DNA from: Candidatus Aenigmatarchaeota archaeon
GTDB lineage: Archaea; Aenigmatarchaeota; Aenigmatarchaeia; QMZP01; JAFGSV01
DNA: 64,000 nucleotides
Assembly (NCBI GenBank): GCA_016934325.1
Contig: JAFGSV010000028.1
Location: forward strand, 1 to 64,000
Direction of reading: 5' to 3'
Numbering within the stretch: position 1 is the first letter of the stretch; each line of letters starts with the position of its first letter. The notes beneath the pieces are model-generated. The model did not search any database and was not told the origin of the DNA. It worked only from the letters and a program-made list of their open reading frames with translations. Shown here piece by piece: positions 1 to 64,000 of this stretch. The translations under genes and the position numbers were made by a program.

Positions 1-3000
1 CCGCAGTCGTCGACCGACGTGCCGTTGAACCTGATGGTGTCGGCCTTGGTGTAGTTGGAGGAGGCGTCGGGGGTGGACATGGACGGGGCAAGGATACCCG
101 TGAGCATGAAAGGTATCGCATCGGTGTAATTGTCTTTATAGCAGTTCTTCCCATAGAATCCGGCTTTCCAGTACTCCTGTCCCAGATAATAGCGCGATTC
201 GCCACACCAATCGTCATGCGTCACGTTCCTCAGCATGAAGCCTGTATCGTTGGTCGACATGAAGCCGGGGGAGTCGAATGACGTGTTATCATTGTAAAAG
301 GATATCCAGATCTTGCCGAAATCCGTCTGGTTTATGACGTGCTCATTGTTGTCCGTATCGTTCACCTGAACCAGAAAAACTGTGAAGCCAGAGCTCCTGT
401 TAATCGTCGCATTCCAGATTGGTGTGATGTTATAAGCCTTCGCATCGTCCCTTTCAACATAGAACGTCAACTCTTCCGTCTCATTCTCCAGTCCAGTTCC
501 CCCCGTGTCTGTCGCGGTGAATTTGTATTTGATGAAGGTATCTGCCTGCGAGCACGAGTAGTTGGTGGTGAAGTTGAACATATCGCCTGGGCTTGACTGC
601 GGGACGATGAGGCTCTCCTCGCCTATGAGGTTCCAGACCGAGTAGGGGGGCTCAGACCAGTTCGCTTGCGTGACGACCAGCCCGCCCTCAAGGTCCCAGA
701 CGGAGACCGTGAAGTTGAAGGTCTCCCCCCAGCCTCCGACCGCCCAATCGTTGATGCTGTCCCAGCCTCCCCCGCTCGCCGTCACATTCGGGTTCTTCAG
801 CTGGGGGTATGTGTTATACGGCTTTATATTCAGGTAAAGGTTCTCAGGCTCGATGAACGTGGTGCCGTACTTCCACTCATATGCCAGCTTAGAGATCGTG
901 ACGTTGGAGTGTTCGCTGTACGTCGCATCCGTGTATGCGTACATGCCGATCTTCCGCTGGTTCGAAGTGAAGCGCCATTCCTCATCGGAATCCATCGAGT
1001 AGTTGGACCATGACTTCCCGGATGAAGGACCAAGGTCATAATGCTGCCAGGTCCTGTAATAATTATCGTAATCGTCCGTGATATTCACCGAACCTTCCCC
1101 GATTGTGGGATCGAAGCCAGTGAAGTTATAGTCAACAAGGAAGTCTATGCTGCTCAGTCTCTCGTATGACTCGGAAGGGTGCTGGAAGTCGTGGCTGACC
1201 GGAGAACAGGAAGGACCGGTGCACGAGTAATACACGTTTTCATCATATCCCGTCGAGTTGATCGTGTCTCTTTCCCCTCTCGCGACCAGGACGTACTGGC
1301 CGTCGCTGCAGTTGAGCGACAGGTTGAATTCTGTTTCAGCGCCCACTGCGAGAGCGGGCAGCTGCCACATCACCACTTCCCCCGCCTCGGTTCCGTCTGT
1401 CCATGTGACGTTGCAGGCATTCGGTATTGACAGGCTTACGTTCCAGTCGTTGGCCGAGGCGGCGGCATCGCCGATATTCTTGGCTGTCAGAGTAACATTG
1501 AAAACATAGTGAGGGTTAGCCGATCTGGTGCCCCATCCGTTCACGACATCGAGATCGAATGCCAGATGGGGCTCTCCGGTGAACTGCATCGTATCCACTT
1601 CGTGATCGCTCAGCTCCAGCCTCTGCCTCGCGCCGAACGTTAGGTTCCAGCGCAAGGTCCCCGTCTGTTCCGTCTGCAGGTTGCTAAGCACCTTGTAGCT
1701 GGCTATCCAGTAGAAGCCGGGATAAAGCTTCTCCGTTCCGTAGTCCCATGTCACCTTTCCCTTCGGAATGTCTGCGGAACCGGGGAAGTTCGGGCCGTAA
1801 GCGATCCAGCCAGAAGAGACCTTTTCCACGAGCTTTATGCTGTCTGCATAAGCGCAGCCCTTGTTGTAGATTATGAGCCTTGATATCAACTCCGTCGAAT
1901 TTGCGACGAGCGTCGGCGTCTCCCTCACGACATCGAGGACCGGTATGCTTTCCCCTTCCTCTATCGTGTAGCCCGATTGCCTCGATTTGGTCAGGCCGTC
2001 GGGGTACGTGTAGTTTGCGCTAGCATTTATCTGCACCGTTTCGCCCGCCGAGCTGCTAGACGTCACGTTGAAAGTGGCCGTGTACGTCCTTGCTTCGGTT
2101 GCGTCAATCACTATGAAGGACGGGGCATAGCTCCATCCGGCCGGCATCTCAAGGGTCACGTTGTACTGGATGCTCTCGTTGAACGGGCTGGCCACGCTGA
2201 CGTTGAATTCCTCAGTAGTCTGGTTGCACATGTATCCGATGCCTGTGATGCTCACGCTGGAATTCCTGTACACGAACCGTTCGCTGCGGTTCGCCTCTGT
2301 CCCTCCGTTCACGAACGCGTGCAGCGAGTAGTGCCCCTCCGGCCAGCCTGCGGTATCGATGTTCGTGAAGTTCTCAATATGAGTTGAATTCTCGTCGATT
2401 GATACGTCCTCTTTCGTGGTCGAGTCGACGACATCGCCGGAGCTGTTCGTGATGTTAAGGGTTATGTTGACCATGTAGCTGTCGTTCATACTGTTTGCTA
2501 TCCTGAAAGTGACATTGAAAAGACCGTCCCCGACCTCCATCCCACCGGTTTCCTGGCCGTTTATCTCCGGCATGATGTCAAGCACGACCAGGTCGAGCTG
2601 GTAGTAAGGCTCAAGGCTCAGGGCATTGACTGATATGTTGCTGGAACCGATGTTTCTTATCCTGACGGTGCAGTAGCCGGATTCGTTTGCGCTTATCTGC
2701 TCAGCCAATATGGGAATGAACCTGTTCTCACCGGTGCCTGACGTGTTCAGCCAGCGGCTGTGCAAGATATCAAGCCAGGCGGTGCCGTTATAGGAGAATA
2801 CCCTAGCGTATGTCTCGTTCCCGTTCCAGTCCACCGTCAGGTTCGCCACCCTGTAAATGCCCGCATCGCATCCGAAGCTGAATGTCTTCTCCCCACCGCC
2901 CTGGATCGTCGATGGCACGGCCTCCAAGAGGCCCGGAGCCGCATGCTTGTAGTTTGTCAGCACGATGTAATCGGTGTCATTGTTCCCGACGGAGTTGTTG

Positions 3001-6000
3001 GCGAAGATCGGGATGTTGAACGTCCCTGGGGTCGTGGCGTTCACTTCCCACTGCACGTATTTGGTGCCGCCAAGGTCGATATTGCCCAGGTACTTCGTTT
3101 TCCCGTCGGTCTGCCATTCATCCGAAACGTTCAGAGTCACGTAGACGCCGCTGGACTGCGCCACCAGGCTTGAAAGGGTCGCGTTGATGGTGAAGTTCAT
3201 GTGCTGGAAGGTCTCCGAGGGGTGAAGGGTCTGGGTTATCGTCGGGCTCGGATTGCAGCCGGCCAGGTCCAAGGTGATGGTGAAGTTCTCGCTCCTGTTG
3301 CCAAGATAGGCGGAATCCCCAGCGACCCATGCAAACCATTTCTGTTCTCCGGGGTTGTAGTTGCAATCCGGGATGAACGTGACATTGGCGTAACCATACT
3401 CATCGGTTGTGGTGGAATTGGCGATCTTATTATAGGCACCGTCATAGCTCAGGTTGAAGTTGACCGTTATGCTTGGGCTCAGGTTGTACCTGTCCGCTAT
3501 GATGTCCCTGACCCTGACGGAAAGGTTCGTCGCCTGGGTCAGGCTGGCAGAGCTTTCATTCCCATCCGCATACTCGATGGAGACGTTGTCCCTTATCAAT
3601 GTGAAACTGTCGAAGCCGGAAGTTGCCTCGGTCGCAAGCTCGAACTTGTAGAACCATGTCCCGACGTCCTGATAAGTGAAGTTATTATACCAGTAGAGCG
3701 TTGAGTCTATGCAGTCGGGGTAAAAGCAGGATATGTCCGTCTGGTTTACACAGGTCGAGCATGGCGTATAGCCGGTCGGCGAAGTCTTAGCCAGGGAGAG
3801 CTGGACATCATAAGGGTCCGTGTCGCCGCTCGAGGCTATGACGGAGAAATTCCAGTTCCTGTACCCCCAGCCCTGATAGGTCGGGACTATGTTCGGGCTT
3901 TGCACCTTGTATACCGGGAAAAGGTAGAACAGGCCGGGGGACACCAGCTTGTAGGTTATGTTCGGATAGTAACCGCTTGATTGAGCGAACATTGTCGTGT
4001 TGTAATAGCCCTTCTGCACCGTTATGTTCGTCGCCCAGTCGCAGGTGTAGGCATTCGCACCTGTCTTATTCACCTGGGCGCACGGGTATGCCCCCGCCGA
4101 GTGGTTGGCGTAGAATATCACGTCGCTGGTGGATACGGTCAGGGGGTCGCTACAGTCGTCCCAAGTCGCCCCGAGGAACGGCACCTTCTGCTCTTGGGTG
4201 TAATTCGTATCGCCGTCGGGCTTGCTGAACTCCAGCTGTATGTCCCCCGTTATGTTGACGATGAGGTAGTAGGAGTCTGCCGTCGAGTTGTCCTTGTAGC
4301 ACGCATCGTCCTCGATGACCGCCTTCCATTCCCTGTATCCGACGCCGTACTTCGGGCTGCATCCGGCCAGGAAGTCATACATGGCTATGCCCGAACCGTT
4401 CGTTGAGTTCACTGCCCCCGAATCCCAAGTGGATATGTCCCTCATGACGTAGAAAGTGACGTTGAGGCCCAGGATCTGGGAACCGTTCAGGTCGGTCGCA
4501 TTGACGAGGAATGTCGTCTGGTTCTTGCCCCTTCTGCTCTCAGTCTTGTTACCGTCAAGATACCTGAGAAGAACCGTGTCCCTCTCGACCGTGAAGGTTT
4601 GTACTGTGGTGTAATTGACGTTCCCGTGGTAATCATCCCCCTTTATCTTGAAGTATTTCGTCCCCTTGTCGCCGCACTCCGGATCCCAGGAGAAGTTGAT
4701 GGTCTTCCACTCCCCGGTCACGTTCACCAAATGGCTTTCTATGACCTCGTCAAAGCTTCCGGTTGGGCTTGAATCTATCCGAAGTGAGAAATTTATGTAA
4801 TACTGGGAGTTTGTCTTGGAGGTGACGTTGAAGCTGAAGTTGGATCCCCACTCCCCCGTAATGGGGTCGACGGTTGAATTCTCAAGATAGATGTACTTGC
4901 CTGGCTGGACAGATACGTTGTAAACTCCGCTCTCGTTGTAGTTGTAGCATGTCTCGGACATGTCGACATACCCTATCCAGTTCTGCTTGCCCTCCTGGAA
5001 GTCGCCGTCGGGGGTGAAGTAGTAAGTCACATGACCCGTGGAGTTCGAGGTCCCCGTACCTACATTCTTATAGTCTCCCGACCCCACCCCCGTCTTGGTC
5101 ACGTTGAATGCCAGGGTCATCGTATCCAGCAGGCTGAATGTACCCATGTCCGTGTCGTTAATCCTCAGGATGAACCTGCCTGGCGAGCTCGGGCTTGCTG
5201 AAGTCTCGTTCCCGAAAATGTAGTGTATGGTCACGTTGTGCTTCTCGATGAAGAAGGTATCGTCGTTGCTCCAGTAGTCCCCGGGGTTCAGGATATCGGT
5301 ATACACCACGTTGCTCTCGTTGTCGAGCGCCTCGAACCTGAACTTCATATACTTATCCGCATACCCTGTACATGAGTAGTTGACGTTGTCCCAGTAGAGC
5401 ATCGTGTAGTTGTCGCTATTGTTGCTGCAGCTGGTGCAGTTCTTGTAGCCTATCAGCTCCCAGGAGCCGCCGAGCACCTGGGTCTTCAGCGTTATGTTCA
5501 CGGTGTCCCCCATGTTGTCCTTCACCTTGAGGGTAAAGTTGTAGTTCTTTCCCCATGGCTGGGACCGGGGTGTCACGTTCGCGTCGTAAAGCTTCGGCTC
5601 CGTGAAGAGGAAGAACGTGTCGTTGGGCGGGAAGATGGTCGTGTCGTTCGACCAGTAATTGGCCGCCTCGGCGTGCATCGAGACGTTGTACCAGCCCTGG
5701 ACGGATTCCTGGGTTGGCTTCCAGTTGCAGTAGTAGACGTTCGCTCCGCTCCTGCTTATGCCGGTGCATGAGACCTTGTAATTGCCCGATGTCAGGTTGT
5801 ACCATACGTTGCTGACGCTCGTCGTTATGGGCTCCCCGCAGTAGTTGTTCACGTAGCCCTGCAGCAGGATAGTGTCCTCGCTGGTGTAGTTCTTGGTCCC
5901 GTCGGGGAACACGATGAAATTCTCCAGGGCGCCGGTGACGTCGAAATCGTAGTATTCCGACTGCGAATCCTGGCACAAGTAGTCGTCATCCTCCGTCGTT

Positions 6001-9000
6001 ATCTCGATGTACCAGTTGTGCGCCCCTACCTCGTATTCCTCGTCGACGCTTGTGGTGTTGGGATCGTTGCAGGTTGCAGTGAAGTTGTACGATACCGTGC
6101 CGTTCCCGTCAGTAGTCAGGACGTGCCCGGAATCCCACGTCGCCCCAGAGCCGGTCCCAACTTTAGATACATAGAGCGTCAGGGTCTGCCCTACGGCGGG
6201 AGCGAAATCGTCGGAATTAAGAGTCACCCACATCCCGCTGTAGATTATCGTGTCGTTGTTGGGAGGAGGGCCTCCCCCGGAATCGAAGTACACGCCCCTC
6301 ACGCTCAGGCTTCTGTTCGCCGAGTATTTCCATGCATCCAGTATGACGGAGTCCGTCAGGTTGAGTTCGAAGTCCGTCGTGGTCACGTTCTCCGCATCGG
6401 AGCCCATGGTGTCGTTTATATGGTAATAGAAGCCGGTGACGTAATCCGTCCCGTTCCATACCCTAACCTCCAGGTCAGGTCGCTTGTTGCTCGCCGCGTA
6501 AGAGCCTGTGGGGTTGTAATAGCTGATCCTGGCCTGGACCAGCATCTGCGTCACGTTGCCATCGAAATCGGAGCCCCCAACCGTGTAGTTGACCCAGATG
6601 GAAGGCCCGTCGTTGTCCAGGTCGGGCCCGTAATACAAGGTTGCCCAGACCCCTGTCCAGTTTATGATGTCGTCCACGCCGCTGACCGTGTCGCCGTAAA
6701 CGAGCCTTATGCTCATGTTCCTGTTGGACGCCGCCTGCCACGCATCCAGGACCGACTGGTCCGTCACGGAAATGGTGAAATTGGTGTCGGTCGTGTTGTC
6801 TGCGTCGGATCCCATCACGTTCTCTACGCCATACAGATACCCCGCGACATATCCTGAGCCGTTCCACAGCCGTATCTCGAGGTCCGGTCTGGTGTTGCCT
6901 GCGTCCCTGGACCCGTTGGGCAGGTAGTAGCTGACCTGCGTCTTGATCCTGATTTCAGACACGTTGGGGAAATCGTAGCTGTCGGTGAAATTGTAATCCA
7001 CCCAGCTGGTGTTGGCCTCCGTGGTCCATACCCTGAATGTGCTGTTCTGGTCCGCGAAGGCGCACTTGTTCTGGTCGTTGCACACGTAGCAGTTCCATTC
7101 GTAATCGCCGTCCGAAGGGAAAACCCTCGCGAAGGTGAACTCGCCATTGATTCCCGAGATGTTCGTGCCGTTGGTGCCCCATCCCGGGACCGCCCCGGTC
7201 CAGTTCCCGTAAAGCGTGGCGTTGACGACGCTGAATATCTCGTCGGTCCCGCTGCAAGTCAGGGTCACGAGCTGCGAATAGACGGACTCGCCGTCGCCGG
7301 GCTCATCGAGGGAAACGATAGGAGGTCCCAGCACCGAGACCTTCTTGGAGTTCGAATCCAAGGTGGAAGTCGAGTTGTAGATCTGGCAACTGACGTAGTA
7401 AATGCCGGACGTGCCGAAGCTGACCGTGCGGTCATACCTCACGCCGTTGCCCACGTCTGTTTCCATGTTGTAGGGGGTAACGTTATTGGGTCCTGATTCG
7501 GGTATGTCGATGAAAGAGGACTCTCCGGTGTAATTGTACCGGAAGGTAAGGTTGACTCCCGTGGGGGCGCCGACCAGCGGCGTGCAGTTCATGTCGAAGC
7601 TCTCCCCCTTGTTTATCTGGATGTCCGTCGTGGGGGCGTCCAGGGTCAGGCCGTCGAGGGTGGGCTTCAGCACCGGTAGGAAGTATGCCCATATCCAGAT
7701 GTCGCCGTAGGATGTGGATTCCACCTTGTACTCGTAGCCGCCGGTCCCGGTGAGCCCGGTCGCCAGTCCTACGTGGGTGCCGCCGCCGATGTCATAATAG
7801 TTAACCGAAGGGTTCCATCCGGTGCTGGAATTCATCCTGAGCGTGACCCCGTAATCGCTGGCGCTGTCCGCTTCGGCGATGAACCCGACGGCCTCGTCGG
7901 GGATCCCCAGGTCCCCCGCATCGTAGGCGGTCCACGTGTCCCCGGAGCCCGGCCTAGAAGGATGGAAAGAGTTCAGCGTGTAATTGAGGTAGAACTCCCC
8001 GGTTGGATTCGCGGGCGTGTAGCCGACCAGGTAGAACCTGACGTCCGTGCTGTCCCTCTGTATCTGGAAAGACCTGCTGGAATCGAGCATCACCGCCCAG
8101 TAGGCGTGCGCGTCGTCCTCCAGTTCCCTGATGCTCCTGTCGTCGCCGCTTCCTACCGGCCTGATCATGTAGTCCTCGTCGTTGGACGTATCAACGTTCT
8201 GGACGTTTATTATGACCCCCGTCGCCCCCGCTGGCACGTAGGAGCTGACGTCGATGACCACCCAGCCCGTGCTGGATCCCGGGCTGACGTCGACGTAGTC
8301 GGTGAAGAAAACCTCGGAATCGAAATAGCCTATAAGGTAGTAGTCCCAGTTGGAGTTTCCCTGGTATATGTCGATCTCCTTGTCATCGTCGACTCCCGTG
8401 ATGAGGATCATGTTGCAGTCGTCTTCGAGGTGGGAGTACGTCGACAGGTCCTGTGTGCTGTCCCCCTTCCTGATCTGTGCCCCGGCCCCGGCCCCGCCCC
8501 CGTCGTCAGAGACCATGACCATGACCCCTGTGGCTGTTAAAGGTATGTAGGAGCTAAGGTCGACATCCTCCGTCCAGCCGGTGCCACCCGGGGTTATGTC
8601 CTGGTATGGAGCGAGGAAATTGCTCACCTGGTTGTGGGCGTATTCGACGTCGTCCCCGAAACGGAACTCCAGGGTGTGCTTTCCCGAGGTCAGGACCCTG
8701 CTGACCTCATTTCCAGTCCCCTCGCAGATGTAATCCCTGACGAAAACGGAGCCGTCTACCCATTCGTAGTCCTTGATCACGTCCCCGCATCTCAGTTCCA
8801 GGAAATCTATGTCGTTGCCGAAACCGGTCCCGTCCACAGCACTGATCGTCAGGTCCGACGTGCCTGTGGTGTTGAAACTGACCGTCCAGTTCCCGTGGAG
8901 GGGCGGGTACGACTGCACGTTCATGACCGTCAGGTCCGCCCCAGGCCCGTGTTCTTCCTCGTATACCGCATCCAGAAGCGAAAAAGACGGCTCGGGCAGG

Positions 9001-12000
9001 AGCGCTGAGAGGAAATCGTTCCGGATCGCCAAGGGATTCTCCGGACCGGCCTCTTCTACACGGTCCCCGTTCTGGCCGCCGCCGAGGCCGAGCATTTCCA
9101 GGAATATTGGGCAGTCGCCGACCTTTGCCTGCTGCTCACCTGGTTCCTGATCCCGGCTGGTCCACGACGCCTTCGGAGCCTTAATCTCGAAGCCGTTGGG
9201 CTCGAGGTTGTCCGACTCAACTGTCATGCCTGAATACACAATGGCGGAAAGGGTCAGCTCGGGGGCGTCCGCGCTCCTGTTCGTCTGCTCCCCGTCGCCG
9301 GCCAAGACCCCGTAGGTGTACGCGTAGCTGGGGTCGCAGACGGATGTCAGCGTTATCTCCCTCGTGCTTTCCCTGTCCATGGCTATGCTCTCGGTGTGAG
9401 TGGCGTAGCCAAACTTGGAGACCGAGAGCGTGAAGGTGTCCGTTCCCTGGGAGAACTGGCGGCTTCCCGAGCTGTCGTATTCGGCGTACACCACCTCCAC
9501 GTGCACGGTCCCGTCAGAAGCGGTGTAGACCGGGAAACCGTAGGCCAGTTGGTCATCCTTGTCCAGCATCGTGAGGGTCGCGTTATCTATGGGGTCGCCC
9601 TTGCTGTCCTTCACCAGCACGTCGAGCGTGTACTTCCTGAAGAGCGTCCCGCCCCCGCCGACATCCCTGTAGTTCCACGTGTCTGACTGGATGTTGACGG
9701 TCGAGCCGTTCAGCGAACCCGCCGAGAAGCCGTAGCCATCCTCTATGTTCAGCGTCTTGCTGACGTCCGAGGCTATCCTGCCATGGACCGTGGAGTTGCC
9801 CAGAATCACGTCGACGTAGGAAGTATAGATGGAGCCCGTGTCCGTGGTGAAGGTGTCGTTCAGGTTCGCCTGTACGTAATCGTATATGTTGCTTAGCGTC
9901 CTGTTCGAGGTCACCCTGATGCTGCCGCCGTACGAGTACACCGACCTAACGGTCTCGCCGTTGTAATCCGAAGTGAAGTTCACGACGCCCGTGGTCCAGT
10001 TCACGGTGTAGTTCGCAGAGGATATGGGAGGGTACTGGTAGTATATGTCCCCCGATCCGCTGCCGTCTGTCTGCAGCTCGTCCTGCAGCATGGCCGTGTA
10101 CTCACTCTGGCACACCGGATAGCCGTTAAGATTGATTGTGCCGGAGCTGACGTCTTCTTCCTCCCCATCGCTGAAGGTAACCTTCGTGGGCGGCGTGTAA
10201 ATTATCCCGGTCTGGCTCTTGGCAGCGGCCTGGCTCGTGATGTTTATATATGGGTTCACCAGCAGTACCTTGTCAACGTCCTTCGGTATCGACATGTCGG
10301 CCACGTCCTGCAAGAACCTGTAGCCGTATTTCTTGTAGTAGAAGGTGTGCGTCGTGTAAGTGTCATGGTTCTCGTCCTGATCAGTGACCGGGACGCTTGA
10401 TGTCCCGACGTTTGCCCTCGTTATGAATCGCAGGTAATCAACCAACTGCTCGAGTATCTTTCCGTTCGAATTCGTGACGTTGTTGAAGGCCGGGTCGCCC
10501 CTGACGTCTATGGCTGTTACGTTGACACTGGTGATGGGGTTGTTGCCCGTGTCCTTCACGTTCGCGGTGAACGAATTCTTAAGGAGAACATACCTGTTGG
10601 TATAGCCACCTGCGCCGCACTGGTCCCACATGTGGTCCGGCGGGTCGGTGCTTATGTTGGAATCCTCCGCTATGAGGGTCGGCCCTCCCATCTTCACATC
10701 GACGCAGTTCTCAAAGCCGTAGTATCCGCTGACCTTTGCATCGGCCTGGCACATCCTTATTCCCGACTGCGCATGATGTATCTGTATGTTCTGGACGGAT
10801 TTCGAGGGGAAGGCCGTCAGCTCCATGCCGTACCTGAGATAGGAGGCGGCGTAGTCGTCAATGTCCGAGTCCTCCGGGACATACATTATCGGGCAGTTCG
10901 CGGTGCAAGTGGTCGGGGGCCCGCAGGCGTTGGGTCCCTCGAACGTGAACCTCCTTATGACGAGCCTCTGTGTGCCCTGCCCCGCACCGCCATTGTGATT
11001 TGCTGAATTTGAGGCGGGGTCTATGTTCTGCTTGTTTCCCGCTGCCCTTATACTGCGGAATGTGGTGTCATATAACAGAATCTGTCCGCCCGGAACCGCG
11101 GTGGTGGCGGGATAATCCATCGCGCATATGGCGGCACTGTCACAGGTCAGGCTTGAGACACTGCCCTCCACCAAGCACCCTTCCTGCGGCATCCCCTCGA
11201 GCAGCTCCCCGAACTGCAGAATCCCCCTTTCGTGGACCAGCCAGTAATAATCCGCCCTGATATGCTTGTTCGTGCACGTCAGATTTGAACTGACGGGGCT
11301 GCCATCGCTTGAAATTATCACGCGTGCATGGAAGTAATAATAATTGCCGCTCACGGTCAGGTAAGTGGCACTGCAGCCGTTAGATCCTCCTTGAACCGCG
11401 GTATATATATTTTCACACGTATAATCTCCGCCCACTACAGATATTATGCCGCCGACGCCTCCCGAACAGGAGATGCCTGAACCTACCTGCTTATTCAGAT
11501 GTATGACATTCGGCTCCGTGTCGTAACCATCATTATAATACACGCTCGAATTGACGGGCTCCGAGTACATCTCCACTGTGTAATCGGCGCTCTCGTTGTT
11601 TACAGCGGGGGGCGCAATGTCCCAGTTGCAGTAGAAGGTCATGTTGGGGTACATGCTGGCATACTGGCTTCCCGTCGAGGGGCACCTGTACCTGTCTCCT
11701 GTTCTGTTATCGGTCATGTTGAACCAGACCCTGACGCTCGCGTTGCTGAGCAGGACGCCGCAGTCGTCCGTCACGTTGCCCCTTATTGTGACGTAAGCTC
11801 CCGGTACAAGGTCGTATCCGCTTCCATGGTCTTGATCATAGAAATCGTTGCTGAGGTCGCCGTAGACCTTCACGTTGTAATCCGATGACATGCTGTTCTT
11901 GTAGTAGGAATCGTCTGGGGAGACGCCCATATTCCATGTATGATTGCCTACGCTGTAACCGCAGTCTGGATTAAGCTCCACATAATACTCAGGCACCGAG

Positions 12001-12611
12001 TAATTGGCTCGGGCCAAGAAGATGTCATGAGACTGTATGGTTATGTTTTCCGTTACGTTGAAAATGACGATGGAGTCGTTCGTGAAGACGTTCCTGTCGG
12101 TGTCGTTCACCTTCATGCTGAGATATCTCATCTGGTTGCCCGACCTGTTCACTGCCGTGTTGTCCCCGCTGGCGTATTCCATCAGCGTATCGTCTTTCTC
12201 CACGACGAAATAGAATATGCCGCTTTCGTTCACTGCGCCGGTGGTGTTGGTCGCATTGAACTTTCCCTGCCATTCGCTTATGTCATATTTGGTGAATGTC
12301 ATGTAAAGGGTCTTGTTCTCCCCTCCAGGAAGCGGTACGTCATAGTCATAGTCGGCCAGTATCCAGTTACCGGTCAGGCCTTTCTTCAGCCAGAGCGTCA
12401 GGTTGACGTTGTCATTGTCGTCTTCGGAGACCTCGACAGTGAAGTTGAACTCCGTGCCCCATCCTTCCCGGTAGACCTCAGGTGGGTAGAGGCCGCCCGC
12501 CATCCAGCCGCTGAGATGCGGGGCGGCGTAGACAAGGTATGAGAAAAACGCCAGGCTGAACAGCACGGCGAGGATGACGAAGATGCCTTTCAGGCCACAG
12601 TTACTCAACAT
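1..12611 (-). CDS. Giant secreted/cell-surface protein with repeated Ig-like/beta-rich modules; partial, 3' end outside window
   Basis: ATG at 12611 gives MLSNCGLKGIFVILAVLFSLAFFSYLVYAAPHLSGWMAGG (signal-peptide-like). Hand translation at many points down to base 3 (...FNGTSVDDC) stays in the same frame. The ORF track lists no ORF in this frame, as expected if it lacks a stop inside the window. Many N-x-S/T sequons. Confidence 0.88.
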   Translation of the reverse strand, partial: MLSNCGLKGIFVILAVLFSLAFFSYLVYAAPHLSGWMAGGLYPPEVYREGWGTEFNFTVEVSEDDNDNVNLTLWLKKGLTGNWILADYDYDVPLPGGENKTLYMTFTKYDISEWQGKFNATNTTGAVNESGIFYFVVEKDDTLMEYASGDNTAVNRSGNQMRYLSMKVNDTDRNVFTNDSIVIFNVTENITIQSHDIFLARANYSVPEYYVELNPDCGYSVGNHTWNMGVSPDDSYYKNSMSSDYNVKVYGDLSNDFYDQDHGSGYDLVPGAYVTIRGNVTDDCGVLLSNASVRVWFNMTDNRTGDRYRCPSTGSQYASMYPNMTFYCNWDIAPPAVNNESADYTVEMYSEPVNSSVYYNDGYDTEPNVIHLNKQVGSGISCSGGVGGIISVVGGDYTCENIYTAVQGGSNGCSATYLTVSGNYYYFHARVIISSDGSPVSSNLTCTNKHIRADYYWLVHERGILQFGELLEGMPQEGCLVEGSVSSLTCDSAAICAMDYPATTAVPGGQILLYDTTFRSIRAAGNKQNIDPASNSANHNGGAGQGTQRLVIRRFTFEGPNACGPPTTCTANCPIMYVPEDSDIDDYAASYLRYGMELTAFPSKSVQNIQIHHAQSGIRMCQADAKVSGYYGFENCVDVKMGGPTLIAEDSNISTDPPDHMWDQCGAGGYTNRYVLLKNSFTANVKDTGNNPITSVNVTAIDVRGDPAFNNVTNSNGKILEQLVDYLRFITRANVGTSSVPVTDQDENHDTYTTHTFYYKKYGYRFLQDVADMSIPKDVDKVLLVNPYINITSQAAAKSQTGIIYTPPTKVTFSDGEEEDVSSGTINLNGYPVCQSEYTAMLQDELQTDGSGSGDIYYQYPPISSANYTVNWTTGVVNFTSDYNGETVRSVYSYGGSIRVTSNRTLSNIYDYVQANLNDTFTTDTGSIYTSYVDVILGNSTVHGRIASDVSKTLNIEDGYGFSAGSLNGSTVNIQSDTWNYRDVGGGGTLFRKYTLDVLVKDSKGDPIDNATLTMLDKDDQLAYGFPVYTASDGTVHVEVVYAEYDSSGSRQFSQGTDTFTLSVSKFGYATHTESIAMDRESTREITLTSVCDPSYAYTYGVLAGDGEQTNRSADAPELTLSAIVYSGMTVESDNLEPNGFEIKAPKASWTSRDQEPGEQQAKVGDCPIFLEMLGLGGGQNGDRVEEAGPENPLAIRNDFLSALLPEPSFSLLDAVYEEEHGPGADLTVMNVQSYPPLHGNWTVSFNTTGTSDLTISAVDGTGFGNDIDFLELRCGDVIKDYEWVDGSVFVRDYICEGTGNEVSRVLTSGKHTLEFRFGDDVEYAHNQVSNFLAPYQDITPGGTGWTEDVDLSSYIPLTATGVMVMVSDDGGGAGAGAQIRKGDSTQDLSTYSHLEDDCNMILITGVDDDKEIDIYQGNSNWDYYLIGYFDSEVFFTDYVDVSPGSSTGWVVIDVSSYVPAGATGVIINVQNVDTSNDEDYMIRPVGSGDDRSIRELEDDAHAYWAVMLDSSRSFQIQRDSTDVRFYLVGYTPANPTGEFYLNYTLNSFHPSRPGSGDTWTAYDAGDLGIPDEAVGFIAEADSASDYGVTLRMNSSTGWNPSVNYYDIGGGTHVGLATGLTGTGGYEYKVESTSYGDIWIWAYFLPVLKPTLDGLTLDAPTTDIQINKGESFDMNCTPLVGAPTGVNLTFRYNYTGESSFIDIPESGPNNVTPYNMETDVGNGVRYDRTVSFGTSGIYYVSCQIYNSTSTLDSNSKKVSVLGPPIVSLDEPGDGESVYSQLVTLTCSGTDEIFSVVNATLYGNWTGAVPGWGTNGTNISGINGEFTFARVFPSDGDYEWNCYVCNDQNKCAFADQNSTFRVWTTEANTSWVDYNFTDSYDFPNVSEIRIKTQVSYYLPNGSRDAGNTRPDLEIRLWNGSGYVAGYLYGVENVMGSDADNTTDTNFTISVTDQSVLDAWQAASNRNMSIRLVYGDTVSGVDDIINWTGVWATLYYGPDLDNDGPSIWVNYTVGGSDFDGNVTQMLVQARISYYNPTGSYAASNKRPDLEVRVWNGTDYVTGFYYHINDTMGSDAENVTTTDFELNLTDSVILDAWKYSANRSLSVRGVYFDSGGGPPPNNDTIIYSGMWVTLNSDDFAPAVGQTLTLYVSKVGTGSGATWDSGHVLTTDGNGTVSYNFTATCNDPNTTSVDEEYEVGAHNWYIEITTEDDDYLCQDSQSEYYDFDVTGALENFIVFPDGTKNYTSEDTILLQGYVNNYCGEPITTSVSNVWYNLTSGNYKVSCTGISRSGANVYYCNWKPTQESVQGWYNVSMHAEAANYWSNDTTIFPPNDTFFLFTEPKLYDANVTPRSQPWGKNYNFTLKVKDNMGDTVNITLKTQVLGGSWELIGYKNCTSCSNNSDNYTMLYWDNVNYSCTGYADKYMKFRFEALDNESNVVYTDILNPGDYWSNDDTFFIEKHNVTIHYIFGNETSASPSSPGRFILRINDTDMGTFSLLDTMTLAFNVTKTGVGSGDYKNVGTGTSNSTGHVTYYFTPDGDFQEGKQNWIGYVDMSETCYNYNESGVYNVSVQPGKYIYLENSTVDPITGEWGSNFSFNVTSKTNSQYYINFSLRIDSSPTGSFDEVIESHLVNVTGEWKTINFSWDPECGDKGTKYFKIKGDDYHGNVNYTTVQTFTVERDTVLLRYLDGNKTESRRGKNQTTFLVNATDLNGSQILGLNVTFYVMRDISTWDSGAVNSTNGSGIAMYDFLAGCSPKYGVGYREWKAVIEDDACYKDNSTADSYYLIVNITGDIQLEFSKPDGDTNYTQEQKVPFLGATWDDCSDPLTVSTSDVIFYANHSAGAYPCAQVNKTGANAYTCDWATNITVQKGYYNTTMFAQSSGYYPNITYKLVSPGLFYLFPVYKVQSPNIVPTYQGWGYRNWNFSVIASSGDTDPYDVQLSLAKTSPTGYTPCSTCVNQTDISCFYPDCIDSTLYWYNNFTYQDVGTWFYKFELATEATSGFDSFTLIRDNVSIEYADGNESSASLTQATNLSVRVRDIIADRYNLSPSITVNFNLSYDGAYNKIANSTTTDEYGYANVTFIPDCNYNPGEQKWFAWVAGDSAYLGNRSENFTITLDLAGCNPSPTITQTLHPSETFQHMNFTINATLSSLVAQSSGVYVTLNVSDEWQTDGKTKYLGNIDLGGTKYVQWEVNATTPGTFNIPIFANNSVGNNDTDYIVLTNYKHAAPGLLEAVPSTIQGGGEKTFSFGCDAGIYRVANLTVDWNGNETYARVFSYNGTAWLDILHSRWLNTSGTGENRFIPILAEQISANESGYCTVRIRNIGSSNISVNALSLEPYYQLDLVVLDIMPEINGQETGGMEVGDGLFNVTFRIANSMNDSYMVNITLNITNSSGDVVDSTTKEDVSIDENSTHIENFTNIDTAGWPEGHYSLHAFVNGGTEANRSERFVYRNSSVSITGIGYMCNQTTEEFNVSVASPFNESIQYNVTLEMPAGWSYAPSFIVIDATEARTYTATFNVTSSSSAGETVQINASANYTYPDGLTKSRQSGYTIEEGESIPVLDVVRETPTLVANSTELISRLIIYNKGCAYADSIKLVEKVSSGWIAYGPNFPGSADIPKGKVTWDYGTEKLYPGFYWIASYKVLSNLQTEQTGTLRWNLTFGARQRLELSDHEVDTMQFTGEPHLAFDLDVVNGWGTRSANPHYVFNVTLTAKNIGDAAASANDWNVSLSIPNACNVTWTDGTEAGEVVMWQLPALAVGAETEFNLSLNCSDGQYVLVARGERDTINSTGYDENVYYSCTGPSCSPVSHDFQHPSESYERLSSIDFLVDYNFTGFDPTIGEGSVNITDDYDNYYRTWQHYDLGPSSGKSWSNYSMDSDEEWRFTSNQRKIGMYAYTDATYSEHSNVTISKLAYEWKYGTTFIEPENLYLNIKPYNTYPQLKNPNVTASGGGWDSINDWAVGGWGETFNFTVSVWDLEGGLVVTQANWSEPPYSVWNLIGEESLIVPQSSPGDMFNFTTNYSCSQADTFIKYKFTATDTGGTGLENETEELTFYVERDDAKAYNITPIWNATINRSSGFTVFLVQVNDTDNNEHVINQTDFGKIWISFYNDNTSFDSPGFMSTNDTGFMLRNVTHDDWCGESRYYLGQEYWKAGFYGKNCYKDNYTDAIPFMLTGILAPSMSTPDASSNYTKADTIRFNGTSVDDC
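6230..7040 (-). repeat. Two tandem ~130-aa protein repeats within the giant ORF
   Basis: Copy 1 '...SYYLPNGSRDAGNTRPDLEIRLWNGSGYVAGYLYGVENVMGSDADNTTDTNFTISVTDQSVLDAWQAASNRNMSIRLVYGD...'; copy 2 '...SYYNPTGSYAASNKRPDLEVRVWNGTDYVTGFYYHINDTMGSDAENVTTTDFELNLTDSVILDAWKYSANRSLSVRGVYFD...'. Confidence 0.8.
7690..8625 (-). repeat. Three diverged tandem ~100-aa protein modules within the giant ORF
   Basis: 'FLAPYQDITPGGTGWTEDVDLSSYIPLTATGVMVMV...YYLIGY', 'VFFTDYVDVSPGSSTGWVVIDVSSYVPAGATGVIINV...FYLVGY', 'FYLNYTLNSFHPSRPGSGDTWTAYDAGDLGIPDEAVGFIAE...WIWAYF'. Confidence 0.7.
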
Positions 12612-14346
12612 AGCCAACCATCCTCGATTCTAGAACTGCTCCCGTTGCGTTTCTGCGCATGTATCTTCCGCCGTTCACGACGAGAAGATCCTTTATCTCC
12701 GCATCCTGGGGAACGTATAGGATTACTTCGCCATCGCCTTTAGCCCTTTGCAGCGTGAACCTTTCGATGAAAATGTGAGAGCCGTCCTCGCAGTAGATGC
12801 TGTTCTCAGCCGTTTCATGAAATACTTTATATGAAGAGCCGTAAAGCTCAAGCGTCCCCCCGGCACCGATCATGAATGCCGAATTCCCGATTAGCTGAAA
12901 GTCATCCGGGACATCGGTTTGTATCAGAGCCCCTCTGGATGTGAATCCTCCTATCGAATGGCCAAAACTGAGATGTCCCTTCCCAAGGACCACTACATGC
13001 CCGTTGAAATTCAACGTTTCGGATTCCGAGTTAAGCCATGTCTCCTTATCCCCATCACCAATCACAAGATTGGCATCCAAGGTGAAATAGTTCCTTATCT
13101 TGCCTACATTGCCCCAACCCATGAGTTGATCGACATAATGGATATCAAAGAAACCGCAAGGGTTCTGATCGGTGCATGTTTTTCCATCGGCGAGGACATG
13201 TATCGTGTCCGTCACGGGGTCATAGGTAATGCCGCTGGGCATCAAATACAGGACTTCCATGTCGAATGTCCTGTTGTCCCTGCTTCGCTCTTCGCTCTCG
13301 GCATAGACCGTGAGTGAATAATTGCCCACGGAGACTGCCTTGACCCTCCAAGCAAGGGCAATCGTCTCGTTCTCATCGATTTCCGGTATCGATTTTATGA
13401 ATTCCTTTTCGCACACCGATTGGCTGCTGCATTGGCTTTCTTGGCTTCCAAAGTCACATTCGTCTTCGGAGCGTGTTTGCGGGCAGGCTTCCTTGCACAA
13501 GTATTCTTCCAGTATTTCAAGCCCGGAGGGAGATTCGAGTCTGACGTCAACGCCGGTTGACGCTCCGAAAAGGGACGTGACATAAACATGCACCTCGAAT
13601 TCCTCCGTTTGGTTTATCACGGAGGGGGCTACGATTTTCTGGATTCTGATTTCCGGTTCCGTTGCGTTCTGTGTGACGTTTTCTTCCGGAACTCCGATGA
13701 TTATTTCGGCTTCCTTCCATGACCGATTCAGGTACTCATCATCGTTACCAAGGAACTCAGCCCTCACGACGTTGGTCCCATTTCCAAACACGGTGTATAT
13801 GACCATTTCGCCATCAGCATCCGTATCTTCGGAGGCCAGAATCTCACCGTTGAGGTACAGATGAATCATCTGTCCGGGTAGAGAAGTGCCATTGTCCAAT
13901 TGCAGGCGCGCAATTGTCACATTGTTCTTGGGATCAACCTCAACATCAAGGAACGTGTTTGCCCAGATTTCTATCGTTTTGGTTTTTTCGATTATCTTTA
14001 CAGATGGGGTACCATCTTGGGTGTTGTTGTCACCCGTCGCGAGAAAATTCCCAGTGAAACTTGCATTCATGGTCGAGTTCAGAGCGGAGTAAGCGACAAC
14101 GGAGCCTGCCGCAAGCAACATTAAGATGACCGAAATCGCCAGCTCTGCCTGTCCTCTGTTATATCTTGATCTCACGGCAAAGAAAATGCTGCACAGGAAT
14201 GACGCTATGATAATTATGGGAATAAAGTGGGTAATCAGGACGGCAAGAACGGCTGTTATTAAGGAAAAAATCACGCTAAAAACGTATACTGTGCTCTGGC
14301 CTTTCTTCGCTTTCCCGGTTTGGGTGTGATTGCTTTCACTGGGCAT
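12601..14346 (-). CDS. Membrane-anchored surface protein: N-terminal TM helices, Ig-like ectodomain, beta-rich C-terminus
   Basis: 581 aa; hydrophobic segments VYVFSVIFSLITAVLAVLITHFIPIIIIASFLCSIFF and AELAISVILMLLAAGSVVAY, then N-glycosylation sequons and beta-rich sequence. Confidence 0.85.
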   Translation of the reverse strand: MPSESNHTQTGKAKKGQSTVYVFSVIFSLITAVLAVLITHFIPIIIIASFLCSIFFAVRSRYNRGQAELAISVILMLLAAGSVVAYSALNSTMNASFTGNFLATGDNNTQDGTPSVKIIEKTKTIEIWANTFLDVEVDPKNNVTIARLQLDNGTSLPGQMIHLYLNGEILASEDTDADGEMVIYTVFGNGTNVVRAEFLGNDDEYLNRSWKEAEIIIGVPEENVTQNATEPEIRIQKIVAPSVINQTEEFEVHVYVTSLFGASTGVDVRLESPSGLEILEEYLCKEACPQTRSEDECDFGSQESQCSSQSVCEKEFIKSIPEIDENETIALAWRVKAVSVGNYSLTVYAESEERSRDNRTFDMEVLYLMPSGITYDPVTDTIHVLADGKTCTDQNPCGFFDIHYVDQLMGWGNVGKIRNYFTLDANLVIGDGDKETWLNSESETLNFNGHVVVLGKGHLSFGHSIGGFTSRGALIQTDVPDDFQLIGNSAFMIGAGGTLELYGSSYKVFHETAENSIYCEDGSHIFIERFTLQRAKGDGEVILYVPQDAEIKDLLVVNGGRYMRRNATGAVLESRMVGYVE

Positions 14347-15514
14347 AGCTCACCCTCACCTTCAATTCGTTCAGACCGAGAGAAGCATCCATATCAGCGA
14401 TGACCGTTATTGCAGAGGTGCAAGTGAATTTCGGTGCTATTTCATCGCAAATGAAATCCATATCCCCTCTCACCAATACCAAGAAATCGGGCAACAGCCA
14501 CTCAATCATTATGCCCTGGACTCCAACTTCCCCCACATTGCCAACGACCGCGAACAATTCGATTTCCTCGCCCCTTGTTATCATGTTCGGTGACAATATG
14601 TCAACAACGATTTCTGGTTCTGCGTGCTCTTGAGTGATGTTTTCTGTTATGTTTTCATCTGTTTCTGTCACGTTTGGTATGGTTATGCGAGTCTCGTTTG
14701 TTATCTGCTCTGTCTCGTTCGGAACCGTGACGTTAGTTTCGTTTGCATCAGGGGTTGTTGCATTCGGAATCGTCAGGTTTGTATCGTTCATGACAGGGAC
14801 ATTCGCATTGGGCGGTGTCAGGTTTGTGTCATTTGAAAAATAAGGAGGAAGTGGGGGAGGCGCAGTGACGTTCGTTTCATCCGATGTTTCATTTATTATC
14901 GGCTCTCTGTCTTCACTGATATCGGGGACGGTGGCGTTTGACCCTGTAAAATTCTGTCTGCTGTATTCTTCTATGGAATCATGGGTGCTGTCCAACTCCT
15001 CTGAGCCGCTGTCAATACCGGGGGTATCGGATTTTCCGTTATCGAATGCATCGCCAGCCACGTCACCTAACGACCCATCAGGAGTCTTATTCAAAGCGGC
15101 AGCCATCCCCGCAAGATTGTTATTGGAATCCGTCATGTTCTGCGCAACAATAACGGTTGCAGGCACAAGAAGAAGAATCATCATAAGCGCAATCAGCTGC
15201 GCCTGTCCCTTCCCGATCTTCCTCGGAACCTCCGCATCCGCCTTCTTCATATCCCCGTTGTAGCTCTCCCTCAGGTAGCACAGCTTTGCTGCGCCGACTT
15301 CCCTCTGGTATATGACCTTAGCTCCGATTAGCTCGTACACGTATTTCGTTATCGTGTGCCTGTGATGCCCGACGATCTCGGCTATGTCCCTCAGGGTCAG
15401 ACCTTCCGGATGATTTCTAAGTGCATCTATGATATCTTCCCTCTGATCCACAGAATTTGATTTACCGTTCAAATGCGCGCACCTGTGCAACAGTTTATAC
15501 ATTAATGTACACAA
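14336..15514 (-). CDS. Winged-HTH / single TM / sequon-rich ectodomain protein (candidate membrane-bound transcription regulator)
   Basis: REDIIDALRNHPEGLTLRDIAEIVGHHRHTITKYVYELIGAKVIYQR (wHTH), QLIALMMILLLVPATVIVAQ (TM), NDTNLT/NETNVT repeats, CARDB-like C-terminus. TTG start at 15514 or ATG at 15502. Confidence 0.82.
   Translation of the reverse strand: MCTLMYKLLHRCAHLNGKSNSVDQREDIIDALRNHPEGLTLRDIAEIVGHHRHTITKYVYELIGAKVIYQREVGAAKLCYLRESYNGDMKKADAEVPRKIGKGQAQLIALMMILLLVPATVIVAQNMTDSNNNLAGMAAALNKTPDGSLGDVAGDAFDNGKSDTPGIDSGSEELDSTHDSIEEYSRQNFTGSNATVPDISEDREPIINETSDETNVTAPPPLPPYFSNDTNLTPPNANVPVMNDTNLTIPNATTPDANETNVTVPNETEQITNETRITIPNVTETDENITENITQEHAEPEIVVDILSPNMITRGEEIELFAVVGNVGEVGVQGIMIEWLLPDFLVLVRGDMDFICDEIAPKFTCTSAITVIADMDASLGLNELKVRVSYAQ
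14630..14850 (-). repeat. Imperfect N-x-T-rich peptide repeat (NDTNLTxPN / NETNVTVPN)
   Basis: NDTNLTPPNANVPVMNDTNLTIPNATTPDANETNVTVPNETEQITNETRITIPNVTETDENITENIT. Confidence 0.8.
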
Positions 15515-15571
15515 CTAATATAGTCAATAACTGTCGAAACTTATATGTTAAAAAGAATGAGAAAAGCTTAA

Positions 15572-15587
15572 ATTGTCGACCGACAAT
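15572..15587. promoter_or_regulatory. Perfect inverted repeat ATTGTCG-AC-CGACAAT, candidate operator
   Basis: 7+2+7 palindrome ~10 nt upstream of the ATG (15597) of a wHTH gene, in a divergent intergenic region. Confidence 0.5.
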
Positions 15588-15596
15588 AGGATACTA

Positions 15597-16049
15597 ATGA
15601 TGAACTTTCTCAAGTCCCGGAAGATGGACCAGGAGAAGCTTGATTCTGTATCGGAACTTGAGAAGATCCGGGAGATCGAGAAGGAGAAATCTGTCAACCA
15701 GAGGCTGGAGAGCATAATATTCCAGAAGTTCGAGGAGACGGGCCTCGAGGAGAAGATAAACGACATGCACTCCAGGCTCGAGGAGGTCTCTGGCAAGATG
15801 GATGAACTGATGTTTTTATACCAGTCGAACAGTCGAGTAAAAACCAACCCCAGCGTCAGGAAACTGAAGGTCAAGGAAATGGTTAACCTGCTGATACAGC
15901 AGCATGGCTCTCTCAGCGCCCCCCAGCTCAGCGATATGATGAACCTGTCGAGGACCCGGTGCAGCGAATATCTGAAGGAGATGGAGCTCAAAGGCGTTCT
16001 GGTATCCGAGCTGAAGTGTCGGAAAAAATTCTATAAAATTCGACATTGA
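15597..16049 (+). CDS. Coiled-coil + winged-HTH transcriptional regulator
   Basis: KVKEMVNLLIQQHGSLSAPQLSDMMNLSRTRCSEYLKEMELKGVLVSELKCRKKFYKIRH; start moved from TTG 15573 to ATG 15597. Confidence 0.75.
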   Translation: MMNFLKSRKMDQEKLDSVSELEKIREIEKEKSVNQRLESIIFQKFEETGLEEKINDMHSRLEEVSGKMDELMFLYQSNSRVKTNPSVRKLKVKEMVNLLIQQHGSLSAPQLSDMMNLSRTRCSEYLKEMELKGVLVSELKCRKKFYKIRH

Positions 16050-16126
16050 AATTAAGCAGAATTTTTATTTAAGGAAGATAATCTGGTTATATTTTGTCGC
16101 GCAGGTGAGGGGAACAGCGAATAATT

Positions 16127-16810
16127 ATGAAAGTATCTGTAATAACAACGGCTTATGATGAAGAAAAGAACATAACCCCTTTACATGAAAGGATAAAAAA
16201 AGCGATGAATGGTATAGACTACGAGGTTGTTGCTGTTGATGATGGCTCCACTGACAATACCTACAATGAACTCAGAGGAATAAGGGATCGAAGAGTTAAG
16301 ATAATAAGGATGAATGAACACAGGGGGAAATGCTTTGCATTGCATATGGGAATTAGCAAATCAAGCGGGGAAATTATTGCAACCATTGATGCCGACGGGC
16401 AGAACGATCCAGGGGACATACCAGGAATGGTTAAGGAGCTCGAAAAAGGATATGATTGCATATGCGGATGGAGGTATCACAGAAAAGACACCATGGTAAA
16501 AAGAATCTCATCAAAGATGGGGAACTTTTTCAACAACATGTTCATGGACTTGAATCTCCACGATAATAACTGCCCCGTAAAGGTCTTCAAAAGGCATTGC
16601 GTTGCAAGAATAAGGTATTTCGACAACTTCCATAGATTCATCCCAATATTGATAAAAATTCAGGGATTCAAGATAAGAGAGTACAAGGTTAGGCACTATC
16701 CACGCATACATGGGGTTTCAAAATACGGAATACGTAACAGGATATTTGGAAACATTAAAACAATCTTCATTGTTAAATTAAAACACAAGGAGCTGATAAA
16801 ATGCAACTGA
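16127..16810 (+). CDS. Family 2 glycosyltransferase (polyprenyl-phosphate glycosyltransferase type)
   Basis: MKVSVITTAYDEEKNITPLHERIKKAM...VVAVDDGSTDNT...IIATIDADGQNDPGDIP. Confidence 0.9.
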   Translation: MKVSVITTAYDEEKNITPLHERIKKAMNGIDYEVVAVDDGSTDNTYNELRGIRDRRVKIIRMNEHRGKCFALHMGISKSSGEIIATIDADGQNDPGDIPGMVKELEKGYDCICGWRYHRKDTMVKRISSKMGNFFNNMFMDLNLHDNNCPVKVFKRHCVARIRYFDNFHRFIPILIKIQGFKIREYKVRHYPRIHGVSKYGIRNRIFGNIKTIFIVKLKHKELIKCN

Positions 16811-17082
16811 GTTTCTGGTTGGTTTTCGGACTTGCGGCCCAGGGGTGTTTCTTCCTTAGGTTCTTCATTCAATGGATTGCATCTGAGAAAAGGGGGAGAA
16901 GCGTGATTCCTATACATTTCTGGTATTTGAGCCTGCTTGGTGGCCTGGGATTATTGATTTATTCCATACATATCAGGGACATCGTATTTATCACAGGTCA
17001 GGGTCTTGGGATACTAATATACACCAGGAATCTTATCCTTATACACGGGGAGAAGAATGCTAAAAAGCATGGACTTGGATAG
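16801..17082 (+). CDS. Small membrane protein, LAB_N-like (lipid-A-disaccharide synthase N-terminal domain type)
   Basis: WLVFGLAAQGCFFLRFFIQWIASEKRGRSVIPIHFWYLSLLGGLGLLIYSIHIRDIVFITGQGLGILIYTRNL. Confidence 0.8.
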   Translation: MQLSFWLVFGLAAQGCFFLRFFIQWIASEKRGRSVIPIHFWYLSLLGGLGLLIYSIHIRDIVFITGQGLGILIYTRNLILIHGEKNAKKHGLG

Positions 17083-18505
17083 GATTGCGATTCTGTTTTC
17101 AGCTTTCATATTTTTGGTTTATCTTTCTACTTTGAGCATATCCCTGGATGAAGAAGACGCTGTCCATTTTGCCCTGGGGCTCAAGGAGTTCAATGTTTCA
17201 AAGTATCAGCCACACCCTCCCGGATTTCCTGTTTACATCGGATTGGGTATGTTGTTCAACGCAGGCCTTAAAAACGAGCTGTTAAGCCTGACATGCATGG
17301 GCGCCTTGTTTGGCGCCTTGTCCGTCTTTGTCTTCTATATGCTGGCCAGGGAAATGCTTGAAAGGGAAATCGCATTGGCCTCGTCTGTCTTGATGGCTTT
17401 TACCCCGCTCTTCTGGCTAAGCAGCCTGAAGGCAATGTCTGATATCCCCGCGCTGTTCTTCACACTGGCTTCAATGCTTTTCATTTACAAGTACATCAAA
17501 TATAACAAACCGGGTTATTTTTACACAGGTGCTTTGTTGGCGGGAATCTCAACGGGTGTTAGAATTCATACGCTTTTTATTCTGTTACCTGCATTGGTTT
17601 ACAGTGCATACATGCATAAGAAAGGCGTCCGGATCAGGAATAAGGGTTTTCTGCTTTTCGTTATCGCAATGCTAGCATGGTTGTTGCCGGTGATGTTAAT
17701 AACAGGGATTCCGGAATATCTCTCATCCGCTGTAAGCCAGTTCGGGTTCAGGGTCGGCAAACCCCATATATCAATAATAGGCACTGAATTGACCCCAAAC
17801 TATCTGGCCCTTAAATTGTTCAGCTCCTTTTATTATTTTTTGCTTGGTGGTTATGGCATCAATTTGGCCAGCCTGGGTTTATTCAGCACTGTCCTCTTAT
17901 TTTTCATGGCAGCCCTGGCAATTCTTTTTCTTAAAAACGTCAACCTAAGGGACAGAAGGGTGCTCTTTCTTGTCTCGGGGGTGTTAATTTACCTGCCTGT
18001 GATATTCATCCTGCTTCCTCCTTTTAGTCCCAGGTATCTTCTAGTCCTTATTCCACTGCTTTCTTTGATTTTTACAAAAGCTTTGTGGAATCTAAAAAAA
18101 CCAAATCAAAGATACCCGTTGTTTGGCCTTCTCATCCTGCTTGTTTTGACCCATTCAATTTTCCTGGCACTTGAGATAAGCACCAAATCCGCTCCCCCTG
18201 TTCAGTTAATCAATTATGTTAATGAAAATTATGGCTCTTATGGCTCAGAGGGGATTATCATTTTAAACGGTTTTGCCAGCAAGTACTTTACATATTACCA
18301 CACAGACTTGACAAGGTTATCCGAAACGGAAACTGATTGCGAAAGGATAAAGAAAATTATCTCAGAGAATAAAACCGTTCTCTCCATAGCGGGGGATAAG
18401 AACTGTGAAGGACTGCAACTTGAGCTAGTTTCCACCTTTAAGCGCGACCCGAGGGTTCATATAAAGCGCAGCATGATCAACCTGTATGAATTCTTGTTGG
18501 AATGA
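17057..18505 (+). CDS. GT-C-fold membrane glycosyltransferase (ArnT/PMT-like)
   Basis: Multi-TM; SLDEEDAVHFALGLKEFNVSKYQPHPPGFPVYI motif after the first TM. Confidence 0.82.
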   Translation: MLKSMDLDRIAILFSAFIFLVYLSTLSISLDEEDAVHFALGLKEFNVSKYQPHPPGFPVYIGLGMLFNAGLKNELLSLTCMGALFGALSVFVFYMLAREMLEREIALASSVLMAFTPLFWLSSLKAMSDIPALFFTLASMLFIYKYIKYNKPGYFYTGALLAGISTGVRIHTLFILLPALVYSAYMHKKGVRIRNKGFLLFVIAMLAWLLPVMLITGIPEYLSSAVSQFGFRVGKPHISIIGTELTPNYLALKLFSSFYYFLLGGYGINLASLGLFSTVLLFFMAALAILFLKNVNLRDRRVLFLVSGVLIYLPVIFILLPPFSPRYLLVLIPLLSLIFTKALWNLKKPNQRYPLFGLLILLVLTHSIFLALEISTKSAPPVQLINYVNENYGSYGSEGIIILNGFASKYFTYYHTDLTRLSETETDCERIKKIISENKTVLSIAGDKNCEGLQLELVSTFKRDPRVHIKRSMINLYEFLLE

Positions 18506-18631
18506 TTATACTGCAGTGGATTAAGTAAGATATGAATTTTTACTTTTTATGAGTAAAATGCATAATTATTTAAACATTTTTGGTAAATGTTGGAATTGCT
18601 ATATTAGGTAAGAGATACGAAATATGATAAT

Positions 18632-21600
18632 ATGGTAATCAGGCATCTCTTAATTTTAGGTCTACTACTTGCTTTTTTACCCACTGCTGCAGCTTCTGGT
18701 TATCCCAATGTTACCCTAGTTTCACCAGCAAATGGAAATGCGACCACTTTGGATAACATAACCTTTATTTGCAATGCCTCTGACGATGAAAACGTCAACA
18801 GAATATCCTTTTACCATGATATGAATGGTACGTTTGGGTTATACGACACAAAGAGGATAATGGAGCTGGATAAGGATTCTAACACCACACTTCTATGCCG
18901 ATTCGATGATTCATATATATGTGAGGGTGGTGAGGAGGGAACCAATACTTCTACAGAATTGGTGGCCAGCAAGTTCTTTAAGGGTGTTATGATAAATGAT
19001 TCTGATACCCTGATATATCAGACTTCCAATAACATACTGTATAATCAGGGAACCATAGAATTCTGGCTCAAGATTGGCCTTGATTCCTCTTATAACATTG
19101 CACGGCTTTTTTCAGCAGGCAGTGAGTTACAAATATACGCTGATGACGGTGACCTCTGTTTTAAATTTCATGATGGAAGTATTAATGAAATAACTGCATA
19201 TAGCGATATTTCCACGTGGAGCGAGGGAGAATGGCACCACTTAGCTGGTATATGGGATGTATATAATTTGGTTGGCAGCGGTAAAATAATTGACCTGTTT
19301 CTTGACGGATCCAATGATTCTGTTCTATACTCAGGTGATTTCTATTCTTATGGCACTTTCGGGGATTACATGTATGTTGGAAGCGATGAATATGGAAACG
19401 ATCAAGCTAATTCCACTTTTGACGAATTCAGGATATCCGACATACCAAGAACACCAGCCGAGATAAATGCCTCTTATATGAAAGGAGCGGGCAACCACAG
19501 CAAAGAATCCGTAAACTGGACAATTACCAATATTCCTGATGGGACGTATACATGGAATTGTCTGGTTTGGGACAATGAGTCCCTGAAGTCTTGGAACAGT
19601 GAGAACTATACTTTTAGTATCGATACAACTCCTCCGACATTTAACGAGGTGAATCTCTCCCCAAGTTCAGCTGATGATATTGACCCGGGAGTAACGATAA
19701 ATGTCACAGCCAATATAACAGATTTCGGCAATGTGAGTGCTGCGATATTCCAATATAAATATGACGTTGAATGGATGAACGTGACGATGGACAGCATAAG
19801 TGATGATTCATGGAATGCGTCGTTTACCACTATATCTTCTGAAAGGGTATATTATTACAAGATATGGTCAAATGACACCTTTGGGCACTCCAATACGTCT
19901 CAAACCTTCAGCGTGAATGTCAGCTGGGATTACTCATGGAATAGGAACCCTTCTCTTATTGATGCATATGGACTTGTGAATAGCATAAGCGACGTAGGGA
20001 TAATAACCGTGAACAATACAGGAGACGACACTCTCATAATCACCCTAACGGATGACTGGCGGCCATTGCTGAATGTTTACTATAACACCACGGAACAGTT
20101 CGCAATAGCCGGGAAGAGCGTAATAGACATCAACGTCACTGCCGAATATGCCAGTTTGGATAGCGCAAAGAACATGACAATAACGATGTCCGCTGAGCCC
20201 TCCGCCCCTGAAAAAACGGCATCTCCAACTTCATTGAATACCATAGCAACTATGAATTCCTATAGCGGCGGGCCATATCCTCATGTGAACATTGCAATGT
20301 GTCCTGTTTCAGTGACGCAGAGCACAACAGGTGTAAACCTGAGTGCAACTGTTAAAAACATAGGCAACGAAACTGCTGAGGATGTCTGGTTCAACTGGAC
20401 ACTCCCTTATGGATGGGCAAACACCAGCGGAAACGTGAACGTGTACATCGGCAATGTCACTTCCAAGTCAACAAACACAAGCGACCTGGTTGTGAAAGTA
20501 AGTTCATCCGCCCCAAGCGGGATATCGGCTGTGTGCGTAAATGCCAGTGGTAAAGGGAACCTGAGCAGTTCTGACTGTGAATTCGTACAGGTGAGTTGCT
20601 CGAATTCGGATGGTGTCTGTGGGGCGGGTTGCACCTACTTAACAGATGGCAACTGCGAAGCGCCCAGCAATGGCGGAGGTGAAACCACATACATCGGCAT
20701 CGGAGCTGTCATAATCGAAGAGCCCAAATTAGAGATCTCATTGCCGGAAAGGATAGACCTCATAAAAGGCGAGTCTGGTAATCTCAGCATAGAAGTCACG
20801 AATCCCGTGGAAAGAACAAACCTTACAGGGATAACGGTGCAAATAACCGGGTACCCCGCAACCCTGGTGGAAATGATGCCGTCCGCAATCAGCAACATCT
20901 CATTCAACCAGACAAGAATCTTCAGATTGACGATCGGCGTTCCGCCCTACATCGAAGAGAAGGATTACTTCGTGAGCGTGACAGTATTGGCAACGGGAAC
21001 GTACAGTGGTGGCACGAAATATCTTGAGAAATCAGGAAAAATGATTTTCGCCGTTCACGGCGTGGTTGAAAGTGCGACTATAGAGGCTATTGAGAATGCG
21101 GAGCGTTCACTGGAAAGGATGAGGGAATATAATTTCACTTATATTCGACTATTGGATATGCTCGATGACGCAAAGCGGGCTTATGCTGGTCTGAATTTTG
21201 ACTTGGCAAGAGAACTGGCTCAAAGAGTCGTGGAACTGGAAGAGACCGCTTTCAGGATTTTCTCATTGATTGGCCAGTTTGAAAAGGATACGGAAGAGGC
21301 CGAACAGTACGGGATGGATATCGAGGAAGCTAAAAGGATGCGTGAATTGGCAATATCCGCCTTCCAGAGAGGGGACTATGAAAGGGCGGAGGACAGGATT
21401 ACGGCTGCAGTAACGGCTTTCAAGCTGGAGACGAAGATGCTTCTGCCTCTGAAAAAGATGATCATGGAATACTGGCCGCACATGTTGTCTTCCATCATTC
21501 TCTTATCCATACTTGGCTTTTTTGCTAAGAGAAGGTTACAGATCAGGACTGTGGAGAAGAAGCTGAAAAAACTGAGAGATGCCAAACAGTCAGTAATCGA

Positions 21601-22735
21601 GCTTGTGAAAAGTGGGGAGGATGAGTATTTCAACAAAGGGAAAATATCAAAGCTTGATTACACGATTAACAGGGAAAATTATGAGAAGAGGCTTGCCGAG
21701 CTCGGTGCCGAAGAGCTTAAGCTTATCACTAAGGCGGCATTAGCAAGGGGGCGGGGCAGAGAGGATAGCCTGCTCAGGGAGAAGGCTATCATCGAAAAAA
21801 GGCTGAAAGATGCGCAACTGGAATATTTCGTGTTAGGGAAAAAGTGCAAAGGTGATTTCAAGAGGACCATCAAAGAGCTGCAATCAGAGCTCGCGGAGAT
21901 TGAAAAGAATCTATCTAAAATAAGGAAACCGACAAGGATTAAGGGCACGGTTGTGTTATTTTCATTGCTCGGAATCGTGTTGGTCTTGTCGAATCTGTCC
22001 ATATCGCAGGCCCTTGAAAACGCCACGGCTGAAAGTGCGGGGGTATACATTGAACAGGCTGAGGTAGTTGTTGGTGACATGAAGAACGCCGGATTGGGAA
22101 CCGAAAGGGCAAACCACACGCTGGAGAACGCCAGGATTCTCCTTTCAAGAGGAGATTATGAACTGGCATTGACCACGGCAAGGTATGTACCGGTTATTAT
22201 GCAAAAGGGGCTCATAGTTGACACCATGATTGACGACACCGAATTGAAAATTCACGAGCTTTCCTCCAGGGACTTCGATGTTTCAAAAGCCGAGGGCTTA
22301 TTCCTCGAAGGTGTCAAGGAGTTCGAGCTTGAGAACTACGAAGGTGCGGAAACGCTGCTGGGCCAGGCGATGGACATGCTGGATAAAATGGAATCGGAGT
22401 ATGCGCTTTCCAAGGCTGCGACATGGAACCCCTTCCCTGCCTTCGTTCAGGCGATAAATGAAAACTGGATTTTGATATCGGTCTCTGTATTCTTACTAAC
22501 ATCCGTATCTTCTTTGCTTTTCCTTAAAATCGTGAAGATAAAAAAAGTCAGAAAGATTGAAAGCCTTGAAATGGAGTTGAAGAGCTTGAGAAATTCGATA
22601 ATAAAGACGCAGGAAGAGTATTTTCACAGGAAATGCCTAAGCAAGAAGGACTATGAAATTAGAATGGAAGAATATAAGAGCGGGCTTGGCAGGGTGATGG
22701 AAGCATTAGCAACTGAAAGAGGGGGGAAGGGCTGA
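18632..22735 (+). CDS. Large surface protein with LamG/concanavalin-like and Ig-like domains and membrane-embedded coiled-coil C-terminus
   Basis: 1367 aa: signal peptide, 'TIEFWLKIGLD...EWHHLAGIWD...LFLDGSND...FDEFRISDIPRTPAEINASY' (LamG-like), three C-terminal TM segments with repeated charged motifs. Confidence 0.85.
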   Translation: MVIRHLLILGLLLAFLPTAAASGYPNVTLVSPANGNATTLDNITFICNASDDENVNRISFYHDMNGTFGLYDTKRIMELDKDSNTTLLCRFDDSYICEGGEEGTNTSTELVASKFFKGVMINDSDTLIYQTSNNILYNQGTIEFWLKIGLDSSYNIARLFSAGSELQIYADDGDLCFKFHDGSINEITAYSDISTWSEGEWHHLAGIWDVYNLVGSGKIIDLFLDGSNDSVLYSGDFYSYGTFGDYMYVGSDEYGNDQANSTFDEFRISDIPRTPAEINASYMKGAGNHSKESVNWTITNIPDGTYTWNCLVWDNESLKSWNSENYTFSIDTTPPTFNEVNLSPSSADDIDPGVTINVTANITDFGNVSAAIFQYKYDVEWMNVTMDSISDDSWNASFTTISSERVYYYKIWSNDTFGHSNTSQTFSVNVSWDYSWNRNPSLIDAYGLVNSISDVGIITVNNTGDDTLIITLTDDWRPLLNVYYNTTEQFAIAGKSVIDINVTAEYASLDSAKNMTITMSAEPSAPEKTASPTSLNTIATMNSYSGGPYPHVNIAMCPVSVTQSTTGVNLSATVKNIGNETAEDVWFNWTLPYGWANTSGNVNVYIGNVTSKSTNTSDLVVKVSSSAPSGISAVCVNASGKGNLSSSDCEFVQVSCSNSDGVCGAGCTYLTDGNCEAPSNGGGETTYIGIGAVIIEEPKLEISLPERIDLIKGESGNLSIEVTNPVERTNLTGITVQITGYPATLVEMMPSAISNISFNQTRIFRLTIGVPPYIEEKDYFVSVTVLATGTYSGGTKYLEKSGKMIFAVHGVVESATIEAIENAERSLERMREYNFTYIRLLDMLDDAKRAYAGLNFDLARELAQRVVELEETAFRIFSLIGQFEKDTEEAEQYGMDIEEAKRMRELAISAFQRGDYERAEDRITAAVTAFKLETKMLLPLKKMIMEYWPHMLSSIILLSILGFFAKRRLQIRTVEKKLKKLRDAKQSVIELVKSGEDEYFNKGKISKLDYTINRENYEKRLAELGAEELKLITKAALARGRGREDSLLREKAIIEKRLKDAQLEYFVLGKKCKGDFKRTIKELQSELAEIEKNLSKIRKPTRIKGTVVLFSLLGIVLVLSNLSISQALENATAESAGVYIEQAEVVVGDMKNAGLGTERANHTLENARILLSRGDYELALTTARYVPVIMQKGLIVDTMIDDTELKIHELSSRDFDVSKAEGLFLEGVKEFELENYEGAETLLGQAMDMLDKMESEYALSKAATWNPFPAFVQAINENWILISVSVFLLTSVSSLLFLKIVKIKKVRKIESLEMELKSLRNSIIKTQEEYFHRKCLSKKDYEIRMEEYKSGLGRVMEALATERGGKG

Positions 22736-22780
22736 GGTACATGTCGGAGTGCAGCATGTGTAAGAATCGGTATTTAATGC

Positions 22781-23347
22781 ATGGAGATGATTATTAATAT
22801 GCAGCAATTTGCCGGCCTAAAAAAGGTCATTGAAAAGGAGTTGGTCAATAATAAAATACTGCTGGTTTCTTTCAAGAGCAAAGACTATAGGGAGGGGTTG
22901 AAAAATCTCTTGGAATTCTCATTGAACAAGTACAAAAAGAGCTGCTATGTTACGCTGAACGACCCCCATGAGAGCATTGTGAGGAAATTGAATGAGCGGC
23001 AATTATCGAAAATGTTCTTCATAGACTGTGTCACATGTTCCATTAAGACACCGAAGCAAGAGGAAAACGTGGTTTTTGTTTCTTCTCCGAGGGCACTGAC
23101 TGAAATATCCATTGCCATCAAGAAAGCCATTGATATGGGTGGGATGGAATCTTTGATACTGGATTCCATATCCGCGATGCTGGTGTATGAGCAATCCCTG
23201 AATGTCATGAAATTCGTTCATAAGCAGGTTCTTGCATTAAGGGAGGCTAATCTGATTTGCTACTTGATAATCATGCGGGAAGATGTGAGCGAGGAGCTTA
23301 TGAAAGACCTTGCGATGTTCGTTGACAAGATTGTAGAGGCGGATTGA
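22781..23347 (+). CDS. Degenerate KaiC/RecA-like protein lacking Walker A
   Basis: CYVTLNDPHESIVRKLN...LILDSISAMLVYEQSLNVMKFVHKQVL...; no GxxGxGKT. Confidence 0.65.
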   Translation: MEMIINMQQFAGLKKVIEKELVNNKILLVSFKSKDYREGLKNLLEFSLNKYKKSCYVTLNDPHESIVRKLNERQLSKMFFIDCVTCSIKTPKQEENVVFVSSPRALTEISIAIKKAIDMGGMESLILDSISAMLVYEQSLNVMKFVHKQVLALREANLICYLIIMREDVSEELMKDLAMFVDKIVEAD

Positions 23348-23509
23348 TGTATCAATTTCATGTTGGGAGGAATGTGGGGAAGATTTCGATGCACAATAAT
23401 CACAATGGCTTGCATGATTATAATAGCATTGAAGTCGTGTATCTTTTATGATCACTGAAAGAACCGCCTTCGGATGGAATTATATCGAAGATGTCTCAGG
23501 TTGAAAAAA

Positions 23510-25717
23510 ATGAAGATATACCTGAAATTGATATTAGGCTTCATATCGGTCCTACTGCTATTGGCCACATTGGCCATGTATTCTATTTCTGTCATGAGGG
23601 AGAACACTGTTCAGGCCCTTGGAACCGACTCCGCCTTCTCTGTTAAGGAAACTTTGAACATTATCAACGATAGAATCTTTGAAAACATTGATATCTCGGA
23701 GCTGAAAGCGCAGGAAAGCCTTATCCGCCACGCCCTTGAACAATCGAATAGCGATTTCGATGAGTTGGATGATATTGATGCATATATCGATGAGATCGAC
23801 AGCGAATGGGTTCTGACACCAGAAGGCGAAGAGACTGCGTTCATGAAGCGATTGATCGAAAACAACATTTCTGATAACCTGAGAGATCAATTCGCGGATT
23901 TCTGGAACAAGAAACGCAACTATACGGTCTTCGAGGAGGTCTTCATCACGAACAAATATGGGGCGAATGTAGCTCAGACTCAAAGGACCACCGATTATTA
24001 CCAAGCGGATGAAGAATGGTGGGAAAAAGCCAAAGAGGACGGCATCTATATCAGCAGTGCCGAATTCGGCGAAAGCGTGGGGAAATATTCCATAAGCATA
24101 GGAATGAGGATTGATGATGAGAAGGGGGAATTCATAGGCGTGATGAAGGCGGTCATCAACGTCGTGGAAATAATGAAGGAGGCCGAGATTGCGACCGGGC
24201 AATATCAGACTTCAATATTCTATGTGACCACAAAAGACGGCAGTCTGGTGTTCTCATCAAAGAGCTTCAAACCCAACGATGATTTGTCCCAGGAAGGTTA
24301 TTTTAAAAGAGTCCAAAGCGACAACGGGTTCTTCATCGACAGCATAGACGGCAATGAGGAACTGGTGACATATGCCCATTCAGAGGACTTCAGGGGGCAT
24401 GAGGAGTTGGATTTCGTGCTCATCGTCAGTTACGATACCGATGAGGTGCTTAGGCCGGTCTATATTATGAGAAATAACCTCATCATGATATCAATAGCTT
24501 TGATAATATCGGGTATCCTGGTTGCTCTCTTCATCTCCCGTTCAATATCGATGCCCATATCCCATTTGAGAAACGTCGTCACGGAGATTGGAAAGGGAAG
24601 ACTTAATACAAGAATCATAGTGGAATCGAATGATGAGATAGGTGATCTCGCAACGGCCTTTAGAACGATGACCGAGGACCTGAAAAAATCACGCGACGAG
24701 ATTAAAAGGCACACGAAGGAACTGGAGAACAAAGTTGACGCAAGAACGAAGGGACTTGGCACGAAGGTCGAGGAGCTGACAGCGACCAAGACCGCTGTCC
24801 TGAACATGATGGAGGATATGGACGAGGCTAATAAACAGCTCGTAAAAACCCAGCATGAACTGAAGGATAGCTTAAATGAGTTGAAGGAAATGGATGTGAA
24901 GAAGGATCAGTTTATTTCAATCGCAGCGCACGAACTCAAGACACCGCTGACATCCATCCATGGATTCTCGCAGCTGCTCCAAGACAAGAAAGTTGCAGAC
25001 AACATTGCCGAGAGAGCAAAATACCTGCGCATTATGGATCACGAAACCAGAAGGCTGGCAAAACTTGTGAATGACATACTTGACCTGTCGAGGATAGATC
25101 TCGGAACCGTTAAGCTCAATTCAGAGCCTGTTGATGTGAAAGAACTGCTGCAGGGGGATATAAAAGGGGAGATGAAAATGCAGATTGAGAAGAAGGGGCT
25201 TAAATCTGAATTTATTGCCGAACCGGGATTGACAACCATCGTAACTGACAAGGAAAAGCTGACAGAAATTCTAATCAACCTCATTACCAATGCCATGAAG
25301 TACACCAACAAGGGAAAAATAACGGTGAATGTTTTCAAGAAAGATAAAGATGTGCATTTTGTGGTTAAGGACACGGGAATTGGGATATCGAAAGAGAATT
25401 TGGAAAAGGTATTCGAAAGGTTCTATCAGGTGGATTCTTCTTACACAAGAGAATATCGTGGGGTTGGCCTTGGTCTGGCTCTCTGCAAAGAGTTCGTGGC
25501 GTTGCTTGGAGGTAAAATCTGGGTCAAGAGCGAACTCGGCAAGGGTAGTGAATTCCATTTTTCACTGCCCATTAAAGGTGCCCCAGCCCAGGATATTAGG
25601 AAGGAGGAATTGGGAGCGGAAGTGAATCTTGAATCTCAAAAAGCGAAGAAAATGACAGAAAGCGCGGAAATGCTGAGAGGAAATAGAATCGTCCGATCTA
25701 CCCAACAATCTTCTTAA
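23510..25717 (+). CDS. Membrane sensor histidine kinase (Cache-like sensor, HAMP, HisKA, HATPase_c)
   Basis: FISIAAHELKTPLTSIHGFSQLL (H-box), DTGIGISKENLEKVFERFYQVDSSYTREYRGVGLGLALCKEFVALLGGKIWVKSELGKGSEFHFSLP. Confidence 0.95.
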   Translation: MKIYLKLILGFISVLLLLATLAMYSISVMRENTVQALGTDSAFSVKETLNIINDRIFENIDISELKAQESLIRHALEQSNSDFDELDDIDAYIDEIDSEWVLTPEGEETAFMKRLIENNISDNLRDQFADFWNKKRNYTVFEEVFITNKYGANVAQTQRTTDYYQADEEWWEKAKEDGIYISSAEFGESVGKYSISIGMRIDDEKGEFIGVMKAVINVVEIMKEAEIATGQYQTSIFYVTTKDGSLVFSSKSFKPNDDLSQEGYFKRVQSDNGFFIDSIDGNEELVTYAHSEDFRGHEELDFVLIVSYDTDEVLRPVYIMRNNLIMISIALIISGILVALFISRSISMPISHLRNVVTEIGKGRLNTRIIVESNDEIGDLATAFRTMTEDLKKSRDEIKRHTKELENKVDARTKGLGTKVEELTATKTAVLNMMEDMDEANKQLVKTQHELKDSLNELKEMDVKKDQFISIAAHELKTPLTSIHGFSQLLQDKKVADNIAERAKYLRIMDHETRRLAKLVNDILDLSRIDLGTVKLNSEPVDVKELLQGDIKGEMKMQIEKKGLKSEFIAEPGLTTIVTDKEKLTEILINLITNAMKYTNKGKITVNVFKKDKDVHFVVKDTGIGISKENLEKVFERFYQVDSSYTREYRGVGLGLALCKEFVALLGGKIWVKSELGKGSEFHFSLPIKGAPAQDIRKEELGAEVNLESQKAKKMTESAEMLRGNRIVRSTQQSS

Positions 25718-26066
25718 CCCTCTTCACGAGGTCTTGGTTTTCGAATGGTTTTGTGATGTAATCCAGGACGTTCATCTTTTCCAGGACGCCTTTTCCGGCC
25801 TCTGAAAATTTCGCCACTGTGAGGAATGCGACTTTCAAGTCCTTTGTAGCAGGATTTTGCCTGATGCTTTCGCATACTTCCCTTCCGCTCATCCCAGGCA
25901 TCATCATGTCAAGCAGGATGAGGTCGGGTTTCACCGTTTTCAGTTTCTTCAGGCACTCCTCTCCGCTTATAGATGTAATCACTTCGTACTTTTCGTGTTC
26001 AAGGATGGCCCTAACAAGCTCAATCAAGCTTTCCTCATCATCCACAACCATAATTTTTTTGGCCAT
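25698..26066 (-). CDS. Response regulator receiver-domain protein
   Basis: KIMVVDDEESLIELVRAILEHEKYEVITSISGEECLKKLKTVKPDLILLDMMMPGMSGREVCESIR. Confidence 0.95.
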   Translation of the reverse strand: MAKKIMVVDDEESLIELVRAILEHEKYEVITSISGEECLKKLKTVKPDLILLDMMMPGMSGREVCESIRQNPATKDLKVAFLTVAKFSEAGKGVLEKMNVLDYITKPFENQDLVKRVKKIVG

Positions 26067-26119
26067 ATTATATCAATGCGATTCAAACATTAAATATATA
26101 TCTATTATAACTCAACGGC

Positions 26120-26701
26120 CTAATACTCGATGGACTTATTGTTCGCAGCGCTGTTCAAATCAATTGCCATATCAGCAAACATGACGAGGTCCTTTACTAG
26201 CTTTTCGTTTTCCTCGACCGGTATGATGCCGTGTTTCAAGACTAAATACAGGATTTTATTTTCTTGCCTTTCTCCCGACAGCAAATCATGGGTGAACCGC
26301 ACTATTTTCGATGTTCCCTGATACTCCAGCATCGCGGTTATGGAGTCAAAAACGACCACTCTGCATTTTTTATCCCTTATCGCCTTTGATATCTCAGATC
26401 TTATCACCGGCAGGTTTGCCGGTGAATTGATAAAAGTGCAATTTTCGTTTGATTGCATTTCTATGTAATGTGAACTCAAAACATCGAGGAAATGGAATCT
26501 TGACAAGTCGATATCCCTATTCTTCATATCGCTATATATGTCCTCATAGGGTCTGCTCAAGCATATGTAACATATGTTATTGGTTTTATCAATAGATTTT
26601 ACGATCTCCTCAACCCTATCCATGCATACTTCTTCCTCGAGCAGCAGTAGCAGGAACTGGCTATTCTCTATAACCTTAGGCAAATCTGCGGCCCGAAACA
26701 T
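26120..26701 (-). CDS. Degenerate KaiC/RecA-like protein lacking Walker A (paralogue of 22781-23347)
   Basis: ICYICLSRPYEDIYSDMKN...VVVFDSITAMLEYQGTSKIVRFTHDLL...VKDLVMFADMAIDL. Confidence 0.65.
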   Translation of the reverse strand: MFRAADLPKVIENSQFLLLLLEEEVCMDRVEEIVKSIDKTNNICYICLSRPYEDIYSDMKNRDIDLSRFHFLDVLSSHYIEMQSNENCTFINSPANLPVIRSEISKAIRDKKCRVVVFDSITAMLEYQGTSKIVRFTHDLLSGERQENKILYLVLKHGIIPVEENEKLVKDLVMFADMAIDLNSAANNKSIEY

Positions 26702-26785
26702 AGCTTATATAAGGCCAAGGGGATATAAATTATTTGTTTATACATAAGTATAAAATATATAACTATTTATAACGAATATTAAAAC

Positions 26786-27925
26786 ATGGTGCGATTCTGC
26801 GACATTAAGATTCACGACACAACCCTAAGAGACGGCGAACAGATGCCCGGCGTTGTTTTCTCACCCAAACAAAAAATCGAATTGGCCACGTTGTTATCTG
26901 ATTTTGGTGTAAGCTATATAGAGCTGATGCCAGCTGTGTTCTCGGAAGAGATGATGGTGGCAAAGACGCTTGTCGGAATGGGCCTTGCTTCAAAATTGAC
27001 CGCATCGACAATGCTGAATAAAGACTCGGTGGATCTGGCTCTGGAATGCGGACTTGAGTGCATCACTCTTTTCACCCCTCTTTCCGATATCCAACTCGAT
27101 ACCGTTGGAATAGGGAGGAGTGAAAATCTCAGAAAGAGTCTGGAGCTGGTTGATTATGCATTGTCTCATGGATTGAGGGTGGGATTCGCTGGTGTCGATG
27201 TGACCAGGGCCGACATGGAATATGTGTTAAGCTTCATGAACGCATTGCCTCGAAGGATGGAATACTTCATGGTCTGCGATACTTTGGGATGCATGACCCC
27301 GATGAAGGCATACGCCTTTTTCAATGAAATCTGCTCAAAAACTCACCTTCCTGTTTGTCTGCATGAACATAACGACTTCGGTTTGGCCACCGCAAATACC
27401 CTCATGGGGATTTCTGCCGGGGCGGAAATGTTCTCGGGAACCTTTACAGGGATTGGGGAAAGGGCGGGCAATGCCCCGATAGAAGAGGTCGTCTCTTCGC
27501 TGAAGTTCCTTTATGATGTTGACCTGCCAGTCAAATATGAAAGAATGACCGAGATATGCAACATGGTAGAAAAACATTCGGAAGTAAGGCTCCAGGATCA
27601 TAAACCGATAGTAGGGAGGAACGCCTTTAGGCACGAGTCCGGAATTCATGTGGACGCCCTGTTGAAGGACGCAGATAGCTATGAGATCTTCAATCCGGTT
27701 CTTGTTGGACAAAAGAGGACCTTGGCAGTTGGTAAACACTCGGGTGGATGCATAGTAGACTTTCTGGCGGGCAAGAAATACAAAGCCAAGGATAGATATG
27801 AGATACTCAAGGAAATTAAAAGCGAATCGCAGCGGATAGGCAGGTCGCTCACGAGAGCTGAGGCCATGAAGATTCTGAGATTTACTGAATCGCAGCATAA
27901 GAAAATGGGAGACCTTTATGCATAG
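26786..27925 (+). CDS. DRE-TIM metallolyase: homocitrate synthase / isopropylmalate synthase-like, no LeuA-type C-terminal regulatory domain
   Basis: IHDTTLRDGEQMPGVVFS...CLHEHNDFGLATANTLMGISAGAEMFSGTFTGIGERAGNAPIEEV...RHESGIHVDALL. Confidence 0.92.
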   Translation: MVRFCDIKIHDTTLRDGEQMPGVVFSPKQKIELATLLSDFGVSYIELMPAVFSEEMMVAKTLVGMGLASKLTASTMLNKDSVDLALECGLECITLFTPLSDIQLDTVGIGRSENLRKSLELVDYALSHGLRVGFAGVDVTRADMEYVLSFMNALPRRMEYFMVCDTLGCMTPMKAYAFFNEICSKTHLPVCLHEHNDFGLATANTLMGISAGAEMFSGTFTGIGERAGNAPIEEVVSSLKFLYDVDLPVKYERMTEICNMVEKHSEVRLQDHKPIVGRNAFRHESGIHVDALLKDADSYEIFNPVLVGQKRTLAVGKHSGGCIVDFLAGKKYKAKDRYEILKEIKSESQRIGRSLTRAEAMKILRFTESQHKKMGDLYA

Positions 27926-28733
27926 GAAAATTCTTTACATAATTTACAAAAGGTTAAGGCCCGCGTTTGGCTTGGCTTTTGGGTTTACACTCATCTACGG
28001 ATTGTATATCAATAAAATCACGCCCCCCCTTCTATTGGCCGGTCTGGCTTTCATATTCATCGAGACCTTCGGTGGTCTTTACAACGACTACTGGGATTAT
28101 GAGGAAGATTTGAGAAACAGGCGAAAAGACAAACTTACCACAATGGGTATTCTCAGTAGGGTGCAGGTCAGAAATCTCTCATTCCTATTTCTTGGCATTG
28201 GTTTGTCCATCGTGCTCATATTAAATGCAGCACTATTTGTGTTGGGACTTTACTGGGTAACTATTTTTGTGTTATATTGTATCCCCCAAGTGAGACTGAA
28301 AGGTCATATAAGGAGCTATCTTTTGGCATCTTCAATATTTTTCTTTTTCCCCTTTGCCCTGGACGTGACGTTAGGAGTTGGTTTTTCCTTTACCACTTTG
28401 ATATTTGGCTTGCTCTTTTTCTCCCAATTCATGTATATTCTTTGCCAGAAAGACTCGACAGACCCCGAAGACGAAAAAAACATTTTCTTGAGACATGGCT
28501 GGATAAAGCCGAGTATCATAATGGCCTTTTTTGCATCTTCAGCATTATTCTTTCTCTTAATGGTGTGCCTTATCAATCCCGTTCTCATTATTGTATGGAT
28601 TTTCAATCTTTCATTAAAAATGCTTAACGTGAAGAAGATTATCACGAGGAGTATCACAAGGAGAGCCAGATATAGACTCATGCTCTTGGAGTTCTTAACA
28701 CCATACCTTTATATAGGTGGTTTCTTCTTATGA
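27918..28733 (+). CDS. UbiA-family prenyltransferase-like membrane protein
   Basis: NDYWDYEEDLRNRRKD first Asp-rich motif; multi-TM; second motif diverged (KDSTDPEDEKN). Confidence 0.75.
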   Translation: MHRKILYIIYKRLRPAFGLAFGFTLIYGLYINKITPPLLLAGLAFIFIETFGGLYNDYWDYEEDLRNRRKDKLTTMGILSRVQVRNLSFLFLGIGLSIVLILNAALFVLGLYWVTIFVLYCIPQVRLKGHIRSYLLASSIFFFFPFALDVTLGVGFSFTTLIFGLLFFSQFMYILCQKDSTDPEDEKNIFLRHGWIKPSIIMAFFASSALFFLLMVCLINPVLIIVWIFNLSLKMLNVKKIITRSITRRARYRLMLLEFLTPYLYIGGFFL

Positions 28734-29506
28734 TAGGTACATTTTCGTCTGTTTCTGACTTCTTGAGGCTTAGAATAACGTTGACCATAAGTTTAATATC
28801 GTTGTCCGGGTGTTTCATTTTTAACAAACCCTCTTTTAATTCGGTATTTGTTTTTTTGACTTCATTCCTTGTCTTCGCAGGAGGTTATGCCTACAACAAC
28901 ACAAGAGATGTGGAAGAAGATTTAATAAATAGGAAAAATATAAGCCCACTGGCCCCGAAAAGAAAGGGACTCGTTATAGTCACGGTATCATTGATTTCCG
29001 GCATATTCTTTTCTCTGTTTCTCTCTACATATTCCATTGTATTAATCGCAACGAGCATCTTGACGCTTGTCGTTTACTCCTTTCTGAAACTGAAGAAATA
29101 TCTGCTGCTGAAGAATGTATACACGGCTTTTTGTATTGCGTTGAGTTTCTTGATAGGAGCAGCATCCTCTGGCCTTTTCACGCTAGAGATAACGATATAT
29201 TATTGTTTGGTTGTTTTCTTTCTTTTCATAGGTAGTCTTATATCGGACATGAGAGATTACGAAGGGGATAAAAAGGCTGGTATAAGGACTCTTCCTGTTC
29301 ATCTTGGTTACGAAAGAACAAGAAACATGGTATGCGCTTTGCTCGTTGTCGGAATCCCCTTGGTCTTGATCTTTTCGAAGTTCATGGTCTTTATACCCGT
29401 CATATTAATGACGGTTCTTGCTGTATTAAAAAACAGACCAGGGCTTGCTCATGCGCTAGGTGGGCTTTCCTTTGTATTATTGATGCTAATAGCACTTATT
29501 TTTTGA
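28730..29506 (+). CDS. UbiA-family prenyltransferase
   Basis: NNTRDVEEDLINRKN and SDMRDYEGDKKAGIRTLPVHLG motifs; multi-TM. Confidence 0.85.
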   Translation: MIGTFSSVSDFLRLRITLTISLISLSGCFIFNKPSFNSVFVFLTSFLVFAGGYAYNNTRDVEEDLINRKNISPLAPKRKGLVIVTVSLISGIFFSLFLSTYSIVLIATSILTLVVYSFLKLKKYLLLKNVYTAFCIALSFLIGAASSGLFTLEITIYYCLVVFFLFIGSLISDMRDYEGDKKAGIRTLPVHLGYERTRNMVCALLVVGIPLVLIFSKFMVFIPVILMTVLAVLKNRPGLAHALGGLSFVLLMLIALIF

Positions 29507-29517
29507 TGATGTGGGAG

Positions 29518-30549
29518 TTAGTTAGAAGAAAACGTTGCTTCTATGTTTTTGAAAGATTCATTGATACTAACGATTCTAAAGCGTTTATCCAAAAGATGTA
29601 AATAGCCCTCAATAATCTTAAAAAGGAAATTCCAGCTGTCTTTCTCTGTCTGAAAGCCGTATGGTTGATATTTGATTTTAATCAAAACATTACCATTGGC
29701 CTTGATTGCTATTTTTGCAATTCCCCATCCTGTAAAATGTAAAATGTTTTTGAGTAGATTGAGTTTCTCCCACTTTTTGGTTTCTATTTTTATCACTTCT
29801 CTGAAATAATTAAAAGAAATAGACGGCACTGTATCCAACAATATTCCTCGGTTGGAAATGATATGGAATAGTGTGTTTTCTATTATGATCAGTGGCTTCT
29901 CCCTGAAATACACTCTGTTGTTACTTTTCAACTTTAATATCTTTGATTTGAAAGCATCTTTCAGAGCTAGTCCTCTATAATCTGGCATTGAGTTTAAATA
30001 ATTGTATTTGTCCTTTCCCTTTGTAACAGGAGGGTCCCAGGGTTCGTCTAACAATTTGTATACATATTTACATCGGGTCTTTGTCTGATTTACTTCTGCT
30101 GCTACCATGGGGGCTTCGCAGATTACATTCAAAATACCACAAAACAAACCAGGCATAAATCTATTCTTTCCAATTAACCTTGTTATACATTCGTTTTTCG
30201 TTTCCACAACGGCTATATCCTTATCTTTTCTAACATGAAAATCATCCAGCAATCCTATATTGGTCCATATTTTTTTCGCTATAGGTGAAAGTATAGGCAT
30301 CGGCAGCTTCCTTACTGTATGCGGGAACAGATTTTCAATTATCATATTCATCCATTCAGCACTAATTTCCTCCACTTCCTTCTCGTAGCCCGCTTTTTCG
30401 CATTCAAGTATATAATTGGCTAAAATGTCCTCGGAGAATATAACATCCCTCCTGATTTTCGCTTTGAATCTGTTAAGAATACTGCCTGCTCCAACCTTCA
30501 TTATGCCTCTTCTCAAGGATTCTGATAAACGCATAAAATCACAAATCAC
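29518..30549 (-). CDS. Uncharacterised 343-aa protein; possible tandem V4R-like sensory domains
   Basis: Long ORF; 'NRFMPGLFCGILNVICEAPMVAAEVNQTKTRCKYVYKLL' loosely resembles a V4R core; weak. Confidence 0.55.
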   Translation of the reverse strand: MICDFMRLSESLRRGIMKVGAGSILNRFKAKIRRDVIFSEDILANYILECEKAGYEKEVEEISAEWMNMIIENLFPHTVRKLPMPILSPIAKKIWTNIGLLDDFHVRKDKDIAVVETKNECITRLIGKNRFMPGLFCGILNVICEAPMVAAEVNQTKTRCKYVYKLLDEPWDPPVTKGKDKYNYLNSMPDYRGLALKDAFKSKILKLKSNNRVYFREKPLIIIENTLFHIISNRGILLDTVPSISFNYFREVIKIETKKWEKLNLLKNILHFTGWGIAKIAIKANGNVLIKIKYQPYGFQTEKDSWNFLFKIIEGYLHLLDKRFRIVSINESFKNIEATFSSN

Positions 30550-30588
30550 TTATATCCATTGTATATGATACAAGTTTATACATTTTAA

Positions 30589-31749
30589 ATGAGAATTTAT
30601 ACTCCGACGTTATATTATTATCAGTTAGGCATGGTCCTGAATGCTGCGATTCGGAACACACCCGATTCTGAGGTATCGCGGTACTTCGGCAAAGTCCCTA
30701 TTGATGCTATTAATTTCTCCTTGGGTGAACCTATTTTCCCTCCGCCGGACTCTGTCAAGAAATCATTTGCGAAGTCCATAATGGAAGGCTCGGGAAGATA
30801 TTCATCCGTCCAGGGGCTTCCAGATCTCAGGAAGGCGATTTCCGATAAACTCGAAAGGGAAAATAATGTCATGTCTGATCCCGATGATATACTCATCACG
30901 AACGGCGCTAATGAAGCTATAGCAATCGCTATTCTTTCCCTGGTGGATAATGGAGATGAGGTCATAATATGCGAGCCAAGCTTTCCTGCTTTCAAGCCTC
31001 TCGTCAAATACTGTCAAGGCGTACCGAAGCCGTTGTTTCTCAAAGAGGAGAACGGGTTTCGTTTGGATTTGGAAGAGCTGAAGGAAGCCGTCAGCGATAA
31101 AACCAAGATGATCGTGATCAATACCCCCCATAATCCCACCGGTTCTGTTTTCGATAAGAATACATTGAAATCGATATCCGAAATATGCAATTCTCACATT
31201 CTGGTGGACGAAGTCTATGAGAATCTGGTTTACGGCGTGCCTCATTGCTCAATTGCCTCCGTTGCCGGGAACCCGGAAAGAATCATAACAGTTAATTCAT
31301 TCTCGAAAACATACTGCATGTGCGGCTACAGGCTGGGCTACATGCACGCAACGGACGACTTGATTAAGAGCTTCATGAAACTGAAACTGTACCTGTCGGT
31401 TTGCACGAGCATGCCCATCCAGGTCGCGGGGATCGCTGCGCTGAAAGATAAGAATTATCCGAAATTGATTCGAAGGGAGCTTTCGGTCAGAAGGAATATA
31501 CTATTGGGCGGCCTCAGGGGATTGAAGATTCCATTTGTCGAGCCGGACGGTACCTTCTTCGTATTTCCCAACATATCGGAATGGGGCAATGATATGGAGG
31601 TTCATGAAATGTTCCTTAAAGCGGGGGTTCTGGCCATGCCGGGCAGCATCTTTCATCCGGATTGCAGCAAGAACATCAGATTCAGTTTTGTGGCAGATCC
31701 ACAAGATATAAGGGAGGGCATTATAAGGCTGGAAGGGCTGCTGGCCTAG
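30589..31749 (+). CDS. PLP-dependent aminotransferase class I/II
   Basis: INFSLGEPIFPPP...TNGANEAIAIAILSL...INTPHNPTGSVF...NSFSKTYCMCGYRLGY. Confidence 0.93.
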   Translation: MRIYTPTLYYYQLGMVLNAAIRNTPDSEVSRYFGKVPIDAINFSLGEPIFPPPDSVKKSFAKSIMEGSGRYSSVQGLPDLRKAISDKLERENNVMSDPDDILITNGANEAIAIAILSLVDNGDEVIICEPSFPAFKPLVKYCQGVPKPLFLKEENGFRLDLEELKEAVSDKTKMIVINTPHNPTGSVFDKNTLKSISEICNSHILVDEVYENLVYGVPHCSIASVAGNPERIITVNSFSKTYCMCGYRLGYMHATDDLIKSFMKLKLYLSVCTSMPIQVAGIAALKDKNYPKLIRRELSVRRNILLGGLRGLKIPFVEPDGTFFVFPNISEWGNDMEVHEMFLKAGVLAMPGSIFHPDCSKNIRFSFVADPQDIREGIIRLEGLLA

Positions 31750-31822
31750 GCGTTACAGGATCCGATGCTGATATATGCTTACATGATGATCGAATGAGAT
31801 TCTGAGAAATATCCATCCATAC

Positions 31823-32497
31823 CTATATGATTCTGGTTTCTGTCAGACGTATGTCTTTGTTGTTTATTACCAATTCGTGTGGCAGTTTGGCGTCGAAATT
31901 CGTGTATCTCATCTTATGCACGATCAGCGACCTCATGGGCTTCTCCTCGAGTTCGAGAAAAATAAGCTGTATTACACCATCGCACTCGAACGATTCATGG
32001 CCACTTGAGTCAAGCTTCTCATCATTGTCGGTTTCGCACAGCAGAAGCGAAGAACCCAGCTTTTTCAGGGAGTCCAAGAGTTCAACCAGATAGGCCCTGT
32101 ACGATTTGTTGTTTTCGGAGAACATGAGCAGCTTATTTACGTTATCAATGACTATTCTGTCGATTTTCGGATAGCTGGCTATTATATCTATGAATCTCTT
32201 CATGCTCACGTTGCTCTGTGCCATGGGAATGTGCTCAATTGCAAGGTTCTCGCCAAGATATTTCTTAACTTCAAGCAGGGACTCCACCGATTCGCAAGCC
32301 TTGATCAACTCTTCCTTGCTCTCGTTCAGCGTTATATAGCAGCATTTTTCCTTTTTCTTGGCACCGTCGAGGATGAATTTCATGCCAACCAGCGTCTTCC
32401 CTGTTCCCGGGCCTCCGGATAGAAGCATTACGGCATTCTCCGGGAAGCCACCTGAAAGCATCTTGTCCAGTTTCTTCAGACCGGTTGAAACCCTCAT
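31823..32497 (-). CDS. KaiC/RadA-like ATPase
   Basis: MRVSTGLKKLDKMLSGGFPENAVMLLSGGPGTGKTLVGMKFILDGAKKKEKCCYITLNES. Confidence 0.92.
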   Translation of the reverse strand: MRVSTGLKKLDKMLSGGFPENAVMLLSGGPGTGKTLVGMKFILDGAKKKEKCCYITLNESKEELIKACESVESLLEVKKYLGENLAIEHIPMAQSNVSMKRFIDIIASYPKIDRIVIDNVNKLLMFSENNKSYRAYLVELLDSLKKLGSSLLLCETDNDEKLDSSGHESFECDGVIQLIFLELEEKPMRSLIVHKMRYTNFDAKLPHELVINNKDIRLTETRII

Positions 32498-32498
32498 T

Positions 32499-32843
32499 CT
32501 ATTCCTCCTTGAAAGTCGGCACGCCGAGCCCCGACTTCTTTATCTTGATCAGAAGATATGCATCTTCATCGACCTTGAAAATATTCGAAGGTACTTTCTT
32601 TTCAAGCGTGCTGATCTTATATTTTGCCAGCAACTTCTTGGGAAGCATTATCCTGTTGCTGTTGCCAAGTTTCCCGGTCGTCAGGAAATGGATCATGCTA
32701 TCCTTACCGCAAGGCAGGATTAATATATCCGACATGTTGTGCTTCAGCAATTTGTATTCGGTGCGGTTTATGGTGAGAGTTATGTCAATCCTGTTATCGT
32801 GCATATCGATGCTTCGTATATCGGCCATAGTACAATTAACCAT
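32499..32843 (-). CDS. Uncharacterised 114-aa protein upstream of the KaiC-like gene; possibly AbrB/SpoVT-like
   Basis: 'GKLGNSNRIMLPKKLLAKYKI' loosely AbrB-like; stop codon 1 nt before the KaiC ATG. Confidence 0.65.
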   Translation of the reverse strand: MVNCTMADIRSIDMHDNRIDITLTINRTEYKLLKHNMSDILILPCGKDSMIHFLTTGKLGNSNRIMLPKKLLAKYKISTLEKKVPSNIFKVDEDAYLLIKIKKSGLGVPTFKEE

Positions 32844-32912
32844 TGTAAAACATTTAAACTTTTCGATTTTTTGTTATATTTATTAAATGCCGGGCTCATA
32901 TATATTAATCGT

Positions 32913-33758
32913 ATGGCCAAGAAACTGGCAAAAAGTGGGGCTAACAAGCCTAGAAAAACCGGAAAGGCCTTGAAATCGGATGCGTCAAAAAGTAAAAAGA
33001 AGTGTGTCCCTGAAAAGAAGGCCGAGTATATTAAAACCGGCATATCCGGTTTGGATGGCCTGCTTAGGGATGGATTGCCGGTAAACAGCTCTGTTCTCAT
33101 CTCAGGCGGCGCTGGTTCCGGAAAAACGCTGCTGTGCCTCCAGATACTATATAATGCGGTCAGGAAGGGGAAGAAGTGCTTCTATATGTCATTCGAGGAG
33201 TCGGAGGGGAAACTCAAGAGCCATATGGCCAAATTCGGCTGGGATCTTAAAGGAAAAGAAAAGGACTTTGTCATAAAGAGGTTCAACCTCTTTGACATCA
33301 CAAGATCTATAGACGCCCTGCTTGCCAAGCAATCCGGAGACTTGCTTATAGACGTCAATCCGGTCCTGCTGCCCGCTGGTTTCAAACCGGACATAATAGT
33401 AGTCGATTCCATGACCGCAATAGCATCCGCTTTCAGCGAAAAGCGAGAAACCTACAGATTGTACATCGAGCAGCTTTTCAGATTCTTCGAAGAGCAGGAA
33501 GTTAACACGTTCCTCATATCGGAAACCGAGCAGGAGCCAAGGATATTCAGCCCAACCGGGGTTGAAGAGTTCCTTGCCGACGGCGTGATCGTTCTTCACA
33601 ATATCAGAAGGGGCAACGTGAGGGAAAACGGACTGGAGATATTGAAGATGAGGGGTGCCAAGCACGAGAAGAAAATCGCGGCGATGCAGATAATAGAAAA
33701 TAAGGGTATAGAAGTATATCCCGATCAGGAAGTGTTCGGGATGAATCAGAAAATGTAG
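32913..33758 (+). CDS. KaiC/RadA-like ATPase with basic N-terminal extension
   Basis: ISGLDGLLRDGLPVNSSVLISGGAGSGKTLLCLQILYNAVRKGKKCFYMSFEES; start chosen at MAKKLAKSGANKP. Confidence 0.9.
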   Translation: MAKKLAKSGANKPRKTGKALKSDASKSKKKCVPEKKAEYIKTGISGLDGLLRDGLPVNSSVLISGGAGSGKTLLCLQILYNAVRKGKKCFYMSFEESEGKLKSHMAKFGWDLKGKEKDFVIKRFNLFDITRSIDALLAKQSGDLLIDVNPVLLPAGFKPDIIVVDSMTAIASAFSEKRETYRLYIEQLFRFFEEQEVNTFLISETEQEPRIFSPTGVEEFLADGVIVLHNIRRGNVRENGLEILKMRGAKHEKKIAAMQIIENKGIEVYPDQEVFGMNQKM

Positions 33759-33893
33759 CGAATAAGTCTGCACCCGTTGTTTTCCGGCGCACGGAATCCC
33801 ATATGGAGCGGGCTCCAACTGCGGCTATCATTCATACAGCCCGTTATCCCCCCATGTAATCAGCTTTTTATTGTACTGAACGATATTATTGTT

Positions 33894-34880
33894 ATGGCAG
33901 TTTTGGTAAAGAACGAGATGAACAGGAACGTGAAGACCCTCGGGCCCGAGGACACGGTCAAGCATGCCGCTGAGAAGATGTCAAGGTACTGGATGGGCTC
34001 CATCGTGATAGTGGAGGGGAAGAAGGTCGTCGGCATCGTGACCGAGAGGGACATTCTCAGCAAGCTTGTCCTGCACGGGAAGAATCCCAGCTCCATCAAG
34101 ATAAAGGAAATAATGTCAGGGAACGTCATCACCATCGAGGAGAACAAGACCATCGAGGATGCCGTCAAGCTCATGAAAGCAAACGACATAAAGAAATTGC
34201 CCGTCATGAACAAGGGGAACCTTGTGGGCATTATCACCACGACTGACATAATAACGGCGATGGACGAGGAGATCAAGGACGGCGTCAACCTGGAATCATA
34301 CCGGGACCTAAAGGTTCTCGTCAGGAGGCATTCGATCGACCTGAAGTCGGAGACCGCCAAGAACCAGGTGCTGACTTTCCTGATGTCCAACTCCCTTTTC
34401 CCCATGGATTCCATATCAGTCACAAAGGCGGTGACCAGGGCCATCAAGAACATCATATACGTAACCGTCAACAAGCCCTATTTCTCGATAATCGGAACCC
34501 TGAAGAAGAAGGGGATAAGGACGGACTCGATGTATTTCATTGACGCCTCCTCGGAGGAGGGGGACGTCTCCAAGGGCGCCAACTACGAGAAGCTCAGCGG
34601 CCCTTCGGACATGACAGAGATCATTCTTTCGGTGGACAGGTGCCTGAAAAGCAAGAAGTTCGAAGGCCTGATATTCGATTCGATATCCACTTTGCTGGCG
34701 TACCATGACGAGGAGCTTGTGATAAGATTCGCCCACTCGCTGGTCAACAAGCTGAGGAACACCAATGTCAAGGGCATCTTCTTCTGCACGAAGGAGGACA
34801 TGAAGACCAACCTCATGAAGAACCTGAACATGCTGGCGGATTACAGCGCGGACATCGACAAGAGGGGAGAAATCGTCTGA
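33894..34880 (+). CDS. Paired CBS domains fused to a Walker-A-less KaiC-like domain
   Basis: MGSIVIVEGKKVVGIVTERDILSKLV...IKKLPVMNKGNLVGIITTTDII (CBS x2); C-terminus LIFDSISTLLAYHDEELVIRFAHSLVNKL. Confidence 0.8.
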   Translation: MAVLVKNEMNRNVKTLGPEDTVKHAAEKMSRYWMGSIVIVEGKKVVGIVTERDILSKLVLHGKNPSSIKIKEIMSGNVITIEENKTIEDAVKLMKANDIKKLPVMNKGNLVGIITTTDIITAMDEEIKDGVNLESYRDLKVLVRRHSIDLKSETAKNQVLTFLMSNSLFPMDSISVTKAVTRAIKNIIYVTVNKPYFSIIGTLKKKGIRTDSMYFIDASSEEGDVSKGANYEKLSGPSDMTEIILSVDRCLKSKKFEGLIFDSISTLLAYHDEELVIRFAHSLVNKLRNTNVKGIFFCTKEDMKTNLMKNLNMLADYSADIDKRGEIV

Positions 34881-34916
34881 CCCCCTCTGGATTGCATATC
34901 TCAGGCGGCATCATCG

Positions 34917-35816
34917 CTAGCTCTTGACCAGCTTCTTGAACTCTTCGTTCGAGTCCTTCCTGCGCTCGACCTTCAACAGCTCGCTCCTCATCCTCTTGAC
35001 GAGGACAGCCAGCAGCAGGATCACGGCCAGCAAGGCTGCCACGACCGTGACGAAAAGGGGGTCCTGCGCCACGGCCATCCCGGCAACGCCCGGAGCCGAA
35101 AGCAGGCAGGCGCCGTCCGCGCATCCGAAAACGCAAGTCTCGAGTGTGAAGGCAGACCCGTCCTCGCTGCACTCGAACAGGGAATCGCCAGAGCAGTACT
35201 TCTCCGAGGGGATGCATCTGGTCTGGGCCAGTATAACGCAATCAGGGCAGTTATCCCTGTCCTCCCCCCTTTCCGGCTCGCAGACGTCGTTCCCGTTGCA
35301 GGGGCTAGAGATTTCGATGACAACGGGGACCGGCTCGCCGGACAAGGCGAACGAGGTGTTCAGCCTAGGCGATTCGGAGATGAAATACAGGAAATCCGGG
35401 TCCTCTGCGTAAGGCACCGCCTGGAACCTCTTCCATACGCCATCGTAGACGTTGAGCGCGATTGTCGACAACTCCACATTGTTATCGTTTATCCATGTCC
35501 TGTTCACCTTCAGCTCTATTATGACATCCTCCGGTTCGGCTTCCAATCCCGGCGTGCTGATGTGGAAATTGTCATAGACCCATTCAAGGTCATTGCCGAT
35601 CCTGTCTATCCTCACCGTGTATCCATCGTGCTGCCCTCTGAGCCTGAAGGATATCCCGTGCACCGCGATGTCGGGCTGCCTGACCTCCAGCTCGACCAGC
35701 CCATCCCGACCATCGGGAGGTTCCATGAAGAAGGTGTATGACTGGGCCAGCGCAACAGGTGCCAGCAACAGGATGGCCAATGTCGCCAGCAAGGCAATCG
35801 GCAATGGTTTTACCAT
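34917..35816 (-). CDS. Secreted PGF-pre-PGF-like surface protein with C-terminal TM
   Basis: Signal peptide LPIALLATLAILLLAPVALAQ; IIELKVNRTWINDNNVELSTIALNVYDGVWKRF...; TM FVTVVAALLAVILLLAVLV. Confidence 0.75.
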   Translation of the reverse strand: MVKPLPIALLATLAILLLAPVALAQSYTFFMEPPDGRDGLVELEVRQPDIAVHGISFRLRGQHDGYTVRIDRIGNDLEWVYDNFHISTPGLEAEPEDVIIELKVNRTWINDNNVELSTIALNVYDGVWKRFQAVPYAEDPDFLYFISESPRLNTSFALSGEPVPVVIEISSPCNGNDVCEPERGEDRDNCPDCVILAQTRCIPSEKYCSGDSLFECSEDGSAFTLETCVFGCADGACLLSAPGVAGMAVAQDPLFVTVVAALLAVILLLAVLVKRMRSELLKVERRKDSNEEFKKLVKS

Positions 35817-35859
35817 AGTTTTATTATTGTTGGGTGGTTTTTTAAGTTTGTTTTTGGCA

Positions 35860-37698
35860 TCAAAGCAGCACCCGCAGGTTCTTGCTCAGGTATGCCTGCA
35901 GGGACTTCCTTCCCTGCTCCGACCTCTTCCTGATCTTCACCCTGCCGTTCCTGCCGGCTATTGCCGAGAAGAGGAAATCATCTCCGCTGTATATGTCGAG
36001 CGTCTTTCCGCTGAGCCTGGGGTCCATCATCAGATAGAAATTCGCTCCGGTCTCTTCCCAGTCGAAGCGCGTCTCGCCCTTCATGGTCGCTTCCTTGGGC
36101 TCGACGGATATCTTCATTCCGAGCTCACGCTCGATCATCTCTATGTTCTTTCCCTTCTTTCCTATCATCTTGGCGATGACGTCGTTCCTGACCTTCACCT
36201 CTATCCTGTTCTCCCCGAGGAACTTGATGTCCATCCCCGGGTCCCATTTCCTGAGCTTGGCGTAGATCGATTCCCTGGCAAGCTTCTTCACGCCCGAGAC
36301 CTTCTCGCCGGCAGCCGCTTCCTGCACCGGGACTATGACGTTCTCCTCGCCGTACGTGTATATCTCGTACTTGAGCTCTTTCGACTCGAAATCCCGGACC
36401 TCGACCACCGGCCTAGTGAGGTCGTCGTCGTTCATCCCGGTCGGGCACTTTACTGTCAGGGATACCGAGAACACCTCCTCGATCCTGCCATCCTTGATGT
36501 AGATGACCGTATCGATGATATGCGGTATCGTGCCCAGCTCGAGCCTGCCGATGAACCTCTGGATGGCAGACACGGGGCCCGTTGAATGCACCACCCCTAT
36601 CATGCCGACCCCCGCGAGGCGCATGTCGCCGAAGACCATGAAGTCCTTGGTCTTCCTGACCTCGTCGAATATGGTGTAGTCGGGCCTGACGAGGAGAAGC
36701 AGCTCCGCCGTCTTCTCCCAATCCCCCTCGAGAGGGGCGTATTCGGTCACTTCGGGCCCGACCTGGAGGTCCCTTGGCTGCTCGAACGTCTTGACGATCT
36801 TCTTATGGGACACGAGGTAATCGGCAATGCTCGCGGCGAACGTTGACTTTCCGGATCCCGGTGGTCCCGCGATCAGGACGCCGCTGGAATTCTCGACTAT
36901 GTTCCTCTCCAGCTGCTTGTGCAGGTTGTAGTCCGAGAGCCTCACCTTCGCTATCGGCCTGACGGCCGTAAGCTCAAGGGCGTCCGAGAAAGGCGGCTTC
37001 GTGATCGCTATCCTGTAGTCGCCGAGCTGGATCACCATGGCTCCCTGCTTGCTGATCTCGATGAACGAGTCCTGGTCCGTCCTCGCCTTGGACATGACCT
37101 CGTCGATCAATCCCTTTATCTCATCCTCCGTGCATTTGGTATCCCTTATGCACACAAGCTCCACGCTGCCCGGTCTTCCTTTCTTGGCCATGGGCCTGAC
37201 CCCGGTCTTGAGGTGGACCGACTGCGTGTCGGGTGTGAAGAAGCTTTCCAGCCTGACCCTCTTCAGCTGAGGCTTCGGTATGTGCATCACATCGATGCCC
37301 TCCGCCTCGGCAACAAGTGCCTGGACATAATCAGATGTCAGCAGGATTCCCTTCTCGTTCTTCGCGACGTCCCTTATCAGGGCGTCTATCCTGCCTTTCT
37401 TGGCTAGCTGAATCTCTTCCATGGTGGGCCTCTCGCCCACGAACTCAATCGTCACTCCATTCTTCTCACCGACTTCCCTGATCTTCTTGATCTCGTCAAG
37501 GCCTGAGAAGCCTATGTCTCTGTGCCGCGAGGCCTGCGCCTGCAGCTCATCAATGACGGCCATCGGTATCACTACCATGGCCCCCTTGATCTTTCCTTCG
37601 TTTATCAGTCCGGAGACCGTCCCCTTGATCAGGACGCTGGTGTCCGGAACTATCTTTCTAGCGTTCAAATCTTTCGCGCTAATTTCTTTTTCTATCAT
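35860..37698 (-). CDS. PIN domain - PilT-type ATPase - KH domain protein
   Basis: KIVPDTSVLIKGTVSGL (PIN), GVLIAGPPGSGKSTFAASIADYL (Walker A), VRNDVIAKMIGKKGKNIEMIERELGMKI (KH). Confidence 0.93.
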   Translation of the reverse strand: MIEKEISAKDLNARKIVPDTSVLIKGTVSGLINEGKIKGAMVVIPMAVIDELQAQASRHRDIGFSGLDEIKKIREVGEKNGVTIEFVGERPTMEEIQLAKKGRIDALIRDVAKNEKGILLTSDYVQALVAEAEGIDVMHIPKPQLKRVRLESFFTPDTQSVHLKTGVRPMAKKGRPGSVELVCIRDTKCTEDEIKGLIDEVMSKARTDQDSFIEISKQGAMVIQLGDYRIAITKPPFSDALELTAVRPIAKVRLSDYNLHKQLERNIVENSSGVLIAGPPGSGKSTFAASIADYLVSHKKIVKTFEQPRDLQVGPEVTEYAPLEGDWEKTAELLLLVRPDYTIFDEVRKTKDFMVFGDMRLAGVGMIGVVHSTGPVSAIQRFIGRLELGTIPHIIDTVIYIKDGRIEEVFSVSLTVKCPTGMNDDDLTRPVVEVRDFESKELKYEIYTYGEENVIVPVQEAAAGEKVSGVKKLARESIYAKLRKWDPGMDIKFLGENRIEVKVRNDVIAKMIGKKGKNIEMIERELGMKISVEPKEATMKGETRFDWEETGANFYLMMDPRLSGKTLDIYSGDDFLFSAIAGRNGRVKIRKRSEQGRKSLQAYLSKNLRVLL

Positions 37699-38074
37699 AT
37701 TTTTAACTCCTTTATCGTAATCATGAATTCTCATGCATTATCGATCTTTTTTTAATTTTATTTTTTCGATACGCCAATCATACCTTTCTTGCCATTTCGT
37801 TGCCATTCCTGAATCTTCTTGATTGTTCGTCGTCCAGCATCCAGCTACGTTAGCACATCGTTTCAACCTGGTTACCCTGCCTAGAAGGAGCAGTGTTTTC
37901 CAGTTCTATTCTATATGGATGTCTGCAAAGCTTTAAAAAGCTTTCCCTGTGTATTTGAGCGCGCTGCTGCTATAAATTTTCCGCTTTTATCCCGTCCGAA
38001 GACCGGCTTCCGCAAAAAGATTTTGCTGGTAAAAAATTTCAAAAAGATTTTAATACGCTCAACAATAATTCACT

Positions 38075-39208
38075 ATGTCGTTCTTAACCTTTCCGGAAGG
38101 GTTTCCCCATATTCCAGGCCTTGCGAAGGTGCTGGATTCGCTTCTCAATATCACATCCGCCAAGAGCGATGAAGCTGATGAGGATCCCGAGCTTAGGTAC
38201 AAGGTGGAATCCGCCAAGAAGGCCCTGCAGGAAGCGGAGAAGGAGATAGACGAGGAGGTAGATGCCAGGGAAGCCGCCAAGAAGAAGGCCGAGGAAGAGA
38301 AGAGGGGAAGGGAGAGGGCCGAAGAGCTCTCCAGGGTGGAGGATAACAGAAGGGCAAAGGAAGAGGCCGATGTCGTGGCTCATGATGAGGTCGAAAGGGA
38401 GTACGCCAAGGCCGAAAGGGCCAAGCGCGAAGCGGAGCGTCAAAGGATGGCCAGGGAGGCCGCCATACTGAAAGCCGAGCAAGAGAGGAAGGCCAAGATC
38501 GACGCGGAGAAGAAGGCCGAGGAAGAGAAGCTGCTCAAGCGGGACGTCGAACAGAAGATGATGTCCATGGAGAAGATGGAGCGGCTCGAGCAGGCCGAAA
38601 GGGTTGCTAGGGTCGAGGCCCTCATGAGGGAAGAGGAAGAGAAGAAGGCCAAGCTGGAAGCCCTCAAGGCTTCGAAGATCGAGGCCGCTAGGAAAGCGAA
38701 GGAAGCCGCCATGGCAAGGGTGATGCGCGAGAAGAATGCCAGGGAGGAAGCGGAACGGCAAGCGGAGTCCGAGAGGGAAGCCAGGAGGGCGGCGGAGAGG
38801 GAAGCGATCAGGAAGGCCGTCGAGGAGAGGAAGTCCGCCGAGGAGGAGGCGAGGAAGCGCAAGCTCAAGGAGGCCAGGAAGGCCAGGGAAGCCGCGGAGA
38901 AGATCGCGAAGGAGGAGATGCTTTCCCGGGAGGAGGCCGAAGCCAGGCTCGAGGAGGAGAAGATGGCCAGGGAGGAGGCCGAGAGGAAGGCCGTTGAGGT
39001 TAGGACCCAGAGGGTCATGGCGGAGAAGAAGATCAAGGAAGCCGAGAGGAACCTGGCAAGGCTCGAAGCGAAGAAGATGGAAGAGGAGGCCAGGCTGCTG
39101 AAGAGGAAGAAGTTGCTCGTTATAATGGGGAACCGAAGCAAGCTCACGCCAGAAAGCATCAGAAAACTGGTGAAGTCGGCAAGAAAGAGGATCTCCAAGA
39201 AACGGTGA
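38075..39208 (+). CDS. Highly charged coiled-coil / single-alpha-helix protein
   Basis: 377 aa with long E/K/R/A-rich runs (REEAERKAEE-type). Confidence 0.8.
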   Translation: MSFLTFPEGFPHIPGLAKVLDSLLNITSAKSDEADEDPELRYKVESAKKALQEAEKEIDEEVDAREAAKKKAEEEKRGRERAEELSRVEDNRRAKEEADVVAHDEVEREYAKAERAKREAERQRMAREAAILKAEQERKAKIDAEKKAEEEKLLKRDVEQKMMSMEKMERLEQAERVARVEALMREEEEKKAKLEALKASKIEAARKAKEAAMARVMREKNAREEAERQAESEREARRAAEREAIRKAVEERKSAEEEARKRKLKEARKAREAAEKIAKEEMLSREEAEARLEEEKMAREEAERKAVEVRTQRVMAEKKIKEAERNLARLEAKKMEEEARLLKRKKLLVIMGNRSKLTPESIRKLVKSARKRISKKR

Positions 39209-39335
39209 ATGCGGGAACACTGATAAAATTCTGGTGGCCTTATATACGCAAATGCTTCATCAATTCATTTATAATGTAATGATATATCGAGAGCAGGCTA
39301 ATAGTTGAAGCCTACTTGGAGGTTAACGGAAGGCT

Positions 39336-39926
39336 GTGATGCCCATGGAAGATAAGAGGCTGCCAGATGTGCTGAAGAAGCTGGCCAGGGGCCCCCAGAT
39401 AATCACGCTGAAGGACGCCGCGATCATTTCCGCATTCACCGGCATGTCGCCGGGCGACATCGTCGTGGACGCGGGGTCGGGGTCGGGCTTCCTCGCCATA
39501 TACATGGGAAACCTGGTGAGGCCTTCGGGAAAGGTGATATCCTATGAAAGGCGCCCGGACTTCGCGAAGCTCGCGCAAGGGAACGTGAATAAGGCCGGCC
39601 TTGAAGGCTACGTGACCATCAAGGAGAAGGACATCTACGAGGGGATTGATGAACACGACGTGGATGTCATAACCCTGGACCTGCCGGAGCCTTGGAACGC
39701 GGTCGAGCATTCCGTGCGGGCCCTGAAAGACAGGGGCTTCCTGGTGTCTTACGTCCCGACCGTGGAGCAGGTGAGGCGATTCGCCTCGCAATGCGAAAAA
39801 TCCGGGCTGAAACACGTGAAGACGGTCGAATGCTGCGTGAGGGAGATGGTCCTGCACGAAAGGGGCACCAGGCCCCAGATAAAGGGCATCATGCACACCG
39901 GTTACATTACATTCGTCAGGAAGTGA
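39336..39926 (+). CDS. trmI: tRNA (adenine-N1)-methyltransferase, TrmI/Trm61 type
   Basis: GDIVVDAGSGSGFLAIYMGNLVRPSGKVISYERRPDFAKLAQGNVNKAGL...DVITLDLPEPW. Confidence 0.88.
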   Translation: MMPMEDKRLPDVLKKLARGPQIITLKDAAIISAFTGMSPGDIVVDAGSGSGFLAIYMGNLVRPSGKVISYERRPDFAKLAQGNVNKAGLEGYVTIKEKDIYEGIDEHDVDVITLDLPEPWNAVEHSVRALKDRGFLVSYVPTVEQVRRFASQCEKSGLKHVKTVECCVREMVLHERGTRPQIKGIMHTGYITFVRK

Positions 39927-41253
39927 TGCCTGTTTCATCCTTCAATTTCTTAACAAGATTTTCCAGGCCCGCTTTCTTTTCCCTGCCGGTCTTCATCTCT
40001 TTCATCGTGAATCTGCCGGTCTTCATCTCATCAGGCCCGACGATCAAAACGAAGGGTATCTGCCGCCTGTTTGCATAGTCCAGCTGCTTCCTCAGGTCCC
40101 TGCCCATCAGGTCCGTTTCCGCGTCCACGCCGCTTGACCTCAGCTTCTGCGCTATGACGATCGATTCCCCCCTGACCGCCGCATCATCGTTCACCGAAAC
40201 CACGAACACGCTGGTCTTCGGCTTGACCTCTGCGAACATGTTCTCCGCGCACATGACCTCGAATATCCTCTCTATGCCGAAGGAAATGCCGGTTGCTGGC
40301 GTGGGCTTCCCGCCATACATCTCTATGAGGTTGTCGTATCTGCCGCCGCCCGCCACCGATCCGACTTGCCGCTTCGCCTTCGCCGAAACCTCGAAGATCG
40401 GCCCGGTGTAGTATTCCAGTCCCCTCACGAGGCTCAGGTCTATCTTTATGCATTTGTCGATCCCGTAGGATTTTGCGATCGTAACTATCTGTTCCAGCCC
40501 CCTCGTCCCGTCTTCGGCCGTCCCGATGCCTGCAAGCATCCTCCCTATCCTCGGCAGGGTCTTCTCGGGAGCCCCGCTGACATCGATGAGCTTCATCAGC
40601 TTCGTGACCCTGCCTGCATCGATCCCGCTCCTTTTCAATTCGCCTATTATCTCGCTCCTGGGCGCCTTGCCCGTCTTGTCCAGGATCCTGAAGACTTCGG
40701 GAGCCTTCTTCCCGGGTATGTTGACGGATTCCACCAGGGCGTTAAGTATCTTCCTGTTGTTGAGCCTGACCTCGAGCTTCCTGAATCCGAGGGCCCTCAA
40801 GGCCTCTACTGCGACCGCGATGCATTCCGCATCGGCTTCCATCCCAGCGGTTCCTACGATATCCGAGTCTGCCTGGACGAACTCCCTCATGCGTCCGGCC
40901 TGCGGCCTGTCGTACCTCCAGACCTTCGATATCTGGTACCTCTTGAATGGGAGCTGCAGCTGAGGATTGCCGGCTGCGACCCTCGCCAGCGGGACGGTCA
41001 GGTCGAACCTGAGCCCGAGCTCCCTGTCCGACTTGTCCTTGAAATAGTAGATCTCGTCCTTGATCCCCTCCCCGCCGCCTCCCTTCTTCGATAAAAGCTC
41101 CCAGGACTCGAATGCGGGCGTGTCCATGGGCCGGAATCCGAACGACTCGAAGACCCGCCTGAATGTATCCAGTACATACTGGCGCCTGGACATGTCCTCG
41201 GGCATGAAGTCCCTCGTCCCCCTCGGCGGCTGGAATTTCGGCATACCGATCAC
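39916..41253 (-). CDS. hisS: Histidyl-tRNA synthetase
   Basis: PRGTRDFMPEDMSRRQ..., LRFDLTVPLARVAA, QISKVWRYDRPQAGRMREFVQADSDIVG, SVAGGGRYDNLIEMYGG. Confidence 0.97.
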   Translation of the reverse strand: MIGMPKFQPPRGTRDFMPEDMSRRQYVLDTFRRVFESFGFRPMDTPAFESWELLSKKGGGGEGIKDEIYYFKDKSDRELGLRFDLTVPLARVAAGNPQLQLPFKRYQISKVWRYDRPQAGRMREFVQADSDIVGTAGMEADAECIAVAVEALRALGFRKLEVRLNNRKILNALVESVNIPGKKAPEVFRILDKTGKAPRSEIIGELKRSGIDAGRVTKLMKLIDVSGAPEKTLPRIGRMLAGIGTAEDGTRGLEQIVTIAKSYGIDKCIKIDLSLVRGLEYYTGPIFEVSAKAKRQVGSVAGGGRYDNLIEMYGGKPTPATGISFGIERIFEVMCAENMFAEVKPKTSVFVVSVNDDAAVRGESIVIAQKLRSSGVDAETDLMGRDLRKQLDYANRRQIPFVLIVGPDEMKTGRFTMKEMKTGREKKAGLENLVKKLKDETGITS

Positions 41254-41299
41254 CTTTATATTTGTTTTTCGGTGTTTAAGTTCTTACGGACATGCTAGC

Positions 41300-41521
41300 T
41301 CAAAGGCAGTCGCGCAATCCGACCACCCTATACACATCTCCGGATTTTATAGGGGTTCCGTCAACCCTATCAAAACCGACCGTAACATCTGGGTATTCCG
41401 GCATGGCGCCGGCAATCCCAAAACACTCTGACATGGTTATGTATCTTCTTTCAATCCTGTCGTATCCGACGATTGGGTCATCGGGAGATGCTTCGCGCCT
41501 GAAAAGGATATCCTTCCTCAT
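41300..41521 (-). CDS. Small uncharacterised protein (73 aa)
   Basis: ORF preceded by GGAGGTGA Shine-Dalgarno; ATGA overlap with the upstream ORF. Confidence 0.6.
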   Translation of the reverse strand: MRKDILFRREASPDDPIVGYDRIERRYITMSECFGIAGAMPEYPDVTVGFDRVDGTPIKSGDVYRVVGLRDCL

Positions 41522-41841
41522 AGTTCACCTCCCTCATCGTTGACAGATGCATCAGGGTCAGGACCGGGGCTCGAACCCGGCTCAGGAACTCCACGGGCCC
41601 CTATGCTAGCCGCTGCACCATCCTGACCACTTTCATCGATAACAAGGATAACAAGGTTCTTGTCTAGGCTGAATACCATGTCCACTTCAGAGCCGCTGCC
41701 AAGGCCGAAGCTCCTTCGGATATCAATGGGGATCAAAAGCCTTCCCTTGGAATCGAGCTTCGCTTTCCGGGTGAAAATCTCCGCTCTAGAAGCAGGGCTG
41801 GGCAAGTCTCCAACACTTCCCCTGCGCGTGAACCGATTCAC
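41518..41841 (-). CDS. AbrB/SpoVT-like protein whose reading frame continues through the tRNA-His gene
   Basis: IFTRKAKLDSKGRLLIPIDIRRSFGLGSGSEVDMVFSLDKNLVILVIDE (AbrB-like); C-terminus encoded by the tRNA sequence. Confidence 0.65.
   Translation of the reverse strand: MNRFTRRGSVGDLPSPASRAEIFTRKAKLDSKGRLLIPIDIRRSFGLGSGSEVDMVFSLDKNLVILVIDESGQDGAAASIGARGVPEPGSSPGPDPDASVNDEGGEL
41556..41627 (-). tRNA. tRNA-His (GTG), with G-1 encoded at 41628
   Basis: GTCAGGA/TCCTGAC acceptor, C73, GTGC/GCAT D-stem, GGGGC-CCGTGGA-GTTCC anticodon arm, CCGGG-TTCGAGC-CCCGG T-arm. Confidence 0.9.
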
Positions 41842-42159
41842 CCATATTGTTCACCGATTTGTTATATGATTGGTAATATTTTTAAAAGTTCCGTGGGAAA
41901 TGGGTTCATCGGCCACATTAGGTCTTTTATCTCTATTGAAAGACAAATTGTGATTCCTTCATGATTCCTTTATAAGAGTTTTGAACCACTAAAAAGTAGG
42001 GAATATTTAAATAACTTTGCTTTCTTATATTATTTTATTATGTGTGAGCCGTTCCCCAAGGCGGAGGCATTGGCGGATAATGCGTCCTGAACGGTGATGA
42101 AAACATTTAAAAATAACTAATATATAATAATCAGTAATCAGTAGCAAATAGAGGTCAAT

Positions 42160-42954
42160 ATGATAGGTTCGCAGGAAGTACTGGATGCGTTGAAGAACAT
42201 AGGCCTTAATCTATATGAAAGGAAGATATACGTTGCGCTTCTGGCAAAGGGGGTCGCGACAGCCGGAGAGGTTTCCGAGATAGCCAAGGTCCCGAGGTCG
42301 AGGTCCTATGACGTGCTCGAATCGCTGGCGGACAAGGGCTTCGTGGTTTCGCAGTCATCCAAGCCCATCAAATACGTCGCCCTTTCTCCGAAGGACGCTC
42401 TCTCAAGGGCCAAGGACAACCTCAAGATGAAGCACAACGAGACCGTCGAGAGGATGGACAGGCTCATGAAATCGCCGATCGTCAAGGAGCTCGAGTCGAT
42501 CTACAAGGAAGGCTTCACCATGATCCAGCCCTTCGACATCGCCGGGACGCTCAAGGGCAGGTACTCCATAAACCAGCAGATAAAGATGCTTCTCAAGAAG
42601 GCGAACAATTACATCAATGTCATAACCACCGGCGACGGGCTGAGCGAGCTCTATTCCAAGCACTTCAACGTCCTCAAGAAGGCCACGAAGTCGGGCGTCC
42701 AGCTGAGGATACTGTCCCCGGTCACTGACTCCAAGCCGGCGGGGGCCTTCGCGGAAATCGGAGAAGTCAGGGGGATGGATAACGCCCTCGGCAGGATATT
42801 CACGATCGACGGGGAGCACTTCATGATGGCGCTCACGGACGACAGCAAGGTCCATCACACCCAGGACGTGGCTTTCTGGGCCGGTTCCGGCCACGTCGCC
42901 AAGGACGTACTCGAGCCGCTGTTCGAGAACGTGTGGACCGCCAACAAGAAGTGA
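42160..42954 (+). CDS. TrmB-family transcriptional regulator
   Basis: ALKNIGLNLYERKIYVALLAKGVATAGEVSEIAKVPRSRSYDVLESLADKGFVV. Confidence 0.92.
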   Translation: MIGSQEVLDALKNIGLNLYERKIYVALLAKGVATAGEVSEIAKVPRSRSYDVLESLADKGFVVSQSSKPIKYVALSPKDALSRAKDNLKMKHNETVERMDRLMKSPIVKELESIYKEGFTMIQPFDIAGTLKGRYSINQQIKMLLKKANNYINVITTGDGLSELYSKHFNVLKKATKSGVQLRILSPVTDSKPAGAFAEIGEVRGMDNALGRIFTIDGEHFMMALTDDSKVHHTQDVAFWAGSGHVAKDVLEPLFENVWTANKK

Positions 42955-43115
42955 CCTGTCCGAAAAGGCGGATTCATTCTGAAACGTGGTCTATCTTCAA
43001 AATATAGTGGCCATATGAATGGCTGATCCGCCTGCGGAACCCAGAACCTAACCGGATGTGACTGAGAAAACGTAGCCCTATGCCGATATCGGCATCCAGC
43101 GGGTGACCGGTCCTG

Positions 43116-43187
43116 CTACCAGTCCTCTTCTTCCTCGCCGTCGATATCCTCTTCATCAATCAAGTCTTCCTGCTCCCAGAATCGCAT
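43116..43187 (-). CDS. Candidate 23-aa acidic microprotein
   Basis: MRFWEQEDLIDEEDIDGEEEEDW*; GGAGGT 4 nt upstream of ATG; GCATTTAAATG TATA-like box further upstream. Confidence 0.45.
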   Translation of the reverse strand: MRFWEQEDLIDEEDIDGEEEEDW

Positions 43188-43325
43188 AAAGACCTCCACG
43201 GGCAAAATAATAATTAGATAATGTAATAACATTTAAATGCTTTACTGGTATAACGCGGTCCCATGGCTCCGGGACTGCCGCGGAGCGGACATGCGGCTGC
43301 GCTGCCCCAATCCCATCAAAGGCGC

Positions 43326-43712
43326 TCAAGCCTCTTTCACCAGTATCCTGTTCCCGATCTTCCAGTAACCGACTTCCTGGCCGGACTGCAGCTTTCCCTT
43401 GAACTCGGCCGGGATGCTTGCGTCGAAGGTGCTGTAGTCCTCGAGGTTCATGAGCTGCACGAAGTCCCCGCTCACCGAAATTACCTGGGCCTTGTTCTTC
43501 TCTATTATGGGAACCGTGACGCCAGCGTCCGCCGGCTTGAGCAGGGACCTTTTCCTGCCGTCGAACAGGCCCAGGGCATCGACCCTCGCCTTTGTCGAGC
43601 CGTGCTTCCCGGGCTTGGAGAGCGTTATCTTCAGAACCTTGCACGGCTCGTCGTCTATCATCACGTAATGGCCTGGCCTGAGGCTCTTTATGCTGCTGTT
43701 TTTTGTGGCCAT
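43326..43712 (-). CDS. eif5A: Translation initiation factor 5A
   Basis: PCKVLKITLSKPGKHGSTKARVDALGLFDGRKRSLLKPAD with hypusine-site loop. Confidence 0.97.
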   Translation of the reverse strand: MATKNSSIKSLRPGHYVMIDDEPCKVLKITLSKPGKHGSTKARVDALGLFDGRKRSLLKPADAGVTVPIIEKNKAQVISVSGDFVQLMNLEDYSTFDASIPAEFKGKLQSGQEVGYWKIGNRILVKEA

Positions 43713-43862
43713 AACTCTTATTGTGGATGCCAGTTAATAAGATTTTTTCTTTTCCGGGTGGTTTCAGGTTTGTGCGCGGGAGCACATTGAAGCGCCCTGA
43801 GCCCGACTTCCTAATCACAAATATAAAACAACAAGTTATTGATATCCTATGAAGGTGGCAAA

Positions 43863-44435
43863 ATGATAGTTAAATCTATAAAGAAGGACGAATGGGCCGT
43901 GGTCCTTGACTTCCTGGCCAGGGGCCATTATGGCATGCAGAGGTCCGAGCCCATGGCGCAGGTGATAGGGGAGAGGTACTTCTCCCTGCTGGAGGTGATC
44001 ACCAGGGAGGACCTCACGCTGAAGCCCGAGGACAGGGTCTACATAGGGGACGGCAAGAGGAAGGACGTTAAGTATATCAGGAAGAGGATCGAGTATGGGG
44101 AGCTCACCGTCGCGGCGAAGGAGGAGCTCACCGATATAATCGAGAAAGTCGTCATGAAGAACCCCAAGATGTTCCTTGAATTCTTCAACAGGTCTGGGCC
44201 CGTCACCACCAGGCTGCACCAGCTCGAGCTGCTCCCGGGGATCGGGAAGAGGCACCTTTGGGCCATCATAACCGAGCGCAAGAGGGAGCCTTTCGACTCG
44301 TTCCAGGACCTGAAGAAGAGGGTGGCCCTGCTTCCGGATCCCGAGAAGCTCATCGTCAGGAGGGTTCTGAGCGAGCTCGAGAACAAGGACAGGTACAGGA
44401 TCTTCGTCCCGAGATGGGAGAAGAAGGAGAAGTGA
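43863..44435 (+). CDS. DUF655 family protein
   Basis: EWAVVLDFLARGHYGMQRSEPMAQVIGERYFSLLEVI...HQLELLPGIGKRHLWAII. Confidence 0.9.
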   Translation: MIVKSIKKDEWAVVLDFLARGHYGMQRSEPMAQVIGERYFSLLEVITREDLTLKPEDRVYIGDGKRKDVKYIRKRIEYGELTVAAKEELTDIIEKVVMKNPKMFLEFFNRSGPVTTRLHQLELLPGIGKRHLWAIITERKREPFDSFQDLKKRVALLPDPEKLIVRRVLSELENKDRYRIFVPRWEKKEK

Positions 44436-44439
44436 ACCT

Positions 44440-44871
44440 ATGATCGTGAAGGACATCATGCAGACGGACATCGAGAAGGTGGACGCAAGCGTGAACGTGA
44501 AGGAAGCCGCCAGGAGAATGTCGGCGAAGAAGATAGGCTGCCTGCTGGTCGTCGAGGACCACAAGCTCCTGGGCATCGTCACCGAGGACGACATCATAAA
44601 GAAGGTGGTCGTCGAGGGGAAGACCCCGCACAGCATCACCGTGGCGGAAATCATGGAAAGGGAGGTCGTCCGCATCTCGCCAGATGAGACGATAGAGACG
44701 GCGGCGGAGATCATGACCCAGAAGAAGATAAAGAAGCTGCCTGTCGTCGGCGGCAAGAAGCTCCTCGGGATCATAACGGCAACCGACATGGTGGCTGCCG
44801 AGCCCAGGATGATGGAGCATCTCGGGGAGCTGCTGCTGTTCGCAAAGAAGCCCCAGAGGATAGCGGGTTAG
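44440..44871 (+). CDS. Paired CBS-domain protein
   Basis: KKIGCLLVVEDHKLLGIVTEDDIIKKV...KKIKKLPVVGGKKLLGIITATDMV. Confidence 0.93.
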   Translation: MIVKDIMQTDIEKVDASVNVKEAARRMSAKKIGCLLVVEDHKLLGIVTEDDIIKKVVVEGKTPHSITVAEIMEREVVRISPDETIETAAEIMTQKKIKKLPVVGGKKLLGIITATDMVAAEPRMMEHLGELLLFAKKPQRIAG

Positions 44872-45007
44872 CCCTGCCATCATTATATCATCGCTTGGTG
44901 TCGGTTATCGTTGTTATTTGATTTTAATTACTGACGAGTTGTTATCGATAGGTTTTTAAAGATTCGCGGGCTTAATTCAGAATGTAGTTAATGGGGGATT
45001 AGATATA

Positions 45008-45877
45008 ATGGTAATGCTGGCTGCTCCAATGGTTGGCAGGAACAGGGACCTGATAAGAACGATGGATACGCTTTTCCGGGACACTCCCGCAAGCGTTAGC
45101 GGGGATATAAGTGAGGAAAGGCGGGCTTCTCTTGAAAACCAGCTTAGGAGCGCTGCGGCATACGCCAAATATTCCATGGAGGAAAGAGGGCTCTATCCAG
45201 TAGGACCCCAAACCGAAAGCATGAGAGTCCTGCCGATTGAGCCTGATGAAAGAGGTCTAGAAGAAGGCCATACGAATGGCGGCAGGATAGTCATCAACTC
45301 TTACCGGATACCCGGCACGAGATATTATCGCCAGCTTCAGAAGTGGATTGGCAAGAGGGATGGAGCATTCGGTCGGTACCTGAAAGAAAAGTTAGGAACC
45401 CCTGAAAAGGCGGATGAGTCTTTGGGATATGCCGTCTACCACGAGGCAAACCACAACGAGACACAGCTCAGGCCGATGAGAACGAAGGATGGCAGAGTGC
45501 TGAAGCCCTTCGTAGAGAGACTCTTCAATGGGCTGAAAAGATATTATGTGAAGCGGTTGAAGAAGAACGACAAATGGATTTCGGACTTCCTTGCATATCT
45601 GAGCTTCAGGCCTTTGGCAGAAGGGATGAACGAGGTATTCACCGAGAACGCATACAATGGAAGGACGGCTGCAGAGATATCAAGGGTTAGGGGCAAAATG
45701 CCGGACACTTACAGCTGGTATGCAAAGGGCTCCGCGGATTTCTGCGCAAGACATAAACTTGATCCGGGGGAAGAGGGCGCTCACTTCTATGGAAGGGAAG
45801 ACCTTTTACGAGACTATGTCGATGAGCATCCGGCCAGAATAAGAATTCCGAAATCTTACCTTAAAAAAGCTGCATGA
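45008..45877 (+). CDS. Uncharacterised protein with HEANH (HExxH) motif, putative zincin
   Basis: GYAVYHEANHNETQ and downstream RPLAEGMNEVFTENAY. Confidence 0.6.
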   Translation: MVMLAAPMVGRNRDLIRTMDTLFRDTPASVSGDISEERRASLENQLRSAAAYAKYSMEERGLYPVGPQTESMRVLPIEPDERGLEEGHTNGGRIVINSYRIPGTRYYRQLQKWIGKRDGAFGRYLKEKLGTPEKADESLGYAVYHEANHNETQLRPMRTKDGRVLKPFVERLFNGLKRYYVKRLKKNDKWISDFLAYLSFRPLAEGMNEVFTENAYNGRTAAEISRVRGKMPDTYSWYAKGSADFCARHKLDPGEEGAHFYGREDLLRDYVDEHPARIRIPKSYLKKAA

Positions 45878-46002
45878 ATGCCGCTTCTCGGTTCTAAAAA
45901 CGGTAAATGCCTATTCGCTTTCATTCACGGGATCGATAAACAACAGCATTGACAGCATCGGGCTTCGAATATTTATAAGGAAGGCAGGGGCAATAATATA
46001 GT

Positions 46003-46434
46003 ATGCATAAACAAAAGGGTATAACTCCAATAATAGCCATACTAGTGATCCTGCTGATAACCATAGCGATAACGGGATCCGCCTGGATCTACATATCCAC
46101 CTACTACAGCGGCATGACCAGCGAAGCGATAGAGATCACGAGCGTTGACTGCACAGGCAGCGGGGCAACCATATACATCCACAACATCGGGACAGACACG
46201 ATATCGACCAACAACATCGCTATATCGCGGGAGGTCGTGACTGGCGATTGTGTGAATTCCAGCGGTGGCGTAACGACCGCGTTGGCTGCGTCATGGGGGG
46301 GAGCCACTGAGGTCAGTCCCGGGGGGACTCTGATTTTCAAGGACACGAACTGCGTCAGGTCCGTCAATGCCAGCGTTGCCAGTTACACTGTCATCTCAGG
46401 CGGCAGGGTTCAGAAGTTGCAGATAAGCTGCTGA
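46003..46434 (+). CDS. Archaeal type IV pilin-like protein
   Basis: MHKQKGITPIIAILVILLITIAITGSAWIYI class III signal-peptide-like N-terminus. Confidence 0.8.
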   Translation: MHKQKGITPIIAILVILLITIAITGSAWIYISTYYSGMTSEAIEITSVDCTGSGATIYIHNIGTDTISTNNIAISREVVTGDCVNSSGGVTTALAASWGGATEVSPGGTLIFKDTNCVRSVNASVASYTVISGGRVQKLQISC

Positions 46435-46575
46435 GCTAGTATTGACTTTACAATATTTGTTATTGGACTTATATTTCAGTGATGGGGGAACTTGGTAGGC
46501 TATAGGCTTGTTGAGTTCCTTTCATCGGATTCTACTGGTCTCAAGCTAATATTTTTGTTACCCTAATATAATAAT

Positions 46576-47448
46576 ATGCTAATCAGAAAAAAATCGCTGA
46601 AGATCCAGGAAAGGCTCGGGATGAACATAGGGGTCGCATATGGCGTTTCCACCATACCGGTGGCCAAGACCATCGGCCAGACCCTGGATGTCCTGAGGGA
46701 GCTTTACAAGATAGGCTTCAAGGCTCTCGTGCTTCCCAGGGAGCTGTTCGCGGGCATAAAGAACATGACGGAGCTCTACAAGGACTATTACGGCGACCTG
46801 CTCAGGCTTAAGAACATAGCAAAGAAGTTCAACATCGAGCTCTCGCTCCATCTCTCGAATCTGACTGACCTGCCCGACGAGAAGCTCAGGCTCTTCTCGA
46901 CGATCGCCTCCGTCATGGACTGCAGGATACTGACGATCCACCCCACATTCTACCCGAGGATGCCCCAGGACCAGGCAAGCAGGCTCGTCGTATACAAGAT
47001 CAACGAGATCGTGAACGAGCTGAGGGTCAAGGCGAACATAGGCATAGAGACCACGGGCAGGATCGGCGAGCTGGGATCGATCGAGGACGTCATAGACATA
47101 TGCAAGAGGACCAAGAACACGGAGCCCGTGATAAACTGGGCGCACGTGCACGCCAGGGGAGCAGGCTGCCTGAACAGCCAGGAGGATTTCAAGAAGGTGA
47201 TCGAGCAGGTCAAGTTTGGCGTCGGGCAGCAGTGGCTGAGGAGCGCTTTCTTCTTCTTCTCCGGCATAAAATACGGGCCATCCGGGGAGATAGGCCATAC
47301 GTCGTTCCTGCAATCAGACCTGAAGCTCGATCATCTCATCAGGAGCGTGCTGGCCTTCGGCATGCGGGGGACCCTCATATTCGAGGAAGCGGCCAGGGAG
47401 AGGAACGTCGTCTCGATTCTAGACCAGCTGGGTGACATGGTCAGATGA
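46576..47448 (+). CDS. Xylose isomerase-like / endonuclease IV-like TIM-barrel protein
   Basis: IELSLHLSNLTDL...ILTIHPTFYPR...IGIETTGRIGELGSIEDVIDI. Confidence 0.75.
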   Translation: MLIRKKSLKIQERLGMNIGVAYGVSTIPVAKTIGQTLDVLRELYKIGFKALVLPRELFAGIKNMTELYKDYYGDLLRLKNIAKKFNIELSLHLSNLTDLPDEKLRLFSTIASVMDCRILTIHPTFYPRMPQDQASRLVVYKINEIVNELRVKANIGIETTGRIGELGSIEDVIDICKRTKNTEPVINWAHVHARGAGCLNSQEDFKKVIEQVKFGVGQQWLRSAFFFFSGIKYGPSGEIGHTSFLQSDLKLDHLIRSVLAFGMRGTLIFEEAARERNVVSILDQLGDMVR

Positions 47449-48002
47449 TCGTCACCATTTCCGGCTTGCCGGGCTCCGGGAAGAGCACAGTGGGGAAGCT
47501 GCTGGCGAAGAGGCTGGGCTACAGATTCCGCTCGGTGGGCGACCTGAGAGGGGAATGGGCGGTCGGCATGGGCATCACCATCGACGAGCTCAACAAGCTT
47601 GGGGAGAGGGAGGATTGGACGGACAGGAAGGCGGACGAACACCAGAAGGGGCTAGGGGAGCGCGAGGATGACTTCGTCATTGACGGGCGCCTTTCGTTCC
47701 ATTTCATACCCAGGTCTTTCAAGGTCTTCCTGGACGTGAAGACGCAAGAGGCGGCAAGGAGGATCCTGCAAGACGACAGGCCCGACGAGCCTGCAGGCAC
47801 CGCTGAGGGCATTGGGAAGTCGCTTGAGCGAAGGGTGAGAAGCGATGACAAGAGGTACAGGAAGCTGTATGGCATCGATTTCAGGGACAGGCGCCATTTC
47901 GACCTGGTGATAGACACCACGGACCTGACGCCGCAGCAGGTCACGGATGAGATACTGAAGGCCGTCAAGGGGAAGCAGCGGGAGAAGGCATCGAAACAAT
48001 AA
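47445..48002 (+). CDS. cmk: Archaeal cytidylate kinase
   Basis: MIVTISGLPGSGKSTVGKLLAKRLGYRFRSVGDL; RLSFHF; ATGA overlap with upstream gene. Confidence 0.88.
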   Translation: MIVTISGLPGSGKSTVGKLLAKRLGYRFRSVGDLRGEWAVGMGITIDELNKLGEREDWTDRKADEHQKGLGEREDDFVIDGRLSFHFIPRSFKVFLDVKTQEAARRILQDDRPDEPAGTAEGIGKSLERRVRSDDKRYRKLYGIDFRDRRHFDLVIDTTDLTPQQVTDEILKAVKGKQREKASKQ

Positions 48003-48039
48003 ATATCGACACGGGCAAATAATATTCAGGTGTTTTATT

Positions 48040-48657
48040 TTGGAAAGGATCAAGTCTGGCGTTCCGGGATTCGACGGGCTCGTGGACGGCGGATTGCCCA
48101 AGGGATTCATAGTGCTTGTTTCGGGCGCTCCGGGGACAGGGAAGACCATATTCGGCCTGCATTTCCTGTTAGAGGGCATAAGGAACGGGGAGCGGTGCGT
48201 CTACATAACGTATTCGCAATCGCCAAAGGACATCAGGGACCAGGGCGCCGTCCTTGGATGGGACCTCAGCACGCTGGAATTCGTCGAGCTGAGACCGGAG
48301 GAGTTCGAGGAATCGCTTGCCGGCAAGCGGTACGACAGGATAGTCCTCGATTCGCTCTCATCCGTGGCCGTCATGACGAGGGATTCCCTGGGACGCTTCA
48401 TAAGCAAGGTCAAGGAAATCGGGTGCACGGCCTTGCTGATTTCCGAGCTGCCGAAGGAGACGCAGTGGCTGAGCAGGGACACCATCTCGGAGTTCCTGTG
48501 CGACGGGGTCATCGTTCTGAAGTCCGTCGAGGCTGCCGGCGACGTCAAGAACATGCTCAAGGTCGAGAAGATGAGGTCGACCAAGATAGACCATAAATCC
48601 TTCATCTACAACCTGACCGGAAAAGGTTTCGAGCTCAAGACTTACAAGGTCAGCTGA
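48040..48657 (+). CDS. KaiC/RadA-like ATPase (TTG start)
   Basis: IKSGVPGFDGLVDGGLPKGFIVLVSGAPGTGKTIFGLHFLLEGIRNGERCVYITYSQS. Confidence 0.92.
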   Translation: MERIKSGVPGFDGLVDGGLPKGFIVLVSGAPGTGKTIFGLHFLLEGIRNGERCVYITYSQSPKDIRDQGAVLGWDLSTLEFVELRPEEFEESLAGKRYDRIVLDSLSSVAVMTRDSLGRFISKVKEIGCTALLISELPKETQWLSRDTISEFLCDGVIVLKSVEAAGDVKNMLKVEKMRSTKIDHKSFIYNLTGKGFELKTYKVS

Positions 48658-48672
48658 GCCAGAAAAAGCTTG

Positions 48673-49878
48673 TCACTCAGGCCTCATCCTTGACTTGAGT
48701 ATCTTCCCGGCTTCCCTGATGAACTTCCTGACATACTCCCTCTGCAGCAGTATGTGCTGCTTGGGCAGCTCCAGGATCTTGCCTTCCCTCGACACCTTCC
48801 GCAGCTTCTTCAGCTCCTGATAGACGCCAAGGAAATCCTCCGGTATCATGCCCGTCTTGATGAGTTCCTCCTCGAAGGCGCGCTCGAGGTCCGACATCTC
48901 CGATTTGGGAGGGGCCTTGTTTATTGCCTTGAGAAGTGTGAGCGTTGTCTCCCTCATGATCGTGTAGGACTTCTCTATTATGTTCTCCCTCTTCATTATC
49001 TCTATCTTCACTATCAGCTGCTGCATCCTCTTGACGAACTGCTTCGTCTTCCTGATCCAGCTGTCCAGCTCTATGCCCGACATGCTCTGCTTCTTCTTGT
49101 GCTCCACGTCCTTCCTGACCTTCACGATCTCCAGCAGCCAGTCGGCGTATTTCGGCTCCAGCAGCTTCATCTTGCATACCGTCTTCCTGATGGCCTCGGG
49201 GGCGTCGCTCGGCCTGGGCGGGTTCTCTCCCAGGAACATGAGCACCGCCTGGGCCGACTCCAGCATGGCGTAGTAGCAGTCCTCGACGACCATGTATATC
49301 TTGGCGTTCTCGACCCTCTTGATCCTCTTGGGGCCCCTCTCTATGTACTTCTCGACGGCTTCCTTGCTTGGCTTTATCTCGCCCATCTGGAGAAGCCTCT
49401 TGATAGGAAGGAATATGTCCTTGTCATAGACGGGGACTCCCTCCCTGATGAAGTTGAAGACTATGGGATGGCCCAGCCTGACCATGTTCCAGAACTCGGT
49501 GAGCAGATAGGGCTGCTGGACTGACAGCTGGCTGTGTATGTCCTTGGCGATCTTGACGAGCTCCCCATCGATCCTGTCCTTGATCATGGGCGTCATCTTC
49601 TGCCTCGTGTCGTCGAGGATGACGAACACGTCGATGTCCGATTTGCCCTTCCACTCCTCCCTGGCGGTGGAGCCGAACAGGACGACGGACCTGACGATCG
49701 GGCCGTACTTCTTCAGGACCTGCTTGGTGAACTTCTTGAGGATCTCGATCCTCTCTTTCTTGTCCTTGACCTCGACTATCTTGTCCTCCTGCTGCTCTTC
49801 GGCGGATTGCGCCATTCCCGGAACCTCCTTTAGGGGCGCGGGGGCTTTTCTTCTCTTGGGCTTATTTTTTGCAGCCAT
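48673..49878 (-). CDS. MNT-type nucleotidyltransferase fused to HEPN-like helical domain
   Basis: VVLFGSTAREEWKGKSDIDVFVILDD and RKDVEH (R-x4-H). Confidence 0.8.
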   Translation of the reverse strand: MAAKNKPKRRKAPAPLKEVPGMAQSAEEQQEDKIVEVKDKKERIEILKKFTKQVLKKYGPIVRSVVLFGSTAREEWKGKSDIDVFVILDDTRQKMTPMIKDRIDGELVKIAKDIHSQLSVQQPYLLTEFWNMVRLGHPIVFNFIREGVPVYDKDIFLPIKRLLQMGEIKPSKEAVEKYIERGPKRIKRVENAKIYMVVEDCYYAMLESAQAVLMFLGENPPRPSDAPEAIRKTVCKMKLLEPKYADWLLEIVKVRKDVEHKKKQSMSGIELDSWIRKTKQFVKRMQQLIVKIEIMKRENIIEKSYTIMRETTLTLLKAINKAPPKSEMSDLERAFEEELIKTGMIPEDFLGVYQELKKLRKVSREGKILELPKQHILLQREYVRKFIREAGKILKSRMRPE

Positions 49879-49958
49879 TTCCAATAATTGATTATCAATT
49901 ATAAAAATCAAACCCAAAGAAGTATGCCGATGGCCGGGACAGGGAATTGCCTTGGGGA

Positions 49959-51779
49959 TTACCTGACTTCCTCTTTCTTGAATATCTCCTTCTTGCCCTT
50001 CCTCACGGCGGCCGTGGAGAGCAGGCCCCACTCCTCCTCGGGGACCTCGAACAGGTCCTTCAGGACGTCGAACCTGTGGTCCATCATTATCTGCTCCTGC
50101 CTCTTGACGTCGAACGCCGTCTTCTCCAGGCCGTAGAAATCCAGCGGGAGCTTGTCAGGGGGTACGTTCTTGTCAAGGTACTTAGCCATTATCTTCAGGG
50201 CATCGACGGACTGCCTGAACGGGTCGTCGCCGCCTCCCCTCTCGAATATCAGGTACACTGTGTGGCCCGGGGACTTGCCGGCCCCCGCGGTCCTCAGTAT
50301 CCAAAGCAGCTCGTAGACCTCCGTCTGGCCGAGCTCGACGGGATAATGGGAATGGAGAGGTGTGGGGTAGGTGCAATGGACGGAGAGGACCATGGATCCG
50401 AAATCGGGGAAGTCCTTCGCCATCTTCTTCCCCTCCACCCAGGGGTCGTATCCCTGCGTGGCCAGGTGCTCGTTGTCTATGGTCAACCACAGGCGATTCG
50501 TCTTGAGCACCTTCCGGGTTGTCCTTACAGCCGAATATATCTGCCTGGGATGGGTGAGCATGTACCTGCCAGCGTACTTAGGGTCCCTGGCGTCCGGTAT
50601 CTCTATCGTCACCTGAAGCTTCCTGGCAATCTCCTGCCTGTCCGGGTCCCCCTTCAGCTCGACAGGTATGAGCTTGTTGTCGATCCATTCGAGCAGGGCC
50701 TTGATGTGCCCCTCGAGGAACTTGGCTCCGACCACGGCGTAGAAGAACTGCTTGAACTCCATGTCGTTCTCCTTCTCGGCCTTGTTCCAGGACCTTATCA
50801 GCCAACCGTTGTCTGAGTAGTCTATCTTGTACCTCGCCAGGACGTCCTTGTAGACATCGGCCATGGCCATCCACTGCGGATCCTTCGTGAAGAATAGGTG
50901 GTGAGCGGCGATCTTGTACGCGTCGACCAGCCTGCCGTATGTATCAATCCGCCATCTCCTGTCCTCGTACTTCTTCTCGGCGAGCTTCTTCCTGACGGCA
51001 TCGTCCATGAGCTGCCTCCTCTCCTGCGATTCCCTGCGTCCCGATTCCTCGGCCACCTCGATGGATATTCTCTCTATCTCCTTCTTCAGCCATTTCTCGA
51101 GCCTTATCGCATTCTGCCTGGCCTCTTCCGTCCTCTTCCTGGCGTATTCCTTCTGCGCTTCCTCCACCTTATCCCTGCCGGGCCTCGCCCTCCTCTCTAT
51201 CTCGGTCTGGTCCCATATCCTCCACTTGGCGTGGGCCCTCGACTGGGCGTCGTAGAACTCCTCCTCGCTCAGGATGAACTGCTCGTAGGTGATGTCCCCC
51301 AGCTTCCTCATGTTCTCTACGAACCAGTTCCTGAGCCTCGTGTTCTCGTAAAGCACCTCGCTGACGAACCTGCCTGCGTGGTCGCACATGGTGATGGTCA
51401 GCTTGGTGCCCGTGTAGGTCAGCAGCTCGACCCAGAAGTGCAGGCATGCGTGGAAAAGGACGTACTTGCATCCCGCGTTGACAGCGGACCGGACGGACTT
51501 CTCCATATGGTCCTGGGCGTCCCTCCAGTCCGTCCTCTCGGGCATGGTCATCGGGACCGTCAGGCTGCCGTGGAAGAACAGGTCCAGTCCCTGGTTCCTG
51601 GATATGTTCCTGAGCTCTATGCCCTCGGTGTAGCTTATCTCGTGGGGGGTGTCCCCCGATATCTCCATGACGTCGGCCCCTCTCGTCAGCGCGTACCCGA
51701 TCTTCTTCACTGTGCTCGCCAGGCTGACATCGTGCGCAATGTAGTACAATCCTGTTGTGACTCCGACCTTGAAGGGCAT
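49959..51779 (-). CDS. Uncharacterised TIM-barrel-like protein with large charged helical insertion
   Basis: N-term KVGVTTGLYYIAH...GADVMEISGDTPHEISY...LDLFFHGSLTVPM; ends IFERGGGDDPFRQSVDALKIMAKYLD; GGAGG upstream of ATG 51779. Confidence 0.75.
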   Translation of the reverse strand: MPFKVGVTTGLYYIAHDVSLASTVKKIGYALTRGADVMEISGDTPHEISYTEGIELRNISRNQGLDLFFHGSLTVPMTMPERTDWRDAQDHMEKSVRSAVNAGCKYVLFHACLHFWVELLTYTGTKLTITMCDHAGRFVSEVLYENTRLRNWFVENMRKLGDITYEQFILSEEEFYDAQSRAHAKWRIWDQTEIERRARPGRDKVEEAQKEYARKRTEEARQNAIRLEKWLKKEIERISIEVAEESGRRESQERRQLMDDAVRKKLAEKKYEDRRWRIDTYGRLVDAYKIAAHHLFFTKDPQWMAMADVYKDVLARYKIDYSDNGWLIRSWNKAEKENDMEFKQFFYAVVGAKFLEGHIKALLEWIDNKLIPVELKGDPDRQEIARKLQVTIEIPDARDPKYAGRYMLTHPRQIYSAVRTTRKVLKTNRLWLTIDNEHLATQGYDPWVEGKKMAKDFPDFGSMVLSVHCTYPTPLHSHYPVELGQTEVYELLWILRTAGAGKSPGHTVYLIFERGGGDDPFRQSVDALKIMAKYLDKNVPPDKLPLDFYGLEKTAFDVKRQEQIMMDHRFDVLKDLFEVPEEEWGLLSTAAVRKGKKEIFKKEEVR

Positions 51780-51793
51780 GTGAGCTCCTCCTT

Positions 51794-53506
51794 TCACGGC
51801 GGCTCGACGCCAGAAAGCTTTCCGAACTGCATCTTAATGAATTTTATGAATGGGTCCGTCATGGCCGAGCCCATGTACCTGCCGTACATCTTGCTCAGCC
51901 TCTCATTCCGAACGGTCTCGTACGGGCCGATCCTCATGAAGTACTTCAGGAAGACCCTGCCCTTTGGGACGAAATCGAGCCACCAGTCGTCGAACCTCTT
52001 GCCGAAGTTATGCCTCTTGGTCCTCCACTTCTTGACGAAGCGCCTGGTCCCAGCGAATCGCTTCTTCTCCTCCGGCTCCATGTTGTACCTCTTCTCGACC
52101 TCCCTCCGCAGCTTGTCCTCGACCTCGCGGACCCCTATGAGCTCCTTCACGTACTTGTTCATCCACCTGTGCTTGGCCTCAATCTCGAGCAGCGCCACCA
52201 GCACGACGTTCTGCGACACTATGTATGGTGTTATCATGCAGTTCCAGTCGTCTATCTCCTCCTTGCCCCCCTCGACCTTGAACAGCGGGCTCTCGATGAG
52301 CAGGTGATAGAAGCAGTAGTAGTATCTGTTTGGGTTGAGCCTCGGCTGGGACTCATAGAAGTTAGGCGTGTTCCATTTGGGGAGCTCCTCATCCAGGATG
52401 ATCACGTCGTCGTCCGTGAGGTTCTCCTTCTCCTTCAGCTCCTTGCCCTCCTTCTTTGTCTTGACGATGCGTATCTCGTATCTCTTCTCGATCTCCTTGG
52501 CGTGGCGCCTGACGAAGCTGTCCCATGGCTTTATCTCTCCCACCACGAATCCTGGCTTCCCCACCTCCTCGGCGGTGAACATCTTCCACATGAATACCCT
52601 GACGCCGTAGAATGAGTTGGGCTTAAGCCACGGCATGACTCCCATCGTGAGAACCTTCGAGGGATCCGACTCCGTGCTCTCCCTCATCATCTTCAGGTTG
52701 ACGATGTACGGCTTCAGCCATTCCCTGTACTCGTCCACTGACTTCCTCCTGGCATCCACCAGCGTCTTGACCCTCGCGTACCTGTCCCTGATGTCGGGGA
52801 AGAATATCTTCTCCCACTCTTCAAAGACCTTGTTCTTGGTCTTCAGGACCGTCGCCTCGGCCTCCGAGATCTCCAGCTTCTTCCTGATCTTCTTCGGGTC
52901 GTCCCGGTCCTCCTTCTCTATCGTCGAAAGGCGCAGGAAGTCCGTTATTATCGTGGGCCAGCGCTTGGTCATGCTTATCATGGAGTAGCCCTCGCCGGTA
53001 TGGGCGTCCACCCTGTCCACGAACAGGGCCCTGAGGACGTGCTCGTCCTTCTTGCCTTCCTTGAAGTAGTCGAGGATCTCCCTGTACTTCCTCTCGTCGT
53101 GCTTCAGCAGCTCGTAATCGGCGACAGCCTGCGCGGCCGAAGCCAGCCCGGCCTTCACCTGGCCCTCCAGCTCCTTCTTCTTCGCTATGATGCGCCCGTA
53201 CATCTCCGGGTGGGAGGGGGAAACCGCGATGCTCTCCTCTATCTTTTCGAAGTTGTAATGGTACTTGGGCATCGTGTAGGCCATTATGGCGTAGATGAGG
53301 TTCCCGTGCCCGAAGGGGGTGGTGGCGTTTATCATCACTGACTGGTCTGGGGGCTGCTCGCAGATCGCCTCCCCTCCGTTAACTATGCCCTTACCTATCT
53401 TGCTCCACTTCTCCAGCCATTCCGTGAAAAGCAGCTTAGGCTCAGACGTGCTGCTGAGCGTCTTGACCTCGACCTCGGTTTCGCCTGCCATAGTTTCGCC
53501 AGCCAT
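51794..53506 (-). CDS. Uncharacterised 570-aa protein
   Basis: Long ORF adjacent to and co-directional with the TIM-barrel gene; no family recognised. Confidence 0.75.
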   Translation of the reverse strand: MAGETMAGETEVEVKTLSSTSEPKLLFTEWLEKWSKIGKGIVNGGEAICEQPPDQSVMINATTPFGHGNLIYAIMAYTMPKYHYNFEKIEESIAVSPSHPEMYGRIIAKKKELEGQVKAGLASAAQAVADYELLKHDERKYREILDYFKEGKKDEHVLRALFVDRVDAHTGEGYSMISMTKRWPTIITDFLRLSTIEKEDRDDPKKIRKKLEISEAEATVLKTKNKVFEEWEKIFFPDIRDRYARVKTLVDARRKSVDEYREWLKPYIVNLKMMRESTESDPSKVLTMGVMPWLKPNSFYGVRVFMWKMFTAEEVGKPGFVVGEIKPWDSFVRRHAKEIEKRYEIRIVKTKKEGKELKEKENLTDDDVIILDEELPKWNTPNFYESQPRLNPNRYYYCFYHLLIESPLFKVEGGKEEIDDWNCMITPYIVSQNVVLVALLEIEAKHRWMNKYVKELIGVREVEDKLRREVEKRYNMEPEEKKRFAGTRRFVKKWRTKRHNFGKRFDDWWLDFVPKGRVFLKYFMRIGPYETVRNERLSKMYGRYMGSAMTDPFIKFIKMQFGKLSGVEPP

Positions 53507-53548
53507 AATAAACTATTGACAGCAACAAATAAAATGTTTTGGCACGGG

Positions 53549-53719
53549 TCAGAAGAATATTAGCGCGGCCCCCACCACGAGAGCGATTAGTCCCATGACC
53601 ACGCCGCCTATGGCCAGGCTCTCTTCCTGGTGAGTCGAGGAGCTCGGGAAGAAGAAGACGCAGAAGACCCCGAACAATAAAAGCAATACGCCGCCGCCCA
53701 GGCCCCAAAGACCAAACAT
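53549..53719 (-). CDS. Small two-TM membrane protein (56 aa)
   Basis: MFGLWGLGGGVLLLLFGVFCVFFFPSSSTHQEESLAIGGVVMGLIALVVGAALIFF. Confidence 0.65.
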   Translation of the reverse strand: MFGLWGLGGGVLLLLFGVFCVFFFPSSSTHQEESLAIGGVVMGLIALVVGAALIFF

Positions 53720-53766
53720 ATTTAATATTTGATATGCTATTAATAAAAATAGGGGTGTGATGTGCC

Positions 53767-54300
53767 GTGCCCGTGCTCGCCAGGATGAAGATGATGATCG
53801 AGGAGGAGCTCTATCCTCCCAAGGGCACCGCCAAGGGCTCCCCGAGATCCATACTGACATACATCGGCCCCGACCCGGGCAAGCTGTACCCGAAGACGAG
53901 GGAGTTCGCCAAGGCCGTGTTCAACGCGACCGACGCGGACATCCACGAGGAGATATACGACTGGGGCAAGGGGGAGAAGGAGAAGTACAGGGTCAGATTC
54001 TACCTGCTCAGGGACCTCGACAAGTTCACCTACTACTTCATAAGGTTCGATGTCAAGGGAGAGGGGACGGAGAAGTCGGGAAAGGGCTCCGTCACGATCA
54101 GGCCCCTGCTCAGGACAGAATACCCCCAGGACACGCTTTGGCAGAGGACCATATTCTACGAGATGATCAGGGTGTTCTGGCACAGGTTATTCTACCACAA
54201 CAGGAGAAGGGAGTACATCTGGGAGGGCAGGAACCTGCTGTCTATGCTGCAGTCCCAGCTCAGGGACTACTTCAAGGAGATAAGGGAAGAGCATGGGTAA
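53767..54300 (+). CDS. Uncharacterised 177-aa protein (GPDP-motif family)
   Basis: ILTYIGPDPGKLYPKTREFAKAVF; resembles the next gene; 8-bp overlap with it. Confidence 0.75.
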   Translation: MPVLARMKMMIEEELYPPKGTAKGSPRSILTYIGPDPGKLYPKTREFAKAVFNATDADIHEEIYDWGKGEKEKYRVRFYLLRDLDKFTYYFIRFDVKGEGTEKSGKGSVTIRPLLRTEYPQDTLWQRTIFYEMIRVFWHRLFYHNRRREYIWEGRNLLSMLQSQLRDYFKEIREEHG

Positions 54301-54853
54301 GCTTGTTGTCACCGACGAGTGCCTAGTCCCAAGAAGGCTCTCGTGGCTGCACTACAGGGGCCCCGACCCGATAGGCTTCATGAAGGACTTCAAGAAGACA
54401 CTCAGGTTCATATTCGAGGTCTCGACCACGAGGTGCAGGGAGAAGAAGCTGCTGTGGGATTACACAGGGGACCCCATAAGGTTCTACAACGAATGGTGGC
54501 TCCATAAGGAGCTGAGCAGGTTCTCTGAGATGAAGGTTTCTTTCAGGATACTGGGCTACGTCTCGAAGGGCAAGAAGGACGGCAACTTCAGCCTGGAGAT
54601 GTACGGGGAGGTCAATCACACTTTCTCCCCTAGCAACTGGTTCACCAAGTACGTCTGGCTCATCTACAACTACATCTTCTACAACAAGCTCAGGGACAGG
54701 TACTCCCTGATGTGCAGGGATTACATAAACAACTACATGAACTGGGTCAAGGAGCACTACAACCTCAAGACCGTCGTCACCGCAGAGGACAGGAGGGATT
54801 CCTTCAAGGAAGAGGTCGAGAAAGAGGCTCCCCCCGTAGACGAATCCGAATGA
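54293..54853 (+). CDS. Uncharacterised 186-aa protein (GPDP-motif family)
   Basis: LHYRGPDPIGFMKDFKKTLRFIFEV; C-terminal IYNYIFYNKLRDRYSLMCRDYINNYMNWVKEHY. Confidence 0.75.
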   Translation: MGKLVVTDECLVPRRLSWLHYRGPDPIGFMKDFKKTLRFIFEVSTTRCREKKLLWDYTGDPIRFYNEWWLHKELSRFSEMKVSFRILGYVSKGKKDGNFSLEMYGEVNHTFSPSNWFTKYVWLIYNYIFYNKLRDRYSLMCRDYINNYMNWVKEHYNLKTVVTAEDRRDSFKEEVEKEAPPVDESE

Positions 54854-54880
54854 AGCCTTGCCGGTAATAAAACATTGTTT

Positions 54881-55996
54881 TCAGTTACCAGCAGCTCTGA
54901 GCACTTCAGCATGGGGGGCGTCCGTAATCAATCCCGTGGGGGAAAGGTGCGTCCTGCTGGCCGCGTGCCAGCTATCCCTGAGAATCATCATGACGTCTTC
55001 CATCCTCCTGGGCGGCTTCCTCAGCGCCCTGAAGACCCTGGGCAGGTCGTAATAGAAAGGGACGCATGCCTCGCCAATGCATGTTTCCAGCTCCTTCGTC
55101 CGCCCGTAACCCCGCGACCGCAGGTCGTCCAGCATCTTCAAGCAGAAATCCCTGTCATGCATGGGACCAAGCCAGATCGGTCCGATGATGCTCAATCCCT
55201 TTCCGCAATGGGGACATTCCGGCATTATGCGTGCTGCCCTGAACAGGCACGACCCGCAATATGAAACGAATCCGATTTTCTTGAACTGCGAGGACAGCCC
55301 GCTCTTGCTCCGCCTGGCGGCCCCGATAACCCTGAAGTAATGGTTGGAATGCGAGTAGAGGGGCATGAAGGAGATGTCATGCCTCGCCAGCTCGATCATT
55401 ATCGCCGTAGTCAGGACCCTTATGCCGGTCTCCTTGAAGAAGTCCGTCTTCACCGCCCTGATGCCGTACCTCGTGAAGCATGTGCCGGGGAAAGCGCCGC
55501 AAAGGGCTCCAGTGTCGGTGGCCGTGCAGGCCAGCATCGACCTGGGCTTGAGCGCATGCCCCGCGTTGAAGATGAAGCTGACGGGGGACCCGAACGGGTC
55601 GATGTCTATGTAGTCGAAGCGCCTTGGGTTCTCGAGGAAGAGTATATTGGCGTTCCTGCTCGTCGCCTCGATCCTGATCGACTTCGCAATAGCGTTCCCG
55701 CCCATGTTCTTCTTGATCAGGCCGTATGCCCTTGGATTCGCGTCATTGACCGCGATGCCGCTTATCCCCGGTACCTCCAAGGCTATCCTGGCGCTGCGCA
55801 CGCCCGTCCCGGCCAGGGGGTCGCATACCGATAGATCATGCCCGGCCGAGCGCTGGAAGGCCCTCAGGGCGGACATAGTCAGGTCCCTCTGGTATCCCAT
55901 CTCAGGGTTGTAGAAGGCCACCGCCTTCCTTGTCAGGGACCGATCCGGAACGAGGAACGTGGCCTCGCCTTCCTTGATCTCCTTCATGTCAATCAC
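54881..55996 (-). CDS. trm1: tRNA (guanine26-N2)-dimethyltransferase Trm1
   Basis: VFYNPEMGYQRDLT-like (AFYNPEMGYQRDLT), VCDPLAGTGVRSARIALE, DYIDIDPFGSPVSFI, CGSCLFRA. Confidence 0.95.
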   Translation of the reverse strand: MIDMKEIKEGEATFLVPDRSLTRKAVAFYNPEMGYQRDLTMSALRAFQRSAGHDLSVCDPLAGTGVRSARIALEVPGISGIAVNDANPRAYGLIKKNMGGNAIAKSIRIEATSRNANILFLENPRRFDYIDIDPFGSPVSFIFNAGHALKPRSMLACTATDTGALCGAFPGTCFTRYGIRAVKTDFFKETGIRVLTTAIMIELARHDISFMPLYSHSNHYFRVIGAARRSKSGLSSQFKKIGFVSYCGSCLFRAARIMPECPHCGKGLSIIGPIWLGPMHDRDFCLKMLDDLRSRGYGRTKELETCIGEACVPFYYDLPRVFRALRKPPRRMEDVMMILRDSWHAASRTHLSPTGLITDAPHAEVLRAAGN

Positions 55997-56046
55997 TTCA
56001 CCCGAAGCTTAAAGAAGAAAATACCGCGAAGCATTACAGAATTGTC

Positions 56047-56307
56047 CTATTCCAATATCTCGATGTCCTTCCCGAGGACCTCGCTGGGCAGGCCCTTGCC
56101 GAACCTCGCCCTCAGGACGCCGTTCTTGCCGTGCGGGGATGCTATCTTGCCCTGGATCTCCTTGCCAGATTTCGATCTCCAGACGACCTTCCTGCCCACG
56201 AAGCCCGCCGCGGTGGACCTGCTCGCGACATCCTTGATCGATAGCAGCAGCTGGTTCGTCTGCTGGACGTGCCTTCCCCTCCGGTAGCTCAAAACCCTGG
56301 CTTTCAT
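56047..56307 (-). CDS. rpl35ae: Ribosomal protein L35Ae
   Basis: VLSYRRGRHVQQTNQLLLSIKDV...AAGFVGRKVVWRSKSGKEIQGKIASPHGKNGVLRARFGKGLPSEVLGKDIEI. Confidence 0.95.
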   Translation of the reverse strand: MKARVLSYRRGRHVQQTNQLLLSIKDVASRSTAAGFVGRKVVWRSKSGKEIQGKIASPHGKNGVLRARFGKGLPSEVLGKDIEILE

Positions 56308-56385
56308 GCATTACCACCCCGAGGTAAACCCTGAGTAACAATAATTGCCAGGATTGTTTTTAAATGTTTGCGTTAAATAAGGATC

Positions 56386-56673
56386 ATGAGCGTAAATGGC
56401 ACGCCCGGGGTAATGCTTATCAGCAAATCGGGCTGGGATGGTGAAAGATTCAATTACCTATTTCGACCCACATCTCCCGAAATAGCCGAGAACATACATG
56501 GCGGTGTCAATATGACATATAGCCATACCCTGCAGAGAGCCGGAGAAGCGAAAGCCGCCGGATACGGTATAGTATTCGAAGCCAGTGCATTACCCGAGCC
56601 GTGGAAACCCGTTGGCTTTTTTAAAGAACGTAAATTCAGAAAGGACCTCAAGCTTTCTGTCGGGACTGATTGA
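56386..56673 (+). CDS. Small uncharacterised protein (95 aa)
   Basis: ORF with no convincing competing ORF. Confidence 0.4.
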   Translation: MSVNGTPGVMLISKSGWDGERFNYLFRPTSPEIAENIHGGVNMTYSHTLQRAGEAKAAGYGIVFEASALPEPWKPVGFFKERKFRKDLKLSVGTD

Positions 56674-56718
56674 AAACTTGAACTGGCGATTTTTTAATAG
56701 AAGCCGGCAATTATTCAT

Positions 56719-57174
56719 ATGCTTAACGAGATGCTGATAGTCATAATCACTACGATGCTTCCTATCGCGGAGCTGAGGGGCGGAATCCCCCTCGGCCTGG
56801 CCCTCGGCCTCCCGGCCTCGATCGTCATCCCACTGGCCTTCACCGTGAACTGCCTCATATTCTTCCCCATATACTTTGGCATGGACCTCTTCTACGAGCG
56901 GTTCTTCGAGAGGTACGGGTGGGCCAGGAGGCTTGTGGAGAAGCTTCACAAGAAGGCCCCTCGCGTCGAGGAGTACGGAGTAGTTGCCCTGATTCTTTTC
57001 GTTGGCATCCCCCTTCCGGTGACGGGCGCATGGACCGGGACCGGCATCGCCTGGCTGCTCGGGCTCGACTGGAAGATGAGCTTCCTGGCCGTTTGCCTGG
57101 GAGTCCTCATGGCTACGGCAATAGTGAGCCTTGTGGTGTTCGGTTTCCTCGGTTTTCTGACGCAATTATCATGA
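56719..57174 (+). CDS. Small multidrug-export-like membrane protein (Sm_multidrug_ex family)
   Basis: TTMLPIAELRGGIPLGLALGLPASIVIPLAF...FVGIPLPVTGAWTGTGIAWLLGL. Confidence 0.9.
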   Translation: MLNEMLIVIITTMLPIAELRGGIPLGLALGLPASIVIPLAFTVNCLIFFPIYFGMDLFYERFFERYGWARRLVEKLHKKAPRVEEYGVVALILFVGIPLPVTGAWTGTGIAWLLGLDWKMSFLAVCLGVLMATAIVSLVVFGFLGFLTQLS

Positions 57175-57208
57175 AAGAGAATCCGATTCTCAGATTCGAT
57201 GATCAGAA

Positions 57209-57796
57209 TCAATATCTCAATATCTTGACATCGTCCGTCCTCAGGTCGAAAACCCTCGACGCCAGGCCGCCGATCCTGCCCGCGTCGATTACCCAGTCGG
57301 TGATTCCCTTTATCTTCTCCGGGATGTCCCTGACGCTGCCGGCGTGCTCCTCACCGCTGACGTTGACCGACGTGGTCACGAATGGGATGCCCGCTTGCTC
57401 GACCAGCCCGGAAACGGGATGGCTGGGAATCCTCACTCCCATCGACTTCTCCCCTGATACCACGGCCTTCGGAGCGCTGGGCCCTGCCTTCACGATGATC
57501 GTGTAGGGGCCCGGCAAGATGCTGTCCGCCAGCTTCTTGTTCGCTGCCGATAAGGATGCGTTCTTCCATATCCATCCCTTCCCGGGGGCTATGACCGAGA
57601 ACCGCTTGCCTGACTCCCTTCCCTTCGCCTCCGCGATCCTGCTGACGGATTCAGCTCGCTCGGCGTTGCATCCGATGCCGTAGATCGTGTCGGTGGGATA
57701 GATGAATATCATGCCATTCCTCATCGCATCGATGGCTTCCCGCCTGACCGGCGGCTTGCCCAGGACTTCCGACAGCTTGACCACCCTCATCTTCAT
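57209..57796 (-). CDS. sua5: Threonylcarbamoyl-AMP synthase (Sua5/YrdC)
   Basis: NGMIFIYPTDTIYGIGCNAERAESVSRIAEAKGRESGKRFSVIAPG...VTTSVNVSGEEH. Confidence 0.93.
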   Translation of the reverse strand: MKMRVVKLSEVLGKPPVRREAIDAMRNGMIFIYPTDTIYGIGCNAERAESVSRIAEAKGRESGKRFSVIAPGKGWIWKNASLSAANKKLADSILPGPYTIIVKAGPSAPKAVVSGEKSMGVRIPSHPVSGLVEQAGIPFVTTSVNVSGEEHAGSVRDIPEKIKGITDWVIDAGRIGGLASRVFDLRTDDVKILRY

Positions 57797-58455
57797 TCCT
57801 CCCTCAGGGACTGCTTGACCTCGTTCGCATGCAAGTGGGCGAGCCTCGACGGCTCGGGGAGCCTGTGACCAGCCAGGCATCTCCGGGTTATCACGAGGCT
57901 CGATTCGATAGAGACTTTATTCCCGGGTGAAATATAAATGGGATTGCATCCCCGCCTGGTTAGCAGCACCCAGCCGATCTGCCTGCCGCCGGCTGTAAGC
58001 CTGGACGCCCTGCCGACCGCCTTGGGCTGCCTGAACCCGCCGAAGAGCCATGACTTGGCGATGCCAATTGTCGGCGCGTCGAGCAGGACCCCGAGATGCG
58101 ACGCCAGCCCGATCCCCCTCGGATGGGCGATTCCCTGGCCGTCCACGAGAAGTATGTCGGGCTCGTTCCGCAGCCTCTTCCACGCATGCAGTATGGGCGG
58201 AGCCTCCCTGAAGGAGAGGAACGTGGGTATGTAGGGGAATCCGGCCTTGGAAACGTGATGCGCCCGCTCGACTATGTACATGGAGTCCATGGAGCGGTAC
58301 GAGCAGACCACGATGGCCGATATGACCCTGTCCCCTAAGAAGGCCTGGTCGGCTCCTGCCACTGTCATGATGGCCCCGAAGCGGTCTTCAAGAACAAGCT
58401 GCTTCGCTAACTCATGCTGCTCGTCTATGAGGCTATCCAGTTTCCTCCCGGACAT
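57793..58455 (-). CDS. nfi: Endonuclease V
   Basis: VAGADQAFLGD...YIPTFLSFREAPPILHAWKRL...ILLVDGQGIAHPRGIGLASHLGVLLDAPTIGIAKS. Confidence 0.94.
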   Translation of the reverse strand: MSGRKLDSLIDEQHELAKQLVLEDRFGAIMTVAGADQAFLGDRVISAIVVCSYRSMDSMYIVERAHHVSKAGFPYIPTFLSFREAPPILHAWKRLRNEPDILLVDGQGIAHPRGIGLASHLGVLLDAPTIGIAKSWLFGGFRQPKAVGRASRLTAGGRQIGWVLLTRRGCNPIYISPGNKVSIESSLVITRRCLAGHRLPEPSRLAHLHANEVKQSLREE

Positions 58456-58472
58456 CAGAAAGAGGTGCGGCC

Positions 58473-58814
58473 CTAGTCTTCAACCGCGTTGGTGGTTGAT
58501 ACCTCGTCCATGGACGTTTTCCTTCCACCCCGGGACCCGGAGGTCGCCTCCTCCTCGACGGTGGGCGGCACTATGTGCTTGATCAGTATGACGTCGCCAA
58601 TCGCTTGGACCATCGGGAACGGAATCACGACCCCTTTCTTGTCGCCCAGCATCTTGCTCAGGTACGACCCCTTCATGGCCCTTATCACAAGCGATCTCAC
58701 CTTGAACCTCTTCAGGTCGCATTCTATGTCCTCGACCTTCCCGCAGAAGAACCCCTTGTCCGTGAAAACGTCCTTCGCGTACGTATCAGACACGCTTGAT
58801 ACCTGTATTGCCAT
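58473..58814 (-). CDS. PRC-barrel domain protein
   Basis: AKDVFTDKGFFCGKVEDIECDLKRFKVRSLVIR...VVIPFPMVQAIGDVILI. Confidence 0.82.
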   Translation of the reverse strand: MAIQVSSVSDTYAKDVFTDKGFFCGKVEDIECDLKRFKVRSLVIRAMKGSYLSKMLGDKKGVVIPFPMVQAIGDVILIKHIVPPTVEEEATSGSRGGRKTSMDEVSTTNAVED

Positions 58815-58965
58815 AGAGCACCTCCAAATTAATCTGTCAGTGAATTCTTTATTGCTTTCAAGATATTTAAAACTTTGAGCCGGCAAAACCCAAAATTGGG
58901 CATACGACACGCTTATAAAGAGTGACTCCCAATAATCAACAAATTAAATAAAGGAGTTAGTTAAT

Positions 58966-59127
58966 ATGGCAGAAGACACGAAGGACAGGTTCGGAAGGGA
59001 GCTTCACAAGGCTACTTGCGCGGACTGCGGACAAGAGTGCGAAGTGCCGTTCAAGCCCAGTGGGGACAGGCCTGTCTATTGTAGAGATTGCTTTCAAAAG
59101 CACAGAAAACCTAGAAGAAGCTTCTAA
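58966..59127 (+). CDS. 53-aa zinc-ribbon protein
   Basis: MAEDTKDRFGRELHKATCADCGQECEVPFKPSGDRPVYCRDCFQKHRKPRRSF; AAGGAG upstream; below ORF-track size cutoff. Confidence 0.85.
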   Translation: MAEDTKDRFGRELHKATCADCGQECEVPFKPSGDRPVYCRDCFQKHRKPRRSF

Positions 59128-59297
59128 GCCGCCTTGCGTTCGGTGAGTTTTTTTCTGAGTTTCGGAGTTTCGTTTTGATAGCAGAAGTATTATTCGTTTT
59201 GAGTTTCATTTTGACTTTCCCGGGCGTAGCTATACCGAAATATTAAAGGTTTTAAAGCATCATAATAACAAAAAGGGTGTTTGATTGCGAAAAACGG

Positions 59298-59383
59298 GCT
59301 GGGATGGCCGAGCTAGGTTCAAGGCGCAAGGTTGCTAACCTTGTGAGGTTCGCCTCGCGTGGGTTCAAATCCCACTCCCAGCG
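59298..59383 (+). tRNA. tRNA-Ser (GCT)
   Basis: GCTGGGA/TCCCAGC acceptor, CAAGG-TTGCTAA-CCTTG anticodon arm, long variable arm, GGGTTCAAATCCC T-arm. Confidence 0.96.
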
Positions 59384-59417
59384 CTCCTTTTTATATATTT
59401 TTCAACGAATTTGAATC

Positions 59418-60443
59418 ATGGCCCTCACGAAAGCCGAGGAGAGGACGCTCGAATCGATCGTCGTACCCTCGGACGATGATCCCGACATGCCGGAGTTCCC
59501 GCCCGACGACCCGCACTGGCCCTCTACCCCCACGATTAAGATAAGCGTGCCCGGCTTCTCCCAGGTCTTCCTGAAGGACGAGAGCGTCAATCCCACGGGC
59601 ACGCACAAGGACAGGATGGCCTGGGAGATGGTCGTCACTTACAGGCAGCTCCTCATGGCCAAGAGGAGGGGGAGGATAAAGAAGCTCCCCCAGATGTCCA
59701 TAATCACGTCGGGCTCGGCGGCCAACGCCATACAGAGCATGCTGAGAAAGTACGGGCTGCCGAACCTGAAGGCCCTCGTGGACCACAGGATGGACAGCGG
59801 GGTGAAGAAGGCCCTGCAAAGGATAGGCTGCGAGATATTCGAGACCGACCTCTCAAGGAAGGTGCTGCATAAGGACGATATACTGCGGCTCACCAACAAC
59901 GAGGGGGGCATCGATATCACCTCGGACAAGTCCCTGCAGCCCTTCAATGTCTTCTACGACTGGATGAGCTATGACATAATAAACCAGAACGCTAGCTATG
60001 TGTTCGTTCCCTATGGGACCGGCCATCTCTACGAGAACATCGTGAACACGGCCCTCAAGGAGGAAAAGGCCAGCTTCCATGACAGGAGGTTCAGGGGCGA
60101 CCCTGACACGATAAGGCGCTGCAATTTCATGGGGGCGACCACGAACAACCCTAACACCAGGGCAGACAAGCTGTATTCCCCGTACCTGCCGTTCGTGCAT
60201 TTCGACACGGGATGGATAAGGATGGCAATCGAGAACGGCTACATAGGGTCGAAATCCAACGCGCTTGCGGTGCAGGAGAGGTATTTCGACATCGCTCTTG
60301 GGATCGCCAAGAAGAACGGCGTGGGCTGCGAGCCCAGCGGCATCGCGGGCCTCGCCCTGATGATTCAGATGAAGAGCCAGTTGCCGAGGAAAAGCAAGAT
60401 GCTGATAGTGAACACGGGAAAGACGAAATACGCGGCCCCCTGA
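59418..60443 (+). CDS. Fold-type II PLP-dependent enzyme (threonine synthase-like)
   Basis: VFLKDESVNPTGTHKDRMAWEM...SIITSGSAANAIQSML...EPSGIAGLA. Confidence 0.85.
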   Translation: MALTKAEERTLESIVVPSDDDPDMPEFPPDDPHWPSTPTIKISVPGFSQVFLKDESVNPTGTHKDRMAWEMVVTYRQLLMAKRRGRIKKLPQMSIITSGSAANAIQSMLRKYGLPNLKALVDHRMDSGVKKALQRIGCEIFETDLSRKVLHKDDILRLTNNEGGIDITSDKSLQPFNVFYDWMSYDIINQNASYVFVPYGTGHLYENIVNTALKEEKASFHDRRFRGDPDTIRRCNFMGATTNNPNTRADKLYSPYLPFVHFDTGWIRMAIENGYIGSKSNALAVQERYFDIALGIAKKNGVGCEPSGIAGLALMIQMKSQLPRKSKMLIVNTGKTKYAAP

Positions 60444-60458
60444 AGCCCTTTCCTGCCC

Positions 60459-61325
60459 CTATTTCCCCGCGATGTACCTCGCGACCCTGTCGGCGATGTT
60501 GACCTCGGTTATCCTGCTTATCTTCAGGCCCGGGTTAATGTTCACCTCGAGGACCTTGGGCCTGCCGTCCACGACTATGTCGACCCCCGCGAACACGGCC
60601 CCGACGGCCTTGGTCGCCTTGAGAGCCAGCCTGCGCAGGCCTGCTTCCAGCTCCACTTTCTCCCCCTTCCCGCCCCGGGACAGGTTGGACCTGAAGTCGC
60701 CGTTCCTGGCGGTGCGCTCCATCGCCGCTATGACCTCGTTCTCCAGGACTATGACCCTGATGTCCTTCCCGCTGGTCTCTATGTACTCCTGGAAGTATAT
60801 TATCTCGCCGAGGGCCCACAGCGCGTCTATGACGGATTCCGCCTCGTCGTTGGAGCATATCCTCATCACTCCCTTGCCATGGGATCCCGAGAGCAGCTTA
60901 ATTATCACAGGCTTCTTCATCTTCCGTATCGACCTCATGGCGGCGCTCGGCGTCAGGGCCGCCCTCGTCTTGGGCGTGGGCACCCCGTGCCTCTGCAGGA
61001 ACTGTATGGTGCTGAACTTGTTCCTGCATATCCTCGTCGCCTTGCTCGGGTTTATCACGTCGAGCCCCATCTCCTCGAGATGCTCGGAGACCGTGAGCCT
61101 GAAATCGAGCAGCGAGGGCGGGCTTATGCATCCCCTGAAGAACACGGCATCAAGGTTGCTCAGCCTCAGCCTCGGATAGAAGACTTCCCATTTCTTCGGG
61201 AAGGCGGCCACCCGGAGATTGTATATGTCTATCATGTATGGTTGCGTGCGCTTCTTGAAGGCGTTGAAGAATATGTTGGCCGAAGCCAGGTTGACGTTGT
61301 TGGTTATAACGCCGACTCTTTTCAT
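60459..61325 (-). CDS. RimK/LysX-like ATP-grasp ligase
   Basis: KFSTIQFLQRHGVPTPKTRAAL...PVIIKLLSGSHGKGVMRI...DIRVIVLENEVIAAMERTARNGDFRSNLSRGG...VLEVNINPGL. Confidence 0.93.
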   Translation of the reverse strand: MKRVGVITNNVNLASANIFFNAFKKRTQPYMIDIYNLRVAAFPKKWEVFYPRLRLSNLDAVFFRGCISPPSLLDFRLTVSEHLEEMGLDVINPSKATRICRNKFSTIQFLQRHGVPTPKTRAALTPSAAMRSIRKMKKPVIIKLLSGSHGKGVMRICSNDEAESVIDALWALGEIIYFQEYIETSGKDIRVIVLENEVIAAMERTARNGDFRSNLSRGGKGEKVELEAGLRRLALKATKAVGAVFAGVDIVVDGRPKVLEVNINPGLKISRITEVNIADRVARYIAGK

Positions 61326-61399
61326 GAGAATAGAATGTGCATCGGGTATTTAAGCTTATATAAATTTTAATATCTCTTGGAATCATTATAACTACCGAT

Positions 61400-61472
61400 G
61401 CGACCGTAGTCTAGCTTGGTAGGACACTGGCTTCCCAAGCCAGTAACCTGGGTTCAAATCCCGGCGGTCGCA
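61400..61472 (+). tRNA. tRNA-Gly (CCC)
   Basis: GCGACCG/CGGTCGC acceptor, CTGGC-TTCCCAA-GCCAG anticodon arm, T-arm GGGTTCAAATCCC. Confidence 0.96.
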
Positions 61473-61516
61473 TTTTTTATTTTTATATTTTTGTTTTCCA
61501 ATAGAACACGTATTGC

Positions 61517-61589
61517 GGGCCGGTAGTCTAGTGGTTATGACGCTGCCTTTACAAGGCAGAGGCCGCAAGTTCGAATCTTGCCCGGCCCA
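61517..61589 (+). tRNA. tRNA-Val (TAC)
   Basis: GGGCCGG/CCGGCCC acceptor, CTGCC-TTTACAA-GGCAG anticodon arm. Confidence 0.96.
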
Positions 61590-61607
61590 TTTTCAATTCT
61601 ATATTTT

Positions 61608-62120
61608 TCAAAGGCTTATGCCGATCGCGCTCAAAGCTAGGTTGATTCCGTAGAAGCCGGCAAGGGCGAGAGCGATGTTCATCAGGGTCTTGCCTATGAA
61701 AGCCGCGAGCAGGAACCGCTTCACGTCGTAATTGAAAATGCCGCCGACTATCCCGGTTACGTCGTCCGGCAGGGGCGTGGCGGCGAATATCACTATGAAC
61801 AGGAACCCCCTGCCCTCGCTGAACCATCGCTCGCCCCTCTTCAGCCATTTCATGTCCTTCCTCTTGAGGGCGGCGCCTCCCCCCTTCCCGAGGACGTATC
61901 CCGTTACCTCGCCTATAGCCATGCCAGCCCCCGAGACTATCCCGAGCAGGAACGGGTTGAGGAACGGGCTTGCAGCCAGGATGAAGAGGAACCCCGGGAC
62001 GGGCAGGAATATGGTGGCGGTGCTGGCTATGCTCACGAGGAAAACCCCCGGATAGCCGAAATTCTCGATCATGTACCTGGACCATTCCAGGAACGCGTTC
62101 ACGGCCGACGCCCAGTCCAT
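61608..62120 (-). CDS. DedA/VTT-domain membrane protein
   Basis: MIENFGYPGVFLVSIASTATIFLPVPGFLFILAASPFLNPFLLGIVSGAGMAIGEVTGYVLGKGGG. Confidence 0.88.
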   Translation of the reverse strand: MDWASAVNAFLEWSRYMIENFGYPGVFLVSIASTATIFLPVPGFLFILAASPFLNPFLLGIVSGAGMAIGEVTGYVLGKGGGAALKRKDMKWLKRGERWFSEGRGFLFIVIFAATPLPDDVTGIVGGIFNYDVKRFLLAAFIGKTLMNIALALAGFYGINLALSAIGISL

Positions 62121-62186
62121 AAGAATTAATTATTTAAAGAAATTAAATAAAGCCTTGAAAGCAAAAAAATAATAAAACGACGGAAC

Positions 62187-62287
62187 GGGCCGGTAGATCA
62201 GCGGAAGATCGCCACCTTGGCATGGTGGAGGCCAGGGGTTCAAAGCGGGCTTGTGTGAGCAGCTTGGCGGAAATCCCCTCCGGTCCA
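62187..62287 (+). tRNA. tRNA-Ala (GGC) with ~29-nt intron in the T-loop
   Basis: GGGCCGG/CCGGTCC acceptor with G3:U70, CCACC-TTGGCAT-GGTGG anticodon arm, T-stem AGGGG (62234-62238)/CCCCT (62275-62279) separated by 36 nt instead of 7. Confidence 0.9.
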
Positions 62288-62300
62288 TAAAAAATTCGAT

Positions 62301-62489
62301 GTGTGGGGTGATCGCATGGACGAGCAGAAGATAGCATTGATCGTGATAGGCATGATGCTGCTCTCCGTGGCGGCCATTGTGATACAGGGAATCACCAAGG
62401 ACTTCGGCCTCACCCTGCTCGCCGTGTTCAGCGTCACCATAACCTTCGCTGTTTTCTTCTTCGAGGAATGGTCCGGAGAGGGGGAATAG
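62301..62489 (+). CDS. Small two-TM membrane protein (62 aa)
   Basis: IALIVIGMMLLSVAAIVIQGITKDFGLTLLAVFSVTITFAVFFFEEW. Confidence 0.65.
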   Translation: MWGDRMDEQKIALIVIGMMLLSVAAIVIQGITKDFGLTLLAVFSVTITFAVFFFEEWSGEGE

Positions 62490-62494
62490 GTCCA

Positions 62495-63223
62495 ATGCCC
62501 GAGATAGTGGTCTACGCCACTGACTTGCACGGCGAGATACACGCGTACGAGCGCCTCTTCGAGGTCGGTGCCGGCAAGAACGTCAAGGCTGTGATACTGG
62601 GCGGGGACATAACCCCCTTCCTGACCGCCGTGGGGGACATAGCCCTTTACCAGCGCGAGTTCCTCGAGTACTACTTCATACCCAAGATAAAGGACTTCAA
62701 GAAGAAGGCGGGGAAGGAGATCTTCGTGATGATGGGCAACGACGACCTGAGGATAAACGAGGACGTGCTGCAGAAGGCTGCCAAGAAGGGCATGTTCAAG
62801 CTCATCAACCAGCATGCGCACAAGCTGGGCAGCAAGTTCATCGCGGGCTATTCCTACGTCAACGAGACGCCCTTCCTGCTCAAGGACTGGGAGAAGCCGG
62901 ATGACAAGATGAAGAAGGACCTGAACGCCCTGGCGAAGAAGAGCGACCCGAAGAGGACCATATACTCGACCCACGCCCCTCCGCTGGGCACGGGCCTGGA
63001 CGTCATCTTCAGCGGCACCCACGTCGGCAGCTCCGCCATCCGGGACTTCATACTGAAGCACCAGCCCTACCTCACGCTCCACGGCCACATACACGAGTCG
63101 TACCAGATGAGCGGTAACTGGAGGGAGGCGCTCGGCAAGACGATCTGCGTGAACCCGGGGAAGCACAACATCCTGGTCTTCGACCTGAACGACCTGAAGA
63201 CCATGGAGATCACCGGCATCTGA
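62495..63223 (+). CDS. Calcineurin-like metallophosphoesterase
   Basis: VYATDLHGEIHAYERL...VILGGDITPF...MMGNDD...STHAPPLGTGLD...LHGHIHES. Confidence 0.92.
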   Translation: MPEIVVYATDLHGEIHAYERLFEVGAGKNVKAVILGGDITPFLTAVGDIALYQREFLEYYFIPKIKDFKKKAGKEIFVMMGNDDLRINEDVLQKAAKKGMFKLINQHAHKLGSKFIAGYSYVNETPFLLKDWEKPDDKMKKDLNALAKKSDPKRTIYSTHAPPLGTGLDVIFSGTHVGSSAIRDFILKHQPYLTLHGHIHESYQMSGNWREALGKTICVNPGKHNILVFDLNDLKTMEITGI

Positions 63224-63232
63224 TGGTTTACG

Positions 63233-63478
63233 ATGGCTTTCGATACTCTGAACAGGCTGAAATGGACGGGGAAGCTCGGCGGGGCCGAAATAGTCATCAG
63301 GCACAGGGGGGCTCCACTTGAAAGGAGGGTCATCGCCGGCCCGAAGGTCACCCGGATTAAAAGGAGCCACTTCTATTATGAAGATGGGGGCCGGGAAAGG
63401 TTCATCCCCTTGCACAGGGTGCTGCTGATAAGGCTGGAAGGAAAGACTATATGGAAGAGAAGTACAGGAAGAGGATGA
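63233..63478 (+). CDS. DUF504 / MJ1316-like RNA-binding domain protein
   Basis: FDTLNRLKWTGKLGGAEIVIRHRGAPLERRVIAGPKVTRIKRSHFYYEDGGRERFIPLHRVLLIRLEGKTIWKR. Confidence 0.78.
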   Translation: MAFDTLNRLKWTGKLGGAEIVIRHRGAPLERRVIAGPKVTRIKRSHFYYEDGGRERFIPLHRVLLIRLEGKTIWKRSTGRG

Positions 63479-63942
63479 CGGAAGCCCTCGGCTACAAGAG
63501 GCAGGACAAGTCCCTGCAGACCTGGCGCAAGGTCAAGAGCGTCAGGAGTATCCTTAAGAACTATCTGATCATGGTCATCTGCCGCTATCTGCCCGACATT
63601 GAGCTGAAGAACAGGATATACAGGAAGACCGGCATGAGGATCGGGAGGAACGTGAGCATCTACGCCAGCAACCTCGACATCCTTTTCCCCGAGCTGATAG
63701 AGATAGGGGACAACACGGTCATAGGGAACACCACCGCCATACTCACCCACGAGTTCCTGTCCCATGGCAGCAGGAAGGGAAGGGTGAAGATCGGCAAGGA
63801 CGTGACAATCGGGATCATGACGATCATACTTCCTGGAGTCGAGATAGGCGACGGCGCTGTGGTCTCCGCATATTCCCTGGTGAACAAGAGCGTCGAGCCC
63901 GGGGCGTTCGTCGGCGGGGTCCCGATCAAGAGGATAAGATAG
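63451..63942 (+). CDS. Hexapeptide-repeat acyltransferase (LbH fold)
   Basis: GMRIGRNVSIYASNLDILFPELIEIGDNTVIGNTTAILTHEF...VKIGKDVTIGIMTIILPGVEIGDGAVVSAYSLVNKSVEPGAFVGGVPIKRI. Confidence 0.92.
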   Translation: MEEKYRKRMTEALGYKRQDKSLQTWRKVKSVRSILKNYLIMVICRYLPDIELKNRIYRKTGMRIGRNVSIYASNLDILFPELIEIGDNTVIGNTTAILTHEFLSHGSRKGRVKIGKDVTIGIMTIILPGVEIGDGAVVSAYSLVNKSVEPGAFVGGVPIKRIR

Positions 63943-64000
63943 AGGGAAGCCTGCCATAAAGAGCAGCACAGGATTCGGGAAAAAGAAGGTTCATCCGAGT

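What the first reader, a model, noticed from the sequence alone, without database searches (positions are those of the whole stretch)
1..12611. Unterminated giant surface-protein ORF (at least 4,203 codons) missing from the ORF track
The minus-strand frame from ATG 12611 reaches base 3 without a net frameshift and has a signal-peptide-like N-terminus. Hand translation shows repeated Ig-like/beta modules and many N-glycosylation sequons. Motifs such as 'YT.ADTIRF.GTSVDDC', 'YTSEDTILLQGYVNNYCGEP' and 'YTQEQKVPFLGATWDDCSDP' recur several kb apart, suggesting a much-duplicated architecture. The ORF track shows only antisense shadow ORFs here. Proteins this size in archaea are typically adhesins, S-layer-like, or contact/predation factors.
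Basis: partly seen in the sequence, partly recalled or inferred. Interest (0 to 1): 0.75.

Follow-up and report, generated by a model that had tools for sequence, protein, structure and literature searches.

The report
Giant surface protein with inner motor
The window holds the front part of one of the largest archaeal proteins: a very long chain of antibody-like domains outside a tiny archaeon's cell that, on another piece of the same genome, ends in an ATP-driven, DNA-pump-like motor inside the cell, a design described so far mainly in one related group and probably used to grip and exchange material with a host cell.

Summary
The minus-strand frame 12611->3 is open (4,203 codons; chance of no stop ~1e-72; GC3 0.77 vs GC2 0.43), starts with a signal peptide and is cut only by the contig end. 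Its missing end lies on contig C34 of the same genome: a 2,572-aa frame open at that contig's end, finishing in one transmembrane helix, a HerA/FtsK-type ATPase and a helical tail. Both halves align collinearly with a single 11,262-aa frame in a relative, so the protein has at least ~6,775 aa. The repeat is a ~320-aa module of three Ig-like domains. The gene follows a coupled membrane wHTH gene; a coiled-coil gene lies downstream of this ATPase in 66 of 71 DPANN loci. The organism groups with Aenigmatarchaeota. This is a SPEARE-like giant protein, a kind known from Nanohaloarchaea whose C-terminal part was noted in Aenigmarchaeota in 2019. Likely work: host attachment coupled to ATP-driven transfer of DNA or protein; transport is inferred, not shown.

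The parts
3..12611 (-). 5' part of the giant surface-ATPase gene; 4,203 codons, runs off the contig start; continues (after a gap) on contig C34 of the same genome (L053 9055-16773, - strand, 2,572 codons)
12525..12611 (-). signal peptide (residues 1-29, hydrophobic 9-27); only hydrophobic helix in P0001
11487..12479 (-). module 1 (residues 45-375), three Ig/FN3-like beta domains
9150..11450 (-). segment of residues 388-1154 with a weak CarboxypepD_reg match at 9348-9620, found once per genome in seven relatives; reading its first part as a beta-helix is mine and untested
5601..6623 (-). module 2 (residues 1997-2337, partial)
4857..5570 (-). module 3 (residues 2348-2585, partial)
3939..4868 (-). 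module 4 (residues 2582-2891)
2952..3884 (-). module 5 (residues 2910-3220)
747..2951 (-). 735-aa segment between modules (residues 3221-3955), collinear with residues 2258-2991 of the 11,262-aa relative (6.8e-133)
3..746 (-). module 6 (residues 3956-4203, cut by contig end)
12601..14346 (-). gene 2, 581 aa, two N-terminal hydrophobic helices plus ectodomain; overlaps the giant's start by 11 bases; fused to the giant in most relatives, separate in this family
14336..15514 (-). gene 1, 392 aa, winged-HTH (residues 27-73) + one TM (105-123) + Asn/Thr-rich ectodomain; overlaps gene 2 by 11 bases; conserved upstream of giants, fused in G060
18632..22735 (+). divergent neighbour: 1,367-aa LamG + Big_7 + NEW3-like surface protein; similar arrangement in G004; membership in the system is only suggested by synteny

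Best explanation
The window carries the ectodomain half of a SPEARE-like giant envelope protein of a DPANN archaeon (Aenigmatarchaeota or close). One polypeptide of at least ~6,775 aa is secreted by its signal peptide, strings tandem three-Ig-domain modules far outside the cell, crosses the membrane once near its C-terminus and places a HerA/FtsK-type P-loop ATPase plus helical tail in the cytoplasm. Most likely mechanism: the modules reach and bind a partner cell; six chains assemble through the ATPase, as HerA proteins do, into a ring at the membrane; ATP hydrolysis drives transfer of a polymer (DNA most likely, judged by the ATPase's kin; protein possible) at the contact site. The coiled-coil gene downstream encodes its cytoplasmic partner or adaptor, and the upstream membrane wHTH protein, translated in step with it, may report contact to transcription. 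SHOWN: open frame, module fold, topology pattern, ATPase family and intact motifs, gene order and its conservation. INFERRED: joining of the two contigs (strong), hexamer, host binding, cargo and direction, roles of the partner genes.
For: Open coding frame. C34 fragment of the same genome with TM and ATPase, the genome's only strong match, oriented to join C9. Both halves collinear with a single 11,262-aa frame; a second genome has an 11,249-aa frame. Single hydrophobic helix followed by KKKKSK, so ATPase inside. Walker A and Walker B kept across 58 sequences. AF2 pLDDT 89; Foldseek best HerA hexameric DNA translocase 4d2i (5.4e-14), then HerA complexes and coupling protein TcpA (3.2e-10); profile hits HerA, T4SS-DNA_transf, CedD. 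Module AF2 pLDDT 88; Foldseek to giant adhesin SiiE, 1.5-MDa ice-binding adhesin, phage Hoc. Coiled-coil gene downstream in 66 of 71 loci. Overlapping membrane gene upstream in eight genomes. Published precedent PMC6642349, PMC10266531.
Against: The join of C9 and C34 is not covered by sequence: no overlap between contig ends, and the middle is absent. I know of no experiment showing transport by any member of this family. The ATPase lacks the N-terminal domain that marks VirB4, and it only resembles HerA/FtsK translocases (TM-score ~0.45). No pore, relaxase or other secretion part was found at the locus, and I did not search for them systematically. TM and signal-peptide calls rest on hydropathy only.
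Confidence: 0.6

Rival explanations
1. Contact adhesin whose ATPase does not move cargo but serves the protein itself: assembling, exporting, tensioning or retracting the giant chain, or signalling that contact was made.
For: The bulk is Ig/FN3-like modules with structural kin among giant adhesins; no cargo, pore or relaxase gene seen at the locus; the upstream wHTH membrane protein suggests signalling.
Against: The ATPase belongs to the HerA/FtsK superfamily of nucleic-acid pumps and its motifs are kept in 58 sequences from several phyla, while the ectodomains vary widely in length (complete frames from 551 aa to over 11,000 aa).
Confidence: 0.27
2. Two different giant genes: C9 and C34 carry ends of separate paralogues, so the window's protein need not have an ATPase.
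For: No overlapping sequence between contig ends; many relatives have two or more ATPase genes; the missing central modules were not found on any contig.
Against: G000 has one strong ATPase match only and one full gene-1 match; both contigs break inside such a gene in the matching orientation; P0001 3221-3955 and C34 1-1900 match one frame in order; several relatives' contigs also break inside this gene.
Confidence: 0.08
3. S-layer or cell-wall protein without special contact role.
For: Sequons enriched three-fold, acidic, beta-rich repeats; a PMT-type and a GT2 glycosyltransferase lie nearby.
Against: A TM helix plus cytoplasmic ATPase is not known to me for S-layer proteins; patchy distribution, 60 of 160 genomes of the phylum.
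Confidence: 0.05

Closest known systems
SPEARE / giant membrane-anchored extracellular proteins of Nanohaloarchaeota (Ca. Nanohaloarchaeum antarcticus 5,998 aa, Hamm et al. 2019 PMC6642349; SVXNc_0300 9,409 aa and BNXNv_0298 8,880 aa, PMC10266531)
   Same: Thousands of extracytoplasmic residues of Ig-like/adhesion domains, one TM near the C-terminus, conserved cytoplasmic P-loop ATPase (VirB4/TraG-like in PMC10266531), coiled-coil tip. Hamm et al. already noted similar C-terminal regions in Aenigmarchaeota, Woesearchaeota, Micrarchaeota and Altiarchaeales.
   Different: No LamG, serine-protease or toxin-like domain detected in the known parts here or in the 11,262-aa relative; ectodomain built of a ~320-aa module series; downstream gene is a coiled-coil protein, not a second VirB4 ATPase; a coupled wHTH membrane gene stands upstream.
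12,127-aa protein of DPANN MAG KA27 (lineage EX4484-52, PMC8470020)
   Same: Similar size class, TM helices at both ends as reported; KA27 holds a member of this ATPase family (L125).
   Different: The 12,127-aa protein itself was not examined here; the KA27 ATPase found is in a 1,393-aa frame.
HerA/FtsK superfamily translocases: HerA, CedB/CedD (Ced DNA import, PMC11868833), VirB4/VirD4/TcpA
   Same: ATPase fold and Walker motifs; membrane helix before the ATPase as in TcpA/VirD4; HerA is the best structural match.
   Different: None that I know of has a giant ectodomain; scores are far below the NCBIfam cut-offs (CedD 34.9 vs 600 bits).

Membership tests
SPEARE giant proteins (Hamm 2019; PMC10266531) | Very long protein with most of its length extracytoplasmic | tested here: met
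   4,203 + 2,572 aa with a signal peptide and no TM before residue 2175 of the C34 part
SPEARE giant proteins (Hamm 2019; PMC10266531) | Single TM near the C-terminus followed by a conserved cytoplasmic domain | tested here: met
   On C34; its union with the window's half rests on collinearity with single frames in relatives
SPEARE giant proteins (Hamm 2019; PMC10266531) | VirB4/TraG-like (HerA/FtsK superfamily) ATPase and coiled-coil tip | tested here: met
   Pfam DUF87, HerA_C, T4SS-DNA_transf; Walker motifs kept; AF2 helices 404-469 after the ATPase
SPEARE giant proteins (Hamm 2019; PMC10266531) | At least one laminin-G domain in the extracytoplasmic part (Hamm 2019) | tested here: not met
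   None in P0001, C34 or the 11,262-aa G047 relative; a LamG protein is a separate gene at 18632-22735; the unsequenced middle remains open
SPEARE giant proteins (Hamm 2019; PMC10266531) | Second VirB4/TraG ATPase gene immediately downstream (PMC10266531) | tested here: not met
   Downstream gene is a 674-aa coiled-coil protein without an ATPase
SPEARE giant proteins (Hamm 2019; PMC10266531) | Direct homology of the cytoplasmic region to a nanohaloarchaeal member | tested here: met
   Ca. Nanohalarchaeota QJJ-7 locus L112: 48% identity over residues 6-470, coiled-coil gene downstream; the named SPEARE accessions themselves were not compared
Ced DNA-import ATPases (CedB/CedD) | NCBIfam CedD/CedB model at cut-off | tested here: not met
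   CedD 34.9 bits against a cut-off of 600
VirB4 | VirB4 N-terminal domain (PF03135) | tested here: not met
   Not among Pfam hits of the ATPase or the C34 frame
HerA/FtsK hexameric translocases | Hexamer formation and DNA translocation | not testable with these tools
   Needs protein

The most novel reading that the evidence does not exclude
A DPANN-wide, conjugation-like machine in which adhesin, membrane anchor and translocation motor are one polypeptide, with a dedicated coiled-coil partner gene and a co-translated membrane wHTH contact sensor, used to import host DNA (nucleotides or genes) into cells with tiny genomes.
Probability: 0.2. Interest if true: 0.88.

Novelty: new variant of a known kind. 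Interest (0 to 1): 0.52.

Why it matters
How DPANN archaea hold on to and exchange material with their hosts is open. A giant ectodomain physically fused to a DNA-pump-like ATPase gives a concrete candidate, and the gene order shown here (membrane wHTH gene, giant, coiled-coil partner) extends it from a few Nanohaloarchaea to a system with defined parts across several DPANN phyla: 60 of 160 genomes of this phylum and 321 stretches in one genome collection carry the ATPase. The conserved partner gene, without a Pfam family, is a small and probably soluble handle for biochemistry.

Tried and rejected
A scan of genome contigs with the N-terminal 1,237 aa found nothing; the ATPase alignment found 321 relatives. 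Pfam, NCBIfam and PDB sequence searches of P0001 alone gave only weak hits: CarboxypepD_reg and Big_1 below cut-off, and catechol-dioxygenase hits that I take for an Ig-like stretch. I looked for overlap between the C34 end and the C9 start: none. I looked for a third contig carrying the missing modules: only weak domain-level hits on C27 and C4. A 686-aa ATPase gene of the same genome (C4) was checked as a possible VirB4 partner; it is HerA-like by Pfam/NCBIfam, without PF03135. The short hairpin of the coiled-coil partner was not found in the LamG neighbour.

Full report
OBSERVATION. The minus-strand frame from ATG 12611 is open to base 3 (4,203 codons). The window is bases 1-64000 of contig C9 of a 1.24-Mb, 35-contig, 79%-complete genome, so the frame is cut by the contig end, not by a gene end. 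It is truly coding: GC by codon position 0.48/0.43/0.77 and a chance of about 6e-73 for no stop at this composition. It begins with a signal-peptide-like stretch, its only hydrophobic helix, and has 179 N-x-S/T sequons against a shuffled mean of 59. The ORF track lacks it only because frames that run off the source are not listed by default.

REPEATS. Self-comparison gives several families of diverged repeats. An HMM grown from residues 45-375 finds six copies in the window's frame and 24 matches, most of them head to tail at ~320-aa spacing, in an 11,262-aa frame of a relative, G047. Copies share no detectable DNA similarity. AlphaFold2 on 47 copies gives an all-beta model (pLDDT 88.1); I read it as three Ig/FN3-like domains, and Foldseek matches multi-Ig proteins, among them giant adhesin SiiE, a 1.5-MDa ice-binding adhesin and phage Hoc. 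TM-scores are low (0.2-0.4), so this shows fold class, not kinship.

THE OTHER HALF. Full C-terminal ends of relatives share a transmembrane helix followed by a P-loop ATPase. Searching the window's own genome with that ATPase found one strong match, on contig C34, 2.0e-174. There a 2,572-aa frame on the minus strand is open at the very end of the contig, with one hydrophobic helix at 2175-2193 followed by a lysine-rich stretch. The two contig ends share no sequence. The case for one gene is collinearity: residues 3221-3955 of the window's frame match 2258-2991 of the G047 frame (6.8e-133), and C34 residues 50-1900 match 8761-10583 of the same frame. A second genome, G114, has an 11,249-aa frame with the ATPase. 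The lower bound here is 4,203 + 2,572 aa; judged by G047 some 5,500 aa could be missing, but copy number may differ.

THE MOTOR. Pfam: DUF87 (HerA central), HerA_C and T4SS-DNA_transf above cut-off for the G059 copy; DUF87 and HerA_C for the window genome's own copy. NCBIfam: CedD, HerA, TraC, CedB, all far below cut-off. PDB profile search: HerA-type proteins only. AF2 model pLDDT 89.4; Foldseek best 4d2i, the hexameric HerA DNA translocase (5.4e-14), further HerA complexes and the coupling protein TcpA. The Walker A glycines and lysine and the Walker B acidic pair are kept in all 58 aligned sequences. So the enzyme is very likely active and belongs to a superfamily that pumps nucleic acids; hexamer and cargo are inferred.

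GENE ORDER. Upstream, overlapping by 11 bases each, are gene 2 (581 aa, two hydrophobic helices) and gene 1 (392 aa, winged helix-turn-helix, one TM, ectodomain). A gene-1 counterpart ends just inside the next gene's start in G047, G059, G026, G017, G016, G034 and G004; the helix-turn-helix part is evident in the window, G047, G059 and G016, and an N-terminal HTH-like stretch is fused to the giant in G060. Gene 2 is fused to the giant except in this family (G000, G004), where the giant starts with its own signal peptide. Downstream of the ATPase lie a 674-aa coiled-coil protein and a 2,093-aa surface protein. The coiled-coil protein, with no Pfam family, is found downstream of the ATPase in 66 of 71 loci with enough sequence, across several DPANN phyla; the iterated profile is coiled-coil rich, but hits concentrate on the first or second gene after the ATPase among all frames within 10 kb. 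A 26-residue hairpin recurs three times in it and once at the cytoplasmic end of the 2,093-aa protein.

DISTRIBUTION. The genome-contig scan returned 321 relatives; the 80 kept are nearly all from DPANN archaea: Aenigmatarchaeota first, also Woese-, Pace-, Micr-, Nanohal-, Parv- and Altiarchaeota, Jingweiarchaeum, Haiyanarchaeum. The window genome's ATPase groups with two Aenigmatarchaeota sequences (support 100, 80% identity). In the window's phylum 60 of 160 genomes, 17 of 40 good ones, carry it.

WHAT IS KNOWN. Hamm et al. 2019 (PMC6642349) named SPEARE proteins in Nanohaloarchaeota and noted similar intracellular regions in Woese-, Aenigm-, Micr- and Altiarchaea. PMC10266531 re-read that region as a VirB4/TraG-like ATPase and proposed a secretion straw. 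PMC8470020 reports a 12,127-aa case. The present protein has the same plan but lacks the LamG domain that Hamm et al. found in all of theirs, tested also in the 11,262-aa relative, and its downstream neighbour is not a second ATPase. I therefore call it SPEARE-like: it probably works the same way, while strict membership fails on one stated feature.

VERDICT. Observation confirmed. Identity as a giant surface protein fused to a HerA/FtsK ATPase: about 0.9. Contact-dependent transfer as its job: about 0.6. The additions over the literature I could read are the joined architecture in this lineage, the conserved coiled-coil partner, the coupled membrane wHTH gene and the fission/fusion of the N-terminal genes.

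Noticed in passing
window 16127-16810 and 17057-18505 (+): GT2 glycosyltransferase and PMT_2-type dolichyl-phosphate-mannose mannosyltransferase next to the giant's operon; could glycosylate it.
   Followed up: no
window 18632-22735 (+); L034 1335-5519 (-): LamG + NEW3 surface protein with a coiled-coil-like C-terminus, divergent from the giant operon both here and in G004.
   Followed up: partly
window 22781-23347, 26120-26701, 31823-32497: Two KaiC/DUF7504/DUF835-like ATPases, the first beside a dCache-HAMP histidine kinase (23474-25717), and a third KaiC-like frame recognised by eye only.
   Followed up: no
L025 18022-18804 (-), G060 giant N-terminal region: Intein-splicing-like insertion (Pfam Intein_splicing, 0.001, below cut-off) inside a giant surface protein's ectodomain.
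   Followed up: partly
L061 7345-13977 (-), L062 4674-11306 (+): Complete shorter paralogues (2,210 aa), one with a beta-propeller match, TM region and the same ATPase: a compact model for study.
   Followed up: partly
G056:C3:174931-175092, G086:C2:184982-185158: wHTH matches inside open frames of 9,160 and 4,686 aa in relatives without the strong ATPase match: possibly other giant proteins with a fused HTH.
   Followed up: no
L053 6996-9020 (674 aa) and 710-6991 (2,093 aa): A 26-residue SHOCT-like hairpin (xLxxLExxYxxGxISxxxYxExKxxN) three times in the coiled-coil partner and once at the cytoplasmic end of the next surface protein.
   Followed up: partly
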